Source: Streptomyces xanthii
GTDB taxonomy: Bacteria; Actinomycetota; Actinomycetes; Streptomycetales; Streptomycetaceae
Assembly (NCBI RefSeq): GCF_014621695.1
Contig: NZ_CP061281.1
Span: 7,688,001 to 7,752,000 of the forward strand
DNA length: 64,000 nucleotides
Direction: 5' to 3'
The number at the start of each line of letters is the position of its first letter. Within the stretch, counting starts at the first letter, position 1. The notes under the pieces were generated by a model. It saw nothing but the letters and a program-made list of their open reading frames with translations, had not been told where the DNA came from and searched no databases. Position numbers and translations under genes: made by a program. Of the stretch, positions 1 to 64,000 are shown piece by piece.

Positions 1-128
1 TCCTCCCAGGAGGCGAACCCCTCCGGTACCGGAGGTACGACGTACCCGAGGACTTCGCACCAGAATGCGGCGAGGCGCGTGGGTTCCGCGCAGTCGATGG
101 TCACCTGGAGCTGCTTGATCGTGGACAT
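1..128 (-). CDS. VOC (glyoxalase-like) family protein, 3' part outside window
   Basis: The gene reads leftward off the window edge, so only the first 42 residues are visible. They begin MSTIKQLQVTIDCAEPTRLA and continue with AAFWCEVLGY. This is the usual first beta-alpha unit of a vicinal-oxygen-chelate domain: a strand followed by 'A.FW...LGY'. Members are metal-dependent dioxygenases, resistance proteins or isomerases, and the substrate cannot be guessed from this fragment. The ATG is the only sensible start in the frame. Confidence 0.75.
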   Translation of the reverse strand, partial: MSTIKQLQVTIDCAEPTRLAAFWCEVLGYVVPPVPEGFASWE

Positions 129-199
129 CGGCGCACGATAGCAGTGGCCCCGCTCGTCTCCGCAGGTGGGAAGGCTCGTGCGCGGCGGGGGGCGCCGTC

Positions 200-616
200 C
201 TACGCCCGGTGGGAAGTCTCGCCGAGGCTGCCGGGAGTGCCGGGAGGTGTGGGCGTCGTGATGCCGCTGCCCGCACCGCTGCTGTAGTGGGTGCCCAGCT
301 CCTCGTGGTACTCGGTGTTGCCGAGGTGCTTGTTCTTGTCGAACTCAGGAGCAGCCTTGATCTGCTCCTTGCTGCGCCCGACGCTGATCGTCTTCGCGTC
401 CGGGTCGATGTGCGTGATCGTGCCGGCGGGCAGCATGACCTCCTTGCCGAAGATCCACACGCCGGTGTCGACGACGATGTACTGGCCTCCGACCTCCTGG
501 GAGTGTTTGTCGACCTTGCCGATGCTGCCGTCCGTCGCCTCGACCTTGTACCCGGTCAGATCGGTGTCCGGGGTGTAGCCGGCGGCGGACGGGTAGTTCC
601 AGATGCTCTCGCTCAT
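200..616 (-). CDS. PRC-barrel domain protein
   Basis: 138 residues. A PRC-barrel beta domain fills about residues 18-85, with the pattern 'G..V.A.DG.IGKVD' followed by 'YIVVDTGVWIFGKEVMLPAG'. A flexible tail rich in Gly, Pro, Thr and Ser follows. There is no signal peptide, so it is probably cytoplasmic. PRC-barrel proteins of this size are common stress or general proteins in Streptomyces with no defined reaction. The start is supported by a GGAGGA-type Shine-Dalgarno just upstream. It is divergent from the oxidoreductase at 916 across 299 bases that hold no other gene I can see. Confidence 0.85.
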   Translation of the reverse strand: MSESIWNYPSAAGYTPDTDLTGYKVEATDGSIGKVDKHSQEVGGQYIVVDTGVWIFGKEVMLPAGTITHIDPDAKTISVGRSKEQIKAAPEFDKNKHLGNTEYHEELGTHYSSGAGSGITTPTPPGTPGSLGETSHRA

Positions 617-915
617 GAGTCATCCTCCGCAGATCGTGGTACGCGGACGATTGCTGCGTTTCGTGCGGTGCGCCCGATTTTGCGCTCGCGGCCCGAGTTC
701 CCTGCCGCGCGGGGATAAACCTGCTCGTCCTCTGGATGCGGGACCGGGCGGCTGGAGTCCGAGGGGCCACAGGCGGCGCGAGCGGCGTCGCCGACGTGTG
801 TCGGCCGTGATGTATGTACGACACAAGCAGCGGGCTAGGGTGGCAACGGGGGAAGGGGCGTCACCGTCGACGCCGGCAAACGCCACGCCCCAAGGGGAAA
901 GGGAGAACACCGCAC

Positions 916-1896
916 GTGAGCACTGCCTCGTTCACTTCTCGCGTCCTGGCCCTCGAGGAGTTCGGCACGCTGCCGAGGCTCGCGGAGCGGACCGTGCCCG
1001 CGCCGATGCCCGGTCACACCCTGGTCCGGGTGGTCGCGGCCACCGTCGCCCATCTCGACCTGAACATCCTCGACGGGCAGTTCGGAATCCTTCCCCAGCT
1101 GCCGTTCGTCCCCGGCACCCAGGGCAGCGGCTACGTCGTCGCTTCGGACACACACCCTGAGGGGGCGCTCGTCCGACTGCGCGGCGAAGGACTGGGGCTG
1201 AGCCGCGACGGCGCCTGGACCGAGCACGCGCTCGTCCCGGACGCCGCCGTGGAAACCATGCCCGAGGGCACCGACCCCGCTCTGGCCTGCATCTACTTCT
1301 CGCCGGTCGGCACCGCCTGGGCGGCGGTGCACGCGATCGCCAAGGTGCGGCCGGGGGAGCGGGTGCTGGTGACCGGCGCGTCCGGCGCGGTCGGCGCCAT
1401 GGCCGCACAGCTCGCGGCACGGGCCGGTGCGGAGGTGATCGGAGCGGTAGGGCGTCAGGCGAAGCTGCGGCACGTACCCGGCGTCGCCAAGGCGCTGCTC
1501 GCCTCCGAACTCACCGAGGAGGCGATCGGGGGCAAGGTCGACGCGCTGATCGACACGGTCGGCGGCCGGATCCTGCGCGACGCCCTCACCCTCGTCCGCC
1601 CACGAGGCAGAGCCGCGCTCCTCGGCTACACGGCCGGCCGCGAACTCGCCCTGGACCTCGCGGACTTCTTCCTCGCCGACGTCGCGCTCCTCCCCGTCAA
1701 CATGATCTCCCGCGGTCAGGAAGTGGCTCCCGAAGTGCTGCGCCTGCTGCCTGACCTGTCCTCGGGCGCGCTGACCCTGCCGTACGAGCGGTACCGAATG
1801 GACGCGCTCGGCGAAGCCGTGGAGCGGCTGCGTACGGGCAGCGCTGTGGGAAGGATCGTGCTCGACATGGGGGATACCGGCGATACCGGCCTCTGA
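916..1896 (+). CDS. Zinc-independent MDR oxidoreductase (quinone-oxidoreductase-like)
   Basis: 326 residues from a GTG start. The frame is open further upstream, but that part is Arg-rich junk without homology, and an AGGGAGA-type ribosome site sits just before this GTG. It has the two-domain fold of medium-chain dehydrogenases: a GroES-like N-terminal part (about 1-120) and a Rossmann domain with GASGAVG at residues 154-160 binding NAD(P)H. The catalytic GHE and structural four-Cys zinc motifs are absent, which places it with quinone reductases and enoyl reductases rather than alcohol dehydrogenases. The substrate is unknown. It is a single gene, convergent with the aldo/keto reductase relic. 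Confidence 0.85.
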   Translation: MSTASFTSRVLALEEFGTLPRLAERTVPAPMPGHTLVRVVAATVAHLDLNILDGQFGILPQLPFVPGTQGSGYVVASDTHPEGALVRLRGEGLGLSRDGAWTEHALVPDAAVETMPEGTDPALACIYFSPVGTAWAAVHAIAKVRPGERVLVTGASGAVGAMAAQLAARAGAEVIGAVGRQAKLRHVPGVAKALLASELTEEAIGGKVDALIDTVGGRILRDALTLVRPRGRAALLGYTAGRELALDLADFFLADVALLPVNMISRGQEVAPEVLRLLPDLSSGALTLPYERYRMDALGEAVERLRTGSAVGRIVLDMGDTGDTGL

Positions 1897-1915
1897 TCTC
1901 TGCACAGGTGGGGAT

Positions 1916-2263
1916 CCTCTGTGTCAGCAGCGCGTCTCGATCGCCAGGAGTCACCGTACGGAGATGTTCACCGGCCAGGTCGTCGCGTCCGTACTTTCCG
2001 GTGAAGACCCCGCGGCCCAGCGGTGAGTACGGCACGACCCCCAGCCCGAGCTCGCGCGCCATGGGAATCAGGTCGCGTTCACCGGTGCGTTCCTTCAGGC
2101 TGTACTCGATCTGCAGCGCGACCAGGGGCGACCAGCCCCGCAGGTCGGAGATCGCCTGCATGCGCGACACCTGCCAGGAGGGGACGTTGGACATGGCCAC
2201 GTACGGGACCTTGCCCTGACGCACGAGATCGTCCAGGCCGCGCAAGATCTCCGAGATCGCTCA
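1916..2263 (-). pseudogene. Aldo/keto reductase relic (central fragment)
   Basis: About 115 residues of clear aldo/keto reductase sequence read leftward: RGLDDLVRQGKVPYVAMSNV, then the 'W.....QIEY.L' strand, then 'RELGLGVVPYSPLGRGV', ending after GDRDALLTQR. The N-terminal third, with the catalytic Asp-Tyr-Lys, and the C-terminal cofactor-binding part are missing, and the frame runs into unrelated sequence on both sides. No plausible start or ribosome site is present. It is a decayed remnant between the MDR gene and the carbonic anhydrase. The following bases, 2264-2507, hold no gene I can support. Confidence 0.75.
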
Positions 2264-2507
2264 CCCGCGCGCGGCTTGGGCCGCACATCCGGAGGACGGG
2301 TGCTGTCCGATCGCACAGCCGAATTCGCCACGCACGAGGAGGATTTCGCCCGTCTGAGGGTCGAACAGGACATCAAGGTCAACGGTCGCGGCACCAAGGC
2401 GATGAGGCGCCCTGAGATCGGCGTGATCTCCGTACGGTTCGAGGTCGTCGTGCCTCTGGAGGGGGCGCGGAGAGGTGCCCTCTGCCGGTGCCTCGTAGGC
2501 TGCCGTC

Positions 2508-3134
2508 ATGACCGATACCCAGAACCTGACGCCCCGCGACGCCTTTGAGCTGCTCATGGCCGGTAATCAGCGCTTTGTCGCCGGCACGTCCGAGCACCCG
2601 AACCAGGACGCGGCCCGGCGCACGGAGATCGCGCCGTCCCAGCAGCCGTTCGCGGTGCTGTTCGGGTGCTCCGACTCCCGGCTGGCCGCCGAGATCATCT
2701 TCGACCGAGGGCTGGGGGACCTGTTCGTGGTCCGCACCGCGGGCCATGTCGCCGGCACCGAGGTTCTCGGTTCCATCGAGTTCGGTGTGAGCGTGCTCAG
2801 TGCCCCGCTGGTCGTCGTGCTCGGCCACGACTCGTGCGGCGCCGTCGGCGCCGCCTGTTCCGCGCTGGAGACCGGTAAGACGCCGGGCGGCTTCGTCCGT
2901 GACGTGGTCGAACGGGTGACCCCGAGCGTGCTCGCCGCCCGTGCCGCCGGGCGGGAGAAGCCCGACGAGATCCTGGCCGAGCACATCGAGCACACGGTGG
3001 ATCTGCTGCTGGAACGCTCTCGCGCCCTGGCCGAGGCGGTGGACGCGGGCCGTCTCGGCGTGGTGGGGCTCTCCTACCGGCTGGCCGACGGCAGCGCACA
3101 ACTCGTGGCAACCCGCGGCCTCGGCACGTCCTGA
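2508..3134 (+). CDS. Beta-class carbonic anhydrase
   Basis: 208 residues. It interconverts carbon dioxide and bicarbonate in the cytoplasm. The zinc site is complete: CSDSR at residues 54-58 gives Cys54 and the Asp56/Arg58 dyad, and GHDSCG supplies His107 and Cys110. Length and motif spacing fit bacterial beta-CAs. The ATG is preceded by 'GTAGGCTGCCGTC', a weak ribosome site, but no other start fits the family N-terminus. A strong hairpin follows the stop, so the gene is probably monocistronic. Confidence 0.95.
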   Translation: MTDTQNLTPRDAFELLMAGNQRFVAGTSEHPNQDAARRTEIAPSQQPFAVLFGCSDSRLAAEIIFDRGLGDLFVVRTAGHVAGTEVLGSIEFGVSVLSAPLVVVLGHDSCGAVGAACSALETGKTPGGFVRDVVERVTPSVLAARAAGREKPDEILAEHIEHTVDLLLERSRALAEAVDAGRLGVVGLSYRLADGSAQLVATRGLGTS

Positions 3135-3185
3135 CTGTCCAGCGCCTTCGGCCGGATTCCGGCCCGGGTCACTGACCGGACTCTT

Positions 3186-3222
3186 GCCGCGCGGCCTGCC
3201 TCGAGACGGCAGGCCGCGCGGC
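3186..3222. terminator. Bidirectional hairpin terminator
   Basis: A perfect 15-bp GC-rich stem (3186-3200 with 3208-3222) and a 7-base loop lie between two convergent genes, the carbonic anhydrase and sua5. There is no U-tract, which is usual for Streptomyces terminators. Confidence 0.8.
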
Positions 3223-3239
3223 ACGGCATCAGCCCGTGG

Positions 3240-4223
3240 TCACACGACGGTCCGGGGCCCCGCCGCGCGCCGCAGCCGGTTGGCGATCGCCAGGCCCAGC
3301 CCCGCTTCCGCGGGCAGTGACGCGACGACGAGGTCGCATCCGCGCTCGTCGAACTCCCGCAGGAACCCGTACAGCCGGCGCGCGTAGTCGGACATCGAAC
3401 CCGGGACCGTCACCACGGTGTGCGCCTTCACGTCGGCGTCCGTGAGGGCGGCGGGGAGCAGAACGCCCACCTGGTGCCCCGACGCCTGGGCCCGTGCCGC
3501 TTCGGCGGCGACCTCTTCCGCCTCGACGAGGACGACACGAGCGCGCGGGGCGTAGTGGGAGGGGTGCTGGCCCGGCACCCGGACCTGGCTCGCCGAAGGA
3601 ACGTCGATCGGGTGGCCCAGCACCTTTTCGAGGTCTTCGCGTGTCACCCCGCCGGGCCGCAAGATCGTCGGGATCTCGCTCGTGACGTCGACGATCGTGG
3701 ACTCGACTCCGACCGCACAGCGGCCGCCGTCCAGCACGAAGTCGACGGCGTCGCCGAGCTCGGCACGGACGTCGTCGGCGGTGGTGGGGCTGACCTGCCC
3801 GAAACGGTTGGCGGACGGGGCCGTGACACCGCCGCCGAACGCCGCCAGCAAGGAGAGGGCGACGGGGTGGTCCGGCACCCGCACGGCCACCGTCTCCAAG
3901 CCGCCCGTCGCTTCGAGGGGGACCCGTGGCCCCCGGCGCAGGACCAGCGTGAGAGGCCCGGGCCAGAAATGCTCCGCCAGCAGCCGGGCGGTCGCGGGCA
4001 CCTCCCGCACCCAGTCGTCCAGCTGCTCGGAACCGCCGATGTGGACGATCAGCGGATGGGACGGCGGACGCCCCTTGACCTGGAAGATGCGTGAGACGGC
4101 CTCGGGGTTCTCGGCGTCGGCTCCCAGTCCGTAGACGGTCTCGGTCGGGAGGGCCACCAGACCGCCGGCGCGCAGCACACCGGCGGCCTTCTCGATGTCA
4201 TGGGTTCCTGCGTTCACGTCCAC
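3240..4223 (-). CDS. sua5: L-threonylcarbamoyladenylate synthase (Sua5/TsaC type)
   Basis: 327 residues. It makes threonylcarbamoyl-AMP from Thr, bicarbonate and ATP for the t6A37 modification of ANN-decoding tRNAs. The YrdC domain (about 1-185) shows PTETVYGLG at 26-34 and KGRP at 50-53. A C-terminal Sua5 domain (about 200-327), starting near 'VPGQHPSHYAPRA', makes this the long form. Streptomyces usually keep a separate housekeeping short copy, so this may be a second paralogue. It lies downstream of the TetR gene with 46 bases between them and could be co-transcribed. Confidence 0.9.
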   Translation of the reverse strand: MDVNAGTHDIEKAAGVLRAGGLVALPTETVYGLGADAENPEAVSRIFQVKGRPPSHPLIVHIGGSEQLDDWVREVPATARLLAEHFWPGPLTLVLRRGPRVPLEATGGLETVAVRVPDHPVALSLLAAFGGGVTAPSANRFGQVSPTTADDVRAELGDAVDFVLDGGRCAVGVESTIVDVTSEIPTILRPGGVTREDLEKVLGHPIDVPSASQVRVPGQHPSHYAPRARVVLVEAEEVAAEAARAQASGHQVGVLLPAALTDADVKAHTVVTVPGSMSDYARRLYGFLREFDERGCDLVVASLPAEAGLGLAIANRLRRAAGPRTVV

Positions 4224-4269
4224 AATCCTAGAAGGCCGACGAGAGCACCTCCGGACCGTCCCCGGAAGG

Positions 4270-4926
4270 TCAGGGCGTCGACGTCAGGTACGCGATGACC
4301 ATGTCGCCGAGCATCGTCCGGTAGTGCTCGCGCCGCCCCGGCTGCGTGAGGTCGCGTCCGAACAGAGCCTGGAAGGTGTGCCGGTTGGCCACTCTGAAGA
4401 AGCAGAACGAGCTGATCATCGCGTGCAGGTCGACGGCGTCCACGTCGGCCGTGAAGACGCCCTGCTCGCGCCCGGCCTCCAGGATGCGGCCGATGACCTC
4501 GGTCGCGGGGGAGCTGAGGGAGCCCAGGCTCGAGGCTGCCGCGATGTGCTCGGCCTCGTGGATGTTCTCGATGCTGACCAGGCGGATGAAGTCGGGGTGT
4601 GCCTCGTGGTGGTCGAAGGTGAGCTCGGCCAGGCGGCGGATCGCGGACACCGGGTCCAGGTGCTCGACGTCGAGCTGCTGCTCCTGGCGCCGGATGACCG
4701 CGTAGGCCCGCTCCAGGACCGCGGTGAAGAGCTGCTCCTTGCTGCCGAAGTAGTAGTAGATCATCCGCTTCGTGGTGCGCATGCGGGCGGCGATCTCGTC
4801 CACGCGCGCGCCCGTGAAGCCGAGGCGGGCGAACTCCTCCGTGGCCACGTCGAGGATCTCCGCCTGGGTCCGAGCCGCGTCGCGGGTGCGCCTGGCGGGC
4901 TTGGCTGACGGGGGAACGGCGGCCAT
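4270..4926 (-). CDS. TetR-family regulator, likely of quinate/shikimate genes
   Basis: 218 residues. The N-terminal helix-turn-helix (about 22-68, 'IAARMRTTKRMIYYYFGSKEQLF') is typical TetR. The C-terminal ligand domain contains a TetR_C-like 'HPDFIRLVSIENIHEAEH' stretch. The ATG has a GAGGAG ribosome site and opens MAAVPPSAKPARRTRDAART. It is the last gene of a leftward run transporter - shikimate dehydrogenase - dehydroshikimate dehydratase - tetR. By position it should control those genes, perhaps with shikimate, quinate or protocatechuate as ligand. Candidate operators lie at 7717 and 9311. Confidence 0.88.
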   Translation of the reverse strand: MAAVPPSAKPARRTRDAARTQAEILDVATEEFARLGFTGARVDEIAARMRTTKRMIYYYFGSKEQLFTAVLERAYAVIRRQEQQLDVEHLDPVSAIRRLAELTFDHHEAHPDFIRLVSIENIHEAEHIAAASSLGSLSSPATEVIGRILEAGREQGVFTADVDAVDLHAMISSFCFFRVANRHTFQALFGRDLTQPGRREHYRTMLGDMVIAYLTSTP

Positions 4927-5008
4927 GCGGCTCCTCGCTGAGACGGACTGTCCGGGGCCCGTCAGTCTAACGTCGGCCGTCACAGCAGGTCGTAGGCGTC
5001 GGCGCGGG

Positions 5009-6805
5009 TCAGACGCCGTGCTGGTACGCGTGCTGCGCGGCCAGCCGGACACCCGCGTTCTGTGCCCCGTAGCCGCGATAGCCACCGGTGCGTTGCACCA
5101 GCTCGAAGAAGACCCGCCCGATGGTCGGGGTGTAGCAATGGAAGAACTCCCCCGTCTCGTCGCGGTCGTAGAGGATGCCCGACTCCCGCAGTGTCCGCAG
5201 AAGGTGTGGCTCGATGTCGTGGCGCGCGTCCAGATCGTCGTAGTAGTTGTCGGGGATCGGCAGCAGTCCCGCGCCCCGCTCCCGCAGGAGACGGGCCGTG
5301 GCGACGATGTCGTCCGTGGCCAGCGCGATGTGCTGGAAGCGGACGTTCTCCTCGCCCGGCGCGGGGGCGACGTTGAGGGCGATCCGCACGCCACCGTCCG
5401 GGCCGGCGACGGCGCGGCTGCGGAACAGCCCGTACGGGTCGGCCAGGTCGAGGCTCTCATCGGCCTGGAGCCCCAGGACGCGCCGGTAGAACAGTGAGGC
5501 TTCGTCGAACTGGTGCCATGGCTGGGTCAGCGCGATGTGGTCGATGCGACTGACGCCACCGGCCGGCTCCGCGTGCGTCGGCGGCAGACCGGTGAAGTCG
5601 TCGGTCCAGCTCGGATGGTCCGGCTTGCCCGTACGGCAGAAGAACAGCTGCGTGGCGTCGGGTGCGGCGACGGCATCCAGCGGAGTGTCCTTCGGGCCGC
5701 GCCGGCGCGGGACGACGGGGGCGAGCAGTGCCTCCGCGCGCCGTGCGGCCTGTGCCGGGTCGGGGGTCTCCAGGCCGATGGCGGCCAGGGCGGGTCCGCC
5801 GCGGTGGCCGCCCGCGCCGGTGTTCACCAGGATCCGGGCCTCGCCCTGCTGCCACAGTTCGACCGGTTTGGAGGTGTGCCGTCCGGCACGGGAGAAGCCC
5901 AGTGCCCCCAGTACGCCGCGCAGCGGCTCGGTGTCGGCCGCGGTCAGCTCGGCGAAGGCGAAACCCGAAGGGGCGGCCGCGGCGGGCGGCGCGGCAAGTC
6001 CCGCGGACTCCTCGAGGAGAAGGAGGGAGCGCAGCGCGTCGACGGCGGTGGACGCCGCGCCTGCCTGCCGGAAGACGTCGTTGAACACTTCGAGGGACAG
6101 GGGGCCTCGGTATCCGGCTTTGACGGCCGCCGCCACCACGCCGGCGACATCGAGGCCGCCCTGGCCCGGGAAGCAGCGGTAGTGGCGGCTCCACTGCAGG
6201 ACGTCCATCGCCATCAGCGGTGCGTCGGCCAGCTGGAGGAAGAAGATCTTCTCGCCGGGGATGTCGGTGATACCGCCAGGATCGCCTGCCCGGGAGAGGA
6301 TGTGGAAGCTGTCCAGGCAGGTGCCGAGGGCCGGATGGTCGGCCTGTTCGACGATCCGCCAGGCGTGGTCGTACGTATCGACGTGTCGGCCCCAGGCGAG
6401 TGCCTCGTACGCGATGCGGATGCCGCGCCGCTGTGCCCGGTCCGCGAGCTGTCGCAACTGTTCGGCGGCGAGAGCGTCGTCGTCCAGGGATTCCGGGGCG
6501 ACGCTGGAGCAGACCAGCAGCAGATCGGCGCCCAGCCGCTCCATCACGTCGAACTTCCGTTCCGCGCGCCGGAGGTTGCGGGCGAGCAGCTCGGCGGGGA
6601 CGGCCTCGAAGTCGCGGAACGGCTGGTAGAGGTCGATGCTCAGGCCGAGGTCGGCGCAGCGCAGGCGCACGTCCTCGGGGCTGAGCGAGGTGGAGAGCAG
6701 ATCGTTCTCGAAGATCTCCACGCCGTCGAAGCCGGCGGTGGCGATGGCGGTGAGCTTCTCGGAGAGCGGGCCGCTGAGGGAGACGGTGGCGATCGACTTG
6801 CGCAA
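5009..6805 (-). CDS. quiC: 3-dehydroshikimate dehydratase fused to HPPD-like domain (QuiC1 type)
   Basis: 598 residues in two halves. Residues 1-265 form a sugar-phosphate-isomerase TIM barrel. The metal ligands recalled for Pseudomonas QuiC1 are all present at the same numbers: Glu134, Asp165, Gln191 and Glu239, plus His168. This half should convert 3-dehydroshikimate to protocatechuate. Residues from about 415 form a 4-hydroxyphenylpyruvate-dioxygenase-like domain with the three usual iron ligands visible (His near 422, His near 491, Glu near 567), although the role of this half in the family is unclear. It starts 21 bases after the shikimate dehydrogenase stop and is clearly in its operon. 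Pathway: shikimate or quinate to protocatechuate and the beta-ketoadipate route. Confidence 0.92.
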   Translation of the reverse strand: MRKSIATVSLSGPLSEKLTAIATAGFDGVEIFENDLLSTSLSPEDVRLRCADLGLSIDLYQPFRDFEAVPAELLARNLRRAERKFDVMERLGADLLLVCSSVAPESLDDDALAAEQLRQLADRAQRRGIRIAYEALAWGRHVDTYDHAWRIVEQADHPALGTCLDSFHILSRAGDPGGITDIPGEKIFFLQLADAPLMAMDVLQWSRHYRCFPGQGGLDVAGVVAAAVKAGYRGPLSLEVFNDVFRQAGAASTAVDALRSLLLLEESAGLAAPPAAAAPSGFAFAELTAADTEPLRGVLGALGFSRAGRHTSKPVELWQQGEARILVNTGAGGHRGGPALAAIGLETPDPAQAARRAEALLAPVVPRRRGPKDTPLDAVAAPDATQLFFCRTGKPDHPSWTDDFTGLPPTHAEPAGGVSRIDHIALTQPWHQFDEASLFYRRVLGLQADESLDLADPYGLFRSRAVAGPDGGVRIALNVAPAPGEENVRFQHIALATDDIVATARLLRERGAGLLPIPDNYYDDLDARHDIEPHLLRTLRESGILYDRDETGEFFHCYTPTIGRVFFELVQRTGGYRGYGAQNAGVRLAAQHAYQHGV

Positions 6806-6826
6806 GGGGGTGCTCCTCTTGATGAC

Positions 6827-7687
6827 TCAGACCGGGGTGGCGGCCAGGCGGGCGAGGTCGGTGAGCATGTGTTCGGTGTGGGGCTCGAGGCCGGTGAAGA
6901 GCCGGAAGGCGTCGGCGGCCTGGAAGACGGCCATGCCGCCGCCGTCGAGCGTGCGGCAGCCGAGCGCCGCTGCCTGGCGCAGCAGCTCGGTCTCCAGTGG
7001 GCGGTAGACCACCTCGGCCACCCACATCGCGGGGCGGAGCAGCTCCGCGGGCAGCGGCATCCCGGGGTGGGCGGCCATCCCGGTGGGGGTGGCGTGGACG
7101 AGCCCGTCGGCGTCGGCCAGGTGCCCCGGCGCGTCCGCCACGGCGGCTCCGGACGCCCGTCCTGGGCCGAAGCGTTCGGTCAACGCGCCGGCCAGCCGGT
7201 CGGCGCGCGCGGGGTCGGTGTCGAGCAGGGTGAGGCGGTCGACGCCGAGGGTCAGCAGCGCGTGCGCCACAGCCGCGCCAGCCCCGCCCGCTCCGAGCTG
7301 GACGACATGTTCGGTCGGGACGTCGCGCAGGCCGCGGGCGAAGGACTGGGCGAAGCCGGTGACGTCGGTGTTGTGCCCGATCGCGCGGCCGCCGCTGAAG
7401 ACGACGGTGTTCACCGCGCCGAGCCCGGCCGCCTCCGGGGCCAGCTCGTCGAGGTGCTCGATCACGAGCTGCTTGCAGGGGTGGGTGATGTTCAGTCCGT
7501 CGAAGCCGAGCCGGCGGGCCGCGCGCAGCAGTTCGCCGACGTCCTCGGGAGCGATGCCCAGCACGTCGATGTCGAGGGTGCGGTAGACCAGACGGACACC
7601 GTGCCGGTCGGCCTCGCGTTCATGGAGTGCGGGGGACAGCGAGGGGCCGATGCCGCTGCCGATCAGGCCGGTGAGGTACGAGGTCAT
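6827..7687 (-). CDS. Shikimate/quinate dehydrogenase (AroE/QsuD-like, probably NAD-linked)
   Basis: 286 residues. The substrate site is complete: the SLSP serines near 16-18, catalytic Lys72 in THPCKQ, and Asp108 in NTDVTGF. The Rossmann loop is GAGGAG at 132-137. The second strand ends in 'LLDTDPARA', placing an acidic residue (Asp156) where NADP-dependent AroE enzymes carry a basic NRT/NRS patch. This suggests NAD and a catabolic role, as in Corynebacterium QsuD. It should feed 3-dehydroshikimate to the dehydratase encoded 21 bases downstream. A candidate operator lies about 30 bases upstream of the start. Confidence 0.88.
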   Translation of the reverse strand: MTSYLTGLIGSGIGPSLSPALHEREADRHGVRLVYRTLDIDVLGIAPEDVGELLRAARRLGFDGLNITHPCKQLVIEHLDELAPEAAGLGAVNTVVFSGGRAIGHNTDVTGFAQSFARGLRDVPTEHVVQLGAGGAGAAVAHALLTLGVDRLTLLDTDPARADRLAGALTERFGPGRASGAAVADAPGHLADADGLVHATPTGMAAHPGMPLPAELLRPAMWVAEVVYRPLETELLRQAAALGCRTLDGGGMAVFQAADAFRLFTGLEPHTEHMLTDLARLAATPV

Positions 7688-7716
7688 CCAATGCTCCCGT
7701 GGTTCGGACGCGCCAC

Positions 7717-7738
7717 TTAATAACTAACTAGTTCGTAC
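7717..7738. promoter_or_regulatory. Candidate TetR operator / promoter of quinate-shikimate operon
   Basis: This AT-rich stretch stands out in GC-rich surroundings, about 30 bases upstream of the shikimate dehydrogenase start. It contains the palindrome AACTAGTT (7726-7733) and the 11-mer TAAC-TA-ACTAG (7721-7731). The same TAACNNACTAG pattern occurs in the same orientation upstream of the transporter gene at 9315-9325. It is inferred to bind the TetR regulator encoded at 4270-4926. Confidence 0.55.
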
Positions 7739-7815
7739 ATTACGGTGCCGGGGCGGCCGGTGGAAGTGCCTGGGGAGGGGCCACCCCGGCGAAGGGGGCC
7801 GGCTGGCGGGCTCGC

Positions 7816-9189
7816 TCAGCGTGCGACCGGCTGGCGTCGCGATGCCCGGTCCGGTTCGGGCGAGGGGCGCAGGCCGAGTTCCGCGGTGGGTGTCCTGTGG
7901 GTCTCGCGCCCGGTCGCCACGGCGATCGCGCAGACGGCGCAGAAGGCCGCGGTGAAGGCCGCGACCCCCACCCAGTTGTCGCCGTTCGGGCCGGCGATCT
8001 GAGCGGCGAACGTCACGGCGAACCCGGCCACGGCGAAGCCGGTCTGCGTGCCGACGGCCACGCCGGACAGCCGGACACGGGCCGGGAACATCTCGCTGTA
8101 GAAGGAGGGCCAGATGCCGTTGGCCGCGCTGTAGACGACACCGAAGAACAGCAGCCCGGTCACGAAGACCAGGGGATAGCTGCCCGTGGAGATCGCCCAC
8201 AGGTAGACGAAGATCATGACACCGGATCCGAGTGCGCCGACGAGGAAGACCGGCCTGCGGCCGATCCGGTCGGAGAGCCTCGCCCACAACGGGATGGCGA
8301 CCAGCGCCACCGCGTTGGCGCAGCCGTTCACCCAGAGCATCCCCGACTTGGTCAGCCCCGCGGCCTCACTCGTGGCGTACGAGAGTGCCCAGACGGAGAA
8401 GATCGTGCTGACCGTGGCGATCAGGGCCGCCGCGACCACCCGCAGTACGTCGGCCCAGTGGTTCCTGAGCAGCTCCGCCAGCGGCATCCTGGCCACGTCC
8501 TGGCCGGCCGACGCCTGCTGGAACACCGGGGTCTCCTCGAGCGTCCGGCGGATCACGTACCCCGCGATGGCGACGAGGGCGCTCAACAGGAACGGGATCC
8601 GCCATCCCCACGAGTACAGCTGCTCGTCGGGGAGCGCCGCGACGGGGATGAAGACCAGGGTCGCGAGGATCTGGCCCGCCTGGGTGCCGTTCAGGGTGAA
8701 GCTGGTGTAGTAACCGCGCCGGTGCTCCGGCGCGTGCTCCAGCGTCATGGCGTTCGAGCTGGCCTGCTCGCCGGCCGCGGACAGGCCCTGCAGCACACGC
8801 ATCAGTACGAGCAGCACCGGGGCGGTGGTGCCCGCCTGGGCGTAGGTGGGCAGGCACCCGATCAGGAAGGTGGACAGACCCATCAGGATCAGGGTCCACA
8901 CCATGATCGTGCGCCGTCCGAGCCGGTCACCGAGATGGCCGAGGAAGAGTGCTCCGACGGGGCGCGCGGCGTAGGCGACGCCGAAGGTCGCCAGGGAGAT
9001 CAGCGTCGCGGTCGCCGGGTCGTCCGGGGCGAAGAAGACCTTCGGGAAGACCAGCGCGGCGGCGCTGCCGTAGATGAAGAAGTCGTAGTACTCCAGGGCG
9101 CTGCCGATCCAGGCGGCGAGGGCGGCCTTGCGTGGTTTGCCCTGGGGCGGAGCGGGCGGCGCCCCGCCGGCGTACGGGTGAGCGGACAC
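7816..9189 (-). CDS. MHS-type MFS transporter (shikimate/quinate uptake candidate)
   Basis: 457 residues from a GTG start with GAGGAG six bases upstream; an ATG eight codons earlier lacks such a site. It has about twelve membrane helices. The family signatures are clear: 'WIGSALEYYDFFIYG' in helix 1, 'GHLGDRLGRR' in loop 2-3, and 'RLSDRIGRRPVF' at the start of the second half. These belong to the metabolite:H+ symporter group that includes ShiA, ProP and KgtP. Co-location with dehydroshikimate dehydratase and shikimate dehydrogenase makes shikimate, quinate or a related acid the likely substrate. It is separated from the dehydrogenase gene by 128 bases with a candidate operator. Confidence 0.88.
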   Translation of the reverse strand: MSAHPYAGGAPPAPPQGKPRKAALAAWIGSALEYYDFFIYGSAAALVFPKVFFAPDDPATATLISLATFGVAYAARPVGALFLGHLGDRLGRRTIMVWTLILMGLSTFLIGCLPTYAQAGTTAPVLLVLMRVLQGLSAAGEQASSNAMTLEHAPEHRRGYYTSFTLNGTQAGQILATLVFIPVAALPDEQLYSWGWRIPFLLSALVAIAGYVIRRTLEETPVFQQASAGQDVARMPLAELLRNHWADVLRVVAAALIATVSTIFSVWALSYATSEAAGLTKSGMLWVNGCANAVALVAIPLWARLSDRIGRRPVFLVGALGSGVMIFVYLWAISTGSYPLVFVTGLLFFGVVYSAANGIWPSFYSEMFPARVRLSGVAVGTQTGFAVAGFAVTFAAQIAGPNGDNWVGVAAFTAAFCAVCAIAVATGRETHRTPTAELGLRPSPEPDRASRRQPVAR

Positions 9190-9310
9190 GTGGACTCCTC
9201 GGGGGACAGCCACCGGCCCGGTCGGTGCGGGCGGCGGGTGGCGCGGGTACGTGAACGGCGTGTTGCGGGGGAGGCCAGGCGTAGGGCGAGTGTCGCATGC
9301 CCGGCCGAAG

Positions 9311-9340
9311 AAGTTAACGCACTAGATAGTTAATTAACTT
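9311..9340. promoter_or_regulatory. Candidate TetR operator upstream of transporter gene
   Basis: An AT-rich island with TAAC-GC-ACTAG (9315-9325), a TAAC-N10-GTTA dyad (9315-9332) and the perfect palindrome GTTAATTAAC (9329-9338). It shares the pattern TAACNNACTAG with the site at 7721. It lies about 120 bases upstream of the transporter GTG, so it probably marks that gene's promoter. Confidence 0.5.
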
Positions 9341-9517
9341 GGGTGGGATGCTGCCCGCCGCCCTGACCGGTGTCAATACATCCGCCCGTAACAAGGCGCG
9401 GACACCCGCACGGGCGCTGCGGTGGCGTGTCTGCCGCAGCTGCGGGTGCCATGAAGGTGCGGGCCCGTACCGGCCGCGCTCAGGTTCTCGCCCGGCACGG
9501 CCGACATACTTGATCGA

Positions 9518-9557
9518 GCGGCTTCAGGCCCCCTTCGGCGGCTTCAGGCCTCTTTCG
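9518..9557. repeat. 20-bp tandem direct repeat upstream of a SigK promoter
   Basis: Two adjacent copies of a 20-base unit, GCGGCTTCAGGCC followed by CCCTTCG or TCTTTCG (9518-9537 and 9538-9557, 18 of 20 identical). They end 13 bases before the -35 element at 9571. The remaining sequence from 9341 to 9517 shows nothing else. Confidence 0.6.
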
Positions 9558-9570
9558 ACGGCGTGAAGGA

Positions 9571-9599
9571 CCAATCCAAGTGCGGCGCGAGGACGGATC
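9571..9599 (+). promoter_or_regulatory. SigK-type promoter of the molybdo-oxidoreductase gene
   Basis: -35 CCAATCC (9571-9577), 15-base spacer, -10 ACGGATC (9593-9599). It has the same -35 and the same spacer as three other promoters in this locus. The start codon is at 9606, seven bases after the -10, so transcription should begin at or next to the ATG and give a leaderless mRNA. Confidence 0.7.
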
Positions 9600-9605
9600 C
9601 CGAGC

Positions 9606-11255
9606 ATGGACGACGACGTTTCCTCTCCGCCGCTGCGCGGCATCCGACGCCTGACCGCCGGCGCGGTGAGCGGTCTGCTCGCCGGCTACGCGGCCATCGC
9701 GGTCGCGGAACTGGTGTCCGCGGCCGTGCGCCCGGAATCGGGCCCGGTGATCGCTGTGGGCGGTGCGGCCATCGACCGTACGCCCGCCGCGGTGAAGGAC
9801 TGGGCCATCCGGCAGTTCGGCACCGACGACAAGCTCGTGCTCCAACTCGGCATCCTCGCGGTGCTGACCGTGCTGGCCCTGGGCCTCGGCATGCTGGCCA
9901 CGCGATGGCGGCTCATCGGTTCACTGGGAGTGCTTGCCTTCGGCGTCGTCGGGGCGCTGGCCGCCACCGGCCGACCGGACTCGACCGGTGCCGGAGATGC
10001 GCTGCCCTCCACGGTCGGAGCCGTCGCGGGCGCCTGTCTGCTCTTCTGGCTCATCGGACGGCTGGGCGACGCCGACCACGGTGTGCGCGAGCGTGATCAG
10101 GCAGCTGCGGGAGGGGAGGGCAGCCCGTCCGGGACGCGCCCCGGTGACGGGGCGGACGGCTCCGGATGGGACCGGCGCGGCTTCATCCGCGCAGCCACCG
10201 CGACCGCGGCCGCCTCCACCGGTGCCGGACTCGCAGGGCGTGCGCTGAACGGATCCCAGGGCCAGGGTGCCGTCGCCTCCCGCAAGGGGATCGTCCTCCC
10301 CAGGCCGTCGTCCTCCGCGTCCCCGGTGCCGAAGGGGGCTGGGCTGCGGATCAAGGGCATCAGCCCGTTCGTGACGCCGAACGCGGACTTCTACCGGGTC
10401 GACACCGCGCTCGTCGTGCCCAAGGTCGACGCGACGTCCTGGCGACTGCGCATCCACGGGCTGGGCGTGCAGCGTGAACGCACCCTGACCTTCGACGACT
10501 TGCTGAACATGCCGCTCATCGAGCGCGACATCACGCTGACCTGTGTCTCCAACGAGGTGGGAGGCCCCTACGTCGGAAACGCCCGCTGGATCGGAGTCCG
10601 CCTGGCCGATGTGCTCGAACAGTGCGGGGTGAGGCCCCCGTCGAAGTCCGGCCCCGCCGATCAACTGGTGGCCCGCTCGGTGGACGGCATGACCATCGGC
10701 AGTCCGGTCGAGGACGTCATGGACGGACGCGACGCCCTGCTCGCCGTCGGCATGAACGGTCAGCCGCTGCCTTTCGAGCACGGCTTCCCCGTCCGCATGG
10801 TCGTCCCCGGCCTGTACGGCTATGTGTCCGCCTGCAAGTGGATCAGAGACATCGAACTGACCACGTTCGACGCCTATGACGCGTACTGGGTCGAGCGGGA
10901 CTGGGCGCAGCAGGCCCCGATCAAGACCGAGTCGCGCATCGACACGCCCAAGCCGTTCGGCCGGCCGCGGGCCGGCACCGTCATGGTGGCCGGCGTCGCC
11001 TGGGCCCAGCACCGGGGCATCGACAAGGTGGAAGTCCGGGTCGACGACGGTCCGTGGCAGGAGGCCCGCCTCGCCGCCGAGGACACGCGGGACACCTGGA
11101 GGCAGTGGTCCTACGCGTGGCAGGCGACCAAGGGCGGTCACACGCTCACCGTCCGGGCGACCGACCGCACAGGCCAGCCCCAGACGGAGAAGCGCGCCGA
11201 CACCATGCCGGACGGCGCCACCGGCTGGCACACGGTCGCGGTCACCGTCGACTGA
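9606..11255 (+). CDS. Membrane-anchored molybdopterin oxidoreductase, sulfite-oxidase fold
   Basis: 549 residues. Four predicted membrane helices lie at about 17-37, 78-98, 102-122 and 134-152. A twin-arginine-like DRRGFIRAA follows at 189-197, then an extracytoplasmic catalytic part. The Mo-cofactor domain (about 245-430) carries the conserved Cys313 in TLTCVSNEVGG and 'FPVRMVVPGLYGY'. The C-terminal dimerisation domain is at about 455-549. Members transfer electrons to or from sulfite or methionine-sulfoxide-type substrates; this one's substrate is unknown. No ribosome site precedes the ATG, consistent with a leaderless transcript from the SigK-type promoter at 9571. Confidence 0.9.
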   Translation: MDDDVSSPPLRGIRRLTAGAVSGLLAGYAAIAVAELVSAAVRPESGPVIAVGGAAIDRTPAAVKDWAIRQFGTDDKLVLQLGILAVLTVLALGLGMLATRWRLIGSLGVLAFGVVGALAATGRPDSTGAGDALPSTVGAVAGACLLFWLIGRLGDADHGVRERDQAAAGGEGSPSGTRPGDGADGSGWDRRGFIRAATATAAASTGAGLAGRALNGSQGQGAVASRKGIVLPRPSSSASPVPKGAGLRIKGISPFVTPNADFYRVDTALVVPKVDATSWRLRIHGLGVQRERTLTFDDLLNMPLIERDITLTCVSNEVGGPYVGNARWIGVRLADVLEQCGVRPPSKSGPADQLVARSVDGMTIGSPVEDVMDGRDALLAVGMNGQPLPFEHGFPVRMVVPGLYGYVSACKWIRDIELTTFDAYDAYWVERDWAQQAPIKTESRIDTPKPFGRPRAGTVMVAGVAWAQHRGIDKVEVRVDDGPWQEARLAAEDTRDTWRQWSYAWQATKGGHTLTVRATDRTGQPQTEKRADTMPDGATGWHTVAVTVD

Positions 11256-11320
11256 ATCGACGCGCGCTGTACTGCGCGCCGGGGCAGCGCCACACGCGGA
11301 TCACTCTTTCGAGCGGGCGA

Positions 11321-11349
11321 CCAATCCGTCACGCGGCCGGCGCCGGATT
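11321..11349 (+). promoter_or_regulatory. SigK-type promoter of the fasciclin gene
   Basis: -35 CCAATCC (11321-11327), 15-base spacer, -10 CCGGATT (11343-11349). It lies about 50 bases before the fasciclin ATG at 11402. Mycobacterial SigK promoters are recalled as CCATCC / CCGAAT-like, and there too a fasciclin protein (MPT70/MPT83) is the main target. Confidence 0.75.
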
Positions 11350-11401
11350 CCCCGTGATGAAGGCGGATGGCCTTCACATTCCAGATCGCTGAGGGACTGT
11401 C

Positions 11402-12055
11402 ATGCGTACTCACTTCCGTCGGGCCGCTGTCGCTGTGGTTGCCGCCGCGGTGCTGCCGTTGGCGTTGACCGCTTGCTCGGACAGTGGTTCCGAGGAGAAG
11501 GCTTCCGAGGGTTCGACGTCGGCCGCGTCGAAGGGGGCGGACCAGGCCGATCCGTCGAAGGACACGCCGGCCGGGACGAGCGAGCCGTTCGGACCGGCGT
11601 GTTCCACGGTCCCCAAGGAGGGGGCGGGCTCGTTCGACGGAATGGCCAAGGACCCGGTCGCCACGGCGGCCTCGAACAACCCCGCGCTGTCGACCCTGGT
11701 CAGTGCGGTCAAGAAGGCCGGCCTGGTCGACACGCTGAACAACGCGAAGAACATCACGGTGTTCGCGCCGACCAATGACGCCTTCGCGAAGATCCCGAAG
11801 GCCGACCTCGACAAGGTGCTCAACGACAAAGCTCAGCTGACCAAGATCCTCACGTACCACGTGGTGGGTCAGAAGCTGGCTCCCGAGGACCTGGAGAACG
11901 GCTCCTTCGAAACCCTGGAGAAGTCCAAGCTCACCACCGCCGGCTCGGGTGAGTCCTACAAGGTCAACGACAGCGCCGACGTGGTCTGCGGCAACGTCAA
12001 GACGGCCAACGCCGACGTCTACATCATCGACACCGTCCTCATGCCCGAGAAGTAG
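11402..12055 (+). CDS. Fasciclin (FAS1) domain lipoprotein, MPT83-like
   Basis: 217 residues. A lipoprotein signal ends in LTAC with the acylated Cys at residue 25. A Ser/Glu/Lys-rich linker follows, then one FAS1 domain (about 80-217) with the landmarks 'NITVFAPTNDAFAKIP' and 'LTYHVVGQKL'. It is exposed on the outer face of the membrane, probably for adhesion or cell-surface interaction. A GAGGGA ribosome site precedes the ATG. A SigK-type promoter precedes it and two terminators follow, so it is a monocistronic unit. In mycobacteria the homologues MPT70/MPT83 are controlled by SigK/RskA, and both regulators are encoded 6-7 kb away here. Confidence 0.93.
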   Translation: MRTHFRRAAVAVVAAAVLPLALTACSDSGSEEKASEGSTSAASKGADQADPSKDTPAGTSEPFGPACSTVPKEGAGSFDGMAKDPVATAASNNPALSTLVSAVKKAGLVDTLNNAKNITVFAPTNDAFAKIPKADLDKVLNDKAQLTKILTYHVVGQKLAPEDLENGSFETLEKSKLTTAGSGESYKVNDSADVVCGNVKTANADVYIIDTVLMPEK

Positions 12056-12107
12056 ACGGTTCCGCTGCCGCGCGGGCCGAGGTGCGGAAGCAGCGCGTTG
12101 CGGCCGC

Positions 12108-12143
12108 CGGGACGGCGGGACACGATCCTGTCCCGCCGTCCCG
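12108..12143. terminator. Hairpin terminator after fasciclin gene
   Basis: A 14-bp perfect stem (12108-12121 with 12130-12143) and 8-base loop, 52 bases after the fasciclin stop. It is convergent with the operon that ends at 12178. Confidence 0.75.
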
Positions 12144-12179
12144 AGGAGGGCTCCACGGGGTCACCGTGGAGCCCTCCTC
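12143..12179. terminator. Second hairpin terminator, facing the lipid operon
   Basis: A 16-bp perfect stem (12143 or 12144 to 12158 with 12164-12179) and 5-base loop. It overlaps the stop codon of the DUF1295 gene, the last gene of the leftward operon, and sits back to back with the previous hairpin. Confidence 0.75.
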
Positions 12180-12981
12180 ACGGCTTCCGGGGCGGCAGGG
12201 GAAAGAACCCGCTGGTGCGGCGCTGGTATGCGGCATAGCCCGGACGCGTGGCCATGTGCTGCTCGAGAAGCCTCTTGCCGCTGCCCCGGGTCAGGAGAAC
12301 GCTCATCACGATCGGGGAGATCACGCAGACGGCGGCCACCACGGGGACGTCGCAGGTGAGCAGGAAGAGCCCCCACCAGACGCAGAAGTCCCCGAAGTAG
12401 TTGGGGTGTCTGGTCCAGGACCACAGACCCCGGTCCATGATCTGGCCGCGATGAGCGGGATCCGCCTTGAAGCGGGCGAGTTGGGCGTCACCGACCGCTT
12501 CGAAGGAGACACCCAGCGCCCACAGCGCGATGCCCAGGACAGAGACGGCGGACAGCGGAAGTCCGATGTACTGCGCGGCCTGGACGGGCAGGGAGACGAG
12601 CCACACCAGGGCCCCCTGCAGGAGGTAGACATGGCTCAGCGCGTACAGCATCGGGTTTCCGGGGGCCTTGGCCAGCATCCGGGCGTACCGGGGATCCTCG
12701 CCCTGGCCGCGCCCGCGCCGACCGATGTGCACGGCCAGCCGCAGTCCCCACACAGCGGTCAGACCGGCGACCAACAGTCGGCGTGAAAGGTCTCCGTGTC
12801 CGTGTGAAGCGGCCAGTGTCACCACCGCGACGGCGGTGAAGGCGATGCCCCAGGCGATGTCCACGATCCGGTGGACTCCGGTCCGAAGCGAGACGGCGAA
12901 CGTCGCCAGGACGACGGCGAGAGCCGCGCCGGCACTCCAGGCGAGGTTCAGCGCGAATGCTCCCCAGGGAAAGCCGCTCAC
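12178..12981 (-). CDS. DUF1295 integral membrane protein (ICMT/steroid-reductase-like)
   Basis: 267 residues. The GTG start overlaps the preceding stop (GTGA), so it is translationally coupled. There are six or seven membrane helices. The family signature 'RGLWSWTRHPNYFGDFCVWWG' near residue 195 resembles the NAD(P)H/SAM-binding end of isoprenylcysteine methyltransferases and sterol reductases. Its likely role is reduction or methylation of a lipid intermediate in the membrane. It is the last gene of the SigK-driven operon, and the equivalent in M. tuberculosis (recalled as Rv0446c) also adjoins the SigK locus. Confidence 0.88.
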   Translation of the reverse strand: MSGFPWGAFALNLAWSAGAALAVVLATFAVSLRTGVHRIVDIAWGIAFTAVAVVTLAASHGHGDLSRRLLVAGLTAVWGLRLAVHIGRRGRGQGEDPRYARMLAKAPGNPMLYALSHVYLLQGALVWLVSLPVQAAQYIGLPLSAVSVLGIALWALGVSFEAVGDAQLARFKADPAHRGQIMDRGLWSWTRHPNYFGDFCVWWGLFLLTCDVPVVAAVCVISPIVMSVLLTRGSGKRLLEQHMATRPGYAAYQRRTSGFFPLPPRKP

Positions 12982-14288
12982 CGGTCCGCCAGCCCTTCGT
13001 ACCAGGTCGGGACATCCGTGGCGGCCGCGGAGACGCCGGGGCCGGGCCGGACGCACAGGATCTGGTCGACTCCCATCCGGCCCTGCTCGAAGGCGAGTCC
13101 GCCGCCGGCGAGGTAGAGACGCCACACGCGAGCGGCCTCCTCGCCCACGAGGCCGACGAAGCCGTCCCAGTCCGCCTCGAGCGTGTGATGCCAGGCGGCG
13201 ATGGTACGGACGTAGTCCTCCCGCATCGCCTCGACGTGGCGTACCTCCAGGCCCGCGGCCTCAAGCAGCCCCGTCGTCTCGCCGAGCGGGCGCATGTGCA
13301 TGTCCGGCGCGATGTACGTCTCGATGAACGGGCCACCGCCGGGCGCGTTGTGCCGGCGCGACATCTGCTGGACGAGCACACGCCCGCTCGGCATCACCAG
13401 ACGGCACAGGGCTTCGGCGAACGCCGGGTACTGGCCGTCCCCGACATGCTCACCCATCTCGACCGCCGCCACGCCGTCGAAGCCACCGCCCTCGATGTCG
13501 CGGTAGTCCTGGCAGACCACCTCGACACGGTCGGACAGACCGCGTGCGCGGACCCGCTCCCGGACATGGGCTGCCTGCTGCCCGGCCAGGGTCACGGCGG
13601 TCACGGACACGCCGTGGTGCTCCGCGGCATGCAGGGTGAGCGATCCCCATCCGCAGCCGATGTCGAGGAGCCTGGTGCCGGGACGCAGCGCGAGTTTGCG
13701 GCAGATGAGTTCGAGTTTGGCCCGCTGCGCGTCAGCCGGGGTGAAGCCGGAGTCCGTGCGGGCCCAGTATCCGCAGGAGTACGCCATGGTCTCGTCGAGC
13801 AGCCGCTGGTAGAAGGTGTTGGACAGGTCGTAGTGGTGGCTGATCGCGGCCCGGTCGCGGGCACGGCTGTGCGGGCTTCCGTGCAGCCGAGCCCGGCCGG
13901 CCGGGGCGGGAGGACGGGGTCCGAGGGCGCCGAGCCGGATCGCGAGGGCTGCCGCACGGGCGCGGTCGGTGGGCGTCGCCCTGGGGGCCCGCAGCCCGTG
14001 TTCCCGTGCCGCCGCCCACATCGAGCGCAGTCCTTCCGTGAGCTCGCCCTCCACATCGACGTCCTGCGCGATGTAGGCCTCAGCGAGGCCCAACTCGCCC
14101 GGCTGCCACAGGAGTCGGCGCAGGGCGCGCCGGTGGCGCAGCACGACCACGGGCCCGCTGTCGGGGCCGGCCTCGCTGCCGTCCCAGGCGCGGAGCCGGA
14201 CCGGCAGAGGTCCGCCGAGGACGGTGGCCGCGAGGGCGGCGACCCGCGGTGCGACTCCGCTGCGCAACGTTCGGAGCAGACGCGTCAT
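12978..14288 (-). CDS. CFA/UfaA1-type fatty acid methyltransferase (second copy)
   Basis: 436 residues. It is a SAM-dependent methyltransferase of the cyclopropane-fatty-acid synthase group, acting on double bonds of membrane phospholipid acyl chains. Key elements are 'ISHHYDLSNTFYQRLLDETM', the SAM loop LLDIGCGWGSL (about 205-215), the motif 'AVEMGEHVG', and a C-terminal 'VWRLYLAGGGLAFEQGRMGV'. The ATG overlaps the previous stop (ATGA). It could make a cyclopropane, a 10-methyl or a methylene branch; sequence alone does not decide. It differs clearly from the neighbouring copy, so the two probably do different steps. Confidence 0.9.
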   Translation of the reverse strand: MTRLLRTLRSGVAPRVAALAATVLGGPLPVRLRAWDGSEAGPDSGPVVVLRHRRALRRLLWQPGELGLAEAYIAQDVDVEGELTEGLRSMWAAAREHGLRAPRATPTDRARAAALAIRLGALGPRPPAPAGRARLHGSPHSRARDRAAISHHYDLSNTFYQRLLDETMAYSCGYWARTDSGFTPADAQRAKLELICRKLALRPGTRLLDIGCGWGSLTLHAAEHHGVSVTAVTLAGQQAAHVRERVRARGLSDRVEVVCQDYRDIEGGGFDGVAAVEMGEHVGDGQYPAFAEALCRLVMPSGRVLVQQMSRRHNAPGGGPFIETYIAPDMHMRPLGETTGLLEAAGLEVRHVEAMREDYVRTIAAWHHTLEADWDGFVGLVGEEAARVWRLYLAGGGLAFEQGRMGVDQILCVRPGPGVSAAATDVPTWYEGLADR

Positions 14289-15538
14289 CGGACGTGATCC
14301 TCCTTGGTGAGCAGGTACTGCTGGACATCGAGGTAGCCGGAGCGGAAGCCGGCCTCGGAGTAGGCGAGGTAGAAGGTCCACAGGCGTTGGAAGGTCTCGT
14401 CGAAGCCGAGGTCGCGCACGTCCTGCTCGCGACGGGTGAACCGTTCGCGCCACAGGCGCAGTGTTTCCGCGTAGTGCGGGCCGAAGGCGTCACGTCGGGC
14501 GACGGTGAGACGGGTGTGGTCCCGCACCGTCTCGGCCACGGCCCTCGTCGACGGGATCATTCCGCCGGGGAAGACGTACTTGTGGATCCAGGTGAAGGTG
14601 GACCGCGTGGCGAGCATGCGCGCGTGTGGCATCGTGATGGCCTGGATCACGGCCCGGCCGCCGGGCACGAGTCGTTCGTCCAGGGTGCGGAAGTAGGTGG
14701 GCCAGAACTCGGCGCCGACCGCCTCGATCATCTCCACGCTCACGACGGCGTCGTACTGCCCACGTGCTTCCCGGTAGTCGCACAGTTCCACGCGGGCGCG
14801 GTCCTGGAGGCCCGCCTCTGTGATGCGCCGCCGGGCCAGGACCTGTTGTTCTCGCGAGAGCGTCAGGGACGTGACCTCGGCCCCGCGCGCCGCGGCCCGC
14901 AGGCACAGTTCGCCCCAGCCGGTGCCGATCTCCAACAGGCGGGTGCCGGGGCCCACCTGGGCCAGGTCGAGCAGCCTGTCGATCTTGCGGTGCTGAGCGG
15001 CGGCGAGCTGGTCCCAAGTGGCGGGCAGGGAACGGAAGACGGCGCTGGAGTACGTGAGGGTCTCGTCCAGGAAGAGGGCGAACAGGTCGTTGGACAGGTC
15101 GTAGTGGCGGCTGATGTTGGCGCGGGCGCCGTGCCGGGTGTTGCGTTCCTCGGCCGGATGACGCGGTGCCCACAGACCGCGAAGGCGTTGCAGGGGCGCC
15201 GGGACGAGTTCGTCGGCATGGGCGGCCAGCACGGTCAGCACGGAGACCAGATCCGGTGCGTCCCATTCACGGGCCATGTAGGACTCGCCGAAGCCGACGA
15301 GGCCCGATGCGCCGATCCGCGCGTGGAACGCGTCGGGGTCTTCTATGTCCAGCAGTGGGCCGCCCAGGCCGGCGAAGGGGGTTCCCTTGATTCTGGCCCG
15401 CAGGGGGAGGCGGTCCAGAGCGCGCCGGAGGATCAGCTCGGTGAGTCTCCTGCGGGCGCGTGATGTCCTGGGCGCCGCGATGATGTCGGGCCAGCGCGCC
15501 GGGTCGACCGTGTCCTTCCGGTGGCACGTCGTCGTCAT
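14285..15538 (-). CDS. CFA/UfaA1-type fatty acid methyltransferase (first copy)
   Basis: 417 residues, same family as the next gene. Visible elements are 'ISRHYDLSNDLFALFLDETLTYS', the SAM loop LLEIGTGWGEL, 'VSVEMIEAVG' and 'YLAYSEAGFRSGYLDVQQYLL' at the end, the last being typical of the class. Its ATG overlaps the DUF1365 stop, and its stop overlaps the following ATG. In M. tuberculosis the corresponding locus has a single copy (ufaA1, recalled), so the tandem pair is a difference here. Confidence 0.92.
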   Translation of the reverse strand: MTTTCHRKDTVDPARWPDIIAAPRTSRARRRLTELILRRALDRLPLRARIKGTPFAGLGGPLLDIEDPDAFHARIGASGLVGFGESYMAREWDAPDLVSVLTVLAAHADELVPAPLQRLRGLWAPRHPAEERNTRHGARANISRHYDLSNDLFALFLDETLTYSSAVFRSLPATWDQLAAAQHRKIDRLLDLAQVGPGTRLLEIGTGWGELCLRAAARGAEVTSLTLSREQQVLARRRITEAGLQDRARVELCDYREARGQYDAVVSVEMIEAVGAEFWPTYFRTLDERLVPGGRAVIQAITMPHARMLATRSTFTWIHKYVFPGGMIPSTRAVAETVRDHTRLTVARRDAFGPHYAETLRLWRERFTRREQDVRDLGFDETFQRLWTFYLAYSEAGFRSGYLDVQQYLLTKEDHVR

Positions 15539-16257
15539 GCCGAGTCCTTTCGTGTGTCATCGCCCCGGCGGGGCTGGACAGGCAGTCCTCGCAGGTAGAG
15601 GCGAACTCCGTGAAATCTGATGGCAGCCGCCGCCGCGAGCGGGGAGAGAGGGTGGCGCACGGCAAGGCGCAGCAGTTGTGCGGCGGTGGCGCTCCTGCGT
15701 TCTCCGCGTACGCGTGCACTGAAGGCCCGGCCCTCCGAGCGGTCCAGATGCACCGTCAGATCCAGGCTCTGCCGCGGCAGCGGGAGCCGCATGCGGTAGT
15801 GACCGTCGACCGCGAAGAACGGTGAGACGTAGAACTGCTTGGCGGTGCTCGCGCTGCCGTCCGGCGCGGGCCTCAGGAGGTAGCAGTGACGGCCGCCGTA
15901 GGTGTTGTGGACCTCGGCGACCACGTACCGGACGCCGCCGTCGGGTCCGTGGCACCAGTACACGGTCAGCGGATTGAAGACGTAGCCGAACACGCGTGCC
16001 TGCGTCAGCATCGTCACCATGCCGCCGTCGAGGCGCAGGCCGTTGCGAGCGAGGAATGCGTCCAGACCGGCACGGATGGTGGGCCGGTCGCCGCCGAAGT
16101 GGTCGCGCGCGTCGAAGCGCGCCAGCACACGCAGGGGCCATGGGAGGCGCGGGAGGTGATCGGGGTCGACGAGCCACAGGTAGGTGCGATGGCGCAGGGT
16201 GTAGCGCGTGGGGCGGGCGCGCACATGAGTGATGGTGCAGGGGTAGAGGGCGGCCAT
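15535..16257 (-). CDS. DUF1365 family protein
   Basis: 240 residues from ATG. A GTG three codons earlier overlaps the upstream stop (GTGA) and is an equally possible coupled start. The family signature is clear: 'LYPCTITHVRARPTRYTLRHRTYLWLVD', 'FGYVFNPLTVYWCH' and 'AEVHNTYGGRHCYLL'. The function is not established. DUF1365 proteins consistently sit between an FAD oxidoreductase and a CFA synthase, so they are assumed to act in modified fatty acid synthesis. Confidence 0.92.
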   Translation of the reverse strand: MAALYPCTITHVRARPTRYTLRHRTYLWLVDPDHLPRLPWPLRVLARFDARDHFGGDRPTIRAGLDAFLARNGLRLDGGMVTMLTQARVFGYVFNPLTVYWCHGPDGGVRYVVAEVHNTYGGRHCYLLRPAPDGSASTAKQFYVSPFFAVDGHYRMRLPLPRQSLDLTVHLDRSEGRAFSARVRGERRSATAAQLLRLAVRHPLSPLAAAAAIRFHGVRLYLRGLPVQPRRGDDTRKDSA

Positions 16258-16262
16258 CGTGT

Positions 16263-17561
16263 TCACCAGCGTCCGCCGAGCGCCGCGGCCGCCCGCACGC
16301 CGGAGCGGCACCCGTCCTCGTGGAATCCCCAGCCGTGATAGGCGCCGGCGAAGGCACACACGGAGCTGTTCAGGTCGGGAAGCAGACGCTGGGCGGCCAC
16401 GGACCGGGGGGTGTACAGGGGATGTTCGTAGACCATCCGCGCCAGGACGGTGTCCGGATCGACGCGGTCGTGGCCGCCGAGGGTGACGACGTAGGTCTCG
16501 GCCGCCGTGAGTCTCTGCAGGCGGTTCATGTCGTAGCTGACCCGCACACGGTCGGCCCCGGCCGCGCAGGACGGCATGACGTAGTTCCACGAAGCCCGGG
16601 CGCCACGGGCCGCCGGCAGCAAGGAGGTGTCGGTGTGCAGCAGAGTCTCGTTGCGCGCGTAGGAGAACGCGCCAAGTGCCGTGCGCTCCGCCGCACTCGG
16701 GTCCGCGAGGAGCCGCAGGGCCTGGTCGGGGTGGACCGCGATCACCACCGAGTCGTACGTGGACGTGGCTCCATCGGCGGTGGTGACGTCCGCGCCGTCC
16801 GGATGCCGCCGTACCGCCTTGACCGCGGCCCCGGTGCGGACCTCGTGCACGTGCTTGGCCGCCCTGTCGACGTACTCGCGGGAACCTCCGGTCACGGTGC
16901 GCCACACCGGGGAGCCGCCGACGGACAGCAGCCCGTGATGGTCCAGGAAACGGAACAGGTACGCGGCGGGATAGTCCTGCGCGATCGCGGCGTCGCACGA
17001 CCACACCGCCGACACCACCGGTGTGACGAAGTGCGTGCGGAAGTACGGGGAGAAGCCCGAGCGCTCGAGAAACCCGCCGAGCGTGATCCCGCTGTCGGCG
17101 CCTGCGGCCAGGAGCCTGCGGGCGGCGCGGTGGAAGAGCGGCACCTCGGACAGCAGCCGCAGGTAGCGAGCGCTGACGAGATTTCGCGGGCGGGCGAAGA
17201 GGCCCGCGAGGCCGCGCGCCCCCGCGTACTCGAGACCGCAGCCCTCGCACCGCACGGACATGCTCATCTCGGACTCCTGGGTGGCGACGCCCAGTTCGTC
17301 GAAGAGCCTCAGCAGGTTCGGATAGGTGCGACGGTTGTGCACGATGAACCCGGAGTCCACCCGCTGCGGACGCCCGTCCGCGCGCGAGACGAGATCGTGC
17401 GTATGGGCGTGCCCGCCGAGCCGTTCGTCCGCCTCGAACAAGGTCACCCGGCGGGTACGGGACAGGATGTAGGCGGCGGTGAGACCGGCGATGCCGGCGC
17501 CGATGATCGCCGTGCCACGTGGCTCCCGCACCGTGGGTGTCCGCTCGGATTCGCCTGTCAT
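16263..17561 (-). CDS. FAD-dependent oxidoreductase (amine-oxidase/desaturase fold) of lipid operon
   Basis: 432 residues. The N-terminal FAD site IIGAGIAGLTAAYIL is followed by the second FAD motif 'FEADERLGGHAHTHDLV' and the substrate-domain start 'RVDSGFIVHNRRTYPNL'. It belongs to the NAD(P)-binding amine-oxidase-like group always found with DUF1365 and CFA synthases (Rv0449c type, recalled). It may oxidise or reduce an acyl chain before or after methyl transfer. First gene of the five-gene operon, it is preceded by a GGGGAGAG ribosome site and a SigK-type promoter. Confidence 0.9.
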   Translation of the reverse strand: MTGESERTPTVREPRGTAIIGAGIAGLTAAYILSRTRRVTLFEADERLGGHAHTHDLVSRADGRPQRVDSGFIVHNRRTYPNLLRLFDELGVATQESEMSMSVRCEGCGLEYAGARGLAGLFARPRNLVSARYLRLLSEVPLFHRAARRLLAAGADSGITLGGFLERSGFSPYFRTHFVTPVVSAVWSCDAAIAQDYPAAYLFRFLDHHGLLSVGGSPVWRTVTGGSREYVDRAAKHVHEVRTGAAVKAVRRHPDGADVTTADGATSTYDSVVIAVHPDQALRLLADPSAAERTALGAFSYARNETLLHTDTSLLPAARGARASWNYVMPSCAAGADRVRVSYDMNRLQRLTAAETYVVTLGGHDRVDPDTVLARMVYEHPLYTPRSVAAQRLLPDLNSSVCAFAGAYHGWGFHEDGCRSGVRAAAALGGRW

Positions 17562-17600
17562 CTTCTCTCCCCTGGCCGGCTGATCTCCGCTGTCTCACGT

Positions 17601-17629
17601 AATCCGGAGCAGGTCCGAGGACGGATTGG
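17601..17629 (-). promoter_or_regulatory. SigK-type promoter of the lipid-modification operon
   Basis: On the minus strand: -35 CCAATCC (17629-17623), 15-base spacer, -10 CCGGATT (17607-17601), about 40 bases before the FAD oxidoreductase ATG. Confidence 0.78.
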
Positions 17630-17685
17630 CGCGGTCGATCAGCCGACCGCCGGTTGCGCGTCGAAGGCGGTGGGGCCTCGTCGGG

Positions 17686-18435
17686 TCAGGCCGGGAGCTT
17701 CATCAGGGCGATGGGCGCTGAGGTCGGATGCTCGGAACCGCCGGCCGGCTCGACGGTGATACCGATGCCGGACGCACCGTCCACGGCGCCGTCCAGCAGG
17801 ACGGCCTGGTCGGTTCGGGCGGTGTCCATGAGCCCGGCGGGCCGCATGGTGCCGCTGTCGTCGAACCACAGCTGGTACACCTTGCCGCGTGGCGGTCGGG
17901 CCATGTCGGAGGCGAGGAAGACGGCCCGGTCGCGTTCGTGGGAGACGACCACCGTGCCGGAGGCCCCGTCGGCGAGCTCGGTGGCGAGGCTCTTCGCGTC
18001 GGATGCGGAGAGGACCTCGGCGATGTGCTGGTTGTCCTGCTGTGCCTGGCGGGCCTGTTCGGTCGCGTCCTGCGCGCGCTCGTGCTGCCACACGGCGGTG
18101 CCGCCCAGTGCCGCGGCCGCCGCGAGACACGCGGCGAGCGCCCACCGCGAGGCTTGCCGCCACCGCAGGCCGCGGGCGATCCGCTCCGAGCGGGGTGCCC
18201 CGGGCTGTTCCTGCCGGACGGTGGTGATGCGGCGCAGTACCTCCTCGCGCAGCGCGGGGGAGGGAGTCGTCGTGGCCGCCAGGCCCAGGCGGGCCGCGGT
18301 GGCGGTCAGTTCGGCGGTCTCGTCGCGGCAGGCCTCGCACTCGGCGAGGTGGCGTTCGAACGCGGCGCGCTCCTCGTCCGGCAGCGCGTGCAGCGCGTAG
18401 GCGCCGGTGAGTGTGTGCAGGTCGGCGGTGCTCAC
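17686..18435 (-). CDS. rskA: Anti-sigma factor RskA (zinc-type, membrane)
   Basis: 249 residues. The N-terminal anti-sigma domain has the zinc motif His29-x3-Cys33-x2-Cys36. A single membrane helix lies at about 97-116, and an extracytoplasmic RskA domain (about 135-249) follows. It should hold SigK inactive until regulated proteolysis of the membrane protein releases it. The ATG overlaps the sigK stop (ATGA), so the two are made in fixed ratio. A redox role for the Cys pair has been proposed in mycobacteria. Confidence 0.93.
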   Translation of the reverse strand: MSTADLHTLTGAYALHALPDEERAAFERHLAECEACRDETAELTATAARLGLAATTTPSPALREEVLRRITTVRQEQPGAPRSERIARGLRWRQASRWALAACLAAAAALGGTAVWQHERAQDATEQARQAQQDNQHIAEVLSASDAKSLATELADGASGTVVVSHERDRAVFLASDMARPPRGKVYQLWFDDSGTMRPAGLMDTARTDQAVLLDGAVDGASGIGITVEPAGGSEHPTSAPIALMKLPA

Positions 18436-19016
18436 GCGGTCACCCCCAGGCAGTCGCGCAGCCGGATCAGTCCGTCACGCAGGCGGGTCTTGACCGTGCC
18501 CAGCGGCACGGTCAGGGCCTCCGCCACCTGCCGGTAGGTCAGCCCACGGTAGTAGGCGAGCGTGACGGCCTGGCGCTGGATCTCGGTGAGGGTGCGCAGA
18601 CAGCGGCGCACCTGCTCCCGCTCCAGACGGGCCTCCACCTGCTCGGTCACCTCGTCGAACTCGGGAGTGCGGGCGAGCTGTGCGGCTCTGCGCTCGCGGG
18701 CGGTCGACGCCTCCACCGACCGCACCCGGTCGATGGCCCGCCGGTGGGCCAGGGTGAGGATCCAGTTGATCGCCGTGCCCAGGTCCGGCCGGTAGCGCGG
18801 TGCGGTGCGCCACACCTCCACCAGCACCTCCTGGGCGACCTCCTCGGACTGTGCCCGGTCGCGCAGCACGGCTCGTACGGTGCCCAGGACGGGGCCCATC
18901 ACCACGTCGTAGACCGAGGCGAACGCGGATTCGTCACCGAGGGCGGCCCGGCCCACCAACGCCTCCAGGTCCGGTTCGGCGTCGGGGTGACGGCCGATGT
19001 GCACAGCTTCCATCAC
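18432..19016 (-). CDS. sigK: ECF sigma factor SigK
   Basis: 194 residues with region 2 (about 30-95, 'SEEVAQEVLVEVWRTAPRY', 'ILTLAHRRAIDRVR') and region 4 (about 135-185, 'LAYYRGLTYRQVAEALTVP' and 'GTVKTRLRDGLIRLR'). The call as SigK rests on its coupling to RskA, and on the neighbouring FAD oxidoreductase - DUF1365 - methyltransferase - DUF1295 operon and fasciclin gene, the set recalled for M. tuberculosis sigK. Its own promoter matches the other SigK-type promoters, giving positive autoregulation. Confidence 0.93.
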   Translation of the reverse strand: MMEAVHIGRHPDAEPDLEALVGRAALGDESAFASVYDVVMGPVLGTVRAVLRDRAQSEEVAQEVLVEVWRTAPRYRPDLGTAINWILTLAHRRAIDRVRSVEASTARERRAAQLARTPEFDEVTEQVEARLEREQVRRCLRTLTEIQRQAVTLAYYRGLTYRQVAEALTVPLGTVKTRLRDGLIRLRDCLGVTA

Positions 19017-19051
19017 AGGTTTCTCCGCAGGGGCTCGACGGTTCTACTTCT

Positions 19052-19080
19052 CATTCGGTGCGGACGGGGAAACGGATTGG
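19052..19080 (-). promoter_or_regulatory. SigK-type autoregulatory promoter of sigK-rskA
   Basis: On the minus strand: -35 CCAATCC (19080-19074), 15-base spacer, -10 CCGAATG (19058-19052), 36 bases before the sigK ATG. It shares its -35 and spacer length exactly with the promoters at 9571, 11321 and 17601. Confidence 0.78.
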
Positions 19081-19163
19081 TTCTCTTGCCGATCCGTCCG
19101 GCGATCAGAGAAGTATCGGGGCCCGCTACTGTCCCTTCGAGGCCGAGCGAACCAGGAGCGTCA

Positions 19164-19862
19164 GTGATCGAGCGTGGACATCTGCCCCCGGAATCCGCAG
19201 CGGGTCGTGCCGCTCTGGTGCCGCGTCGGGTGCCTTCGAGCGTGGACGCCGCCGTGCTGTTCCTGCACGGGGGCCGTGCGGACGACCGCACGGCGTCACG
19301 GTCGTGGCACCTGGCCGCTTTGCGGATGAAGCCCTTCGTGCGGGCCACCGCGGCGGCCCTGGACGGTGCTCCGGTGCTGCTCGCCGAGGTCCGGTACCGG
19401 GTGCGCGGCTGGAACGGAGACGACGCCGACGCGCTCCTGGACGCGCGAAGCGCGCTGGCCGAGCTGGGGCGGCTCGCCGGTGACGTACCCGTAGTGCTGG
19501 TCGGGCATTCGATGGGGGGCCGCGCGGCCCTTCTGGCCGCCGCGGCTCCGAACGTGACCGGAGTGCTGGCGCTGGCTCCGTGGTGCCCACCCTCCGACCC
19601 GGTGAGTCACCTGGACGGCAAGCGTGTCACGGTGCTGCATGGGGACCGGGACCGGGTCACCGATCCACAGGCGTCGGTGGAGTTCACGCACAGAGCACGG
19701 ACCGCCGGCGCAAGCGTCGAGACGCGGCTTGTGCCCGGAGGCGATCACGCGATGCTGCGCGGCCGCCTCGACTGGCACCGAGCGGCAGCCTCGATCGTGA
19801 TCGACCTGCTGGGTGAAGCGGCACCCTCGGTGACGCGGAAGCCCGATCCGACGGGGGACTGA
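19164..19862 (+). CDS. Alpha/beta hydrolase (dienelactone-hydrolase-like)
   Basis: 232 residues from GTG with an AGGAGCG ribosome site; the frame is open upstream but antisense to sigK. The fold is seen in 'VLFLHGG' (oxyanion side), the nucleophile elbow GHSMGG with Ser116, the acid in 'HGDRDRVTD', and the His in 'GGDHAML'. No signal peptide. It is divergent from sigK, with no SigK-type promoter on its own strand. The substrate is unknown. Confidence 0.85.
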   Translation: MIERGHLPPESAAGRAALVPRRVPSSVDAAVLFLHGGRADDRTASRSWHLAALRMKPFVRATAAALDGAPVLLAEVRYRVRGWNGDDADALLDARSALAELGRLAGDVPVVLVGHSMGGRAALLAAAAPNVTGVLALAPWCPPSDPVSHLDGKRVTVLHGDRDRVTDPQASVEFTHRARTAGASVETRLVPGGDHAMLRGRLDWHRAAASIVIDLLGEAAPSVTRKPDPTGD

Positions 19863-19936
19863 CGGAGCCGGTCGGTCAGCGGCCAGGGTGCTCAGGGACT
19901 CGCTCCCTCCGCATGAGGTCCGCCATGCATCCGGAC

Positions 19937-20449
19937 TCAACCGGCCCTCGCCGGTCCCGGAGCGGTCGGCTGATTCGGCTTCCCGTCCCGGCCCGGGTGG
20001 CGGTGACGCCAGTACGGATTGTCGTGCGGCAGTTTGCTGGAGACCCGGCCGTACATGCCGAACGTCGCGATCAGCAGCCCCATGGCGAAGCTGAACAGGA
20101 CGTTGGTCATGCCGAAGTCCAGGAAATTGGCCGAGCGGTCGAGGACGAAGAGATGGAAGAAGCCGCTCAGCAGGAACAGACCGCCCACGGCCATGTTCAG
20201 GACGGAGGCGATGTTGCCTCCGGCCACGGCTCCCGCGAGGAGCAGGAAGCCGACCGCGGTGGAGATGACGCTCAGCGTGACATTGCTGGTCATCCCGGCG
20301 ATCGTCTCGCCCGCTGTGTCGAAGGGGCTGAGCGCGTCCGCGAAGCCGAGGCCGGCGAAGACGAGGAGCAGCAGTCCGCAGAATCCGGCGCCGAAACGGT
20401 AGACGGTCGCCAGGCGGTGGTCGACGGGAAGTTCGTCTCGTAGCTTCAT
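19937..20449 (-). CDS. DUF4383 membrane protein
   Basis: 170 residues with four membrane helices and the family's 'N.ADN.LHL.L'-like region, here 'FHLFVLDRSANFLDFGMTN'. The role is unknown; members are usually stress-responsive in actinomycetes. The upstream region has only a partial resemblance to the SigK promoter, which I do not call. It is convergent with the hydrolase. Confidence 0.82.
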   Translation of the reverse strand: MKLRDELPVDHRLATVYRFGAGFCGLLLLVFAGLGFADALSPFDTAGETIAGMTSNVTLSVISTAVGFLLLAGAVAGGNIASVLNMAVGGLFLLSGFFHLFVLDRSANFLDFGMTNVLFSFAMGLLIATFGMYGRVSSKLPHDNPYWRHRHPGRDGKPNQPTAPGPARAG

Positions 20450-20687
20450 GCCCCTGATTCGCCGGGAATGCCCGCTGCGGATGCAGGATGTGCACGGGGA
20501 CCCGTACGACCCCAGGGAACGACCGAGAGGACGACCGGGCCTGATCGTCCCGATCGTGCTCGTCCCGACTGACGCGCAGGCGCATCCGACGGGCGGCCGC
20601 ACGGCGAAGCAGAAGACAGGGAGCCCGGCACCGACCTGACCACGGCCAGACCCCGGCCCCGCACGACCACTGTCCCAGGAGAGCCAC

Positions 20688-22070
20688 ATGACCGTCGCAG
20701 TCGTCCTGTTCACCGCGGACCTGCGTCTGCACGACCACCCCCCGCTGCACGCCGCCCTGCGCGCGGGGGACGAGGTCGTCCCGCTGTTCGTACGTGATCC
20801 GGGGGTGCACGCGGCCGGCTTCGACGCACCCAACCGCCGGGCGTTCCTCGCCGACTGCCTCACCGATCTCGACGAGCGGCTCCGGCAGCGCGGCGGCCGC
20901 CTGGTGATCCGCAGCGGCCCGGTCGCCCGGGAGGTGCGCGCCGTCGCCGCCGAGTGCGGGGCCACCGAGGTGCACATGGCAGCGGACGTGACCTCCTACG
21001 CCCACCGGCGCGAGCAGCGCTTGCGCGAGGCACTGGACCCGGACGGAGTGACACTGCACGTCCATGACTCCGTGACCACCGCCGTCGCTCCCGGCGCGGT
21101 GACACCGGCCGGGAGCGACACCGACCACTACAGCGTGTTCACCCCGTACTTCCGCCGCTGGTCGCAGGTGCCGCAGCGCGAGCCGCTGCCGGCACCGCGC
21201 ACCGTGCGCGTCCCCGAAGCGGCTCGCGGCGAGGGCCCGCCGTCGTCGAAGGACGTCGACGGAACCTCGCCCGGACTCCCCGAGGGTGGCGAGACGGCCG
21301 GCCGGGCCCGCTGCGCCCGGTGGTGGGGCGCCGGTGACCTGTCCCGGTACGAGGACCGGCACGACGACCTGGCGGGCGACGCCACCTCCCGGCTGTCGCC
21401 CTACCTCCACTTCGGGACCCTGTCGCCCGTCGAGGCCGTCCACCGTGCCCGCGCGCACGGCGGCCCCGGGGCGGAGGCGTTCATCCGGCAGGTGTGCTGG
21501 CGCGACTTCCACCGACAGGTCCTCGCCTCCCGCCCCGAAGCGGCGGCCGCGGACTACCGCTCCCGGAACGACCGGTGGCGGGGTGAGGACGACGCGGCGG
21601 AGGACATCGCCGCATGGCGGGAGGGCCGCACCGGCTATCCGGTCGTGGACGCCGGCATGCGGCAACTGCGCGAGGAGGGCTGGATGCACAACCGCGCCCG
21701 CCTGCTGACGGCCAGCTTTCTCACCAAGACGCTGTACGTGGACTGGCGCATCGGTGCCCGGCACTTCCTCGACCTGCTCGTCGACGGGGACGTGGCCAAC
21801 AACCAGCTCAACTGGCAGTGGGTGGCCGGCACCGGAACGGACACCCGCCCGCACCGCGTCCTCAACCCGGTCGTCCAGGGCAAGCGCTTCGATCCGCGCG
21901 GCACGTACGTCCGCCGCTGGGTGCCCGAACTCGAGGGCGTCGAGGACCGCCTGGTGCACGAGCCCTGGAGGCTGCCCCGCGAGACCCGGGCCGGGCTCGG
22001 CTACCCGGAACCGCTCATCGACCTCGCGGACGGCCTGGCCCGCTTCAAGCAGGCACGCGGCCGGGACTGA
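20688..22070 (+). CDS. phr: Deoxyribodipyrimidine photolyase (cryptochrome/photolyase family)
   Basis: 460 residues. The N-terminal antenna domain (about 1-130) starts VVLFTADLRLHDHPPLHAAL. The C-terminal FAD domain has 'RLSPYLHFGTLSP', 'FIRQVCWRDFHRQ', 'GYPVVDAGMRQLREEGWMHNRARL' and 'DGDVANNQLNWQWVAGTGTD'. These are the standard class I CPD photolyase motifs, including the region that clamps the flavin. It uses blue light to split pyrimidine dimers. A GGAGAG ribosome site precedes the ATG. It lies beside LitS/LitR-like regulators, so light-induced expression is likely. Confidence 0.95.
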   Translation: MTVAVVLFTADLRLHDHPPLHAALRAGDEVVPLFVRDPGVHAAGFDAPNRRAFLADCLTDLDERLRQRGGRLVIRSGPVAREVRAVAAECGATEVHMAADVTSYAHRREQRLREALDPDGVTLHVHDSVTTAVAPGAVTPAGSDTDHYSVFTPYFRRWSQVPQREPLPAPRTVRVPEAARGEGPPSSKDVDGTSPGLPEGGETAGRARCARWWGAGDLSRYEDRHDDLAGDATSRLSPYLHFGTLSPVEAVHRARAHGGPGAEAFIRQVCWRDFHRQVLASRPEAAAADYRSRNDRWRGEDDAAEDIAAWREGRTGYPVVDAGMRQLREEGWMHNRARLLTASFLTKTLYVDWRIGARHFLDLLVDGDVANNQLNWQWVAGTGTDTRPHRVLNPVVQGKRFDPRGTYVRRWVPELEGVEDRLVHEPWRLPRETRAGLGYPEPLIDLADGLARFKQARGRD

Positions 22071-22099
22071 GGGACCAGATGTGCACGGCCCCGTCGGTG

Positions 22100-22122
22100 C
22101 GCATGGACCGCACTTCCATGCG
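22100..22122. terminator. Weak hairpin between convergent photolyase and ECF sigma genes
   Basis: A 7-bp stem CGCATGG / CCATGCG with a 9-base loop, 30 bases after the photolyase stop and 23 bases before the litS stop. Confidence 0.35.
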
Positions 22123-22144
22123 GGACAGGACGAGGGACGACGCG

Positions 22145-22747
22145 TCAGTGCGCGGGCTGTTCCAGACGGAGCCGCAGCGTGTGCATTCCCCGGCGGGCAT
22201 GGCTCTTCACCGTGCCCAGAGGAAGCCCGGTGCGGGCGGCGATCTGCGATTGGGGGAGGTCCGCGTAGAAGGTCAGCCACAGGACCTCCCGCTGCGCGGG
22301 CGGCAGCAGGCTCAGCTCGTGCCGGACCACGACGCGGTCCACGGTCTGCTGCGCCAGCCGTCCCTCCGGCAGCGGTACGTGCATGTCCTGCTCGGACCGT
22401 GCCGCGGCGGCGAGACGGGCCTGACGGGCCCGGGCCGCGTGGGCATCCGCGATCTTGTGCCGGGCGATGCCGACGAGCCAGGAGGGGGCGTTGCCCCGCT
22501 CGGGACGGAATCCCCGGCGGCCCTGCCAGGCCGCGAGGAAGACTTGCTGGGTGACGTCCTCGGCATCCCGGGAGTCGCCGAGCGCGCGCCTCGCGATGTT
22601 GTGCACGAGGGCCGCCCACCGCTCGTACACCTGCCTGCAGCCGTCCTCGTCGCCCCGCAGAAAGGCCTCGGCGAGCACTTTGTCGGTGGGGACCCCCGCC
22701 ACGGTGGCCGAACCTTGCTCCGGGTGCACCTTGTGCGTCGTGGTCAT
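22145..22747 (-). CDS. litS: ECF sigma factor, LitS-like
   Basis: 200 residues from an ATG with GAGGAG ten bases upstream; an in-frame GTG three codons earlier would overlap that site. Region 2 is 'DAEDVTQQVFLAAWQGRRGFRPERGN'. Region 4 is 'LPPAQREVLWLTFYADLPQSQIAARTGLPLGTVKSHARRGMHTLR'. Its position between a photolyase and a B12-binding MerR regulator matches the light-inducible carotenoid/photolyase regulon of S. coelicolor (litS, litR), so a role in light-induced transcription is likely. No anti-sigma gene is adjacent. Confidence 0.82.
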   Translation of the reverse strand: MTTTHKVHPEQGSATVAGVPTDKVLAEAFLRGDEDGCRQVYERWAALVHNIARRALGDSRDAEDVTQQVFLAAWQGRRGFRPERGNAPSWLVGIARHKIADAHAARARQARLAAAARSEQDMHVPLPEGRLAQQTVDRVVVRHELSLLPPAQREVLWLTFYADLPQSQIAARTGLPLGTVKSHARRGMHTLRLRLEQPAH

Positions 22748-22840
22748 TGTGAACACTCCTCGGGCAGCTCATCGGGTCCTGACGTACCAGGCGACGCGCA
22801 CCTCGTCGCGTCTGCCGCCAGAGTGATCGCGCTAAAATCA

Positions 22841-22866
22841 ATGCACAAGTTGCGTCGTTTATGCAT
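22841..22866. promoter_or_regulatory. AT-rich inverted repeat in the litS-litR intergenic region
   Basis: ATGCA (22841-22845) and TGCAT (22862-22866) form an inverted repeat spaced by 16 bases. It lies in the only AT-rich stretch of the 186-base gap between divergent litS and the litR leader. It is a plausible LitR/CarH-type operator overlapping both promoters; the direct repeat CGTTTA flanks TGCAT. Confidence 0.4.
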
Positions 22867-22933
22867 CGTTTACGGACTGCAACCGAACCGTGGTCGGGGG
22901 CCGAACTGCCAGGGCACGGATGAAGGAGGGCGC

Positions 22934-23047
22934 ATGAGCGGCAACAGGCACCGTGACGTGTGTGAGGTGCGGGACGTCGGGGCGCGCTCGGCAGGTCTGC
23001 ACTCCGCCCCCGTACGGGGAACCGTACTGACGTCGGATCGACCGTGA
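22934..23047 (+). CDS. 37-residue upstream ORF coupled to the LitR-like gene
   Basis: ATG with a very strong GAAGGAGGG ribosome site seven bases away; the peptide begins MSGNRHRDVCEVRDVGARSA and ends LTSDRP. Its TGA overlaps the GTG of the regulator gene (GTGA), so ribosomes finishing it should re-initiate there. The regulator has no separate good ribosome site, so its translation probably depends on this ORF. No homologue is recognised. Confidence 0.6.
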   Translation: MSGNRHRDVCEVRDVGARSAGLHSAPVRGTVLTSDRP

Positions 23048-24072
23048 CGCGTCGGGGAACGGCCGGCGGGCCGGAGGAGACGGCTCCGGACGAGCCCGTC
23101 GGCGCCGCCCTCACCACCGGAGCACTCGCGCGCAGGCTCGGCGTCGCCCAGACGACGCTGCGCACCTGGGAGCGGCGCTACGGCATCGGCCCCAGCCACC
23201 GTGAGGAGGGCCGCCACCGCCGCTGGTCACCCGAAGACGTGGCCCGGATGGAGAACATGTGCCGGTTGACCGCGCAGGGCGTCGCGCCTGCAGAGGCGGC
23301 ACGGCTGGCGATGGCGGCGGACGGTCGCGCGACGGACCGCGCCGCCCCCGCGCCGCGCCCCCGTACCCCGGGTGGCTTCCGTGACCTGCCGCTGGGTCAG
23401 GTCTGGCCGGAAAGCAGAGGCCTGGCGCGCGCTGCCGTGCGGCTCGACGCCTCGGCCGTGCAGGCCCAACTGCGTGCCGCGGTCGACGCGTACGGGGTCG
23501 TGGTGGCCTGGGAGCAGATCATCGCCCCGACCCTGCACGCCGTCGGTCGCAAGTGGGCGACGGCCGACGAGTCGTACGTCGAAGTGGAGCACCTGCTCTC
23601 CTGGCACGTGTCGACCGTGCTCCGGTCGGTGGGTGCGTCCGCCACGGTGGGTGCGTCCGCCACGGTGGGTACGTCCTCCGCGGACGGGCGCCCGCCGGTC
23701 CTGCTCGCCTGCATGCCGGACGAACAGCACAGTCTGCCGAGCGAGGCCCTGTGGGCGGCGCTCACCGAGCGGGCCCTGCCCGCCCGGATCTTCGGGGCCG
23801 CGCTGCCGAAAGAGGCTCTGGAATCGGCGGCCCGGCGACTCGGTCCGGCAGCCGTCGTCCTCTGGTCGCAGTCCCGCGAGACCGCGGACATGAGCATGGT
23901 CCGCACGCTCCTCGCCCTTGAATGGGGCGTCCGCGGAGCCCGGAGCCATCCCCTGGTCCTCCTCGCGGGCCCTGGCTGGGCCGACGCACCGGCGGAGCCA
24001 GGAGCGAGCCGCCTCACCGGACTCGCCTCCGGCCTGGCGCTTCTCGAGTCGATGTACCGCGCGAGCGGGTAG
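23044..24072 (+). CDS. litR: LitR/CarH-like MerR regulator with B12-binding domain
   Basis: 342 residues. A MerR helix-turn-helix (about 23-90, 'LARRLGVAQTTLRTWERRYG') is followed by a helical bundle and a Rossmann-like cobalamin domain. CarH proteins bind adenosylcobalamin through a W-x9-EH motif and a lower-ligand His. Here the counterparts are Trp171 and Glu182-His183 (one residue longer spacing) and His229 in 'MPDEQHSLP'. In the dark it should repress light-inducible genes, and light would break the Co-C bond and release DNA. Residues 196-213 are an unusual repeat insert (see 23629). The start is translationally coupled to the upstream ORF. Confidence 0.85.
   Translation: MTRRGTAGGPEETAPDEPVGAALTTGALARRLGVAQTTLRTWERRYGIGPSHREEGRHRRWSPEDVARMENMCRLTAQGVAPAEAARLAMAADGRATDRAAPAPRPRTPGGFRDLPLGQVWPESRGLARAAVRLDASAVQAQLRAAVDAYGVVVAWEQIIAPTLHAVGRKWATADESYVEVEHLLSWHVSTVLRSVGASATVGASATVGTSSADGRPPVLLACMPDEQHSLPSEALWAALTERALPARIFGAALPKEALESAARRLGPAAVVLWSQSRETADMSMVRTLLALEWGVRGARSHPLVLLAGPGWADAPAEPGASRLTGLASGLALLESMYRASG
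23629..23682. repeat. 18-bp in-frame tandem repeat inside litR
   Basis: Two identical 18-base units (23629-23646, 23647-23664) and a degenerate third encode VGASAT-VGASAT-VGTSSA. They sit between the EH helix and the B12 Rossmann domain. Copy number could vary by slippage without breaking the frame. Confidence 0.8.
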
Positions 24073-24079
24073 GGGGCAG

Positions 24080-24475
24080 TGGCGGGGAGGTCGACGCTGT
24101 GGCGCAGGAGCTGCTCGAAGGGAACGGCGTCCCAGCCGATGGTCTGTCCATGGACGAGGGCGCCGTCCTCTGTGCGGGCAACGATTCCCGGGACGCCGAT
24201 GCCGACGCCGAGGAGCTGCGCGGGGCGAATGCCGGCCTCGCGCAGGACCTCCGCGATTCCCTTCCGGACGTGATCGGCGACCAGATCGACCTCGTAGCGG
24301 GAGGCCCGGGGGCCGGAGCTGAGCAAGGCCCGCTCCACGCGGGCGAGTTCTGTGAGCGTGAGGTCGAAGAGTTCGACCCGGACGCGGGTCTCGCCGACGT
24401 CGACGCCGATCATGTAGCCGCTCTCCGAGGTGACCTGGAGCAGAGTCTGGGGTCGCCCGCCGGCGACCGTTCACG
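24080..24475 (-). pseudogene. ROK-family repressor relic (central fragment)
   Basis: Read leftward: 'GGRPQTLLQVTSESGYMIGVDVG', then 'ETRVRVELFDLTLTELARVE', then 'LLGVGIGVPGIVARTEDGALVHGQTIGW' and 'PFEQLLRHSVDLP'. This is the linker and first half of the sugar-kinase-like ROK domain. The N-terminal winged helix and the C-terminal zinc-site half are absent. It ends abruptly against the 3' end of litR, and the other side meets a GH1 relic, so this is a deletion scar. Confidence 0.75.
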
Positions 24476-24584
24476 TTGCGTCGACTACGCGCCCCAGAAG
24501 CGCACCATCAAGAGCGGCGGCTACCGCTACGCGGACATCATTCGCGCTCACCGCGCGACGGGGGACCCGCGATGTCCTCGGTAG
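24475..24584 (+). pseudogene. GH1 beta-glucosidase C-terminal relic
   Basis: About 35 codons reading 'CVDYAPQKRTIKSGGYRYAD' followed by IIRAHRATGD and a stop. GH1 enzymes end in the pattern 'VDY.TQ.RT.K.S..WY...I', which this matches closely. Nothing of the rest of the enzyme is present. LacI regulators are often adjacent to beta-glucosidase genes, so the relic may be the former partner of the lacI-type gene at 24598. Confidence 0.55.
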
Positions 24585-24597
24585 GGTCCGTCGCCTC

Positions 24598-25650
24598 CTA
24601 CGCCGACGCGCGCTCGACCAGGGTCGGACGGAAGATCGATGAGGCGGGCGGGGCCTCGCGTGCCGTGATCTGTCCGAGCAGCAGGCGAGCGGCCTCGGCC
24701 GCCATCTCCTCCACCGGCTGGCGGATCGTGGTGAGCGGTGGCTCGCAGGCGAGAGCGGCCTCGCTGTCGTCGAAGCCGACCACGGCGATGTCGTGGGGCA
24801 CCCTCAGACCCCTGCGCTCCAGGGTCAGCAGTGCGCCTTGCGCCATGAGGTCCGAGGCGACGAACAGGCCGTCCAGGCCGGGATGTTCGGAGAGGAGACG
24901 GCGCATGGCTTCGGCTCCGCCGGCCTGGGTGAAGTCGCCCTCTGCCGTGGGCGCGTCGCTGATGCCATGGGCCGCGAGGGCCCGGTGGAAGCCGGTCAGG
25001 CGTTCCCGGGCGGCGGGCATGTCCTGCGGGCCGGTGATGGTGCCGATCCGTCGGCGTTCCAGCGAGACGAGGTGGTCGACGGCCATCCGGGCTCCCGCCC
25101 GCTGGTCCACTTCCACGTACGGGAGCGTCGCTGATCCGGCAGGGTTTCCGGCGATCACAGCCGGCAGGCCCGTCTCCGAGAGGAGCTGTGGCAGTGGGTC
25201 CGAGGCGTGGGAGGAGATCAGCACGGCGCCGTCCACATGGCCACGGCGCAGATAGGAGAGGAGCTGCCGGCGGGAGTCCTCGTCGTCCACCAGCATCAGC
25301 GCCATAGGCACCCCGGCGGGACGAAGGACCTCGAGCAGCCCGCCGACCACCCGGCCGAAGTGCGGGTCGGTGAAGACACGGCCGACGAAGGAGGCGGCGA
25401 CGTCGCGCCGCTCCCGTTCGGACACCACCAGGGCGATCGAATCCGTGCGGCGCGTCACGAGGGAGCGGGCAGCCTGATTGGGGACGTATCCGGTGGCCTC
25501 GATCGCGTCCTGCACCTTGCGGCGCAGTGCGGGGTCGACGGTGGGCCTGGCGTTGACGACACGCGAGACGGTGGCGCGTGACACCCCGGCGACCCGGGCC
25601 ACATCCTCAAGGGTCGCCGGGCGGACCGGGCGCAGGTCGTCGACACTCAT
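24598..25650 (-). CDS. LacI-family transcriptional regulator
   Basis: 350 residues. The helix-turn-helix (about 12-60) is complete: 'TLEDVARVAGVSRATVSRVVN' then the hinge 'YVPNQAARSLVTRRTDSIALVV'. A periplasmic-binding-protein-like sensor (about 68-345) follows. The ligand is probably a sugar or oligosaccharide. An AAAGGA ribosome site precedes the ATG. It is divergent from the beta-helix protein at 25901, with a perfect GAGAGCGCTCTC palindrome between them. It is inferred to control that gene and perhaps the nearby GH16 glucanase. Confidence 0.92.
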   Translation of the reverse strand: MSVDDLRPVRPATLEDVARVAGVSRATVSRVVNARPTVDPALRRKVQDAIEATGYVPNQAARSLVTRRTDSIALVVSERERRDVAASFVGRVFTDPHFGRVVGGLLEVLRPAGVPMALMLVDDEDSRRQLLSYLRRGHVDGAVLISSHASDPLPQLLSETGLPAVIAGNPAGSATLPYVEVDQRAGARMAVDHLVSLERRRIGTITGPQDMPAARERLTGFHRALAAHGISDAPTAEGDFTQAGGAEAMRRLLSEHPGLDGLFVASDLMAQGALLTLERRGLRVPHDIAVVGFDDSEAALACEPPLTTIRQPVEEMAAEAARLLLGQITAREAPPASSIFRPTLVERASA

Positions 25651-25749
25651 GCGGTCCTTTATAGCAACCGGTCGCCCTCAACTCCCGTGTGCTGATGGGG
25701 AGATGGCTCTGACGCATTGGTCCGTACCAGACCGTGCACGCCTCTTGAC

Positions 25750-25770
25750 TTGTTCAGTTCAAAGGAACAA
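25750..25770. promoter_or_regulatory. TTGTTC-N9-GAACAA inverted repeat in promoter region
   Basis: Perfect 6-base half sites spaced by nine bases. It is directly preceded by TTGACT (25745-25750), a fair -35 box for the gene at 25901. Confidence 0.45.
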
Positions 25771-25783
25771 CCATCCAACACGA

Positions 25784-25795
25784 GAGAGCGCTCTC
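25784..25795. promoter_or_regulatory. LacI-type operator GAGAGCGCTCTC
   Basis: A 12-bp perfect palindrome centred on CG, the classical LacI/GalR-family form (CebR-type sites are recalled as GGGAGCGCTCCC). It lies between the divergent LacI regulator and the secreted protein gene, downstream of the likely promoter, which fits repression. Confidence 0.65.
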
Positions 25796-25900
25796 CGGCC
25801 AGTTTCGGTTCAGTTCTTGAACATCAAGGCGTTGTGTCGCTCCTCCAGCGCGCTCCTGAGCGCGCACACCGAGCCACCCCCCGACCGAGAAGAGTTGCCC

Positions 25901-27718
25901 ATGTCAGCGCAGCACCGGTCCGCTTCGGAGCCTGTTGCCACAACCCCCCTCGCCCGCCGCACGGCACTCGCCGCCATGATGGCCGTTCCGGCCGCCGGGC
26001 TGATCGCCCAGCGGGCCGTGGCAGCCACCGGGGGTCCCGCGGCGCAGGCCGCGAAGCGGCCGAAGGGCGCGCACGCCGCCGCCCCGGACTTCGGGCCCAA
26101 CGTCCTCGTCTTCGACCCTTCGACTCCGGGCATCCAGGCCACGCTGGACGAGGTGTTCCAGCAGCAGGAGTCGGCGCAGTTCGGCACCGGCCGATACGCC
26201 CTGCTCTTCAAGCCCGGCACCTACAGCGGCCTCAACGCCCAGATCGGCTTCTACACGTCGATCATGGGCCTCGGTCTGTCGCCCGACGACACGCACATCA
26301 ACGGCGACGTCACCGTGGACGCCGGCTGGTTCGACGGCAACGCCACCCAGAACTTCTGGCGCTCGGCCGAGAACCTCTCCCTGACCCCGGTCAGCGGCGC
26401 CAACCGCTGGGCCGTCTCACAGGCCGCACCCTTCCGGCGCATGCACGTGCGCGGCGACCTGAACCTCGCCCCCGCCGGATACGGCTGGGCCAGCGGCGGC
26501 TACATCGCCGACTGCCGCATCGACGGCACCGTCCAGCCGTACTCGCAGCAGCAGTGGTACACCCGCGACAGCTCGGTCGGCGGCTGGCTCAACGGCGTGT
26601 GGAACATGGTGCAGTCCGGTGTCGAAGGCGCCCCCGCGGACGCCTTCCCGAACCCGCCCTACACCACGCTGGACACCACCCCGTTCTCCCGGGAGAAGCC
26701 CTTCCTCCACTTCGACGGCACCGAGTACCGCGTCTTCCTTCCCGCCCTGCGGACGAACGCACGAGGCACGAGCTGGGGCAACGGCACCGCACAAGGGGAG
26801 TCGCTGTCCCTGTCCCGCTTCTACGTGGCCAAGGAGGGAGACTCGGCGAACACCCTCAACGCCGCTCTCGGTCAGGGGCTGAACCTCCTGCTCACGCCCG
26901 GCGTCTACCACCTCGACAAGCCGATCGAGGTCACGAGGGCGAACACGGTGGTCCTCGGCATCGGGTACGCCACGCTCGTCCCCGACGGCGGCGTGACCGC
27001 GCTCAAGACGGCCGACGTGGACGGCGTACGGCTGGCCGGCTTCCTCGTCGACGCGGGCACCGTCAACTCCGGGACGCTGGTCGAGATCGGCCCCGAAGGC
27101 GCGAGCACCGCGCACGCCACGAACCCGACCACCGTGCAGGACGTCTTCGTCCGGATCGGCGGCGCCGGCGCGGGCAAGGCCACGACCAGCATCGTCGTCA
27201 ACGCCCGCCACACCATCGTCGACCACACGTGGGTGTGGCGCGCCGACCACGGCGACGGCGTCGGCTGGGAGACCAACCGCGCCGATTACGGCGTTGTCGT
27301 CAACGGTGACGACGTCCTGGCGACCGGCCTGTTCGTCGAGCACTTCAACAAGTACGACGTGCAGTGGAACGGCGAGCGCGGGCGCACGATCTTCTACCAG
27401 AACGAGAAGGCCTACGACGCCCCGAACCAGGCCGCGATCCAGAACGGCGACCTGCGCGGCTTCGCCGCCTACAAGGTCGCCGACCACGTCACCACTCACG
27501 AGGGCTGGGGCCTGGGCAGCTACTGCTTCTACAACGTGGACCCGACCATCGTGCAGGAACACGGCTTCGCCGCCCCGGCCGCCCCGGGCGTGAGGTTCCA
27601 CCACCTGCTGGTCGTCTCCCTCGGCGGCAAGGGGCAGTACGCCCACGTCATCAACGCCATCGGCAACCCGACCTCCGGCTCCGACACCGTGCCGTCGACC
27701 GTGGTCTCCTACCCCTGA
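25901..27718 (+). CDS. Tat-exported right-handed beta-helix protein (possible polysaccharide hydrolase)
   Basis: 605 residues from an ATG preceded by 'CGAGAAGAG'. The signal peptide has a twin arginine, 'LARRTALAAMMAVPAAGL', and a likely cut after 'RAVA'. The rest looks like a two-part parallel beta-helix: 'YALLFKPGTYSGLNAQIGFY' early, and 'GVYHLDKPIEV' with 'NTVVLGIGYATLVPDGG' later. This is a GH55/pectate-lyase-like architecture. Close relatives are often labelled coagulation-factor 5/8-type or adenylyl cyclase, and neither label is supported by what I see. The LacI gene and GH16 glucanase suggest a glucan substrate. I cannot point to catalytic residues. Confidence 0.7.
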   Translation: MSAQHRSASEPVATTPLARRTALAAMMAVPAAGLIAQRAVAATGGPAAQAAKRPKGAHAAAPDFGPNVLVFDPSTPGIQATLDEVFQQQESAQFGTGRYALLFKPGTYSGLNAQIGFYTSIMGLGLSPDDTHINGDVTVDAGWFDGNATQNFWRSAENLSLTPVSGANRWAVSQAAPFRRMHVRGDLNLAPAGYGWASGGYIADCRIDGTVQPYSQQQWYTRDSSVGGWLNGVWNMVQSGVEGAPADAFPNPPYTTLDTTPFSREKPFLHFDGTEYRVFLPALRTNARGTSWGNGTAQGESLSLSRFYVAKEGDSANTLNAALGQGLNLLLTPGVYHLDKPIEVTRANTVVLGIGYATLVPDGGVTALKTADVDGVRLAGFLVDAGTVNSGTLVEIGPEGASTAHATNPTTVQDVFVRIGGAGAGKATTSIVVNARHTIVDHTWVWRADHGDGVGWETNRADYGVVVNGDDVLATGLFVEHFNKYDVQWNGERGRTIFYQNEKAYDAPNQAAIQNGDLRGFAAYKVADHVTTHEGWGLGSYCFYNVDPTIVQEHGFAAPAAPGVRFHHLLVVSLGGKGQYAHVINAIGNPTSGSDTVPSTVVSYP

Positions 27719-27754
27719 TCCCGGTTCGGCTGCTTCCTGTACGACATGCAACCG

Positions 27755-27793
27755 CACCTCGGGCGGGACCGAAGGCCGGTCCCGCCCGAGGTG
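27755..27793. terminator. Bidirectional terminator
   Basis: A perfect 17-bp stem (27755-27771 with 27777-27793) and 5-base loop between the convergent beta-helix and GH16 genes. Confidence 0.88.
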
Positions 27794-27851
27794 TTCCGCG
27801 CCTGCCGACTTCACGAACGGACGTCTGCCGGGGTGTGCGGACCGAGCGGGG

Positions 27852-29102
27852 TCACGACATGGTCCACTTCTGGTTGGCGTTGCCGCTGCACTCCCAGGTC
27901 TGGAGCTGGGTGCCGTTGGCCGTGTTGTTGTCGGTGACGTCCATGCACTTGTTCGCCGCGAGGTTGACGAGGTCGTGGGTGGCGGCGTTGTACGTCCACT
28001 GTTGGTTGCCGCCGCCCGTGCAGTCCCAGAGCTGGAGCTTCGCGCCGCTCGCCGTACTGGCGCCGGTCACGTCGAGGCACTTTCCGAGGGCGCGCAGTTG
28101 GCTGCCGCTGAACGACCATTGCTGGGCGGCGGTGCCGTTGCAGTCGTAGAGCTGGACGGGGGTGCCGTTGGCCGCCGAGGCGCCCTGGACGTCCACGCAC
28201 TTGCCGGCCAGGCCCTTGATCGCCTGGCCGGTGCTGCCGGTGTTGCCGGTGGAGACGTGGACGTAGTCCACGACGAGCTGTTGCGGGAAGGAGGTCGAGG
28301 CGTCGGGGTCGCCGGGCCAGTCGCCGCCGACCGCGAGGTTGAGGATGAGGAAGAACGGCTTGTTGAAGGCCCACTGATTGCTGCCGATGTCGGCTGGGGT
28401 GCGGGTCTGGTAGACGTGGCCGTCCACGGACCAGGACACCTTGTCCGGTGCCCAGTCGACCGCGAAGGTGTGGAACGCGTCCGCGAAGGCTCCCGAGGAC
28501 AGGGAGTATCCGGCACCGATTCCACCCGCCCCCGAATAGCCGGGGCCGTGCAGGGTGCCGTGGACCGTGCCGGGCTCCCGGCCGATGTTCTCCATGACGT
28601 CGATCTCGCCGGAGCCCGGCCAGCCGACGCTGCCGATGTCGGTGCCGAGCATCCAAAAGGCGGGCCACATGCCCTGACCTCGCGGGATCTTCATGCGGGT
28701 CTCGACATGTCCGTACTGTGCGCTGAACTTGCCGGAGGTGTTCATGCGGGCCGAGGTGTACTGGCAGGTTCCGTACCAGCACTGGTAGCCCGAGGGGTTC
28801 TCCTTCCTGGCCGTGATGACCAGGTGGCCGTTGCCGTCGAGCGCGGCGTTGTTCGTACCCGGTGTGTAGTACTGGCGTTCGTGATTGTTGCCGTTGTTGT
28901 CGCCGGTCTCCTGGCTCCATCTGGACGTGTCGACCCCGGAGCCGGCCGGGCCGTCGAAGTCCTCGGTGAAGTCGGCCGCGAGCGTCGGGGCGGCCGGGAC
29001 GGCGGGCGAGGCGCCGGCCGCACCCGCTGGGACGAGGGTGGCGCCGGCACAGAGGGCGGCGGCCGCCGCGCCGATCAGTCGGAGTCTCCATGGAGCACGC
29101 AC
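27852..29102 (-). CDS. Secreted GH16 endo-beta-1,3-glucanase with CBM13 ricin-type lectin domain
   Basis: 416 residues. Signal peptide of about 35 residues ('LCAGATLVPAGAAGASPA'). The GH16 domain (about 45-280) has the catalytic motif GEIDVMENIG: Glu166 nucleophile, Asp168, Glu171 acid/base. The residue between Asp and Glu gives the beta-1,3-glucanase (laminarinase) form. The C-terminal ricin B-lectin module (about 290-416) has three repeats ending in QQWSF, QQWTY and QKWTM. It probably degrades fungal or plant beta-1,3-glucan outside the cell. Confidence 0.93.
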   Translation of the reverse strand: MRAPWRLRLIGAAAAALCAGATLVPAGAAGASPAVPAAPTLAADFTEDFDGPAGSGVDTSRWSQETGDNNGNNHERQYYTPGTNNAALDGNGHLVITARKENPSGYQCWYGTCQYTSARMNTSGKFSAQYGHVETRMKIPRGQGMWPAFWMLGTDIGSVGWPGSGEIDVMENIGREPGTVHGTLHGPGYSGAGGIGAGYSLSSGAFADAFHTFAVDWAPDKVSWSVDGHVYQTRTPADIGSNQWAFNKPFFLILNLAVGGDWPGDPDASTSFPQQLVVDYVHVSTGNTGSTGQAIKGLAGKCVDVQGASAANGTPVQLYDCNGTAAQQWSFSGSQLRALGKCLDVTGASTASGAKLQLWDCTGGGNQQWTYNAATHDLVNLAANKCMDVTDNNTANGTQLQTWECSGNANQKWTMS

Positions 29103-29457
29103 GGTGCATCACATCGCTTCCGCGAGAGTCGGCTCGGCATTGCCATGGGCATGCCAAATATGCAGCCAGGGGAAGCCGAACCGGAACCTGTGGGGGCTTA
29201 CTTCACGACTTGAAACTAGGAAGCGGCGGGGGAGGCGTCAAGGTTTTTGTCTGGACCAATCGCGGGGCGGGGGAGTTCGGCGCGGCAGTACGGGCGGCCG
29301 GTGGCGCTGCCGTCGGCGGACCGGCCGCCTCCTTCCGAGGCGACGGAAAGGGTGGAGGCGTGTGGCCCGCAGGTCTCCGGTCCTTCACACACTCGCCGCC
29401 ATGTTCGCGGGCGCTCCGGGTAGATGCCGCTGACCCCATGGCGGAAGCCATGAAGGC
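29103..29457. other. Intergenic region upstream of glucanase and MscS genes
   Basis: 355 bases without a supported gene. It holds the divergent promoters. An imperfect 20-base dyad GGCAT-N10-ATGCC with a central CCATGG lies at 29136-29155, about 35 bases upstream of the glucanase start, and could be an operator. Nothing else recognised. Confidence 0.4.
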
Positions 29458-30495
29458 ATGAGGAACGGAGCGAACAACCCGATGATGCACACGTCCCCTC
29501 ATTCCGACCCGGTGGCAAAGCCGCAGTTGGCGGCAGACCTGTCGGGCTGGATAGGTGATCACACGACGGCCCTCGTCGGCATACCCCTGCGCATCGCGCT
29601 GATCGTGGCCGGCCTGATCGTGGTCCGCGTCGTGGCGAAGAAGGCCATCGCCCGCGTCGTCCAGCACATCCTGGAACCGTCCGAGAACGAGAACGACGCC
29701 GAGCAGACCGTGTCCCGGCCGTCGGGGCGCGGCCCCACGCTGCTGCAGCGTGACCGGACCTACGCCAGGCAGCGCCGGGAACAGCGTGCGCGCACCATCG
29801 GCTCCGTCCTGGGCAGCGCCGTGACGATCGTCCTGTTCATGATCGGCGCCGCCATGGTCCTCGGCGAGGTCGGCATCGCCCTCGGCCCGCTGCTGGCCAG
29901 CGCAGGAGTGGTCGGCCTGGCGATCGGGTTCGGTGCGCAGAGCCTGGTCGCCGACTACCTCTCCGGCCTGCTCATCATGCTCGAGGACCAGTACGGCGTC
30001 GGCGACTCGGTGGACCTGGGCGAGGCCGTCGGCACCGTGGAGCACGTCGGCCTGCGCCTGACCCACGTACGTGATCTCAACGGCGGCCTGTGGCACATCC
30101 GCAACGGCGAGATCCTGCGTGTGCGCAACGACAGCCAGGAATGGGCGCGCGCCGTGCTGGACGTCGCCGTCGCCTACGAAGCCAATCTCGACACCGTCTA
30201 CCGCGTCCTCGAGGAGACCGGGCTGGCCCTGCGCAAGGACCCGTCCTTCAAGGGCCTCCTGCTGGAGGATCCGTCGGTGTGGGGTGTGCAGTCGCTCGAC
30301 GCCGACGGCGTCCTGGTCCGCATCGCGGTCAAGACCGTACCGCTCGAGCAGTGGGCCGTCACCCGTGAACTGCGCCGCCGGACCAAGGAGGCACTGGACG
30401 CGGCCGGCATCGACATTCCCTTCCCGCAGCGCACGGTGTGGCTGCGCAGCGACGACCAGGGGAGCGAGCTGGGGGCGGTGCCCACGCAGCGCTGA
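29458..30495 (+). CDS. MscS-family mechanosensitive channel
   Basis: 345 residues; a second possible ATG lies eight codons in. There are three membrane segments (about 38-58, 118-140, 146-170). The pore helix and following beta domain carry 'GPLLASAGVVGLAIGFGAQSLVADYLSGLLIMLEDQYGVGD', the core MscS signature. The loop between the first two helices is long and basic. It releases solutes on osmotic downshock. Monocistronic, followed by a strong hairpin. Confidence 0.92.
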   Translation: MRNGANNPMMHTSPHSDPVAKPQLAADLSGWIGDHTTALVGIPLRIALIVAGLIVVRVVAKKAIARVVQHILEPSENENDAEQTVSRPSGRGPTLLQRDRTYARQRREQRARTIGSVLGSAVTIVLFMIGAAMVLGEVGIALGPLLASAGVVGLAIGFGAQSLVADYLSGLLIMLEDQYGVGDSVDLGEAVGTVEHVGLRLTHVRDLNGGLWHIRNGEILRVRNDSQEWARAVLDVAVAYEANLDTVYRVLEETGLALRKDPSFKGLLLEDPSVWGVQSLDADGVLVRIAVKTVPLEQWAVTRELRRRTKEALDAAGIDIPFPQRTVWLRSDDQGSELGAVPTQR

Positions 30496-30560
30496 CGGCG
30501 TCCTCGGCAAGGTCGTCGAACCAGGGCCTGCCAGACCGTAATTGAGGGCGACCCCGGCCA

Positions 30561-30598
30561 GGGGAGGGCCTGACCTGGACCGGGGTCAGGCCCTCCCC
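30561..30598 (+). terminator. Hairpin terminator after mscS-like gene
   Basis: A perfect 15-bp stem (30561-30575 with 30584-30598) and 8-base loop, 66 bases after the stop codon. Confidence 0.85.
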
Positions 30599-30747
30599 GC
30601 GCTACTGCCCCGACTTCGCCAAATGCGTCTTCAACTCCCGTTGGTCTTCCGTCTGTTGAGCAAGAGATGGAATCATCTGGGGCCTTGAGGCAGCGATGCC
30701 CTCCTCGGGCGGGCCGGCCGTCACCTCATGGCAAAGGAGAGGCGTAC

Positions 30748-31527
30748 ATGAGCATGCTGCGGCCCCATGGACGACGGACGCGACGCGCGATACTCGCAGG
30801 GGGTGGCGCCGTGGTCCTGGCCGTCGCCATGGCGACGCCGGCGCACGCTGCTGTCCTGCAGCCCCTCCCGCAGAACGCTGACGGAGTGGAGCAGAGTTTC
30901 TCGCCCGCCTACGACTACGACGGCGACGGCTGTTACGCCACGGCCGCGATCGGCAGCGACGGGACCATCAATCCAGGACTGGCGCTCGGCGGTGACGTCA
31001 ACGGTCACTGTCACGATGACGCGCAACTCGCCGCCGCCAACACCTATTCGCGTGCGAAATGCAACAACGGCTGGTGCGCCATCGTGTACGCCAGCTATTT
31101 CGAGAAGGACCAGGCGACATGGGGCCCGGCGGCGATCGGGCACCGGCACGACTGGGAACACGTCGTGGTGTGGGTCTCCGACAACGCGGTGCGGAATGTG
31201 GCGGTCTCGCAGCATTCCGGCTATCAGTCGGCCGACCGATCGCAGATCCGTTTCGACGGCACCCATCCCAAGGTCGTCTATCACAAGGACGGCCTGTCGA
31301 CGCACTGCTTCCGCTTTGCCGGCGCGGGTGACGAGCCGGCGGAGAATGCCACCGGTGGATGGTTCTACCCTCGGCTCGTCGGGTGGGAAGGCTATCCGGC
31401 CGGATACCGCGACCAGCTGATGACCGCAGACTTCGGTGCCGCCACGATCAAGATTGACGACGGGGACTTTCAGTACGCCCTGACGGTCACGAAGCCGAAC
31501 GGCATCCCCTTCGATCCCAATGCGTGA
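30748..31527 (+). CDS. Secreted NPP1/NLP-type necrosis-inducing protein
   Basis: 259 residues from an ATG with a GGAGAGG ribosome site. The signal peptide ends near 'ATPAHA' (residue 34). The NLP core motif GHRHDWE is intact at 131-137, with the metal-binding His and Asp/Glu residues, and Cys pairs occur near 62/89 and 105/110. NLPs bind plant sphingolipids and are cytotoxic to dicots, but many bacterial ones are of unknown toxicity and some may act on other organisms or decaying tissue. It stands alone between terminators. Confidence 0.9.
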   Translation: MSMLRPHGRRTRRAILAGGGAVVLAVAMATPAHAAVLQPLPQNADGVEQSFSPAYDYDGDGCYATAAIGSDGTINPGLALGGDVNGHCHDDAQLAAANTYSRAKCNNGWCAIVYASYFEKDQATWGPAAIGHRHDWEHVVVWVSDNAVRNVAVSQHSGYQSADRSQIRFDGTHPKVVYHKDGLSTHCFRFAGAGDEPAENATGGWFYPRLVGWEGYPAGYRDQLMTADFGAATIKIDDGDFQYALTVTKPNGIPFDPNA

Positions 31528-31545
31528 ACGGGCGGATTGAACACG

Positions 31546-32307
31546 TCATGCTGGGGGAGCGGTCTCGGTCCGAGAACTGGTCCGTCGGGCGGCGAGTTCG
31601 CGTTCGAGTCTGATCACATCCGCCGGGGTGTTGACTGCCTGCCAGGGCACGTCGATCGTGTAGCCGGCCAGCTGACGGGCGCGGACCAGGCGCGGCAGCG
31701 TGCTGTCGGCGTGGTCCCCTTCCTCGGGGAGCATGGCAACAACCCGCCAGGCGAACAGATACACACCGGCGTTCACCCGGCGCGACCCTGGGGCTGCAGG
31801 GGCGAAGGCCGTCACCCGGCCCAAGTCGTCGCAGGCCACCGAGCTCCCCGGCTGGCCTGGACCGGCGAGCGCCACGGTCGCGGCAACGCCACTGCGCAAG
31901 TGATGGGCGCTCATCGCGCACAGGCAGAAAGACGTCCAGATGTCCCCGTAGAGCGCGAACCACGGCTCGCCCGGATACGGCAGGGTGCACGCGGCCCGCC
32001 GCAGCCCGCCACCACGTCCCAGCGGCCGGTCCTCGACCACCGCCGCGGCCCGTGGCGACGACGGACAAGAGTCGAGGTACGAGACGATCACCTGGGCCTG
32101 ATGTCCCGCGGACACCACGACATGTTCGACACCGCAGGCGGCGAGCCAGTCGAGCTGATGCCGCAGGATCGGCACCCCGTGAACCTCCACCATCGCCTTG
32201 GGCCGCTCACGGGTCAGTGGCAGGAGCCGGCTCCCCCTTCCCCCGGCCAGGATGACGGCCTGCCGGACGGTCGGCGGCTCACCTCGCCCGCATACCAGAT
32301 GTGTCAC
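31546..32307 (-). CDS. Sugar-phosphate nucleotidyltransferase
   Basis: 253 residues from GTG; an ATG eleven codons upstream is possible and neither has a good ribosome site. The signature AVILAGGRGSRLLPLTRERP is followed by 'KAMVEVHGVPILRHQLDWL', the nucleotide and Mg binding loop of glucose-1-phosphate transferases. 'WFALYGDIWTSF' is the metal-binding strand. It should make an NDP-sugar. No glycan genes are adjacent, so the product is unknown. Confidence 0.82.
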   Translation of the reverse strand: MTHLVCGRGEPPTVRQAVILAGGRGSRLLPLTRERPKAMVEVHGVPILRHQLDWLAACGVEHVVVSAGHQAQVIVSYLDSCPSSPRAAAVVEDRPLGRGGGLRRAACTLPYPGEPWFALYGDIWTSFCLCAMSAHHLRSGVAATVALAGPGQPGSSVACDDLGRVTAFAPAAPGSRRVNAGVYLFAWRVVAMLPEEGDHADSTLPRLVRARQLAGYTIDVPWQAVNTPADVIRLERELAARRTSSRTETAPPA

Positions 32308-32487
32308 GTCCGCCGTGGCGGACCCGGCAGGACAGCGCATGCACACGCGAGTGTCGGTCGACGGGACAGATCGCAGCATGCTCCTGTGCATACCCCTACT
32401 GCCAGGGCGAAAGCGGCAATAACCAGCCGTGAGACGCCGCCCTGTGGCCGGTCGGCTGGACCTCAGCCCGACGAGAAGGCGCAATGG

Positions 32488-32991
32488 TCAGGCAGTGGCT
32501 GCGGCTCGCCAAGCGGCGGTGACGCAGCCTTCTTCGCACTGCCACCGTCCCTCAGACTCACCGTGCTCCAAGAGCTTCCGAATCTGCGGCAGGTCCGCCC
32601 CGGGTGGGACATCGAGAGCCACCATTCCGAACCGCTCGATTCCCTCGCCAGTGGTGCCGAGGCGATGAAAAGTCTCCAGTACGGATTGGCGGGCAGCAGC
32701 TGAACCACTGTCCTTCAGAACGATCAGCCTGATCGTGCAGTGCTCCGCGCTCTCGACCGTCTCACCGGCCCAACGCACGCCTTCGCCATCGAGGTCGACG
32801 CGGATGATGTCGTCGCTGGAGACTCCGCGGACGAACCAGGGCGTGTTGTCCAACCGCACCGTTCCATCGCCAAGGTCCACAGCCCACAGGCTCTCCACGC
32901 TCACCGGAGGCCAGCCGTCCTCGTCCACATCCATCCGGAAGTGGACCTTCACGTGTTCGCCGCTGATGCTCATCACCACACCATCATCCAC
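32488..32991 (-). CDS. DUF4265 domain protein
   Basis: 167 residues (or 161 from a second ATG). The DUF4265 pattern is clear: 'VKVHFRMDVDEDGWPPVSVESLWAVDLG', 'LDNTPWFVRGVSSDDII' and 'HCTIRLIVL'. It is small, acidic and without a signal peptide. The family is unassigned; several members sit near polymorphic toxins as possible immunity proteins, but no toxin is adjacent here. Confidence 0.82.
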   Translation of the reverse strand: MDDGVVMSISGEHVKVHFRMDVDEDGWPPVSVESLWAVDLGDGTVRLDNTPWFVRGVSSDDIIRVDLDGEGVRWAGETVESAEHCTIRLIVLKDSGSAAARQSVLETFHRLGTTGEGIERFGMVALDVPPGADLPQIRKLLEHGESEGRWQCEEGCVTAAWRAAATA

Positions 32992-32999
32992 CCCGCGCC

Positions 33000-33437
33000 A
33001 GCCGCGATCTTCCGGCGAGCGACCGCACAGGGAGGTTCGACAGCCAGTCCGGGAACCAAGGCTGCATCCGCCCGCCGCGCATCGGCCGACGGCACACCCG
33101 GACCAATGACCAGTGCTCTGAGGGTCGCAGGGTGTTCTTTCCTAGGGCGCGTATCGAGTCGTGATCAGAGAGTTGTTCGGGTCCTGCTGTCCGGGACAGA
33201 GCCGGGGCCAGTAGTCTCCTGCGGGAGCCAAGTGGTCGCTAGTGGCTGTGTGACTGACGAATGCGGCGGCGATATCGCGGTCGGTGGTGCGGACCCAACC
33301 ACCCTTGATCAGGCACTGTCTGGTGGCGGCGGGTAGGCCTCCTTGGTTTCCAACGGCCCAGCATGGGGCCGGATTGCTCATTTGTTTCATGCATCTGGGC
33401 AGACCAGGGGGCTGAACAGGGGCTACGGTCCTGCCCC
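33000..33437. other. Intergenic region, no supported gene
   Basis: 438 bases between the DUF4265 gene and the FAD monooxygenase. The codon bias typical of this genome is absent. A minus-strand frame (33142-33390) contains 'HTATSDHLAPAGDYWPRL' and might be a decayed gene end, but I cannot place it in a family. Confidence 0.5.
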
Positions 33438-34499
33438 ATGACGAACACTACGGTCCTCATCTCGGGCGCTGGCGTGGCGGGCGCCGCCCTTGGACACTTC
33501 CTGCATCGCGACGGCTACGACGTCACCGTCGTCGAACGCGCCCCCGGCCTGCGCGGCAGCGGTTACGCCGTGGACTTCCGCGGCGCCGCTTTCGACGTCC
33601 TCGACGAACTCGGCATTCTGGACGAGATCCGCGGCCACGACACTGCGATGCGCGGCACCACGCTGGTCGACGTGGATGGGGCCGAGATAGGTCAACTGCC
33701 CGCCGAGACGTTCTCAGGGGACCTGGAGGTTCCCAAACCCGAGCTGACGAAGATCCTGCACCGCCTCACCGAATCCGAACTCGCCTACATATTCGACGAC
33801 TCCATCACCACGCTCACCCAGCATGACACCGGTGTCGCGGTCGAGTTCGAGCACGGTGCGCCCCGCGTCTTCGACCTCGTGATTGGCGCGGACGGACTCT
33901 TCTCCAAGGTCCGCCGACTGGCCTTCGGCCCCCACGAGCGGGCGCTGCGTCACCTGGGCATGTCGGGCGCCGGGTTCACCGCCGACAACATCCTCGGCCT
34001 TGACCACAGCGGGGTGCTGCAGACCGGCGTCGGCACCGCGGTCTACGCGTTCAGTGCCGCCGACGCCGACCGGATGTCGGTGAGTCTGTCGTTCGCAACC
34101 GACGCGCCCGCCCTGGACCGCCGCCCACGCAGCGAACAGGAGCAGGCCCTGAAGGACGCGTTCGCCGGGGCCGGCTGGGTCGCGCCGCAGTTGCTGAAGG
34201 CGATGTCGGCCGCTGACGACTTCTACTTCTCCTCCTCTAGCCAAGTCCACCTGGACGCCTGGTCGACCGGCCGGGTCGCCCTCGTCGGCGACGCCGGATA
34301 CTGCGCCGCACCCACCGCCGGGATGGGCACCTCACAAGCCTTGATCGGCGCCCGCGCCCTGGCCCGCGCCCTGGCCGCGGCCGACGGCGACCACACCGCC
34401 GCGTTCACCGCATACGAGGCCAAACTGCGCCCGTACGTGACGGACAACCAGGTGAAGGGGCAGGAGGGCGCCGCGGCCTTCGGCGGCCGCGGTCAGTGA
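33438..34499 (+). CDS. FAD-dependent aromatic-ring monooxygenase (UbiH/TetX-like)
   Basis: 353 residues from ATG, chosen because the FAD motif begins at once: 'TVLISGAGVAGAALGHFLHRDGYDVTVVERA'. Other group A flavin monooxygenase marks are 'LVIGADGLFSKVRRLAFGP' (DG motif) and 'GRVALVGDAGYCAAPTAGMGTSQALIGA' (second FAD site). It hydroxylates an aromatic or polyketide-like substrate with NAD(P)H and oxygen; some relatives inactivate tetracyclines or rifamycins. No partner gene is adjacent. Confidence 0.88.
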   Translation: MTNTTVLISGAGVAGAALGHFLHRDGYDVTVVERAPGLRGSGYAVDFRGAAFDVLDELGILDEIRGHDTAMRGTTLVDVDGAEIGQLPAETFSGDLEVPKPELTKILHRLTESELAYIFDDSITTLTQHDTGVAVEFEHGAPRVFDLVIGADGLFSKVRRLAFGPHERALRHLGMSGAGFTADNILGLDHSGVLQTGVGTAVYAFSAADADRMSVSLSFATDAPALDRRPRSEQEQALKDAFAGAGWVAPQLLKAMSAADDFYFSSSSQVHLDAWSTGRVALVGDAGYCAAPTAGMGTSQALIGARALARALAAADGDHTAAFTAYEAKLRPYVTDNQVKGQEGAAAFGGRGQ

Positions 34500-34569
34500 C
34501 CCCCGGTCCCCGGTGCCGGGGAAGATCGGTGCTCATCAGTCCCGCAGCACCGTGCCCGAGGCGCGAATC

Positions 34570-35757
34570 GGCCTGTGATCAATCTGTGGGATTCGCCCTC
34601 ACCGCGGGGCAAGGAGGGGTAGATCCACCAGCGTGACGTGCGTGCAACTGACAGATCAGGAATGGGAGTTCATCGGGCCGTACCTGCCGATCGGCCGGTA
34701 CGGCCCGTATCCCAAGCGGCTGTGGCAGCGGTTCGAGGGCGTGATCTGGCGCTTCAAAACGGGCGGGCAGTGGGGGGAGATGCCGAAGGAGTACGGCACT
34801 TGGTCGACGGTGCACAACCGCTTCCATCAGTGGCGTGATACCGGCGTCTTCGAGGCCTTGCTGGAAGACCTGATCGCTGACGCCTCGAAGCGTGGTGAGG
34901 TGGACCTGTCCCTGGTCAGCGTCGACTCCACCGCCGTGCGCGCTCACCACGACGCTGCCGGGATACACCTGGACAACGACGTGCTCACCGCATTGGAGAA
35001 GGCCGCAGCCGTCGAGGAGAAGGCCAGGCCAAACAGGGCAGAGGGCGGTCCCGAAGAACAAGACGGGCGGGGGGTAGATCCCGATCCTGAACGGGAGGCA
35101 CGCCGACGCGTCCGGTGTCGGCACAGACTCCGGCTCAAGGCCGCCCTCCCGGGCCGTTCCAGGGGCGGGCAGACCAGCAAGGTCCACCTCGCCGCGGATC
35201 GCAAATGCCGTCCGCTCGCATTCGTCCTGACCGCAGGGCAAGCCGCCGACAGTCCGCAGTTCATCCCCGTACTCAAGAAGGTACGGATCCGCCTCCCCGT
35301 CGGCTGTCCCCGCACCCGCCGCGGCTCCAAGCACCGCCTGATCGTCGACCGTCACGGAACCCCGCTCGCCGTCACTCTCACCGGCGGCAACCGGCACGAC
35401 GTCACCCAGCTTCTGCCTCTGCTCGACGCAGTCCCGCCAATTCGGGGTCGGCGGGGACGTCCCCGCCGCAAGCCACGGCGCCTGTACGCGGACCGTGGTT
35501 ACGATTTCGACAAGTACCGCCGCCTGCAGTGGAACCGGGGCATCAAGCCATTGATCGCGCGAAGCGGAGTCACCCATGGTTCCGGACTGGGCACGGTGCG
35601 CTGGGTGGCCGAGCGCGCCTTCGCCTGGCTGCACCAGTTCAAACGGCTCCGCACCCGCCACGAGCGACGCGCCGATCTCCACCAGGACCTGCTCGAACTG
35701 GCCTGCAGCCTCATATGCCTGCGCCGCCTGCGAACCTCATCCTGAAACGATCAGTCA
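34570..35757 (+). mobile_element. IS5-family insertion sequence, chimeric
   Basis: The region contains the composite transposase and ends with CTGAAACGATCAGTCAG at 35743-35759. The left end (TGTGATCAATCTGTGGGATT near 34576) does not pair well with the right end, as expected if the two ends come from different elements. No target duplication could be identified. A second copy of the right end lies at 36668. Confidence 0.7.
34633..35745 (+). pseudogene. Chimeric IS5-family transposase ORF
   Basis: 370 codons, uninterrupted but composite. Residues 1-130 are the N-terminal part of one IS5 group, including the first catalytic Asp in SVDSTAVRAHHDA. Around 135-175 the family sequence (KNKTG, then NGRHADASGVGTDSGSRPP) is present only in another frame, so two compensating shifts occurred. 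Residues 178-225 ('GRSRGG.TSKVHLAADRKCRPLAFVLTAGQAADSPQF') and then 232-270 ('GSKHRLIVDRHGTPLAVTLTGGNRHDVTQLLPLLD') are the same structural segment from two different transposases. The rest (YADRGYD, VAERAFAWLH) supplies the later Asp and Glu. It is probably inactive. Confidence 0.8.
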
Positions 35758-36555
35758 GCCGCGTTGGAAGCCGTCGACGGCCATGTAGATGTTGAAGGCG
35801 AGGAGCGAGAGGCCGACGAGGAGGAACGCCAGACAGAAGAGGGTGCGGAACACCTTGCGGATCCACGAGTACGCGGCGAACGCTTCGACAAAGGGCCTGT
35901 CCGGGTGGTAAGCGACCCATCTGGTCGGGGCGTTGCCCGGGACGGAGGCGGTTCGGAGCGTGCCGTGCAGGTCGGTGTAGGCATAGCTCCTGGGGCCGCG
36001 GTACACCGCTTCGACGGTGATGCCGTACCGGGGCAGGTACCACTCGTAGTACGGCGTCCTCATCGCGTAGAGACCGAGCACGGCGATTGCCAGGGTCATG
36101 GGGTTGAGGATCAGGAAGAGGAACGCGCGGAACCCCGACCCCACGATCGCCATCGCCACGGCGACCCCGACGGTCACGAGGCCGACAACCCACGCGCAGA
36201 TCTTGAGCCTGCGCCAGTACGCCTCGTCCTCGGACTCCGTCGGTGTGCCTTCGGTGATGAGGGCCGCGCCGTCGGCCTCCCGCTCTTCGGGCAGGCGCGC
36301 GGTGACCGCGTCGGCGAACACCGTGGCCGCCACCCTGCTCACGCCCCGTACCCGGAACACGGTCGGGGTTGTACCGGCCGGGGCGGTGAGCTCCACGGCG
36401 AGGGCACGGCCCTCCGCGCGGACCTGGCGAACGGCCTGGAGCGGGATCCGCTTTTCCTTGCGCCACCGGCGCAGGACGAGGGCGTCTCCGTCGGCCTGGA
36501 GGGTGGTTCCGCCGGAGCCGCGGAGGACGGGTACGGGCGAGGTGGTGGTGGACAT
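35755..36555 (-). CDS. Membrane protein with PH-like N-terminal domain
   Basis: 266 residues from ATG. A soluble beta-rich N-terminal part (about 15-95: 'LQADGDALVLRRWRKEKRIPLQAVRQVRAEG') resembles a bacterial PH domain. It is followed by two close membrane helices (about 125-165), a loop with 'YYEWYLPRYGITVEAVYRG', and a last helix near 240-260. The stop codon falls within the IS right-end sequence, so the last residues may have been altered by the insertion. Function unknown. Confidence 0.75.
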   Translation of the reverse strand: MSTTTSPVPVLRGSGGTTLQADGDALVLRRWRKEKRIPLQAVRQVRAEGRALAVELTAPAGTTPTVFRVRGVSRVAATVFADAVTARLPEEREADGAALITEGTPTESEDEAYWRRLKICAWVVGLVTVGVAVAMAIVGSGFRAFLFLILNPMTLAIAVLGLYAMRTPYYEWYLPRYGITVEAVYRGPRSYAYTDLHGTLRTASVPGNAPTRWVAYHPDRPFVEAFAAYSWIRKVFRTLFCLAFLLVGLSLLAFNIYMAVDGFQRG

Positions 36556-36644
36556 GGGCGTTGATCGTAAAGGGGGAAGGTCCGGGGGGCCAGGGTGTCT
36601 CGCGGACCTGCGAAGTCCTACGGCATCAGGACTCCGATCAGGAA

Positions 36645-36690
36645 CAGCTCGACCGCCTCGCCAGCTCATTCTGAAACGATCAGTTAGTTG
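36645..36690 (+). mobile_element. IS5-type 3'-end relic
   Basis: CTCATTCTGAAACGATCAGT followed by TAG matches 21 of 23 bases with the right end of the IS at 35736-35758. In the corresponding frame it is preceded by 'RLASSF' plus stop, the usual C-terminus of these transposases. Nothing else of the element remains. The two ends flank the membrane protein gene in the same orientation. Confidence 0.6.
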
Positions 36691-36804
36691 GTCAGTCCGG
36701 TGACAGCATCCTCGGTGCCTACACATGCAGTTGGTGATGACGCAGGAGACGACGTTCGTGCTGCCGATGGCTACTCTTGCGATGTGGCCGATGAAGAGGA
36801 CACT

Positions 36805-37197
36805 GTGAGTGGCTCGGTCCGGCGTTCCTGGTGGGACCCGGTGTTGTCCACTGTCGGGCTGGAGTTGGCCGCCCTCGCTGTCTGCGGAGTGATGGTTCTG
36901 GTGGGGTGGCCGTTTGGCTGGTTGCCCGACACGGAGGTCGTCGGCTTCGTGACGTTCGTGTTCACGACTGGGCCTGCGGCGGAGTTGTACCGCGAAGCGG
37001 CCCCGACGCGTCGACTCGCTGCCGTTGTCGCTCTCCTCGCGATCGTGACGGCATGGCTTCTCGTGGTCGCGATAGCGGACTGGGCCTTTCCCGCGTTGGT
37101 TGATCGGGGCGTCGGTGCTCTTGTCGCCTACCTTGTCGCGGCTCCGATCGGTGTGGCTGTGTTTTCGTGGTTCCTGACCGAGGCGAACACTGGCTGA
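36805..37197 (+). CDS. Small membrane protein, unknown
   Basis: 130 residues from GTG with an AGAGGA ribosome site; the frame is open to 36688 but that part is not hydrophobic and has no site. Four hydrophobic helices are predicted, starting 'WWDPVLSTVGLELAALAVCGVMVLVGW'. No family recognised. Base composition is slightly less GC-rich than its neighbours. Confidence 0.65.
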   Translation: MSGSVRRSWWDPVLSTVGLELAALAVCGVMVLVGWPFGWLPDTEVVGFVTFVFTTGPAAELYREAAPTRRLAAVVALLAIVTAWLLVVAIADWAFPALVDRGVGALVAYLVAAPIGVAVFSWFLTEANTG

Positions 37198-37316
37198 TGA
37201 GGCACGGGCTTGCCTGCCAGCCTGCACTCCGCCCTCAGCCCTGAGGGGAGTGGCCGGTCAACTGTGAGGACACGGTAGGCCCGCCCGCCCCCTCGCTTTC
37301 GCGTAAGCGCACCGCG

Positions 37317-37778
37317 TCAGACTGGGCGTGCCGTGGTGAGAGTTATTCGCTCCTCGGTCCAGGCCGGCAACTGCCTGGTCAGTTTCGCCAGAGAAGGGCC
37401 TCGCACGTGATGCCAGTGCACTGCGATCGGCGTGCCGAAGAGTGAGGTGAAGCGGAGGGCGAGCCCTGGCCCGGTACCGGACCACTGCTCGTCGGCGGGA
37501 ACATCGGGTTCCGGTAGTTCACGGAAGGGATACACGCACAGAGCCTGGCGTCCCTCGATGGCACCGGGCAGGACCGCGACCGCGCGGACTTCTGTCCACG
37601 GCAGTCGAGTTGTCGGCCCGAGCCCGAATGACTCGTGGTACTCGACGCCGGTGCGGTCGAATCGCAGGGCAGGGTCATCTCTGCGGCTCGGTGCCGGCCC
37701 GCCCAGATACGCGCCGAGGGCGCTCAGCAGGGAGTTTCTGGGTCGGTAGAAGAGCGATTCGTCTCCCAACTGCGCCAC
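37317..37778 (-). CDS. Hypothetical protein, PH-like
   Basis: 153 residues, soluble. 'ALRFDRTGVEYHESFGLGPTTRLPWTEVRAVAVL' is the strand-turn-strand pattern of bacterial PH-like domains, and the C-terminal 'WTEERI' follows a helix 'SLAKLTRQLPAW'. No catalytic residues seen. Monocistronic. Confidence 0.65.
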   Translation of the reverse strand: MAQLGDESLFYRPRNSLLSALGAYLGGPAPSRRDDPALRFDRTGVEYHESFGLGPTTRLPWTEVRAVAVLPGAIEGRQALCVYPFRELPEPDVPADEQWSGTGPGLALRFTSLFGTPIAVHWHHVRGPSLAKLTRQLPAWTEERITLTTARPV

Positions 37779-37885
37779 CCCTTCTGCACGTCGGCCGGGC
37801 GAGTCTATTCGGTCCGGGTGTTGCTGGCTGTCGGTTCTTTCCCTGACGGGCCGGCAGGTTGCGTGTACTCGTCTCGGTCGTCGGT

Positions 37886-38203
37886 TCAGCGCCGATCGGG
37901 GAAGTCGGGGTGGTCGGCGTAGGGCGAAGCAAGGTCACGCACGTTGGGGCATGGCCAGGGCTCGCGGGCATGGCGGGCCAGGATGCGCCGCTTGGCCTCG
38001 ATCTCGCGCAGAATGCGCGCCGGGTCGTGGAGCGCCACGTGCAGGGCAATGGTGGGGTGAAAGCCAGAGAGGTCGACCTGGCAGAAGTCCACTGTGTCTC
38101 CGTGGGCGGACCACTTGCCGCATGGGTCAGCGTCGCAGCGGCGTGCCAAGTCGGCCTCCTCGTTCAGACGCGCCTCAATGAACCTCACCAGCTCATCAGT
38201 CAT
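37886..38203 (-). CDS. DUF6221 family protein (paralogue 1)
   Basis: 105 residues. The family layout is complete: 'MTDELVRFIEARLNEEADLARRC' at the start, 'HVALHDPARILREIEAKRRIL' in the middle and 'LASPYADHPDFPDRR' at the end. This small family is almost restricted to Streptomyces and its role is unknown. A second member is at 48222 on the other strand. Confidence 0.82.
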   Translation of the reverse strand: MTDELVRFIEARLNEEADLARRCDADPCGKWSAHGDTVDFCQVDLSGFHPTIALHVALHDPARILREIEAKRRILARHAREPWPCPNVRDLASPYADHPDFPDRR

Positions 38204-38271
38204 AGGGGCACTCTCGCGGTAAAGGCCACGGTGATGGCCGGCCGCGGTTTGTCTGGGCACGTGTGAGGCGG

Positions 38272-39195
38272 TCAGTGTTCCTGGGTGTGGCCGGCCTCCA
38301 CCGGGGTGGGGAGATGGGAGGTGAGGAAGCGGGCGGCGCGGTCGAGTGCGGCGTCCGCCTCGTCGAGGCGTCCGTGCTCGGTCTGGTAGACGTGGGGGAG
38401 GCCGGAGCCGATCTCCAGGGTGGCCTCGACGTCGGCGGCGCCGGCACGGGCGGCGAGGCGCACGGAGTCGTCGAGGAGGACCTCGTTCGCCCCAACCTGT
38501 ACGAGCAGCGGGGGCAGGCCGGAGAGGTCGGCGAACACCGGGCTCGCCAAGGGGTGGCTGGGGTCGCCGTCGCCGATGTAGAGGTCCGCGTACGCGCGCA
38601 CGTCGGCCTCGGTGAAGATCGGGTCGGCGTCCTGCTTGGTGCGCATGCTGGCTCCGGAGAGGGTGAGGTCGACCCAGGGGGAGAAGACGACCACGGCGGC
38701 AGGCTGCGGCAGTCCCGCCTCGCGGGCGGCGAGGAGGGTGGCGATGCTCAGGCCGCCGCCGGCCGAGTCGCCGGCCACGACGAGCTCGAGTGGGTCGGTG
38801 CCGGTGGCCAGGATGTCGCGGTAGGCGGCGAGTCCGTCGTCGACCGCGGCGGGGAAGGGGTGCTCGGGTGCCAGTCGGTAGTCCACGGAGGTGGCACGCA
38901 GCCCGGTCCGCGCGGCGAGTTCACCGACCAGGCCGGTATGGGTGTCAGGCGAGCCGATGACGTAGCCGCCGCCGTGGAGGTAGAGCAGCCGACCGCGATC
39001 GGCCGCACCGGCCGGCTCCAGTTCCAGGGCGGGACGCCCGCCCAGCACGGTTCTGCGGACGGCGACGCCGGCCGGTGCGGGTCGCGTCATGGCGGCGGCG
39101 AAGCCGGTGCGCTGTTCGGCGGGAGACGGCTGGGTTTCGCTGCGCGGGACGGAGCGGAGCAGGGCGTCCAGGGCTTGGCGCTGCTGTCGGGACAT
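38272..39195 (-). CDS. Alpha/beta hydrolase of the HSL (hormone-sensitive lipase) esterase family
   Basis: 307 residues from ATG. The HSL hallmarks are HGGGY (oxyanion hole), VDYRLAPEHPFPAA, nucleophile motif GDSAGGGL, and the C-terminal Asp and His in 'VLLDDSVRLA' and 'LPHVYQ'. It is a cytoplasmic carboxylesterase of small acyl esters or lactones. It is divergent from a MarR regulator over 109 bases that hold two palindromic operators, so it is likely derepressed by a MarR ligand. Confidence 0.92.
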   Translation of the reverse strand: MSRQQRQALDALLRSVPRSETQPSPAEQRTGFAAAMTRPAPAGVAVRRTVLGGRPALELEPAGAADRGRLLYLHGGGYVIGSPDTHTGLVGELAARTGLRATSVDYRLAPEHPFPAAVDDGLAAYRDILATGTDPLELVVAGDSAGGGLSIATLLAAREAGLPQPAAVVVFSPWVDLTLSGASMRTKQDADPIFTEADVRAYADLYIGDGDPSHPLASPVFADLSGLPPLLVQVGANEVLLDDSVRLAARAGAADVEATLEIGSGLPHVYQTEHGRLDEADAALDRAARFLTSHLPTPVEAGHTQEH

Positions 39196-39226
39196 GGCGG
39201 GCCTCCATCGGATCGGGATGCGAGAA

Positions 39227-39244
39227 TGGATTCCTCGGAATCCA
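39227..39244. promoter_or_regulatory. MarR operator 1, TGGATTCCTCGGAATCCA
   Basis: A perfect 18-bp palindrome between the esterase and marR genes, 32 bases upstream of the esterase start. It shares the core GATTCC-NN-GGAATC with the site at 39278. Confidence 0.78.
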
Positions 39245-39277
39245 TCTGCTCGTGTCCAACCGCCTTCCAGGGAAGAT

Positions 39278-39291
39278 GATTCCCAGGAATC
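39278..39291. promoter_or_regulatory. MarR operator 2, GATTCCCAGGAATC
   Basis: A perfect 14-bp palindrome, 13 bases upstream of the marR GTG and so overlapping its ribosome site region. Centre-to-centre distance to operator 1 is 49 bases. Confidence 0.78.
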
Positions 39292-39304
39292 TATCGGAGG
39301 TTTT

Positions 39305-39766
39305 GTGAGCCACATCACTCCACTCTTCCTCGATCTCGTCCGCGTGGAGACCCGGCTCTACAACGCGGTCGGCGCCCGGCTGCGCGCCGAACACGGCCTG
39401 ACGCTCGGCCAGTTCGAGTTCCTGCAGATCATCCACCGGGTGGACGGGTGCCGTGTGCTCGACATCGTGGCCGAGGTGGCGATCACGGTCGGAGCCGCCA
39501 GCAAGGCGGTCGACCGGTTGGTTGCCGCCGGCTGGTGCGTACGCGTCGCGCACCCGCACGACCGCCGTTCCTCCGTGCTGCGGCTCACGGCCGAGGGGGA
39601 GAAGGTGCTGGCGGCTTCGGGGCCCGTGGTGGAGGGTGCGCTGGCCTCATTGACACGGACGGTCTCCGCTGCCGATCGCGAACACCTCGCCACCACCCTG
39701 GCCGCCCTCCGCGCGAACCTGGAGGCGGACGGCGAGGGCCAGCCAGGGAGCAGCGTGACGCCCTGA
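39305..39766 (+). CDS. MarR-family regulator
   Basis: 153 residues from GTG with a GGAGG ribosome site. Winged helix at about 35-100: 'LTLGQFEFLQIIHRVDGCRVLDIVAEVAITVGAASKAVDRLVAAGW' and the wing 'RVAHPHDRRSSVLRLTAEG'. It should repress itself and the divergent esterase by binding the two GATTCC-NN-GGAATC palindromes. The ligand is unknown, perhaps the esterase substrate or product. Confidence 0.92.
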   Translation: MSHITPLFLDLVRVETRLYNAVGARLRAEHGLTLGQFEFLQIIHRVDGCRVLDIVAEVAITVGAASKAVDRLVAAGWCVRVAHPHDRRSSVLRLTAEGEKVLAASGPVVEGALASLTRTVSAADREHLATTLAALRANLEADGEGQPGSSVTP

Positions 39767-39818
39767 GCGCGGCTCGATGATCAGCGATCGTGAGTGACCG
39801 AGCGTTCCGAGAGTCCTC

Positions 39819-40469
39819 CTACGGGAACTGCTTCTCCTCGCGGCCGATGTCGTCGATCGGCCCGAGGATCGTCCACCCCGGACCGAGGGCACGGACGGAG
39901 CGGAAGCCGTGGGCGTCCGCGTACTCCTCGGCCTCCTCGGCGGTGTCCTCGGGGGCGTACATGATCGTGTAGCGCGGCGGGTCCTCGTGGTAGAAGCGGT
40001 AGAACGTGCGGCCCTCGTCCTTGGGCTGGTAGAGGATCACGCTGACGCCCCAGAGGGCGTCGTACACCTTCTGGTCGCGCGGGGGCGTCATCGTGCACGT
40101 GTCGGAGGGGCGGCCGGGCTCACGGACGCAGGTCTTGTAGCGGCTCCAGTCGATGCGTTCGGCGTGGGGGTGTGCCGCGATCACCTTCCGCATCCTGGCG
40201 TCGGCCCGGGCGAAGGTCTCCTCGCGGCGGTCGTACTCCTGCTGCAGCCGGTTGAAGCGCTGCTCGTCGAGGCCGCTGCCGAAGTGGGCCTCCAGGCCGG
40301 CGAGGACGGCGACCCGCCAGGCCAGGTACCCGGCGGTCACGACAAGCAGCGTGACGGCCAGGACCCGGCCCGGCGAGCGCCTGTGGTGCTTCGGGCCGGC
40401 GAGGTCAGAACGTGCCGCTGATGGGGATCTCGATATCCGCCTGCGCGATCGCCGGGGGGTACTTCCCAT
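39819..40469 (-). CDS. Single-helix membrane protein overlapping the DUF3289 protein gene
   Basis: 216 residues if the ATG inside the upstream gene is used. This overlaps the upstream coding end by 65 bases, and no start codon exists nearer the first real residues. One membrane helix ('VLAVTLLVVTAGYLAWRVAVLAG', about 35-57) is followed by a soluble, probably extracytoplasmic part with two Cys ('YKTCVREPGRPSDTCTM') and an acidic 'APEDTAEEAEEYADAHGF' segment. No family recognised. Tight coupling to the secreted protein gene suggests a partner, possibly an immunity protein. Confidence 0.65.
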   Translation of the reverse strand: MGSTPRRSRRRISRSPSAARSDLAGPKHHRRSPGRVLAVTLLVVTAGYLAWRVAVLAGLEAHFGSGLDEQRFNRLQQEYDRREETFARADARMRKVIAAHPHAERIDWSRYKTCVREPGRPSDTCTMTPPRDQKVYDALWGVSVILYQPKDEGRTFYRFYHEDPPRYTIMYAPEDTAEEAEEYADAHGFRSVRALGPGWTILGPIDDIGREEKQFP

Positions 40470-42564
40470 CGAACCGGTCATAGTGCTGGAGCGTAAACCA
40501 GTCGATGAAGCCGTACGCCGTGATCTCGTCGTCCGGGTCGAGACCGAAGTGGTCATAGGAGTGGAAGACGAGCTTGCCGGAGAAGGAGTTGCCCTCGACC
40601 TTGTAGTCCTTCAGCGCGATCGTCTGGCCGTGGAACTGGTGGATCGCGATGGAGAGGGCGCGCTGGTTGCCGTCCCAGAGGGAGAAGTCGTACACCGGGT
40701 ACTTCACGTCCTGGCGGAGGAACTCCTGGAAGAGGAAGTTCTTGGTGAGGTCCTCCTGGACCTTGAGCTGATCGGTGCGGCCCTTGTTGTCGATGAGGGA
40801 CTGTTTGATGATCTGGCCGGCCTTGTCGGTGTACGCCTTCTCCTGCGGTGAGGCGCCGACCGCGCGGGAGAGGGCTGTGCCGGAGCCGCGGTAGAGGTAG
40901 CGGCCGGGATCGAAGTTGTCGTCGACGGTGACCGTGCCCGCGCTCTGGCCGTCGCGGCCGTAGCGGAAGGCGTTGCGGAGGTCGTCGACGGACTGGGCGT
41001 GGTCGGCGTCGGCTCCGAGCTTGCCGAAGTTCATGATGTCGTTGAACTCGGCCCACATCCAGGACTCGGGCGTGATGCGGGCGACCCAGAACTCCCAGTC
41101 GAGGTCGGTGAGTTCACCGAAGTCGTAGTCGTTGAAGGTGAGGTCGTCGGCGACGCGCGGATCGGCCGGCACGGGCGGGTTCTGGGGGTCGGGGGCCTTG
41201 CGGTGGCCCTCGCGGAAGGCAGACTGGTGGATGAGCATGTCGCTCGGGGGCGGGTCGCCGGGGTCTCCGCCGTCGCTGGGGCCGTCGGAGAGGACGCGCT
41301 TGCCAGGGGCCTTGGGGCCTGCCTTGTCGAAGGCGTGACTGTCGAGGACGACGTACTTGGCGGAGCCGTCGGCCATCGCCGTGATGGCATTGCCGCTGCG
41401 CTGCTGGCCCGACTGCTTGACGAGGTGGCGGGCCTTCTCGTCGTAGCGGTAGAGGGCCGGTGCGATGCGCTCCGAACGGCCGGGGTCGAGGCGGAAGGTG
41501 AGCCGCGCGGCGCCTTCCGCAGGGGCGGAGAGCTGGAAGCCGCTGCCGAGGTAGCCCGGAGTGGACTTCGGGAACTCCCGCTGCCCGGCCGGGAGCCTGG
41601 TGATCTGGAAACCGCCGACCTGCTTGGCGCGCAGGCCCTTCAGCGTGGCCTCGGCGGTGGTGGCACCGCCGTCCGCGCGACGCGTCACGTCGAAGACGGA
41701 GTTCTTGGCGCGGGGGGAGGCGTGGAGCCTCGTCTCCTCGCCGTCCTGGACGCCGTCGCCGTCGGTGTCGGCCTTGGTGGGCTCCGTGCGGAGCTTCAGC
41801 TCGCGGGCGTCCGAGAGGCCGTCCTGGTCGCTGTCGGCGCGGGTGGGCGTGGTGCGGAGCCCGAGCTCGCGGGCGGTCGTGAGGCCGTCCTTGTCAGGGT
41901 CCTCGGCGCCGTCCTTGGTGCCGTCGCCGTCGGTGTCGGCCCTGAGCGGTGAGCTGAACCGGTAGCCGAGCTCGGCGAAGTCGGAGATGCCGTCGCCATC
42001 CGTGTCCTCTGACTTGGGGTCGAGCTTGGCGCGCACCTCCAGGTCGTCGGGGAGGCGGTCGCCGTCGGTGTCCTCCGTCGGCGAGATGCCGTGCTTGGCG
42101 AACGACGCCCAGGTCGGGGTGTCGGCCTCGGCGCCGGGCTCGGCGCGGTACCAGACGGTTTCGGTCCTGCCCGGCTGGAGGGTGTTCGTGGGGCCGACGC
42201 CCTGGAGCGTCGTGCGCGTGTCCTGGGGCGCGGCGAGCCTTGCGGCGGAGGTGTCCGTGACGCGGTCGGAGAGCTCGAAGGTCAGCGACCACTTGGACAC
42301 CGGGTGATCGGAGACGTTCACGAGCTGGAGCCGGGCGACGTAAGAACCCTCTGTCGCACCGCCTCGGAGGGCGGCCGGGACCTGGCTCCACGCCGCGTCG
42401 CCGGGGGCGACCTGGCGGTAGGAGACATCGACGGTGTCGTCGCGGTAGAGCGTCGCCCCGTCGCCGGCCGCGCCGTCGCCGGGGGGTCCCGCGGCGGCCG
42501 GCACGGCCGTGCCGAGGAGGAGGAGTAACGCCGTGCCGAGGGGCACGGCGGCGCTTCTGTTCAT
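40405..42564 (-). CDS. Secreted TSP3-repeat protein with C-terminal DUF3289-like domain
   Basis: 719 residues from ATG with GGGAGG five bases upstream. The signal peptide runs through 'LLLLLGTAVPAAA'. Residues about 140-290 hold at least six calcium-binding thrombospondin type 3 repeats of the form DTDGDGxxDxxE. After a variable region, the last 130 residues ('ALSIAIHQFHGQTIALKDYKVEGN', 'YDHFGLDPDDEI', 'WFTLQHYDRF', 'ADIEIPISG') match the DUF3289 pattern as I recall it. DUF3289 is mostly known from enterobacteria and is uncharacterised. The architecture resembles a secreted effector with a rigid calcium stalk and a C-terminal payload. Confidence 0.8.
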   Translation of the reverse strand: MNRSAAVPLGTALLLLLGTAVPAAAGPPGDGAAGDGATLYRDDTVDVSYRQVAPGDAAWSQVPAALRGGATEGSYVARLQLVNVSDHPVSKWSLTFELSDRVTDTSAARLAAPQDTRTTLQGVGPTNTLQPGRTETVWYRAEPGAEADTPTWASFAKHGISPTEDTDGDRLPDDLEVRAKLDPKSEDTDGDGISDFAELGYRFSSPLRADTDGDGTKDGAEDPDKDGLTTARELGLRTTPTRADSDQDGLSDARELKLRTEPTKADTDGDGVQDGEETRLHASPRAKNSVFDVTRRADGGATTAEATLKGLRAKQVGGFQITRLPAGQREFPKSTPGYLGSGFQLSAPAEGAARLTFRLDPGRSERIAPALYRYDEKARHLVKQSGQQRSGNAITAMADGSAKYVVLDSHAFDKAGPKAPGKRVLSDGPSDGGDPGDPPPSDMLIHQSAFREGHRKAPDPQNPPVPADPRVADDLTFNDYDFGELTDLDWEFWVARITPESWMWAEFNDIMNFGKLGADADHAQSVDDLRNAFRYGRDGQSAGTVTVDDNFDPGRYLYRGSGTALSRAVGASPQEKAYTDKAGQIIKQSLIDNKGRTDQLKVQEDLTKNFLFQEFLRQDVKYPVYDFSLWDGNQRALSIAIHQFHGQTIALKDYKVEGNSFSGKLVFHSYDHFGLDPDDEITAYGFIDWFTLQHYDRFDGKYPPAIAQADIEIPISGTF

Positions 42565-42762
42565 GGGGCCTCCCATGTCTGAAGCCATGTCGGAAGACAT
42601 GCCTGTCGTCTCGAAGTCGCCGTTGTGTCACGGCAGTTCGGAATCGAACGGGGAAGCTAGCAGACATGGGGGATGGTCCCCAAGGTGCGATGGAGACAGA
42701 TTGAGACGTCTGGGAGATTGGTAAGCCCTGCTCCGTTTGTGTTGCTCCGCCTCCTTGCCGGA

Positions 42763-43194
42763 TTACGGCTGGACACCGAAGAGAGGGATGGAAAGGAGCG
42801 GCGGGGCGAGCACGGCGCGAAGGCGGATCAGCATCATGCGCCACTGCTTCCGGTCCTGCGGGTCGACCCAGTTCGCGACGAGCCCGTCCTCGTCGCCCGC
42901 GATGCGGGCCAGGGCTTCGTCAGCCAGTGCCCGAAGGTCGGAAGGGAACACGGGCATCGGTGTTTCCGGACCGTATGCCATGTCGACGGGATGGTCTCCA
43001 GGGCATTGCGCCGCGATCAAGGCGGCAGCGGCCACCGCCTCTTCCGCCTCCGTGAGATAGCCGGTTGCGTCGATCGTTCGGATGAGCACGCCTCGGATCA
43101 GGGCTTCACGCGCCGCGGGCCCGGCCTCGTCGAGCGCGTCGGCGAAGTCCGCGGCGGTGTCGTTGTCGAAGGGACCGGTGTCCCAGGTGCCCAT
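42763..43194 (-). CDS. DUF4259 domain protein
   Basis: 143 residues from ATG with AAGGAGA upstream. The N-terminus MGTWDTGPFDNDTAADFADAL is diagnostic of DUF4259, and 'VDPQDRKQWRMMLIRLRAVL' closes it. Small, cytoplasmic, function unknown; widely scattered in Streptomyces. Confidence 0.88.
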   Translation of the reverse strand: MGTWDTGPFDNDTAADFADALDEAGPAAREALIRGVLIRTIDATGYLTEAEEAVAAAALIAAQCPGDHPVDMAYGPETPMPVFPSDLRALADEALARIAGDEDGLVANWVDPQDRKQWRMMLIRLRAVLAPPLLSIPLFGVQP

Positions 43195-43283
43195 GCCGAT
43201 CTCCTTGCATCTGGTCACCCGGATCCTGGCATCAGGCACTGACAACGCGACTACGGGGCGCGCAGGGCCAGTTTGCGAGAAGG

Positions 43284-43313
43284 CCGAATCCTCCGCGTCC
43301 GAATCCTCCGCGA
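43284..43313. repeat. 15-bp tandem repeat
   Basis: CCGAATCCTCCGCG followed by T or A, twice in tandem, in the 265-base gap between the DUF4259 and collagenase genes. No gene is supported in that gap. Confidence 0.7.
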
Positions 43314-43459
43314 CCGAGCACCTTGCGCACGATCACCGAGACCAGCACAAATCCCGCCGGCGCGGGGCGGCACACGGGAGTCCGCTCCGCGCCGGCCGAC
43401 GGCGCGCTGTCCGTACCTGTTGTTTCGCGTCGTGCTGGAGCTTCTCGATCCTCGAGGTG

Positions 43460-45475
43460 TCAGGACGCGCGGGCGCAGCCGCCCTGCGCGCAGGCGTCCA
43501 GCCAGTTGTTCCAGTCGGAGTCGTAGCGCGTTCCGATGGTTTCCGTCAGATGCCGCCGCGCACCCGCCCAGTCACCGGCGCGATAGGCGCCGAGCACGGT
43601 GCCGAGGTCCGACGGGTGCTTCTCCAGCATGTAGCGGACCGCGAGATACCCCCAGCGGTAGACCCGCGTGGTGTCCGCGTTCTCGTACGTGGTGGCGAAG
43701 AGTTCGCTCAGCCTGTACGTCTTCTTGCCGGCCTCCGCGACGGCCTCCTCGTACCGCAGCCCGCGGTACGTGTACGAGACGTACTCCGCGAATCCCTCGA
43801 TCCACCACACGGTCGGCGTGGACGTGCCGTCCGCGAAGTCGCCGTACATGTCGAAGCGCCCGTCCAGGTAGTGCGTGTACTCGTGGTTGAGGTTCCAGAT
43901 CTGGAAGTCCGGGCGGGTCCACTCCGCCTCGTAGGCGATGAAGCGCGGTAGGTTTCCCTGCACGGAGGGGTCGCCCTCGAGGTACATGCCGCCGTTGTCG
44001 GTGCTGATGCCGAAGATCACCCCGCCGTACGTCTGGTAATCGGTGCTCGAGTCGAAGACGACGACCTCGATGCGCGTGTTGTGATCGTCCTGCACCGGCC
44101 CCGGGTCCCGGGCGACCTGGTGGAAGAAGGCGTCCTGACCGTTGAGGCTGTCGCAGGCGGCCGAGAAGTCACCGGCAGACATGTTCTGCGCGACCACGGT
44201 GATGCTGTCGCTGCAGCTCTGCCGGTCGGCGAGGACAGCGTCGCGCAGCCGTTGCGGGAGATCGCACACGCCGTACTCGGCGCAGTTGGCCTTGTCGTAG
44301 GCGTCGGCCATCTCGGCGACCCCGACCCAGAGCCCGGCGGTCGGGCCGGTCATCTGGGAAAGGTCGAGCAGCTCCTTCATCAGCGGCCGCACCGTGTCCG
44401 CGAGCCCTGGATGCTGCACGAACCGGGCAAGCTCGCGACCCGCGTTGGACACCAGGTACGAGCGCTCGCCGCCCAGCATCGCGACGTGCTCCACGGCGAA
44501 GGCGCGCAGCGTGTCGAGCACCCCCGGATCGGCCTCGACCGCCGAGACGAACGCGGGGACTTGATGACCGCGCCAGAGCACGGTGTACACGTTGTTGACC
44601 GCGTTGAGCATCCACCACTTGTCGTCGTACGAGGAGTCGTAGCCGGTCAGCATGCGCTCGACCACGGGCAGATAGCGGGCGTTCTGCTCCGAGCTGTCGA
44701 TCAGCGTGATCGACTCGGCGAGGGTCTCACCGTTGGCGTCGGTGACGTCCCGCGAGTGTTCGGAGGCGAAGAAGGCGTCGAGGCCGCCTTGGATCGCGGA
44801 CTCCAGTTGGGGACCGTATTCGCCTACATCGGGCTCGTTGTACCAGTGCACGTAGTAGCCGGCCCGCAGATACAGAACCGTCTGCGGCATGCCGGTACTG
44901 CCGTCGCCCGGGTACCCGGCCGAACCGTCGCGCAGCGCGTTCGCGACCGTCACCATCTGCTCCTGGCGGAACGCGCCGGCCGCGTCCGAACCGGTCAGCG
45001 AGAACAGGGTGTGGATGCAGTCGGGTGTGGACGTCCGGATGTGGGCGACGAGTTCGGCGCCCGTGCTGCCGGTGAAGTCGCTCGTCGAGCACTCGGCTGC
45101 CCGGCGCTTGCCGCGCAGGTCGCGTAGGGACGGCCGTGGATGCGAGGGCTTCGCGGTGGACCGTTCGCCGTGCTCGCGGGTGAGGGTGTCCTTCGAGGCG
45201 GGCAGGGGTGCCCGCTCTTTCACCGGCAGCGGGTTGCCGCCGGGGTGGTCCGGCGTGGCGGAAGGTTCGGCGGGGGAGGGGCCGGGGTCCTCGGTCCCGT
45301 CCGCGCTCGCAGGGGTGAGGGCGGCGATGGGCGACGCGGCACCTTGCGTTTGCGCTGTGCTCTGGGCGTCCGGGGTTATGCCGGCGCTGAGTGCCAGCGT
45401 GAGAGCGAGCGCACCAGTGCACACCGCTCGGGCGAGACAGCGGCGTGGGGTGCTTCTTCGATCGTGACCATGCAT
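43460..45475 (-). CDS. Secreted M9 microbial collagenase
   Basis: 671 residues. Signal peptide ('AVCTGALALTLALSAGITPDAQ') then a Pro/Ser-rich linker. The activator subdomain (about 130-410) carries 'MVTVANALRDGSAGYPGDGSTGMPQTVLYLRAGYYVH'. The peptidase domain has the gluzincin site HEYTH at 531-535 and the third zinc ligand Glu560 in 'WWIEGFAEYVSY'. It is shorter than clostridial ColG/ColH, ending after the catalytic domain without PKD or collagen-binding modules. It should degrade collagen-like or other matrix proteins outside the cell. Confidence 0.92.
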   Translation of the reverse strand: MHGHDRRSTPRRCLARAVCTGALALTLALSAGITPDAQSTAQTQGAASPIAALTPASADGTEDPGPSPAEPSATPDHPGGNPLPVKERAPLPASKDTLTREHGERSTAKPSHPRPSLRDLRGKRRAAECSTSDFTGSTGAELVAHIRTSTPDCIHTLFSLTGSDAAGAFRQEQMVTVANALRDGSAGYPGDGSTGMPQTVLYLRAGYYVHWYNEPDVGEYGPQLESAIQGGLDAFFASEHSRDVTDANGETLAESITLIDSSEQNARYLPVVERMLTGYDSSYDDKWWMLNAVNNVYTVLWRGHQVPAFVSAVEADPGVLDTLRAFAVEHVAMLGGERSYLVSNAGRELARFVQHPGLADTVRPLMKELLDLSQMTGPTAGLWVGVAEMADAYDKANCAEYGVCDLPQRLRDAVLADRQSCSDSITVVAQNMSAGDFSAACDSLNGQDAFFHQVARDPGPVQDDHNTRIEVVVFDSSTDYQTYGGVIFGISTDNGGMYLEGDPSVQGNLPRFIAYEAEWTRPDFQIWNLNHEYTHYLDGRFDMYGDFADGTSTPTVWWIEGFAEYVSYTYRGLRYEEAVAEAGKKTYRLSELFATTYENADTTRVYRWGYLAVRYMLEKHPSDLGTVLGAYRAGDWAGARRHLTETIGTRYDSDWNNWLDACAQGGCARAS

Positions 45476-45549
45476 CCGGGATCTCCTGTGGGGGGTGTTG
45501 ATCCAACGGCCGCACGAGCGCGCGATGTTGATGTTTGATGTGAACACGC

Positions 45550-45585
45550 CAGTGCGATGTGCCAGTACAATTTCACATGGCACTG
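45550..45585. promoter_or_regulatory. Long inverted repeat upstream of the collagenase gene
   Basis: CAGTGCGATGTG (45550-45561) and CACATGGCACTG (45574-45585) pair at 11 of 12 positions around a 12-base AT-rich centre. It lies 75 bases upstream of the collagenase ATG, in a 315-base divergent region (45476-45790) that otherwise shows nothing. Likely operator or promoter element. Confidence 0.55.
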
Positions 45586-45790
45586 AACTTGAGAAGGTGC
45601 CGAGTCGGCCAAGGTTCGGACGGCGGTCGGCCACAGGAGCCGCCGGGGTGGGTCGGGTCAGCTCCCGGCTCGTCGAGAGGGGGCGGTGTGGCGCAGGCCA
45701 ACCGTAAGATCAGTACGATCGCCGTTCGCGCTGCGCCCGGAGCACCACACCGGCAGGCGCGGAACTCCACCGGCCCATGAGGAGCAGTGT

Positions 45791-46471
45791 GTGTCCACGC
45801 CCGCAGACCGCGCGCTGAAGCTGCCCGCCGTGCCGGCCCGGCGCAGCATCCGCGACCACGTCGCGCACGCTCTGCGCGCCGCGCTCGTCGCGGGGGAACT
45901 CCGCCCGGGACAGGTGTACTCGGCGCCTCAACTCGCCGCTCAGTTCGGCGTGTCCGCGACGCCCGTACGCGAGGCGATGCTCGACCTCACCCGTGAGGGC
46001 ATGGTCGAGCCGGTACCCAACAAGGGCTTCCGCGTCACCGAGCTGACCCAGCGCGATCTGGCCGAGTACGTCGCCGTTCGCGAACTGATCGAGGTGCCCA
46101 CCGTAGGCGTGGTGGCACGGACCGGCGATCCCGAACGCCTCGAAGAACTGCGGCCGGTGGCCCACGAGATCGTGGACGCGGCCCGTGCCGGGGACCTGGT
46201 GGCCTTTCTCGAAGCGGACCGCCGCTTCCACCTCGCACTGCTCGAACTCGCGGGAAACCGACGCCTGGTGGAGGTCGTCGGCGCCTTGCGCGGCCATTCC
46301 AGGCTCTACGGGCTGGCGGCTCTCGCCGAGGCCGGCCGGCTCATGGAGTCGGCCGAAGAGCACGAGATCCTCCTCGACCTGGTGATCGCCCGCGACGCCC
46401 CGGCCGCCGAGTCCCGCATGAGCACCCATCTGCGCCGCCTCGATGCCCAGGCCAAAGATCCCGCTCCGTAA
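45791..46471 (+). CDS. GntR-family (FCD subfamily) regulator
   Basis: 226 residues from GTG with GAGGAGC upstream. Winged helix at about 18-80 ('HALRAALVAGELRPGQVYSAPQLAAQFGVSATPVREAMLDLTREGMV'). The FCD effector domain (about 90-220) has 'RELIEVPTVGVVA' and 'FLEADRRFHLALLELAGN', with the metal-site Asp and His. These sense carboxylic acids such as lactate, gluconate or pyruvate derivatives. No metabolic operon is attached, so the target is unknown. Confidence 0.9.
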   Translation: MSTPADRALKLPAVPARRSIRDHVAHALRAALVAGELRPGQVYSAPQLAAQFGVSATPVREAMLDLTREGMVEPVPNKGFRVTELTQRDLAEYVAVRELIEVPTVGVVARTGDPERLEELRPVAHEIVDAARAGDLVAFLEADRRFHLALLELAGNRRLVEVVGALRGHSRLYGLAALAEAGRLMESAEEHEILLDLVIARDAPAAESRMSTHLRRLDAQAKDPAP

Positions 46472-46515
46472 GCGTGCTCAGCGCTCAGCCGCTGTGACCT
46501 GGTGACGCCGGAGGG

Positions 46516-46557
46516 CGCCGGCGACCCCGAGCGCAGTTGCGAGCGGGATCGCCGGCG
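46516..46557. terminator. Bidirectional terminator between gntR and serine hydrolase genes
   Basis: Outer stem CGCCGGCGA (46516-46524) with TCGCCGGCG (46549-46557), and an inner CCCG/CGGG pairing. The two genes converge here. Confidence 0.6.
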
Positions 46558-46572
46558 TCGGGTTGAGCGACA

Positions 46573-47832
46573 TCATCCGATGACGGCCTGGATCTCCCGC
46601 TGGATGATCTCCTGGAACGGCACGTCGTCGTAGTTGCCGAGGACGACGCCGACCCAGCCGGTGTCCGGGTAGATGTTCCAGCTGGCGACGCTGCCGGGGT
46701 TGACGCCGGCGCGACCGTTCACCCACTGACCGCTGATCAGACTCACGGGCATCATGTAGGCCCCGAACGACGCGTCGGCGGAGGTGGCCGGGCCCCCTCG
46801 CAGGCCGCCTCCTTGCGGCGCGTGAGGGATCTTGGGGCCCGTGAGCAACTCGGCGTAGGGCCGGTCCAGAAGCGTGCCGTCGGCCAGCGCGTGCGCGAAG
46901 CGGACCAGGTCCGGCGCAGTGGCGAATCCGCCGTCCCCGGGAGGATCGATGAAGCCGCGTGCCGGGTTCTTGCCCAGTTGGTACGGGTCCGGGCTGCCTT
47001 TGTCCAGGTTGCGGACGGCATCGACCCGGCTGCCGTCGGCCTGTCGCATGTACGAGTGCGCGAGGTGCTGGTCGGTGAGCCACTGCGGCCTGGTGAAGAA
47101 CGCCGTACCGGTCATGCCGCAACGCCTGAAGATGTGTTCCTCGACGTAGTCCCAGTACGTCGTGCCGGTCACGGCCTCCACGATCAGCGCGGGGATGGCG
47201 ACCTCCGCACCGGCGTGGTCGGTTGGCGTACCGGGGGCGGCCACCGGCTTCGCCTGCCGAGCCCATCCCTCGTAGAACTCGCGCACCTCCTCACGGCTCT
47301 GGAAGACGCGTCGCAGGTCCTCTTCCGGGGTGTCGAGTCCCGAGGTCCCGGAGAGCAGATGGTGGATGGTCACCTTCTCGGCGATGTCCTTGGCGAAGCC
47401 GGAGAGATAGGTGCCCACCGTGTCCGAGAGCCGTACCTTGCCCCGCTGTGCCAGTTGCAGGATGGCCACAGCGCCGAACGGCTTGCCCGCCGAGGAGAGA
47501 TTGAACGCGACGCCCTCGTGGTTGCGGATCCCCTTTTCCTTGTCGGCCATGCCATAGCTGCGTGACAGCACCGTCCGGCCTCGGTGGGACAGCATCACCA
47601 CGCCGGAGAACTTGTCCTCTGCTGCGAGCTTCGCCACGTAACGGTCGTAGTCTCCGCCAGGGCGGGTGGCGGGAGGAATCGCATGAGGATCAGGAGCGAA
47701 GACGGCCGGGGTGGCGTGGGCGGGACGAACTGCCGCCAGTTGCGTGGCGGCCGCCGCCGCACCCGCCGCCGCGAGCCCACCCCATCCGAGTAACTGCCGC
47801 CGATCCATGCCACGTACGGAATCCGAGTCCAT
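46573..47832 (-). CDS. Beta-lactamase-fold serine hydrolase, Tat-exported, altered motifs
   Basis: 419 residues from ATG with GGAAGGGA upstream. The Tat signal 'MDRRQLLGWGGLAAAGAAAAATQLA' is clear. The fold is class C/esterase-like, with the nucleophile motif Ser-x-x-Lys in 'FNLSSAGKPFGAVAILQL'. The usual second motif Tyr-x-Asn should be where 'PGTPTDHAGAEVAIPALIVEAV' is found, so it is replaced by His-Ala-Gly. The third motif (HxG/KTG) is replaced by 'RAGVNPG'. It may be an esterase or peptidase with a changed mechanism, or a binding protein. Confidence 0.85.
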   Translation of the reverse strand: MDSDSVRGMDRRQLLGWGGLAAAGAAAAATQLAAVRPAHATPAVFAPDPHAIPPATRPGGDYDRYVAKLAAEDKFSGVVMLSHRGRTVLSRSYGMADKEKGIRNHEGVAFNLSSAGKPFGAVAILQLAQRGKVRLSDTVGTYLSGFAKDIAEKVTIHHLLSGTSGLDTPEEDLRRVFQSREEVREFYEGWARQAKPVAAPGTPTDHAGAEVAIPALIVEAVTGTTYWDYVEEHIFRRCGMTGTAFFTRPQWLTDQHLAHSYMRQADGSRVDAVRNLDKGSPDPYQLGKNPARGFIDPPGDGGFATAPDLVRFAHALADGTLLDRPYAELLTGPKIPHAPQGGGLRGGPATSADASFGAYMMPVSLISGQWVNGRAGVNPGSVASWNIYPDTGWVGVVLGNYDDVPFQEIIQREIQAVIG

Positions 47833-48221
47833 GATCACGTCCCTTCCTGTTGGACGAACCGGCCCTTGCCGCAAGGTGGTTCGTACCTTCAGTGAAGGAC
47901 GAGGAGTGTTGCGCCGGCGTATGCGCATTTCCATACGCTCGCGATACTCCAGAGCTTCGGCGCCTCGCAGGCGCAACCTGCGGTGATTACTGCGAAGGCG
48001 CCTATCAGGAGCCTTCCACGAGAATGAGGCTGCGCAGGACCGCGTGTCGGTGTCGGCACCCCCGATCGTGAACCGGATGCAGGCCGGGAGCCCTTCGGGA
48101 ACGAGAGCGCTGTCGACCACGTGGCGGGGCCGACCGCTCGTGAGATGCTGCGGGGCTGGTGAAGAAGTTGCTCCAACTCGAGGTCGGGGAAGAACCGGCC
48201 CTGCAAGGAAGAGGCGTAGCG
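47833..48221. other. Intergenic region, no supported gene
   Basis: 389 bases between the serine hydrolase start and the DUF6221 gene. Open frames here lack homology or codon bias. It should contain the two divergent promoters; I see no clear operator or structured RNA. Confidence 0.6.
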
Positions 48222-48698
48222 GTGGACAACCTCGCGAAGTGGCTCGGCGCCCAGCTCGACAAGGACGCGAGCAACGCGAGCAGCTGGCACACCCTCGGGT
48301 GCGACATCCACGCCTACCTTGAAGGCGACGCGGAGTCGGTGAAGGCCACCATGGCGATGTTCCACGCGGCGCCCGGCGCCGTGTGTGACTGCGGGGTCCC
48401 GGCGCGGGTGCTGCGCGAGATCGATGCCAAGCGGCAGCTGCTCGTCCTGCACGCGCCTGAGCGGGCCGTCGTGGACGGGGCATGCGACCAGAGCGGGACG
48501 GGCGAAACCCAGGTCTGCCGGACCTGCGGCAACGAGGCCGTTGAGCCGTGGGTGAACCGGCGTCCCCCTGAGGGGGAGGGCGATGAAGTAGCTGAAGGTG
48601 TGGCACTTCCCTACGCCGTTGCGCCCTGCGCGACGCTTCGTCTGCTCGCCCTGCCCTACGCGGACCGTCCCGGCTACCACGAGGACTGGCGGCCGTAG
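48222..48698 (+). CDS. DUF6221 family protein (paralogue 2, extended)
   Basis: 158 residues from GTG, chosen for the AAGGAAGAGG site and the family start 'DNLAKWLGAQLDKDASNASSW'. Core 'PARVLREIDAKRQLLVLH' and end 'LALPYADRPGYHEDWRP' match the family. Between them is an insert with Cys pairs ('CDCG', 'CRTCGNE'), possibly a small zinc site, which the 105-residue paralogue at 37886 lacks. Its 3' end overlaps that of the next gene by 25 bases. Confidence 0.78.
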   Translation: MDNLAKWLGAQLDKDASNASSWHTLGCDIHAYLEGDAESVKATMAMFHAAPGAVCDCGVPARVLREIDAKRQLLVLHAPERAVVDGACDQSGTGETQVCRTCGNEAVEPWVNRRPPEGEGDEVAEGVALPYAVAPCATLRLLALPYADRPGYHEDWRP

Positions 48699-48925
48699 TC
48701 CACTGACGGGTCGGCCCCGACGGCCGCCCCGCCGGGCTCGCTGATCGTGTCCTGGGACATCGTGGATTGGAAGTGGGTTCCGTGGTCCGTGATCGTGTCG
48801 GTGGCGGGCCCGAGCACTGCCGCCTCCGACGTGGAAGGGCCCTCGTCAGCGACGGCAGGGGTGGCCAGGGACGCGGCGGAGGCGGAGAGGAGAAGCGCGA
48901 GGCAGACTCGCGTGGTGGTGTGCAT
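48674..48925 (-). CDS. Small secreted peptide, unknown
   Basis: 83 residues. The signal peptide MHTTTRVCLALLLSASAASL ends near 'ATPAVA'. The mature part of about 57 residues is Thr/Ser/Asp-rich without Cys. No family recognised. It is convergent with and overlapping the DUF6221 gene, which lowers confidence. The gap 48926-49116 has nothing. Confidence 0.45.
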   Translation of the reverse strand: MHTTTRVCLALLLSASAASLATPAVADEGPSTSEAAVLGPATDTITDHGTHFQSTMSQDTISEPGGAAVGADPSVDYGRQSSW

Positions 48926-49116
48926 ACTCCGTCCAACGTTTTTGAATCGGCGAGGGCACGCGCGCGACCGCCGGCCCCGGGGGTCGACGATAAGTACGGA
49001 TGGACCGCCGTGGTGGTGACGACCGCCATGGTGGTGGCGCAGCCGTCGATCGGCTGCGCCACCACCGGGCCGGGACGACACGGGCTCTGCAGTCGGGCCA
49101 GTGCGGGATGTTCGGG

Positions 49117-50721
49117 TCAGGCGAGGGAGACCAGGTCCCGGTAGCGCTCGTTCCACAGGTCCTCGTCCGCGTCCGGCAGCAGCAGGACGCGGTCGGGGCG
49201 GAGGGCGTCGAGAGCCCCCTCGTCGTGGGTGACCATCACGATCGCGCCCGGGTAGGAGCCGACCGCGGCCAGGACCTCGGTGCGCGAGGCGGGGTCGAGG
49301 TTGTTGGTGGGTTCGTCCAGCAGCAGGACGTTCGCGCCGGAGTGGACGAGGCCGGCCAGGGCCAGGCGGGTCTTCTCGCCGCCGGAGAGGACGCCGGCCG
49401 GCTTGTCGGCGTCGTCGCCGGAGAACAGGAACGCGCCGAGCACGCGCCGTGCTTCACCGTCGGAAAGGTGCGGTGCGGCAGCGCGCAGGTTCTCCCGTAC
49501 GGTCCGCTCGGCGTGGAGGGTGTCGTGTTCCTGGGCGAAGTAGCCCAGGCGCAGCCCGTGCCCGTGCACCACCCGACCTGAGTCCGGTCGTTCCTGGCCG
49601 GCCAGGAGGCGCAGCAGGGTGGTCTTTCCCGCGCCGTTGAGGCCGAGGACGACCAGACGGCTGCCTCGGTCGACTGCCAGGTCCACACCGGTGAGCACCT
49701 GGTGGTCGCCGTAGGACTTGGCCAGGCTGACGGCGCCGAGGGGGATCCGCCCGCACGCGGCGGGCTCGGGCAGCCGGATCTTCGCGACCTTCTCCGTGCG
49801 CCGGGCCGGTTCCAGATCGGCGAGCATGCGGTCGGCGCGGCGGGCCATGCTCTTGGCCATGACGGCGGTGGCCGACCGCGCCTTCATCTTGTCCGCCTGA
49901 GCATGCAGAGCCCCGGCTTTGCGTTCGGCGTTGGCCCGCTCCCGGGCCCGGCGCCGCTCGTCGGCCTCCCGCTGGGTGAGGTAGGTCCTCCAGCCGGTGT
50001 TGTGGATGTCGATGGTGGCGCGCTGCGGATCGAGGTGGAAGACGCGGTTGACCACGTCGGCCAGCAGGCCGGTGTCGTGGCTGATCACCACCAGACCGCC
50101 CTGGTGGCTCTGGAGGAAGGTGCGCAGCCAGGCGATGGAGTCGGTGTCGAGGTGGTTGGTCGGCTCGTCCAGCAGCAGCGTGCCGCCGTGTCCGGCGAAC
50201 AGGATGCGCGCCAACTCCACCCGGCGCTTCTGTCCGCCGGACAGCGTGCCGACCGGCTCGCCCAGCACCCGCTCGGGCAGCCCGAGTCCGGCCGCGACCC
50301 GGGCGGCCTCGGACTCGGCCGCGTACCCGCCGCCGGCCTGGAACGCGGCGTCGGCGTGGGCGTAGGCGTTCATCGCACGCTCCAGAGCGGTCGGCTCGGA
50401 GGCCTTCGCCATAGCGGCCTCGGCCTTGCGCAGGGTGCGCAGGGCGCGGTCCAGGCCGCGGGCGGACAGGATCCGGTCGGTCACGCTGACGGCCGGGTCG
50501 GCCGCGCGGGAGTCCTGGGCCAGCACGCCGACCGGTCCGGTCGGCGTGATCGTCCCGGCGGCGGGCCTGGCCTGTCCGGCCAGGGCCGTCATCAGGGTGG
50601 TCTTGCCCGCGCCGTTACGGCCGACCAGGCCGATCCGGTCGCCGGGGGAGACGGAGAAGGAGATGTCGGAGAGCAGCAGGCGGGCGCCCGCGCGCAGCTC
50701 GACACCGCGAACGGTAATCAT
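49117..50721 (-). CDS. ABC-F family ATPase (ribosome-protection / translation factor type)
   Basis: 534 residues from ATG with GGAGCG upstream. Two ABC cassettes without membrane helices: Walker A GRNGAGKT (near 38) and GLNGAGKT (near 352), signatures LSGGQ and LSGGE, Walker B 'LLLDEPTNHLD' and 'LLLDEPTNNLD'. The inter-cassette linker (about 225-310, 'RERANAERKAGALHAQADKMKARSATAVMAKSMARRADRML') is basic and helical, as in Uup/EttA and antibiotic-resistance ABC-F proteins. It acts on the ribosome. A 7-codon upstream ORF suggests control by translation. Confidence 0.92.
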   Translation of the reverse strand: MITVRGVELRAGARLLLSDISFSVSPGDRIGLVGRNGAGKTTLMTALAGQARPAAGTITPTGPVGVLAQDSRAADPAVSVTDRILSARGLDRALRTLRKAEAAMAKASEPTALERAMNAYAHADAAFQAGGGYAAESEAARVAAGLGLPERVLGEPVGTLSGGQKRRVELARILFAGHGGTLLLDEPTNHLDTDSIAWLRTFLQSHQGGLVVISHDTGLLADVVNRVFHLDPQRATIDIHNTGWRTYLTQREADERRRARERANAERKAGALHAQADKMKARSATAVMAKSMARRADRMLADLEPARRTEKVAKIRLPEPAACGRIPLGAVSLAKSYGDHQVLTGVDLAVDRGSRLVVLGLNGAGKTTLLRLLAGQERPDSGRVVHGHGLRLGYFAQEHDTLHAERTVRENLRAAAPHLSDGEARRVLGAFLFSGDDADKPAGVLSGGEKTRLALAGLVHSGANVLLLDEPTNNLDPASRTEVLAAVGSYPGAIVMVTHDEGALDALRPDRVLLLPDADEDLWNERYRDLVSLA

Positions 50722-50779
50722 GAGGTAACGCTCCGAGAAAGCAATAGGACACACTTCTGGCGTGGAAGCGGGTCCTCAG

Positions 50780-50803
50780 CTAGGAAACTCGGGGCGTAGA
50801 CAT
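50780..50803 (-). promoter_or_regulatory. Seven-codon leader ORF (MSTPRVS) upstream of the ABC-F gene
   Basis: ATG at 50803, TAG ending at 50780, 58 bases before the ABC-F start. Immediately downstream, AGGAC and GTCCT with an inner CTTC/GAAG pair can form a bulged hairpin just before the ribosome site. The layout resembles translation-attenuation leaders of ribosome-protection genes, in which antibiotic-stalled ribosomes open the hairpin. The leader's own ribosome site is weak. Confidence 0.45.
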
Positions 50804-51011
50804 GCGCCTACCGTAACCGACGTCCTGTGTGCAGCGCATCTACCAGGTGTGCCCTCCGGTGTGGGTGCCCTCGTCCGTCTGCGGACTCGTCCCTCTGTGA
50901 CTCGTCGGCTTTCAGCGTCCCGGCTGCTGCCGAAGGGCAAGGGCACCTCCACCAGGGGAGAGCCCCGCCAGGGTGGACGACCCTGAACAAAGTCTTGTCC
51001 TGGGCAGGGGG

Positions 51012-51042
51012 GGGGCGGCCCCGTCGCCACGGGGGCCGCCCC
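51012..51042 (-). terminator. Hairpin terminator of the ECF/CU044_5270 operon
   Basis: An 11-bp stem (51012-51022 with 51032-51042) and 9-base loop just after the stop at 51054 on the minus strand. The rest of 50755-51053 holds only the ABC-F leader. Confidence 0.75.
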
Positions 51043-51053
51043 GGTGCGGGGCC

Positions 51054-51989
51054 TCAGCCGATGTGGTCGGCGGGGCCGACCTCCAGGAACGTGGTGCGTT
51101 CGGCGGGGCGGCCGTCGGTGCGGCCGGCGGACTCCAGGAGCGCACCGGACTTCGGTGCGATCACGAGCCGGATCGTGGTGCGCAGCCCGGTGAACTCCGA
51201 AGGCGCGGTCGTGTACTCGACGGCCGTGCCGGAGCGCCCCTGACTGTCCTCGACCGTGCCGACGAGCTCGACACCGTCCTGGTCCGCGAGGATCTCGAAG
51301 AGGGCGGCTCGCACCTTGGGGCTTACGGGAGCGTCTTCCAGAAGTGCCACGACCTGGTGGAAGGGGTCCGGGCCCAGACGGGCGGCCAGTGCGTGCGGGT
51401 CGGCGGGCAGCTTGCTCAACTGCTGCCAGGTGAGCCGGTGTTCGCCGACGAGCCAACGCTTCAGCTTCGGTCCGGGTTCCTGGACGGAGCCGTCCGGGTT
51501 CACCGACCAGACCTGTCCGGAGCGGTCGAAGTAGGTGGTGTCCGTGCGCCGACCGTCGTCCTCGTTGACCACCTCCTTGTGGACCTTCCAGTACGGGGCC
51601 GTCGACGGCGGCTCCTGCGCCGCGGTGTCGGCGACGTCGGACAGGAACGAGGCGGCCGATGCGCCGGCGGCCGGATCATGTCCGAGGACCGGGTACGCGG
51701 CGCCGCCGACGGCCAGAGCGAGCACCGCCGCGGCCGCGACGAGCAGCCGGCGCCGACGCCACCGCGGCGCGGCCGCCTCGGGCTGCGGGCCCGTGGTGAG
51801 TCCACGCAGGTCGGGCCGGTCCCGCCACGATGCCTGCGTCACGGCCAGGCGTGCTGCCCGCACCGCGTCCGCCGCGGGTGGTGCCACCTGGCCCGCCGCG
51901 ATCAGGTCGTGAGCGCCGGGGAAGTCCATCAGCTCGGCGCTGTCGAGTGCCCTCGTCGTCTCGTTCGGGCTGCCCTGGGTCTGGCTCAT
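51054..51989 (-). CDS. CU044_5270 family membrane protein, partner of ECF sigma factor
   Basis: 311 residues from ATG with AGGAGA upstream. A short cytoplasmic N-terminus and one membrane helix ('RRLLVAAAAVLALAVGGAAYPVL', about 80-102) precede a large extracytoplasmic domain with 'YWKVHKEVV' and 'LLEDAPVSPKVRAALFEILADQDGVELVG', characteristic of the family. No zinc anti-sigma motif is present. The start overlaps the sigma stop (ATGA). It is probably a sensor or anti-sigma-like regulator of the cognate ECF factor. Confidence 0.85.
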   Translation of the reverse strand: MSQTQGSPNETTRALDSAELMDFPGAHDLIAAGQVAPPAADAVRAARLAVTQASWRDRPDLRGLTTGPQPEAAAPRWRRRRLLVAAAAVLALAVGGAAYPVLGHDPAAGASAASFLSDVADTAAQEPPSTAPYWKVHKEVVNEDDGRRTDTTYFDRSGQVWSVNPDGSVQEPGPKLKRWLVGEHRLTWQQLSKLPADPHALAARLGPDPFHQVVALLEDAPVSPKVRAALFEILADQDGVELVGTVEDSQGRSGTAVEYTTAPSEFTGLRTTIRLVIAPKSGALLESAGRTDGRPAERTTFLEVGPADHIG

Positions 51990-52579
51990 GCCGGTTCTCC
52001 TGTCGTGTTTTCGGACGGCGATCGACTGGTCGAGGCGAGCGCCACGCTCTCCCGCAGCCGGGCCCGGGCCCGGTGCAGCCGCGAACGCGCTGTGCCCGCC
52101 GGGATCCCGAGTACGGCCGCAGCCTCCGTCGGCGAGAGCTGCTCCCACGCCACCAGAAGCAACAACTCGCGCTCCACCTCCGGGAGTTCGGTGATGACGC
52201 GGCGCAGTGCGGGGGCCAGCGCGGACGCGTCGAGTCGGTCGTCCACGGCGGCCCACGGATCACCGTGAGCCCCTTCGCCCGGAGCGGTGCGCGATTCCTG
52301 CGCAAGCCGCCGCCAGTACGTCGACAGCACGTTCCTGGCAACCCCGAACAACCAAGCCCTGGCGGACCCGCGCGACGCGTCGTAGGTGCGCCGGGCCGCG
52401 TACGCCTGGAGCCACACCTCGGCCAGAAGATCGTCCGCCGCGTGCGGGGCGCGGCGCGCGAAGTAGCCGTGCAGCGCCACCGAATGGCGCTCCACCAATT
52501 CCTCGAACCCGCCCCCGCCGCGGGCCGCTGCGCTGAGCAGCACGGAGTCGTCCTGCCCGTTCTCCACTTCCGTGGACAC
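51986..52579 (-). CDS. ECF sigma factor of CU044_5270 operon
   Basis: 197 residues from GTG with GGGAGG upstream. Region 2 'AADDLLAEVWLQAYAARRTYDASRGSARAWLFGVARNVL'; region 4 'LPEVERELLLLVAWEQLSPTEAAAVLGIPAGTARSRLHRARARLRE'. Overlap with the following gene shows they are one unit. This pair is common in many copies per Streptomyces genome. The signal is unknown. Confidence 0.92.
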   Translation of the reverse strand: MSTEVENGQDDSVLLSAAARGGGGFEELVERHSVALHGYFARRAPHAADDLLAEVWLQAYAARRTYDASRGSARAWLFGVARNVLSTYWRRLAQESRTAPGEGAHGDPWAAVDDRLDASALAPALRRVITELPEVERELLLLVAWEQLSPTEAAAVLGIPAGTARSRLHRARARLRESVALASTSRSPSENTTGEPA

Positions 52580-52790
52580 GGCACCTCCCTGTCGACCGCC
52601 GCTCGGCGGTCTCACCCCGTACTTGTCTCCGCGCGGCACGGGCGTTCGCGCCCGATCCGTCTTCGTAAGGGAAGCGCGAGACAACGGGATTGTCTCGACA
52701 AGGCGTAGCGGCCGCCGTACCCGTGGACCACCTCGCGCGGGCCGATGTGGGAACGTCCCTACCCGTCCTGCCCGTGAGTCTGTCGGAGTT

Positions 52791-53360
52791 GTGGGCGAGC
52801 ATGTCTCCGTGGACAACTTCGGGCAGTTGGTCGAGCGGGTCGTGGTCAAGGCTGCCGAGAGCGAGCGACTGCAACTCCCGGTCTCTGTAATGGAACTCGA
52901 CGAGGCAGAGCGAAGGCTCGGATTCCGTCTTCATCCGCTTCTTGCCGCGTTGTACTTGAAGGTGGGCAATGGCGGGTTCGGGCCGATGGACTCGTTGCTC
53001 CCGCTGACGCGGGGTCTGAATCGGGACGGTGAGGAGGCCGTGGTCGACGACTATCTGGGACGGATCCCGACTGCGGGTGCCGTTACCTGGTGGTCGTGGC
53101 CCAGAGGCGTCCTGCCGGTCCTGGACTGGGGTTGTGGAATGTTCGCGTGCGTGGACTGTCGGGGCGAGGGCGGTGCGGTCCTCCACTTCGACCCGAACGT
53201 GATCAGCGGACAGGATGTATCCAGGGCGTGGTTCGTGGAAGCGGGGAGCCTCGCAGAGTGGCTCGAGACCTGGCTGGCGGGTCGAGGGTGGTATCAGGAG
53301 GACGTAGCCGACGGCGGCTTCGCTCTGCCCTCGTGGCCCGAGGCTTCTGTGCGGTTGTAG
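52791..53360 (+). CDS. SMI1/KNR4 family protein
   Basis: 189 residues from GTG (a second GTG six codons later is possible). The SMI1/KNR4 pattern is visible: 'LPVSVMELDEAERRLGFRLHPLLAALYLKVGNGGFGP', 'LLPLTRGL' and 'VLPVLDWGCGMFACVDC'. This superfamily supplies many immunity proteins of polymorphic toxins, but no toxin gene is adjacent, so it may be an orphan immunity gene. Confidence 0.85.
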   Translation: MGEHVSVDNFGQLVERVVVKAAESERLQLPVSVMELDEAERRLGFRLHPLLAALYLKVGNGGFGPMDSLLPLTRGLNRDGEEAVVDDYLGRIPTAGAVTWWSWPRGVLPVLDWGCGMFACVDCRGEGGAVLHFDPNVISGQDVSRAWFVEAGSLAEWLETWLAGRGWYQEDVADGGFALPSWPEASVRL

Positions 53361-53615
53361 CCATTCACGACGCGCGGTACGCAGCGGGTGAGGGCCGCTG
53401 ATGCTCGGCACTCTGGACGTCGTCGAGGCTGCACACGGAAGGGCGCTCGCGGCGATGCCATGCGTTTTGCGTACTTCTGGCTGTATCTCCGATACATGGT
53501 CGGCGTAGATCGAGAAACAGTGACCTGGACATGGCCTTCTGGCCCTGCGGTCCTTGTTACGGGAGCTGGTCGTCGTCCTGATAAGCAGCTGTCCACCTTC
53601 CCGTCAGCATCTGCC

Positions 53616-54182
53616 CTACGACGGATCCTTGCTTCGATTGGCGTTGAAGCGCGCCTTCTTCTGGCGGTTTCCGCATGTGTTCATGTCGCACCATCTACGG
53701 GTGCGGCTTCGGCTGGTGTCGAAGAAGGCGGCCTGGCATGTCGGGGAGGCGCACAAGGCGAGTCTTCCGTCTCGTTCGCCGGCGATGATGCTGATCGCGT
53801 CGGCGGCGATCACGCTCAGGGCGTCGTCCAGGGGGGAAGCCGGGCCGAGCTGCCATTGCCGCTTGCCCTCGGGCGTCAGGGTGGCCGCTGCCCGCCCTCG
53901 GGTGCTGCAGTCATTGATGACCTGGACGGCGCCCGCAGGGAGCGGTTCCCGGGTCGCGGCTGCTGTCGCGGCGGCGTGGATCGACTCCCGTAGTTCCCGG
54001 GCCAGTTCGAGCTGGGTTGTGGTGCAGGAGTCCACGGTCAGGTCGTACACCGACAGCCAGTCGACGAGTCGCTGCGGTGTGGGGATGCGCTCCACGGCAT
54101 CGCCGTGACGCTCGGACAGGGTCCCGGTGAAGCTGGTCGCCAGTACGGCGCCGAGGCGGAAGTCAGGCAATCCCGAACGCAT
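53616..54182 (-). CDS. CGNR zinc-finger (ABATE-type) regulator
   Basis: 188 residues. An N-terminal helical ligand-binding domain (about 1-130) is followed by the CGNR zinc finger near 143-180: 'CASPTCQAAFFDTSRSRTRRWCDMNTCGNRQKKARF', with four zinc Cys and the signature CGNR. It is divergent from an epoxide hydrolase gene. Two nearly identical operators lie between them, the first directly abutting this start codon, so it likely represses both genes. The 255 bases before it (53361-53615) hold no supported gene. Confidence 0.9.
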   Translation of the reverse strand: MRSGLPDFRLGAVLATSFTGTLSERHGDAVERIPTPQRLVDWLSVYDLTVDSCTTTQLELARELRESIHAAATAAATREPLPAGAVQVINDCSTRGRAAATLTPEGKRQWQLGPASPLDDALSVIAADAISIIAGERDGRLALCASPTCQAAFFDTSRSRTRRWCDMNTCGNRQKKARFNANRSKDPS

Positions 54183-54183
54183 G

Positions 54184-54202
54184 GAACCACCATAGCTGGT
54201 TG
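54184..54202. promoter_or_regulatory. Candidate CGNR operator 1, GAACCACCATAGCTGGTTG
   Basis: A dyad GAACCA-N7-TGGTTG with central CATAG, directly before the CGNR gene start. It shares 14 of 19 bases, including CATAG, with operator 2; centre-to-centre distance is 42 bases, four helical turns. Confidence 0.72.
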
Positions 54203-54225
54203 CGGGGCGTCGTGAAGGGGTAGTA

Positions 54226-54244
54226 GAACCGGCATAGACGGTTC
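54226..54244. promoter_or_regulatory. Candidate CGNR operator 2, GAACCGGCATAGACGGTTC
   Basis: A perfect dyad GAACCG-N7-CGGTTC with central CATAG, 40 bases before the epoxide hydrolase ATG. Pairs with operator 1 at 54184. Confidence 0.75.
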
Positions 54245-54284
54245 ACGATCGGTTGCAGTCGGCTCACGACGGCCAGGAGGCGCC

Positions 54285-55457
54285 ATGCCCCGTTCCACCA
54301 GCAACGTGCAGGCATTTGAAGCTCACGCGAGTGACGCCGACCTTGACGATCTGTGCGCGAGACTGGCCACGGCACGGCTGCCGGAGCCCGAGACCGTTCG
54401 TCGCGCCCCACCCGGACCCGGGAGGTGGGACCAGGGCGTTCCGCTCGCCGACCTCGTCGACGTCGTGGACTACTGGCGCACCGGGTACAACTGGCGGGCG
54501 TTCGAGGAGCGCCTCAACCAGATCGGCCAGTTCCGCACGACCATCGACGGCCTGGGAATTCACTTTCTGCATCGCCGATCAGCGCGGGCGGACGCCACTC
54601 CTCTGCTCCTCACGCATGGCTGGCCGGACAGCATTGCCCGGTTCAGCCACCTCGTGGACGAGCTGGCGGACCCGGAGAACGAGGATGCGCCGGCGTTCCA
54701 CGTCGTGGTCCCCTCGCTGCCGGGCTTCGGCTACAGCGACAAACCGGCCACCGTCGGCTGGGGAACCGAGAAGATCGCGGCCGCCTGGGTGGAACTGATG
54801 GGCAGGCTCGGGTACCGCAGGTTTGCGGCACACGGCGGCGACTGGGGAGGCAACATCACCACGGTCCTCGCCGGCAGGTTCCCGGAGCACGTCCTCGGTA
54901 TCCACACCACCTTCGCGGAGGGCCCGCCCGGACTGACGACGGACGGGCTGACGGAGACCGAGCGGCAATGGGCCGAGGAGACCCGCGACTTCTGGCGTCA
55001 CCGCGCGGGGTACGCGAAGCAGCAGGCGACCCGACCGCAGACCATCGGCTACTCGCTGGTCGACTCACCCGTCGGACTGCTCGCCTGGATCCTCGACAAG
55101 TTCGCCGAGTGGTCGGACACCGAAGACAGCCCGTTCGAGACCATTTCCCGAGACCGCATCCTCGACAACGTCACCCTGTACTGGCTGACGAGGACCGGCG
55201 CGTCCGCCGCCCGCATCTACTACGAGAGCCACAACTCGCTGGACCCTGAACTGAGGGTCGACGTGCCGTCAGCCATCACCGCGTACCCCCGCGACGTCGA
55301 GAAGTGCCCGCGCCCCTGGGCCCAACAACGCTACCGACAGATCGTCAGGTGGAACCTGCCCGACAACGGGGGACACTTTCCGTCGCTGGAAGTCCCTGAC
55401 TACTTCGTGAAGGACCTGCGAGAAGGCCTCACGGCAGTACTCGGCACCAGCCGTTGA
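54285..55457 (+). CDS. Epoxide hydrolase (EHN-type, microsomal/juvenile-hormone-like)
   Basis: 390 residues. The N-terminal EHN domain (about 5-110) is followed by an alpha/beta hydrolase core: oxyanion motif HGWP at 111-114, nucleophile Asp186 in HGGDWGGN, lid tyrosines in 'ASAARIYYESH' and catalytic His in 'NGGHFPSLE'. It opens epoxides to diols through a covalent ester. A CCAGGAGG ribosome site precedes the ATG. Control by the divergent CGNR regulator is likely. Confidence 0.93.
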   Translation: MPRSTSNVQAFEAHASDADLDDLCARLATARLPEPETVRRAPPGPGRWDQGVPLADLVDVVDYWRTGYNWRAFEERLNQIGQFRTTIDGLGIHFLHRRSARADATPLLLTHGWPDSIARFSHLVDELADPENEDAPAFHVVVPSLPGFGYSDKPATVGWGTEKIAAAWVELMGRLGYRRFAAHGGDWGGNITTVLAGRFPEHVLGIHTTFAEGPPGLTTDGLTETERQWAEETRDFWRHRAGYAKQQATRPQTIGYSLVDSPVGLLAWILDKFAEWSDTEDSPFETISRDRILDNVTLYWLTRTGASAARIYYESHNSLDPELRVDVPSAITAYPRDVEKCPRPWAQQRYRQIVRWNLPDNGGHFPSLEVPDYFVKDLREGLTAVLGTSR

Positions 55458-55512
55458 ACCGGCTCAGTGACTCATCACTCCACCACCGCCGCCGCCGCAT
55501 CAGCCCCTGGCC

Positions 55513-56217
55513 TCAGGGTCGTTGCGCCAGTGCCATGCGGCGTGCGATGTCGGCTGCCGCGGTCCGTACCGACAGGCGAATGCGGTGGTCCGTACGGAGC
55601 TTGGCGGCCGAGCCGAAGACCGAGATCGCGGCGGTCTCGCCGTCTCCGACGGGGCCGATCGGGATGGCCAGGCAGCTGAAGCCCTTCATGCACCTCTCGT
55701 GCTCGCACACGACCTGTGCTTCACGCGCACCGGATCCGTCAGGTGCGGTGGTGTTCGACGAGCCTGCCAGCAACGCCTTGCCGATGGCCGAGGAGCGGGC
55801 GGGTATGCGCAGGCCGACCCCAGAGCGTACGCCGACGGCGAGTTCGCCGCCGACCTTCTCGAGATAGACGGCCTCGTCGCCGTCGAGGACGCCCAGGTGC
55901 ACGATGCAGCCGGTGGTCCGGTGAAGCCGGTGCAGGCTCGGCAGGGCGGCACTGCGCAGTACGTTCTGGTGGTGGGCCGCCGACCCCAATTCGAGTAGGC
56001 GCATGCCCAGTTGGTAGTCCTTGCCGACCCGGTGCACCCAGCGCAACGCCATCAACTGCTCCAGCGCACGATGGGTCGAGGACAGCGGCAGTCGGGTGGC
56101 CGCGGAGATCTGCGACAGGTTCAGGGGTTCCGCGCCGTCGAGGGCGTCGAGGATCAGCGCAGCACGCTGCATCACGCCGGTCGGGGTGCCGTCAGTGCCC
56201 TGCGCACGCGTGGTCAT
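55513..56217 (-). CDS. IclR-family regulator
   Basis: 234 residues from ATG with GGGGAGG upstream. Winged helix at about 12-75 ('GVMQRAALILDALDGAEPLNLSQISAATRLPLSSTHRALEQLM'). The effector domain (about 80-230) carries 'VYLEKVGGELAVGVRSGVGLRIPARSSAIGKALLA' and 'CLAIPIGPVGDGETAAISVFG'. It is divergent from an SDR/epimerase pair and so likely controls it, possibly as repressor released by an aromatic or sugar acid. It is convergent with the epoxide hydrolase. Confidence 0.92.
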   Translation of the reverse strand: MTTRAQGTDGTPTGVMQRAALILDALDGAEPLNLSQISAATRLPLSSTHRALEQLMALRWVHRVGKDYQLGMRLLELGSAAHHQNVLRSAALPSLHRLHRTTGCIVHLGVLDGDEAVYLEKVGGELAVGVRSGVGLRIPARSSAIGKALLAGSSNTTAPDGSGAREAQVVCEHERCMKGFSCLAIPIGPVGDGETAAISVFGSAAKLRTDHRIRLSVRTAAADIARRMALAQRP

Positions 56218-56342
56218 CTTCTTGCCTCCCCGCCACAGTTCCGCATCGTCACCGGCGCGAGTGGGGTGCTCCGGACCGGTGGCACCGCACGCGTCGTCGG
56301 CTTGAACCGTAGGACGGGTCCTGGCCTTCGGCGACCGATTGT

Positions 56343-56358
56343 TTCCACCTATCGGGAA
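56343..56358. promoter_or_regulatory. Candidate IclR operator dyad
   Basis: TTCC-N8-GGAA (56343-56358) lies inside a wider CCGAT-N11-ATCGG dyad (56335-56355), in the iclR-SDR gap, 43 bases before the SDR start. Confidence 0.4.
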
Positions 56359-56400
56359 GAGTGGTGTCCCTGTCCGGCACCCATGGCCTGTACTCCGTAC

Positions 56401-57213
56401 ATGACCGAACCCAACTGCTTCACGCCCGGGCCATTGCTGGCCGGCCGGCGCGCCGTGGTGACCGGCGGGGCCGCCGGTATCGGCGCCGCCGTCGCGCGGG
56501 CTTTCGCGGCACACGGTGCGCACGTCCTGGTCGCCGACATCGAACCGATGACGCAGTGCACGTTCGACTCCTCCGCAGGGGGCTCGATCACCCGCCTCGA
56601 ATGGGACGTGCGGACCGCGTGTCCGGACGGGCTGGTCGAGCACCGGCCCGATGTGCTGGTCAACAACGTCGGGCACTTCGTGCAGCCGCCGCACACCTTC
56701 GCCGCCAACTCGCCCGCCTTGTGGGACGAGCTGCACGAGATCAACTTCGCGCACGTACTGCGCCTCACCCACGCCCTGCTGCCCGGCATGACCGAGCGGC
56801 GTCGCGGCTCCATCATCAACCTGACCACGGTCGAGGCTCACCGCGCCATCCCGGGCCACGCCGTCTACTCGGGCTACAAGGCCGCACTCACCGGGTTCAC
56901 CCGGTCGCTGTCCGCCGAGATCGGCCCCTCAGGTGTCCGGGTGAACGCGATAGCCCCCGACCTCGTCGAAACGCCCCAAGTGCCGTACGAGGACATCGTT
57001 CCGCACGAGGACCGGCACCTGTGGCCGACGTGGTCCCCGCTCTGCGGGCCCGGACAACCCGACGACGTCGCCGGGGTCGCGCTCTTCCTCGCCTCCGACC
57101 TGTCGCGCTTCGTCACCGGAGGCACCATCCACGTCGACGGCGGAACCCACGCCACAGGCGGCTGGTTCCCGCGCCGCTCCGGCGGCTGGACCAACCGCCC
57201 GCGCAACCCCTGA
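56401..57213 (+). CDS. Short-chain dehydrogenase/reductase (SDR)
   Basis: 270 residues from the second of two nearby ATGs; starting at 56383 would add six. Cofactor motif TGGAAGIGAAVARAF near 25-39, an Asp after strand 2 ('HVLVADIEP') suggesting NAD, 'VNNVG', and the catalytic Tyr-x3-Lys in 'AVYSGYKAALTGFTRSL'. It is followed 21 bases later by an epimerase gene. Together with the divergent IclR gene it looks like a small catabolic unit for a sugar or hydroxy acid; the substrate is not clear. Confidence 0.88.
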   Translation: MTEPNCFTPGPLLAGRRAVVTGGAAGIGAAVARAFAAHGAHVLVADIEPMTQCTFDSSAGGSITRLEWDVRTACPDGLVEHRPDVLVNNVGHFVQPPHTFAANSPALWDELHEINFAHVLRLTHALLPGMTERRRGSIINLTTVEAHRAIPGHAVYSGYKAALTGFTRSLSAEIGPSGVRVNAIAPDLVETPQVPYEDIVPHEDRHLWPTWSPLCGPGQPDDVAGVALFLASDLSRFVTGGTIHVDGGTHATGGWFPRRSGGWTNRPRNP

Positions 57214-57234
57214 CCCCATCGAACGGAGCTGTCC

Positions 57235-58146
57235 ATGAAGATTCTGATCATCGGTGGAACCGGCATGATCGGCGCCCACGCCGCACTCCATCTGCGCGAC
57301 CACGGCCACTCCGTCACGGTCGCCGGCCGCCGACCGGCTCCCGACGACTCCCCGGTCGCCGACTTCCCGCACCTGGCCGGCGACTACACCGTGCCCACCT
57401 TCACTCCCGAGCAGCTCGCTCCCTTCGACGGCATCGTGTTCGCCGCAGGCCAGGACGTGCGGCACAAGAACCCCGAGGACGACACCACGACGTTCTGGGA
57501 GAACACTCAGCGTGCCGGGGTCCCCCGCATGGCAGCACTGGCCAAGCGGGCCGGCGTGAGCCGCTTCGTCCAAGTGGGCAGCTACTACCACCAGTTGCGC
57601 CCGGACCTGGCCGAGAGCAACCCCTACATCGCGGCACGCAAGGCGGCCGACGACGGGGCGCGAGCCCTCGCCGACGCGTCGTTCACCGTCTGCACCCTCA
57701 ACCCGCCCTCCATCATCGGGGCCGTTCCCGGCGCCTCTGCCCGGCGCTACCGTCGGATGGTGTCGTGGGCCGCCGGCAACGAGCCGGGGATCCCCGACTT
57801 CGCACCGCCCGGCGGCACCAACTACATGTCCGCCGAGTCCCTGGCCCAGGCCATTTTGGGAGCCCTGCTCCACGGAGAGTCCGGCGCGGCCTATCTGATC
57901 GGCGATCAGAACATGTCCTACCAGCAGTTCTTCCAGCTGCTGGTCGACGCAGCAGGCGGCAAGAGAGTCATAGGCGAGCGCGACGAGCAGCATCCGTTGC
58001 AACCGGACCCTGCCATCGTCCAGGGACGGGGCAACACCCTGGCCTACGAACCCGACCCCGAGGACGTGCGCCGCCTGGGGTTCACCCGGAACGACTGCGC
58101 TCGGGCGGTGAATGCACTCATCGAAGTCGTCACGGCCTCGCAGTGA
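57235..58146 (+). CDS. NAD-dependent epimerase/dehydratase (atypical/NmrA-like SDR)
   Basis: 303 residues with an AACGGAGC ribosome site. GGTGMIG at 7-13, then 'GHSVTVAGRRPAPDD', an Arg after strand 2 suggesting NADP. Instead of the canonical Tyr-x3-Lys it has 'YYHQLRPDLAESNPYIAARKAAD', so a YxxxK-like 'YIAARK' is shifted. The C-terminal region ('YMSAESLAQAILGALLHGESGAAYLIGDQNMSYQQFFQLL') is typical of epimerase-family proteins. It is co-transcribed with the SDR. Confidence 0.85.
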   Translation: MKILIIGGTGMIGAHAALHLRDHGHSVTVAGRRPAPDDSPVADFPHLAGDYTVPTFTPEQLAPFDGIVFAAGQDVRHKNPEDDTTTFWENTQRAGVPRMAALAKRAGVSRFVQVGSYYHQLRPDLAESNPYIAARKAADDGARALADASFTVCTLNPPSIIGAVPGASARRYRRMVSWAAGNEPGIPDFAPPGGTNYMSAESLAQAILGALLHGESGAAYLIGDQNMSYQQFFQLLVDAAGGKRVIGERDEQHPLQPDPAIVQGRGNTLAYEPDPEDVRRLGFTRNDCARAVNALIEVVTASQ

Positions 58147-58224
58147 CACGGCCGGAGTGAGCTGCGGACACGGAAGACCTTTGCGGCCCCTGGGGCTGGA
58201 CCAGGTCCCACGGGCACGCGGTGA

Positions 58225-58353
58225 TCTGTCTGTAGGCGTCGCGCACCGCTGAAGACCGACGGATGCGACGGTCTCGGCCCGCAGAAGCGCGGCGGTGGCT
58301 ACTGCATCACCAACTGCGGCCTCCACCAGATCAATTGGTACGATCTCTCCTGA
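58225..58353 (+). pseudogene. C-terminal relic of a Cys-containing (probably secreted) protein
   Basis: Forty-two codons without a start, ending 'KTDGCDGLGPQKRGGG', 'YCITNCGLHQINWYDLS' and stop. The Cys/Gly/Trp pattern looks like a real extracellular protein end. No family identified. The remaining gap (58147-58610) is otherwise empty. Confidence 0.4.
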
Positions 58354-58610
58354 CTCGGTCGATGACGGCGTAGGGCCCTCTGCGTACCGCCCAGGGGGCC
58401 TTCCGCCAGGTTTCCCCACGTCCGTCAGAGGGTGAGCCGATGCCCAGCCACCGGACACGAAGGCTGGGAGTTCTGCAGTCGTAGCCGCATGCCATACATG
58501 TGCACACGTCCACAAGTGAGCACTCGCGACGCATTGTTCAGGCGGTGCCGCGCCCTTTGCATGGCTGCATCCGACATTCATTCATGCAGCACCCACATCG
58601 GAGGGGAACC

Positions 58611-60522
58611 GTGCGGACCTCAGGACGCAGACGTACCGCTCACATACGTACCGCTCACGCACGTACCGACAGAGAACGAGGGATGGCCGATGGCCAGGGG
58701 GTCGCGGCGCTGCTGGCTGCCGCGGGCCTGTTGATGGCCGACCATGCCCGCTGCCCACGCCACCACAGCGGGGCAGGCACCGTGGCCTCCAGCGGTGACA
58801 CGGACACGCCGTCGCTGATCACCGGGCTCCACGAGCAGGCCTCCGCAGCGGGCAGCCCCACCGACGCGGCGCGCGACCACCTCAGAGCGAACAAGGGCGC
58901 CACCACATCGCTGACACCTCAGCGCAAGGTCTCCGGTCCGTCGGCACCACGACCGACAAGGAAGGCAGGGAAACGGTCCGGCTCCAGCAGAAGTACAAGG
59001 ACGTGGAGGTACCGCGGCCAGTACGTGGTCCGGATGGAGAAGAAGTCCGGCAAGCGCACCGTCACCGGGCCTCCGGCAAATACTTCACCGAGCTGAAGCT
59101 CGACTCGGTCACCCCGAAGGTCTCCAAGGATGTCGCGTGCAGCGCGCCGTCGGTGCCGTCGTCGCGCAGCTTGCCGGTGCCCCGCTGCACGCCCCGGCGC
59201 ACGGCAAGAAGGCCAGGCCCACCGTCCCGCTCGACGGCAAGGCCACCGGCCTGACGATCCTGCCCCAGGGTGCCGGCGTGCTCACCCGGTACATGACGGT
59301 CACCGGCGTGAACCCGGCCGACGGCACCCCCGTCAAGCAAGAGGTGTACGTCGACGCACGCTCCGGCTTCCCGCTGCTCCAGTACAGCGCCATTCAGACG
59401 TTCGGCGTGGCGGGCGCGGCGGCGGGAGCCACGGGCGACACCGGCACCGTCCCCATCACCAATGAGGCCACCACGGAGTCCCAGCTCGTGGTCAAGGGCA
59501 CCGGCACTCGCTACAACGGCGAGAAGGGCGAACTGAACCTGTACCAGGGCGCCGACGGCGCCTACCGGATGGTCGACTACGGCTTCCGGACCCCGGAGAG
59601 CCCGTACAGCGGCCCGATGCTGTAGACCTACGACGCCCGGGGCGTCGTAGGTCTCCGGGGCATCCGGTGTCTGGCCCACCGGCGTCAAGATCTTCAGGTC
59701 CGGCACCCCCGAACTCGGCGAGGACTTCACCAACTCCGGTGCCGTGGAGGCCCACTGGGCCGCCAACAAGGTGTACGGCTACTACAAGGACCACTTCGGC
59801 CGTAAGGTACTCGACGGCAAGGACGGGTACATGTACTCCCTCGTCGGTGTCACCGCCAACGGCCGGGCGTACAACAACGCCTTCTGGGACGGCGCCAGGA
59901 TGGTGTACGGCCAGGGCGGCGACGACTACCGCACCTTGTCCGCCGACACGACGTCGTCGGCCACGAGATGACCCACGGCGTCACCGAACACACGGCGGGA
60001 CTTGTCTACGCGGGGCAGTCCGGCGCGATCAACGAGGCGATCTCCGACTACTTCGGCAACGCCATCGACCTGGAGGCCAATGGCCAGTCGATGGACGACC
60101 CGGACTCCGGCCTGCTCGGCGAGGACCTGTGCACGACCCTCTCGCCGCGCGAGTGTGCGCTGCGCGACCTGAACAACGACATGACGACCTCGAAGGACCT
60201 CGTCGGCGCCTCGTTCCGCGGCGACAACAGCGGCGTGCACCTCAACTGGCCGATCGTCTCCGGCGCGCTGTGGGACATCCGGAAGAGCCTCGGCGGCGGC
60301 CTCGCCGACCGGATCGTCTACCGCGCTCTGACCGCGTACATGACGCCGCTCGACGGGTTCACCGAGGGCCGCGCCGCGATCATCGCCGCCGCGCAGGAGC
60401 TGGGCGCGACCAAGGCGCAGATCAAGACCGTCGAGGACGCCTTCGCCCGGCACGGCATCACCCCTGCATGGGAGTCGTGGTTCGCCAGGGAGATCGCTGA
60501 GCGCATCCCGTCCGAGAACTGA
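58611..60522 (+). pseudogene. M4 (thermolysin-type) neutral metalloprotease, broken by several frameshifts
   Basis: A GTG with GGAGGGG ribosome site starts a signal sequence and propeptide ('SLITGLHEQASAAGSPTDAARDHLRANKG'). The frame then slips near 58925, 58995 and 59090 within the FTP/PepSY propeptide. It resumes to 59625 ('YMTVTGVNPADGTPVKQEVYVDARSGFPLLQ'), meets a stop with a hairpin, resumes ('GAVEAHWAANKVYGYYKDHFGRKVLDGKDG') and loses one base near 59953, just before the zinc site HEMTH. The rest is intact (INEAISDYFGNAID, the third ligand Glu; HLNWPIVSGALW). No functional protease can be made. Confidence 0.88.
59625..59653. repeat. Perfect 13-bp hairpin at the break in the protease relic
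   Basis: GACCTACGACGCC, CGG loop, GGCGTCGTAGGTC. It begins in the TAG that truncates the upstream frame. Relative to intact M4 genes the coding sequence just here is partly missing, so the second arm may be an inverted duplication of the first. Confidence 0.8.
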
Positions 60523-60907
60523 GCGGCACCACCTCGCCGAACCGCGATCGCAGATCGGATCGAGCAGTTGGCGCGCGTGGCTCACGGCCGGAGTGTGATG
60601 TCCTGGAAGTGTCGCCCCTGAGGGGTGCAATATCTGTACTCGCGAATCAAGGATTCAGCGCGACCTGCATGCAGAATTATTCCCACCTCAGGTGGAGTCG
60701 AAAATATCGATGCGCTTGACGCGGTGTCTGCGTGCTACTGTCGGTGTCAGTTGCAGTTGTGGTTCCCAAATTTACGGCATCCCGACGGAATTTCGTTCCA
60801 CCGGGATGAATCTGAAAATTCCGGCTCATTGTCGGTCGGGGCAATCATCGCGGCGACACGGCTCCGCACGGTGCGGATGCCGGTGCACTGCCCCGAAGGA
60901 GAATGAC
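60523..60907. other. Promoter and 5' leader region of the cold-shock gene
   Basis: 385 bases without a gene. The segment from about 60620 to 60800 is notably AT-richer (for example around 60672-60710 and 60765-60820), as expected for a promoter and long untranslated leader. A TTGAC at 60716 has no well-spaced -10. Cold-shock genes often carry a structured leader. Confidence 0.4.
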
Positions 60908-61111
60908 ATGGCTACAGGTACCGTGAAGTGGTTCAACGCCGAAAAGGGCTTTGGCTTCATCGAGCAGGACGGTGGCGGCCCCGACGTGTTCGCCCACTAC
61001 TCGAACATCGCAGCCCAGGGCTTCCGTGAGCTGAGCGAGGGCCAGAAGGTCAGCTTCGACATCGCCCAGGGCCAGAAGGGTCCGACGGCTGAGAACATCG
61101 TTCCGGCCTGA
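60908..61111 (+). CDS. cspA: Cold-shock protein (CspA family)
   Basis: 67 residues with AAGGAGA upstream. A single cold-shock domain: [23 protein letters not shown]1 KGFGFI, RNP2 VFAHY. It binds single-stranded RNA/DNA and melts secondary structure. The group CspA - DEAD helicase - CBS-like - SCO5918-family matches a recalled S. coelicolor arrangement. Confidence 0.97.
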
Positions 61112-61131
61112 GGCGACTGACGCACTCACTT

Positions 61132-61173
61132 GCAGCTGGGGCCCGCATCCTTCGGGGTGCGGGCCCCAGCTGC
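61132..61173 (+). terminator. Strong hairpin terminator after cspA
   Basis: A perfect 16-bp stem (61132-61147 with 61158-61173) and 10-base loop, 20 bases after the stop. Confidence 0.88.
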
Positions 61174-61411
61174 TGGCGCTCTGTGGCCGGGCGCCGAAGG
61201 AGGAGCCCCGTACGGGACGTTCCATTTTCGAGTCTCTCTCGCCCGGCGTTTCCCCGGCGTCTTGCCGTGAATCAATTTGTGGCGGGAATCCAGTCGGCGC
61301 GGCTCGCCCCATGATTTCGGAGTTCCGCGCAGGCGGCACGCGATCACCTTTTTCGTCGCGTCTCATTCGGCCCATTCTTGTGACCTTCCGCACGGCTCGA
61401 CGCTGCGGGGA

Positions 61412-61438
61412 TTCCTTGATGAGTGCCGTATCAAGGAA
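61412..61438 (+). promoter_or_regulatory. Shine-Dalgarno-sequestering hairpin of the DEAD-box helicase mRNA
   Basis: TTCCTTGAT (61412-61420) pairs perfectly with ATCAAGGAA (61430-61438) around a 9-base loop. The right arm contains the AAGGAA of the ribosome site for the ATG at 61447. An alternative helix, ACCTTCC (61383-61389) with GGAAGGT (61435-61441), uses the same site. The rest of 61174-61411 is an untranslated leader with no other gene. Confidence 0.6.
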
Positions 61439-61446
61439 GGTTCCGT

Positions 61447-62907
61447 ATGAACCGCACACGCACGACCGCCCGAGTCTCCCGAACCCGTGACGGCGGCCCC
61501 CATCGGAGAGGAACCGACGGCCGAACCGGCCCGAAGGGCTCCGGTATGCCCCGCACCGGTCAGCCGGTCACTCGCCCCGCCCGGGCGCTGGGGGAGTTCG
61601 CCCTCCCGGTGACGATCACCCCCGCCCTGCCCGCCGTGGAGCGCTTCGCGGATCTCGACCTGCCCAGGGAGCTCTTGGCCGCGCTCGGGGCGCAGGGCCT
61701 CACCGCGCCGTTCGCGATCCAGGCCGCGACGCTTCCGAACTCACTCGCGGGCCGGGACGTACTGGGCCGGGGCCGCACCGGCTCGGGCAAGACACTCGCC
61801 TTCGGTCTGGCCTTGTTGGCCCGCACCGCCGGGCGTCGTGCCGAGCCGCGGCACCCGCTGGGGCTCGTCCTCGTACCGACCCGTGAGCTGGCGCAGCAGG
61901 TCACCGAAGCGCTGACTCCGTACGCACGCGCCGTGCGGCTCCGTCTGGCCACGGTCGTGGGCGGCATGCCGGTGCGCCGACAGGCGACCGCGCTGAACGG
62001 CGGGGCCGAGATCCTCGTCGCCACGCCCGGTCGGCTGAAGGACCTCGTCGACCGCGGACACTGCCGCCTGGACCAGGTCGCCGTCACGGTCCTCGACGAG
62101 GCAGACCAGATGACCGACATGGGCTTCATGCCCCAGGTCACAGCACTGCTCGATCGGGTGCGCCCCCACGGGCAGCGCATGCTGTTCTCGGCCACGCTGG
62201 ACCGTAACGTCGACCTGCTCGTGCGCCGCTACCTCGACGACGCCGTGGTGCACTCCGTCGATCCCTCAGCCGGAGCGGTCAGCACCATGGAACATCACGT
62301 GCTCCACGTCAAAAGCACCGACAAGCACGCGACCACCACCGAGATCGCCGCACGCGAGGGGAGCGTGATCCTCTTCCTCGACACCAAGCACGCCGTCGAC
62401 CGCCTCACCGAGCACCTTCTGGGCAGCGGAGTAAGGGCGGCGGCCCTTCACGGCGGCAAGACGCAGCCGCAGCGCACCCGCACGTTGAAGCAGTTCAGGA
62501 CCGGGCGCGTCAGTGTTCTGGTGGCGACCAATGTCGCCGCCCGTGGCATCCACGTCGACAACCTCGATCTCGTGGTCAACGTGGATCCGCCGAGCGACCA
62601 CAAGGACTACCTGCACCGCGGCGGACGCACGGCCCGCGCCGGCGCGTCCGGCAGTGTCGTCACGCTGGTGACGCCGAACCAGCGCCGGAGCATGGCGCGC
62701 CTCATGGCGACCGCGGGCATCGTCCCGCAGATCACGCAGGTCTGTGCCGGAGCGCCCGACCTGCACCGCATCACGGGCGCACAGGCTCCCTCCGGGATCC
62801 CGGTTGCCATCACCGCGCCGGTGAGTGAGGACGGCAGGAGGCGCCGCGGTGCCGCAGCCGGCGGGCGCCGCCCCGCCGCCGCGGTCACTCCGATCGCGGC
62901 CGCGTAG
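61447..62907 (+). CDS. DEAD-box ATP-dependent RNA helicase
   Basis: 486 residues from ATG with AAGGAAGG upstream. Domain 1 (about 75-265): Q motif 'FAIQAATLPNSLAGRDVLG', Walker A GRTGSGKT, PTREL, GG, TPGR, DEAD in VLDEADQM, and SAT. Domain 2 (about 270-440): 'ILFLDTKHAVDRL', 'VLVATNVAARGIHVDNLDLVVNVD' and 'HRGGRTARAG'. The C-terminal tail is basic and Ala-rich. It unwinds structured RNA, especially in the cold. Translation is probably limited by the hairpin at 61412. Confidence 0.95.
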   Translation: MNRTRTTARVSRTRDGGPHRRGTDGRTGPKGSGMPRTGQPVTRPARALGEFALPVTITPALPAVERFADLDLPRELLAALGAQGLTAPFAIQAATLPNSLAGRDVLGRGRTGSGKTLAFGLALLARTAGRRAEPRHPLGLVLVPTRELAQQVTEALTPYARAVRLRLATVVGGMPVRRQATALNGGAEILVATPGRLKDLVDRGHCRLDQVAVTVLDEADQMTDMGFMPQVTALLDRVRPHGQRMLFSATLDRNVDLLVRRYLDDAVVHSVDPSAGAVSTMEHHVLHVKSTDKHATTTEIAAREGSVILFLDTKHAVDRLTEHLLGSGVRAAALHGGKTQPQRTRTLKQFRTGRVSVLVATNVAARGIHVDNLDLVVNVDPPSDHKDYLHRGGRTARAGASGSVVTLVTPNQRRSMARLMATAGIVPQITQVCAGAPDLHRITGAQAPSGIPVAITAPVSEDGRRRRGAAAGGRRPAAAVTPIAAA

Positions 62908-62953
62908 CCCATTCATGATCAGGAAACTGGCACATCACTGCAGGAGGCACCTA

Positions 62954-63340
62954 TTGACCGTCGTCCAGATGTACCCCCGCCCGGCCCGGAACACGGCGCC
63001 CGCGGCCGTTGACCCCCTCGACCACGCAGGTCCGCAGGTCTGGGACGCCATGACCGTCGAGGTCGCGCTCTCCCTCATGGCCGCCGCCCGTACCCGGCAC
63101 TTGGTCATCTGCGACGAGGACGGCCTGCGCACCGGCCGCGTCACCCTCGCCGGACTCACCGCCGTCCGGGAGAGCCCCCGATACAGCGACCGGACCCGCC
63201 TGCGCGACATCGTCGCAGGCTCAGCATCCTTCCCGCCGGCGTTGCACACGGGGTCGGGCCTCGGAGACCGGAACCGCACCGCCCCTCCAGAGCCCGCGAC
63301 GCAAGGACGGACCGCGGGCCTGCTGGCCGGCACCGGCTGA
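62954..63340 (+). CDS. CBS-like small protein of the cold-shock group
   Basis: 128 residues from TTG, chosen because a perfect AGGAGG lies seven bases upstream. An ATG five codons later lacks spacing, and an ATG at 62915 lacks a site. 'VWDAMTVEVALSLMAAARTRHLVICDEDGLRTGRVTLAGLTAVRES' is one CBS-like half, and 'RTRLRDIVAGS' follows. The tail is disordered. It probably binds a nucleotide or acts as a structural partner. It is in an operon-like position 46 bases after the helicase gene. Confidence 0.75.
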   Translation: MTVVQMYPRPARNTAPAAVDPLDHAGPQVWDAMTVEVALSLMAAARTRHLVICDEDGLRTGRVTLAGLTAVRESPRYSDRTRLRDIVAGSASFPPALHTGSGLGDRNRTAPPEPATQGRTAGLLAGTG

Positions 63341-63404
63341 GCGATCGAGGACCACACCGCACCAAGGCTCCCTCTCCCCGCCCTCCCGCACTCTGTGAGG
63401 CATC

Positions 63405-63737
63405 ATGCGCTGTGTCATCGCCCGTTTCCCGTTCGACCTGACGAAGAACGGTGTGCTCGAGTCGATGAAAGGCATCAAGCCCGAAGCGGCCCTCGGTGAC
63501 CTCGTCGTCATCGGGCGCCGCCATTACCCCGCCAAGCAGGTCGGCCAGATCATCACCCGTCAGGATCGGCGCGACTTCAGCTGCGCGGAGGTGGTGAGGG
63601 CGATGGTCCAACTCGGCTTCACCTGTCGCACCGCCCCCACAGCCCTGCCCGCCCCTGCGCCTCTGGATGACTCGTACCAGCGGGCTTCCGCCCTGCTCGG
63701 CACTCCACCCACCCGTCTCAGGTACGGCCAGGTGTGA
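63405..63737 (+). CDS. SCO5918 family protein
   Basis: 110 residues. The family start MRCVIARFPFDLTKNGVLES is followed by 'MKGIKPEAALGDLVVIGRRHYPAKQVGQIITRQDRRDFSCAEVVRAM', nearly invariant as recalled. The role is unknown, but it is constantly linked to cold-shock helicase genes. The ATG is 64 bases after the previous stop. Confidence 0.85.
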   Translation: MRCVIARFPFDLTKNGVLESMKGIKPEAALGDLVVIGRRHYPAKQVGQIITRQDRRDFSCAEVVRAMVQLGFTCRTAPTALPAPAPLDDSYQRASALLGTPPTRLRYGQV

Positions 63738-63757
63738 CACGAACGGAACGGTGAGCT

Positions 63758-63779
63758 CCGTCCGGTGCGCACCGGACGG
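63758..63779. terminator. 22-bp perfect palindrome, terminator or operator
   Basis: A self-complementary 22-base sequence centred on GTGC-GCAC (CCGTCCGGTGC and its complement), 20 bases after the SCO5918-family stop and facing the end of the next, opposite gene. It most likely acts as a bidirectional terminator, but with no loop a protein-binding site is possible. Confidence 0.55.
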
Positions 63780-63832
63780 GCCTCCCCGAGCCGCCTTCTC
63801 GGCCGGCGCCCGGACGGTTCAGGCTTCGGGTG

Positions 63833-64000
63833 CTACTTCTGAGGTCCCTGAGCACGGAGTTCTTCGTTGATGCGCTTCGCTTCCTCGAGCTGGTCCTCGA
63901 GGATGATGATGCGGCAGGCCGCCTCTATGGGCGTGCCGCCGTCGACGAGTTCGCGGGCGCGCCCGGCAATGCGCAGCTGGTAACGGGAGTAGCGCCGGTG
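63833..64000 (-). CDS. MerR-like regulator, C-terminal part (5' end outside window)
   Basis: The last 55 residues are visible: 'HRRYSRYQLRIAGRARELVDGG', 'TPIEAACRIIILEDQLEEA', 'KRINEELRAQGPQK' and stop. The 'G.....A.RI..LEDQL' helix followed by a coiled-coil-like segment resembles the C-terminal half of short MerR/HspR-type regulators found next to SCO5918-group genes. The start is beyond the window. Confidence 0.6.
   Translation of the reverse strand, partial: HRRYSRYQLRIAGRARELVDGGTPIEAACRIIILEDQLEEAKRINEELRAQGPQK

What the first reader, a model, noticed from the sequence alone, without database searches (positions are those of the whole stretch)
9571..19080. Four identical-architecture SigK promoters define a regulon in one locus
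CCAATCC, exactly 15 bases, then CCGGATT/CCGAATG/ACGGATC occurs upstream of the molybdo-oxidoreductase (9571), fasciclin (11321), FAD oxidoreductase operon (17629, minus) and sigK itself (19080, minus). Spacer length is invariant. The gene set matches the recalled M. tuberculosis SigK/RskA regulon (mpt70/83, Rv0444c-Rv0449c), but here it gains a membrane Mo-oxidoreductase and a second methyltransferase.
Basis: partly seen in the sequence, partly recalled or inferred. Interest (0 to 1): 0.75.

Follow-up and report, generated by a model that had tools for sequence, protein, structure and literature searches.

The report
SigK regulon packed in one locus
A soil bacterium carries a sigma-factor switch with four matching promoters that drive a compact set of membrane-lipid and envelope genes, and the gene set suggests that the switch, whose trigger is unknown, answers light-driven oxidative damage.

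Summary
Confirmed. CCAATCC-N15-NCGRAT stands exactly where stated. In the 8.35 Mb genome the strict pattern (spacer 13-17) has four matches, all in this locus. In 80 related loci the spacer is 15 in 148 sites, 16 in 3, 22 in 2, and no other length from 8 to 25 occurs; the reversed control gives none. Sites precede sigK, the FAD operon, the Mo-oxidoreductase and sometimes fasciclin, but not rskA or the inner operon genes. This is a SigK-RskA regulon; SigK sites are already reported as conserved in Actinobacteria (PMC7509140). New here: (1) the Mo-oxidoreductase start codon lies 7-8 nt behind the -10 in all 33 relatives with a site (of 38 orthologs), so its mRNA should be leaderless; (2) Mo-oxidoreductase and second methyltransferase are common in relatives, not gains of this strain; (3) FAD-DUF1365-methyltransferase match the furan fatty acid kit UfaD-UfaO-UfaM; Rhodobacter sphaeroides controls such genes by sigmaE-ChrR, with fasciclin and photolyase, against singlet oxygen; (4) photolyase and B12-MerR/ECF genes (probably LitR/LitS) sit beside sigK here and in some relatives. 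I infer, unproven, that SigK answers photo-oxidative envelope damage, which makes its unknown signal testable.

The parts
9571..9598 (+). SigK-type promoter of the Mo-oxidoreductase: -35 9571-9577, -10 9593-9598; predicted start of transcription 9606 (the A of the ATG)
   Evidence: (20.3 bits)
9606..11255 (+). membrane Mo-oxidoreductase (PF00174) with N-terminal hydrophobic stretches and an internal twin-arginine stretch; predicted leaderless mRNA
   Evidence: (sulfite dehydrogenase/oxidase family); start 7 nt after -10; membrane and Tat features read from the sequence
11321..11348 (+). SigK-type promoter of fasciclin: -35 11321-11327, -10 11343-11348
   Evidence: 28.1 bits
11402..12055 (+). 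fasciclin lipoprotein (lipobox LTAC read from the sequence), relative of MPT70
   Evidence: PF02469; 1nyo 3e-36; astaxanthin-binding fasciclin 8c18 5.7e-10
17602..17629 (-). SigK-type promoter of the FAD operon: -35 17623-17629, -10 17602-17607
   Evidence: 29.3 bits
16263..17561 (-). FAD oxidoreductase, UfaD-like
   Evidence: PF01593; 37-45% identical to proteobacterial counterparts beside DUF1365
15535..16263 (-). DUF1365 protein, UfaO-like
   Evidence: PF07103; UfaO carries DUF1365
14285..15538 (-). CMAS-type methyltransferase A, UfaM-like
   Evidence: 37-44% identical to the CMAS behind DUF1365 in three proteobacterial records
12978..14288 (-). CMAS-type methyltransferase B (second methyltransferase; role unknown)
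12178..12981 (-). DUF1295 membrane protein, last gene of the operon
   Evidence: PF06966
19053..19080 (-). SigK-type promoter of sigK-rskA: -35 19074-19080, -10 19053-19058
   Evidence: 28.8 bits
18432..19016 (-). sigK, ECF sigma factor; Cys139 and Cys189 align with two cysteines of M. tuberculosis SigK
17686..18435 (-). rskA, anti-sigma factor with HxxxCxxC (read from the sequence) and RskA_C domain
20688..22070 (+). photolyase beside the regulon; no SigK site; context, not shown to belong
22145..22747 (-). second ECF sigma factor (LitS-like, label recalled); context
23044..24072 (+). MerR regulator with B12-binding domain (LitR/CarH-like, LitR label recalled); context

Best explanation
An autoregulated SigK-RskA switch. 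RskA holds SigK; on a signal SigK is freed, and RNA polymerase with SigK starts at the four CCAATCC-N15-NCGRAT promoters: sigK-rskA itself (feedback), the FAD-DUF1365-CMAS-CMAS-DUF1295 operon, the Mo-oxidoreductase, and fasciclin. Transcription should begin about 8 nt after the -10, so the Mo-oxidoreductase mRNA starts at its ATG and needs no ribosome binding site. Shown by sequence: promoters, gene families, conservation, start-codon spacing. Inferred: the operon makes a methylated, probably furan-type, phospholipid fatty acid; fasciclin and the Mo-oxidoreductase protect or repair the envelope; the signal is oxidative, most likely photo-oxidative (singlet oxygen or its lipid products). I put the promoter and regulon part at about 0.93, and the furan/photo-oxidative part at about 0.4.
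For: Only four strict sites in the genome, all here. Genus scan: strict motif (spacer 14-16) in 237 of 295 genomes; reversed control one hit each in 12 of 295 by my count. 215 of 244 genomes with a SigK match have it against 22 of 51 without, Fisher p 3e-11. In 80 loci spacer 15 in 148 sites, 16 in 3, 22 in 2, other lengths from 8 to 25 none. Site within 250 nt of sigK 63/80, fad 25/36, Mo-oxidoreductase 31/35, fasciclin 6/42; rskA 0/79, DUF1365 0/36, CMAS-A 0/37, CMAS-B 0/30, DUF1295 0/44. Start codon 7-8 nt behind the -10 in 33 of 33 Mo-oxidoreductases with a site, of 38 orthologs; the same 7 nt at 3 of 12 sites outside the genus, before fad (L214) and DUF1365 (L209, L210), and before the Rhodococcus abh-fad-DUF1365-CMAS run. 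Both SigK cysteines in 81 of 81 sequences of the 80 loci and the window, in 5 of 11 outside. Function: R. palustris ufaD, ufaO, ufaM bear consecutive numbers in this order and suffice for furan fatty acid synthesis in a mutant host; UfaO has a DUF1365 domain (PMC7380195). The R. sphaeroides RpoE regulon holds RSP_1091 (UfaD), RSP_1090 (UfaO), a CMAS, photolyase and a fasciclin, and 13 of its 15 genes are induced by singlet oxygen (PMC7074977). ECF/ChrR genes within 3 kb of FAD-DUF1365 in alphaproteobacterial records. Light raises mpk70/mpk83 in M. kansasii (PMC9861118). Photolyase directly behind rskA in 5 of 80 loci and nearby in 11 more.
Against: No expression data. 9 of 12 sites outside the genus do not show the 7-nt gap, nor do sigK or, mostly, fad in Streptomyces (naive choice of starts). 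6 of 11 SigK sequences outside the genus lack the cysteines. No SigK site precedes the photolyase in the window or in 16 of 16 relatives. UfaD, UfaO and UfaM themselves were not compared, only counterparts from other proteobacteria; no furan lipid is shown in this organism; DUF1295 and CMAS-B have no place in the published pathway as I read it.
Confidence: 0.8

Rival explanations
1. Same regulon, but the operon makes a cyclopropane or mid-chain methyl-branched fatty acid that stiffens the membrane; no furan is formed and the stress is general (redox, detergent, cold).
For: Both methyltransferases score best against cyclopropane fatty acid synthases in the PDB and against CfaB and cyclopropane synthase families. 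The Rv0447c protein has been linked to tuberculostearic acid (recalled).
Against: A CMAS stands directly behind FAD-DUF1365, the UfaD-UfaO pair, and UfaM is itself related to cyclopropane synthases (recalled). No NCBIfam cyclopropane cut-off is reached by either (best 274 of 650 and 244 of 600).
Confidence: 0.3
2. SigK senses thiol/disulfide or metal state of the envelope through its own two cysteines and RskA; light plays no part.
For: The cysteines are kept in 81 of 81 genus sequences; in M. tuberculosis they form a disulfide depending on oxidants (PMC8103513 passage). A Mo-oxidoreductase of the sulfite oxidase family fits sulfur redox chemistry.
Against: The furan kit, photolyase and B12-MerR neighbours, and light induction of the homologous antigens in M. 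kansasii, point to photo-oxidation. The two readings overlap.
Confidence: 0.25
3. The four sites belong to another sigma factor or a transcription factor and the nearness to sigK is incidental.
For: 22 of 51 genomes without a SigK match at E 1e-45 still have a strict site.
Against: A site stands before sigK in 63 of 80 loci; [quoted passage not shown] CCATCC or CCAATCC with N15 recurs at 11 of 40 SigK stretches outside the genus.
Confidence: 0.04

Closest known systems
SigK-RskA regulon of Mycobacterium tuberculosis and relatives (ECF19; PMC7509140 places that SigK in ECF18)
   Same: SigK subfamily, RskA with RskA_C, paired cysteines, a fasciclin (MPT70-type), FAD-DUF1365-CMAS-DUF1295 gene families (M. 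tuberculosis gene set recalled), two-box promoter ending CCGAAT/CCGGAT
   Different: -35 CCAATCC instead of CCATCC (M. tuberculosis form recalled); sigK-rskA has its own SigK-type promoter apart from the FAD operon (in M. tuberculosis autoregulation runs through the Rv0449c promoter, PMC7509140); Mo-oxidoreductase and second CMAS present; fasciclin is local
RpoE (sigmaE)-ChrR regulon of Rhodobacter sphaeroides
   Same: ECF plus anti-sigma control of FAD-DUF1365 genes, a CMAS and a fasciclin; photolyase in the regulon there, nearby here
   Different: Another ECF/anti-sigma family: RskA scores 21.5 bits against ChrR (cut-off 124.5); promoter differs (recalled); no gene described as Mo-oxidoreductase in the 15-row published table
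Furan fatty acid pathway UfaM-UfaD-UfaO (PMC7380195)
   Same: Gene families and gene order ufaD-ufaO-ufaM as in Rhodopseudomonas palustris (by locus numbers)
   Different: Second CMAS and DUF1295 added; activity untested; organism not known here to hold furan lipids
LitR-LitS light response of Streptomyces (recalled)
   Same: B12-MerR gene, ECF gene and photolyase 1.7-5 kb from sigK
   Different: Neighbour only; no SigK site before the photolyase

Membership tests
SigK-RskA (ECF19) | Sigma factor over the SigK subfamily cut-off | tested here: met
   NF007228 276.9 bits, cut-off 226
SigK-RskA (ECF19) | Adjacent anti-sigma factor with RskA_C and zinc-finger N-terminus | tested here: met
   PF10099 109.1 bits, zf-HC2 32.3, RskA_N 30.4; helix 1/2 resemble the AS19-1 consensus printed in PMC7406223 (passage)
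SigK-RskA (ECF19) | Paired cysteines (133 and 183 in M. tuberculosis) | tested here: met
   Aligned with 4nqw; 81 of 81 genus sequences, 5 of 11 outside
SigK-RskA (ECF19) | Promoter CCATCC with CCGAAT (consensus recalled) | tested here: inconclusive
   Here CCAATCC-N15-NCGRAT, a variant -35; CCATCC-N15 at 9 places in 40 stretches outside the genus; the paper with the published consensus is not held
SigK-RskA (ECF19) | SigK-type site before an MPT70/MPT83-type fasciclin | tested here: met
   Site at 11321 before a fasciclin, 1nyo E 3e-36
SigK-RskA (ECF19) | SigK-dependent transcription | not testable with these tools
   Needs RNA work
RpoE-ChrR (ECF11) | Anti-sigma of ChrR family | tested here: not met
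   TIGR02451 21.5 bits, cut-off 124.5
Furan fatty acid pathway | UfaD, UfaO, UfaM families in one operon | tested here: inconclusive
   Families and order fit; identity only to proxies: 37-45% (FAD), 31-39% (DUF1365), 37-44% (CMAS-A) to proteobacterial counterparts; the Ufa proteins themselves were not at hand
Furan fatty acid pathway | Furan fatty acid formed | not testable with these tools
   Needs GC-MS
LitR/CarH light regulators | MerR domain plus B12-binding domain | tested here: met
   PF13411 and PF02607; CarH equivalog cut-off not reached (60 of 400)

The most novel reading that the evidence does not exclude
SigK-RskA is the actinobacterial counterpart of sigmaE-ChrR: a photo-oxidative (singlet oxygen) switch whose core output is a furan fatty acid pathway plus a fasciclin scavenger, with leaderless mRNAs for key enzymes. 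The furan lipid or its oxidation product would feed back on RskA. This would explain the unknown signal of the whole SigK family.
Probability: 0.4. Interest if true: 0.8.

Novelty: new variant of a known kind. Interest (0 to 1): 0.58.

Why it matters
The stimuli of SigK-RskA are called obscure in print (PMC9861118 passage). Here all strict-motif sites of a genome lie in one 10-kb locus of a harmless genus, its enzyme families have a known pathway elsewhere, and that pathway serves singlet oxygen defence. One mutant, one lipid analysis and one light experiment in a laboratory Streptomyces would test the idea. The fixed 7-8 nt gap also predicts the SigK transcription start by sequence alone.

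Tried and rejected
Chance: rejected. Additional targets in this genome: of 20 one-mismatch sites 15 lie in genes and none reaches the score of the four. SigK control of the photolyase through its own site: no site in the window or in 16 of 16 relatives. A residue of SigK region 4 that explains CCATCC versus CCAATCC: none separates the groups (84 against 8 sequences); P171/G173 are fixed in the CCAATCC group, but L217 and L238 carry them with CCATCC. A Neisseria sigmaE paper holding the letters CCAATCC was unrelated. CMAS-B as FufM: no FufM sequence at hand, left open. The 42 sites labelled by naive ORF choice were not used for counts; one search replaces that labelling.

Errors of mine: note 2 says 149 and 2 sites; searches give 148 and 3.
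Full report
The observation. A single box is not remarkable: CCAATCC occurs six times in the window, as expected. The two-box pattern is. In the whole genome (8,354,710 bases, 3 contigs) CCAATCC-N13..17-MCGRAT has four matches, reversed control none, and all four lie in this locus. The expected number in these 9.5 kb is 0.0007 by base composition. Twenty further sites have one mismatch (reversed control four); by my own ORF scoring 15 of them lie inside genes, and the best scores 16.4 against 20.3 to 29.3 for the four.

The genes. Reading outward from sigK: sigK (18432-19016, minus; SigK subfamily 276.9 bits, cut-off 226) and rskA (17686-18435; RskA_C, zinc finger), then the operon FAD oxidoreductase, DUF1365, CMAS-A, CMAS-B, DUF1295 (17561 down to 12178), with fasciclin (11402-12055, plus) and the Mo-oxidoreductase (9606-11255, plus) beyond it. 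The fasciclin matches MPT70 (1nyo, 3e-36) and, more weakly, an algal-type astaxanthin-binding fasciclin (8c18, 5.7e-10). The Mo-oxidoreductase belongs with sulfite dehydrogenases and oxidases (best E 1e-20) more than with 1xdq, listed as bacterial sulfite oxidase and recalled as MsrP/YedY (7e-6). Its hydrophobic N-terminus and the twin-arginine stretch before the Mo domain are my reading of the sequence.

Conservation. A scan of named genomes gave 80 loci, 78 of them titled Streptomyces, from 76 genomes by their titles (four give two loci each). In their 1.49 Mb the two boxes stand 15 apart in 148 sites, 16 apart in 3 and 22 apart in 2; the other lengths from 8 to 25 give none and the reversed control none. 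Sites stand within 250 nt of sigK in 63 of 80, fad in 25 of 36, the Mo-oxidoreductase in 31 of 35 and fasciclin in 6 of 42, but of rskA in 0 of 79, DUF1365 0 of 36, CMAS-A 0 of 37, CMAS-B 0 of 30, DUF1295 0 of 44, photolyase 0 of 16 and the alpha/beta hydrolase 2 of 26 (the second numbers are orthologs whose upstream stretch was in hand). Fasciclin often stands right behind the Mo-oxidoreductase; in L068, L070, L078, L121 and L138, where it does not, it has its own site. The window has both: the two genes are neighbours, yet fasciclin has its own site. The profile shows added conservation: A before CCAATCC (78%), G after it (81%), G at the third base before the -10 (97%), and TAC after it (66, 60, 83%).

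Genus scan. In 295 genomes of the genus the pattern (spacer 14-16, -10 beginning with A or C) occurs in 237; the reversed control hits once each in 12 by my count. SigK at E 1e-45 or better occurs in 244. 215 of 244 with SigK have the motif, 22 of 51 without do (Fisher p 3e-11). The misses count on both sides: 29 SigK genomes have no strict site, and 22 genomes without a SigK match have one. The SigK matches include a second group, 62-67% identical to the window SigK, that lies divergent from a DUF4331 gene, mostly with the same motif.

Start of transcription. In the window 7 nt separate the -10 from the Mo-oxidoreductase ATG. Of 38 orthologs in the 80 loci, 33 have a strict site, and in all 33 the first in-frame start codon lies 7 or 8 nt behind the -10 (29 GTG and 1 ATG at 7; 2 ATG and 1 GTG at 8), with recurrent N-termini of the VTDDEK type. 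Outside the genus 7 nt is found at 3 of 12 N15 sites, before fad (L214) and DUF1365 (L209, L210), and before the hydrolase that leads FAD-DUF1365-CMAS on a Rhodococcus plasmid (gene positions), each with CCATCC-N15-CCGAAT; the other 9 of 12 have other distances or no start found. This predicts leaderless mRNAs for these genes and sets the SigK start at about the eighth base behind the -10. It is a prediction from spacing; no RNA was seen.

Two -35 types. The common core is ATCC-N15-NCGRAT. No residue of SigK region 4 separated the groups cleanly.

What the operon may make. In R. palustris RPA2571, 2570 and 2569 are ufaD, ufaO and ufaM; they suffice for a furan fatty acid in an R. sphaeroides triple mutant, and UfaO has a DUF1365 domain (PMC7380195: abstract, two results sections and a passage read). 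The window operon starts with the same three families in the same order. Compared with plasmid records found through DUF1365 (79 records, 40 listed, 7 opened by my choice), the window FAD protein is 37-45%, DUF1365 31-39% and CMAS-A 37-44% identical to the proteobacterial counterparts, CMAS-B 30-32%. Of the 7 records, 5 have an ECF/anti-sigma pair within 3 kb of the FAD gene (L250, L251, L252, L254, L255), 3 of these annotated ChrR; 2 have a fasciclin; 1 has a photolyase; 2 (L249, L253) have no ECF in the stretch. The Ufa and FufM sequences themselves were not at hand.

Why photo-oxidation. The R. sphaeroides RpoE regulon, as tabled in PMC7074977 (passages), lists among 15 genes rpoE, chrR, cfaS, the photolyase phrA, RSP_1091, RSP_1090 and fasciclin RSP_1409; 13 of 15 are induced by singlet oxygen. 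The same paper notes that R. capsulatus RpoE, itself singlet-oxygen induced, is closer to M. tuberculosis SigK (34%) than to R. sphaeroides RpoE (24%). In Chlamydomonas the SAK1-dependent singlet-oxygen genes include two CFA genes, a fasciclin-like protein, a DUF1365 gene and MSRA3 (PMC4067076 passages). In M. kansasii light raises the fasciclin genes mpk83 and mpk70, and the paper calls the SigK-RskA stimuli obscure (PMC9861118 passages). In a UV-exposed actinobacterium RskA protein falls (PMC8965627 passages). In the window a photolyase, an ECF factor and a MerR regulator with a B12-binding domain lie 1.7 to 5 kb from sigK; LitS and LitR are recalled labels. In the 80 stretches photolyase lies in 16, the MerR gene in 11 and the second ECF in 10; in 5 the photolyase follows rskA on the same strand by about 25 to 130 nt. 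These loci are related by descent, so the counts are not independent.

Prior art. SigK binding sites are stated to be highly conserved among Actinobacteria, with SigK orthologs acting on the mpt70 promoter (PMC7509140, outline and passages, citing a 2008 paper that is not held). So the promoter class is known. In my searches the only listed paper holding both 'SigK' and 'furan fatty acid' was PMC7074977, the latter in a reference title; one search listed 12 of 351 papers, so this is a limited statement. The listings show, by title, no paper on this regulon in Streptomyces.

Verdict. The finding is real and well read. It is a member of the SigK-RskA kind with genus-specific features: variant -35, separate autoregulatory promoter, Mo-oxidoreductase, second methyltransferase. 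The link to furan fatty acids and photo-oxidative stress is an inference from gene families, neighbours and published parallels; it is what makes the finding worth a test.

Noticed in passing
L063 9109, L067 13152, L077 13303 (each minus strand): In 12 of 80 loci a second SigK-type site about 62 bp from the Mo-oxidoreductase site faces away from it and not into the FAD operon; in the three loci read (L063, L067, L077) it faces another ECF sigma gene, a possible SigK to ECF cascade, absent from the window locus.
   Followed up: partly
for example L033, L034, L043, L062, L145, L149, L159, L192, L194: A second SigK group (62-67% identical) is divergent from a DUF4331 gene, mostly with the same CCAATCC-N15 motif; elsewhere in several of those genomes a site stands 104-116 nt before a gene for a 217-226-aa protein, zinc-finger type in the one scanned.
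   Followed up: partly
window 19937-24072: DUF4383 gene, photolyase, ECF sigma factor and B12-MerR regulator next to sigK, probably the Lit light-response module (label recalled).
   Followed up: partly
window 4270-9213: TetR regulator, a protein like 3-dehydroshikimate dehydratase QuiC (625 bits, below its cut-off of 1200), shikimate dehydrogenase and MFS transporter: a likely quinate/shikimate catabolic operon; an AT-rich stretch near 9312-9340 could be an operator.
   Followed up: no
L253 (Salinivibrio proteolyticus plasmid): MerR regulator, photolyase, SDR, FAD, DUF1365 and CMAS in one run of genes: the furan kit beside a MerR regulator instead of an ECF.
   Followed up: no
own genome, locus L021: A one-mismatch site (12.3 bits) lies 200 nt before a gene that reads like metK (SAM synthetase); perhaps chance.
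   Followed up: no
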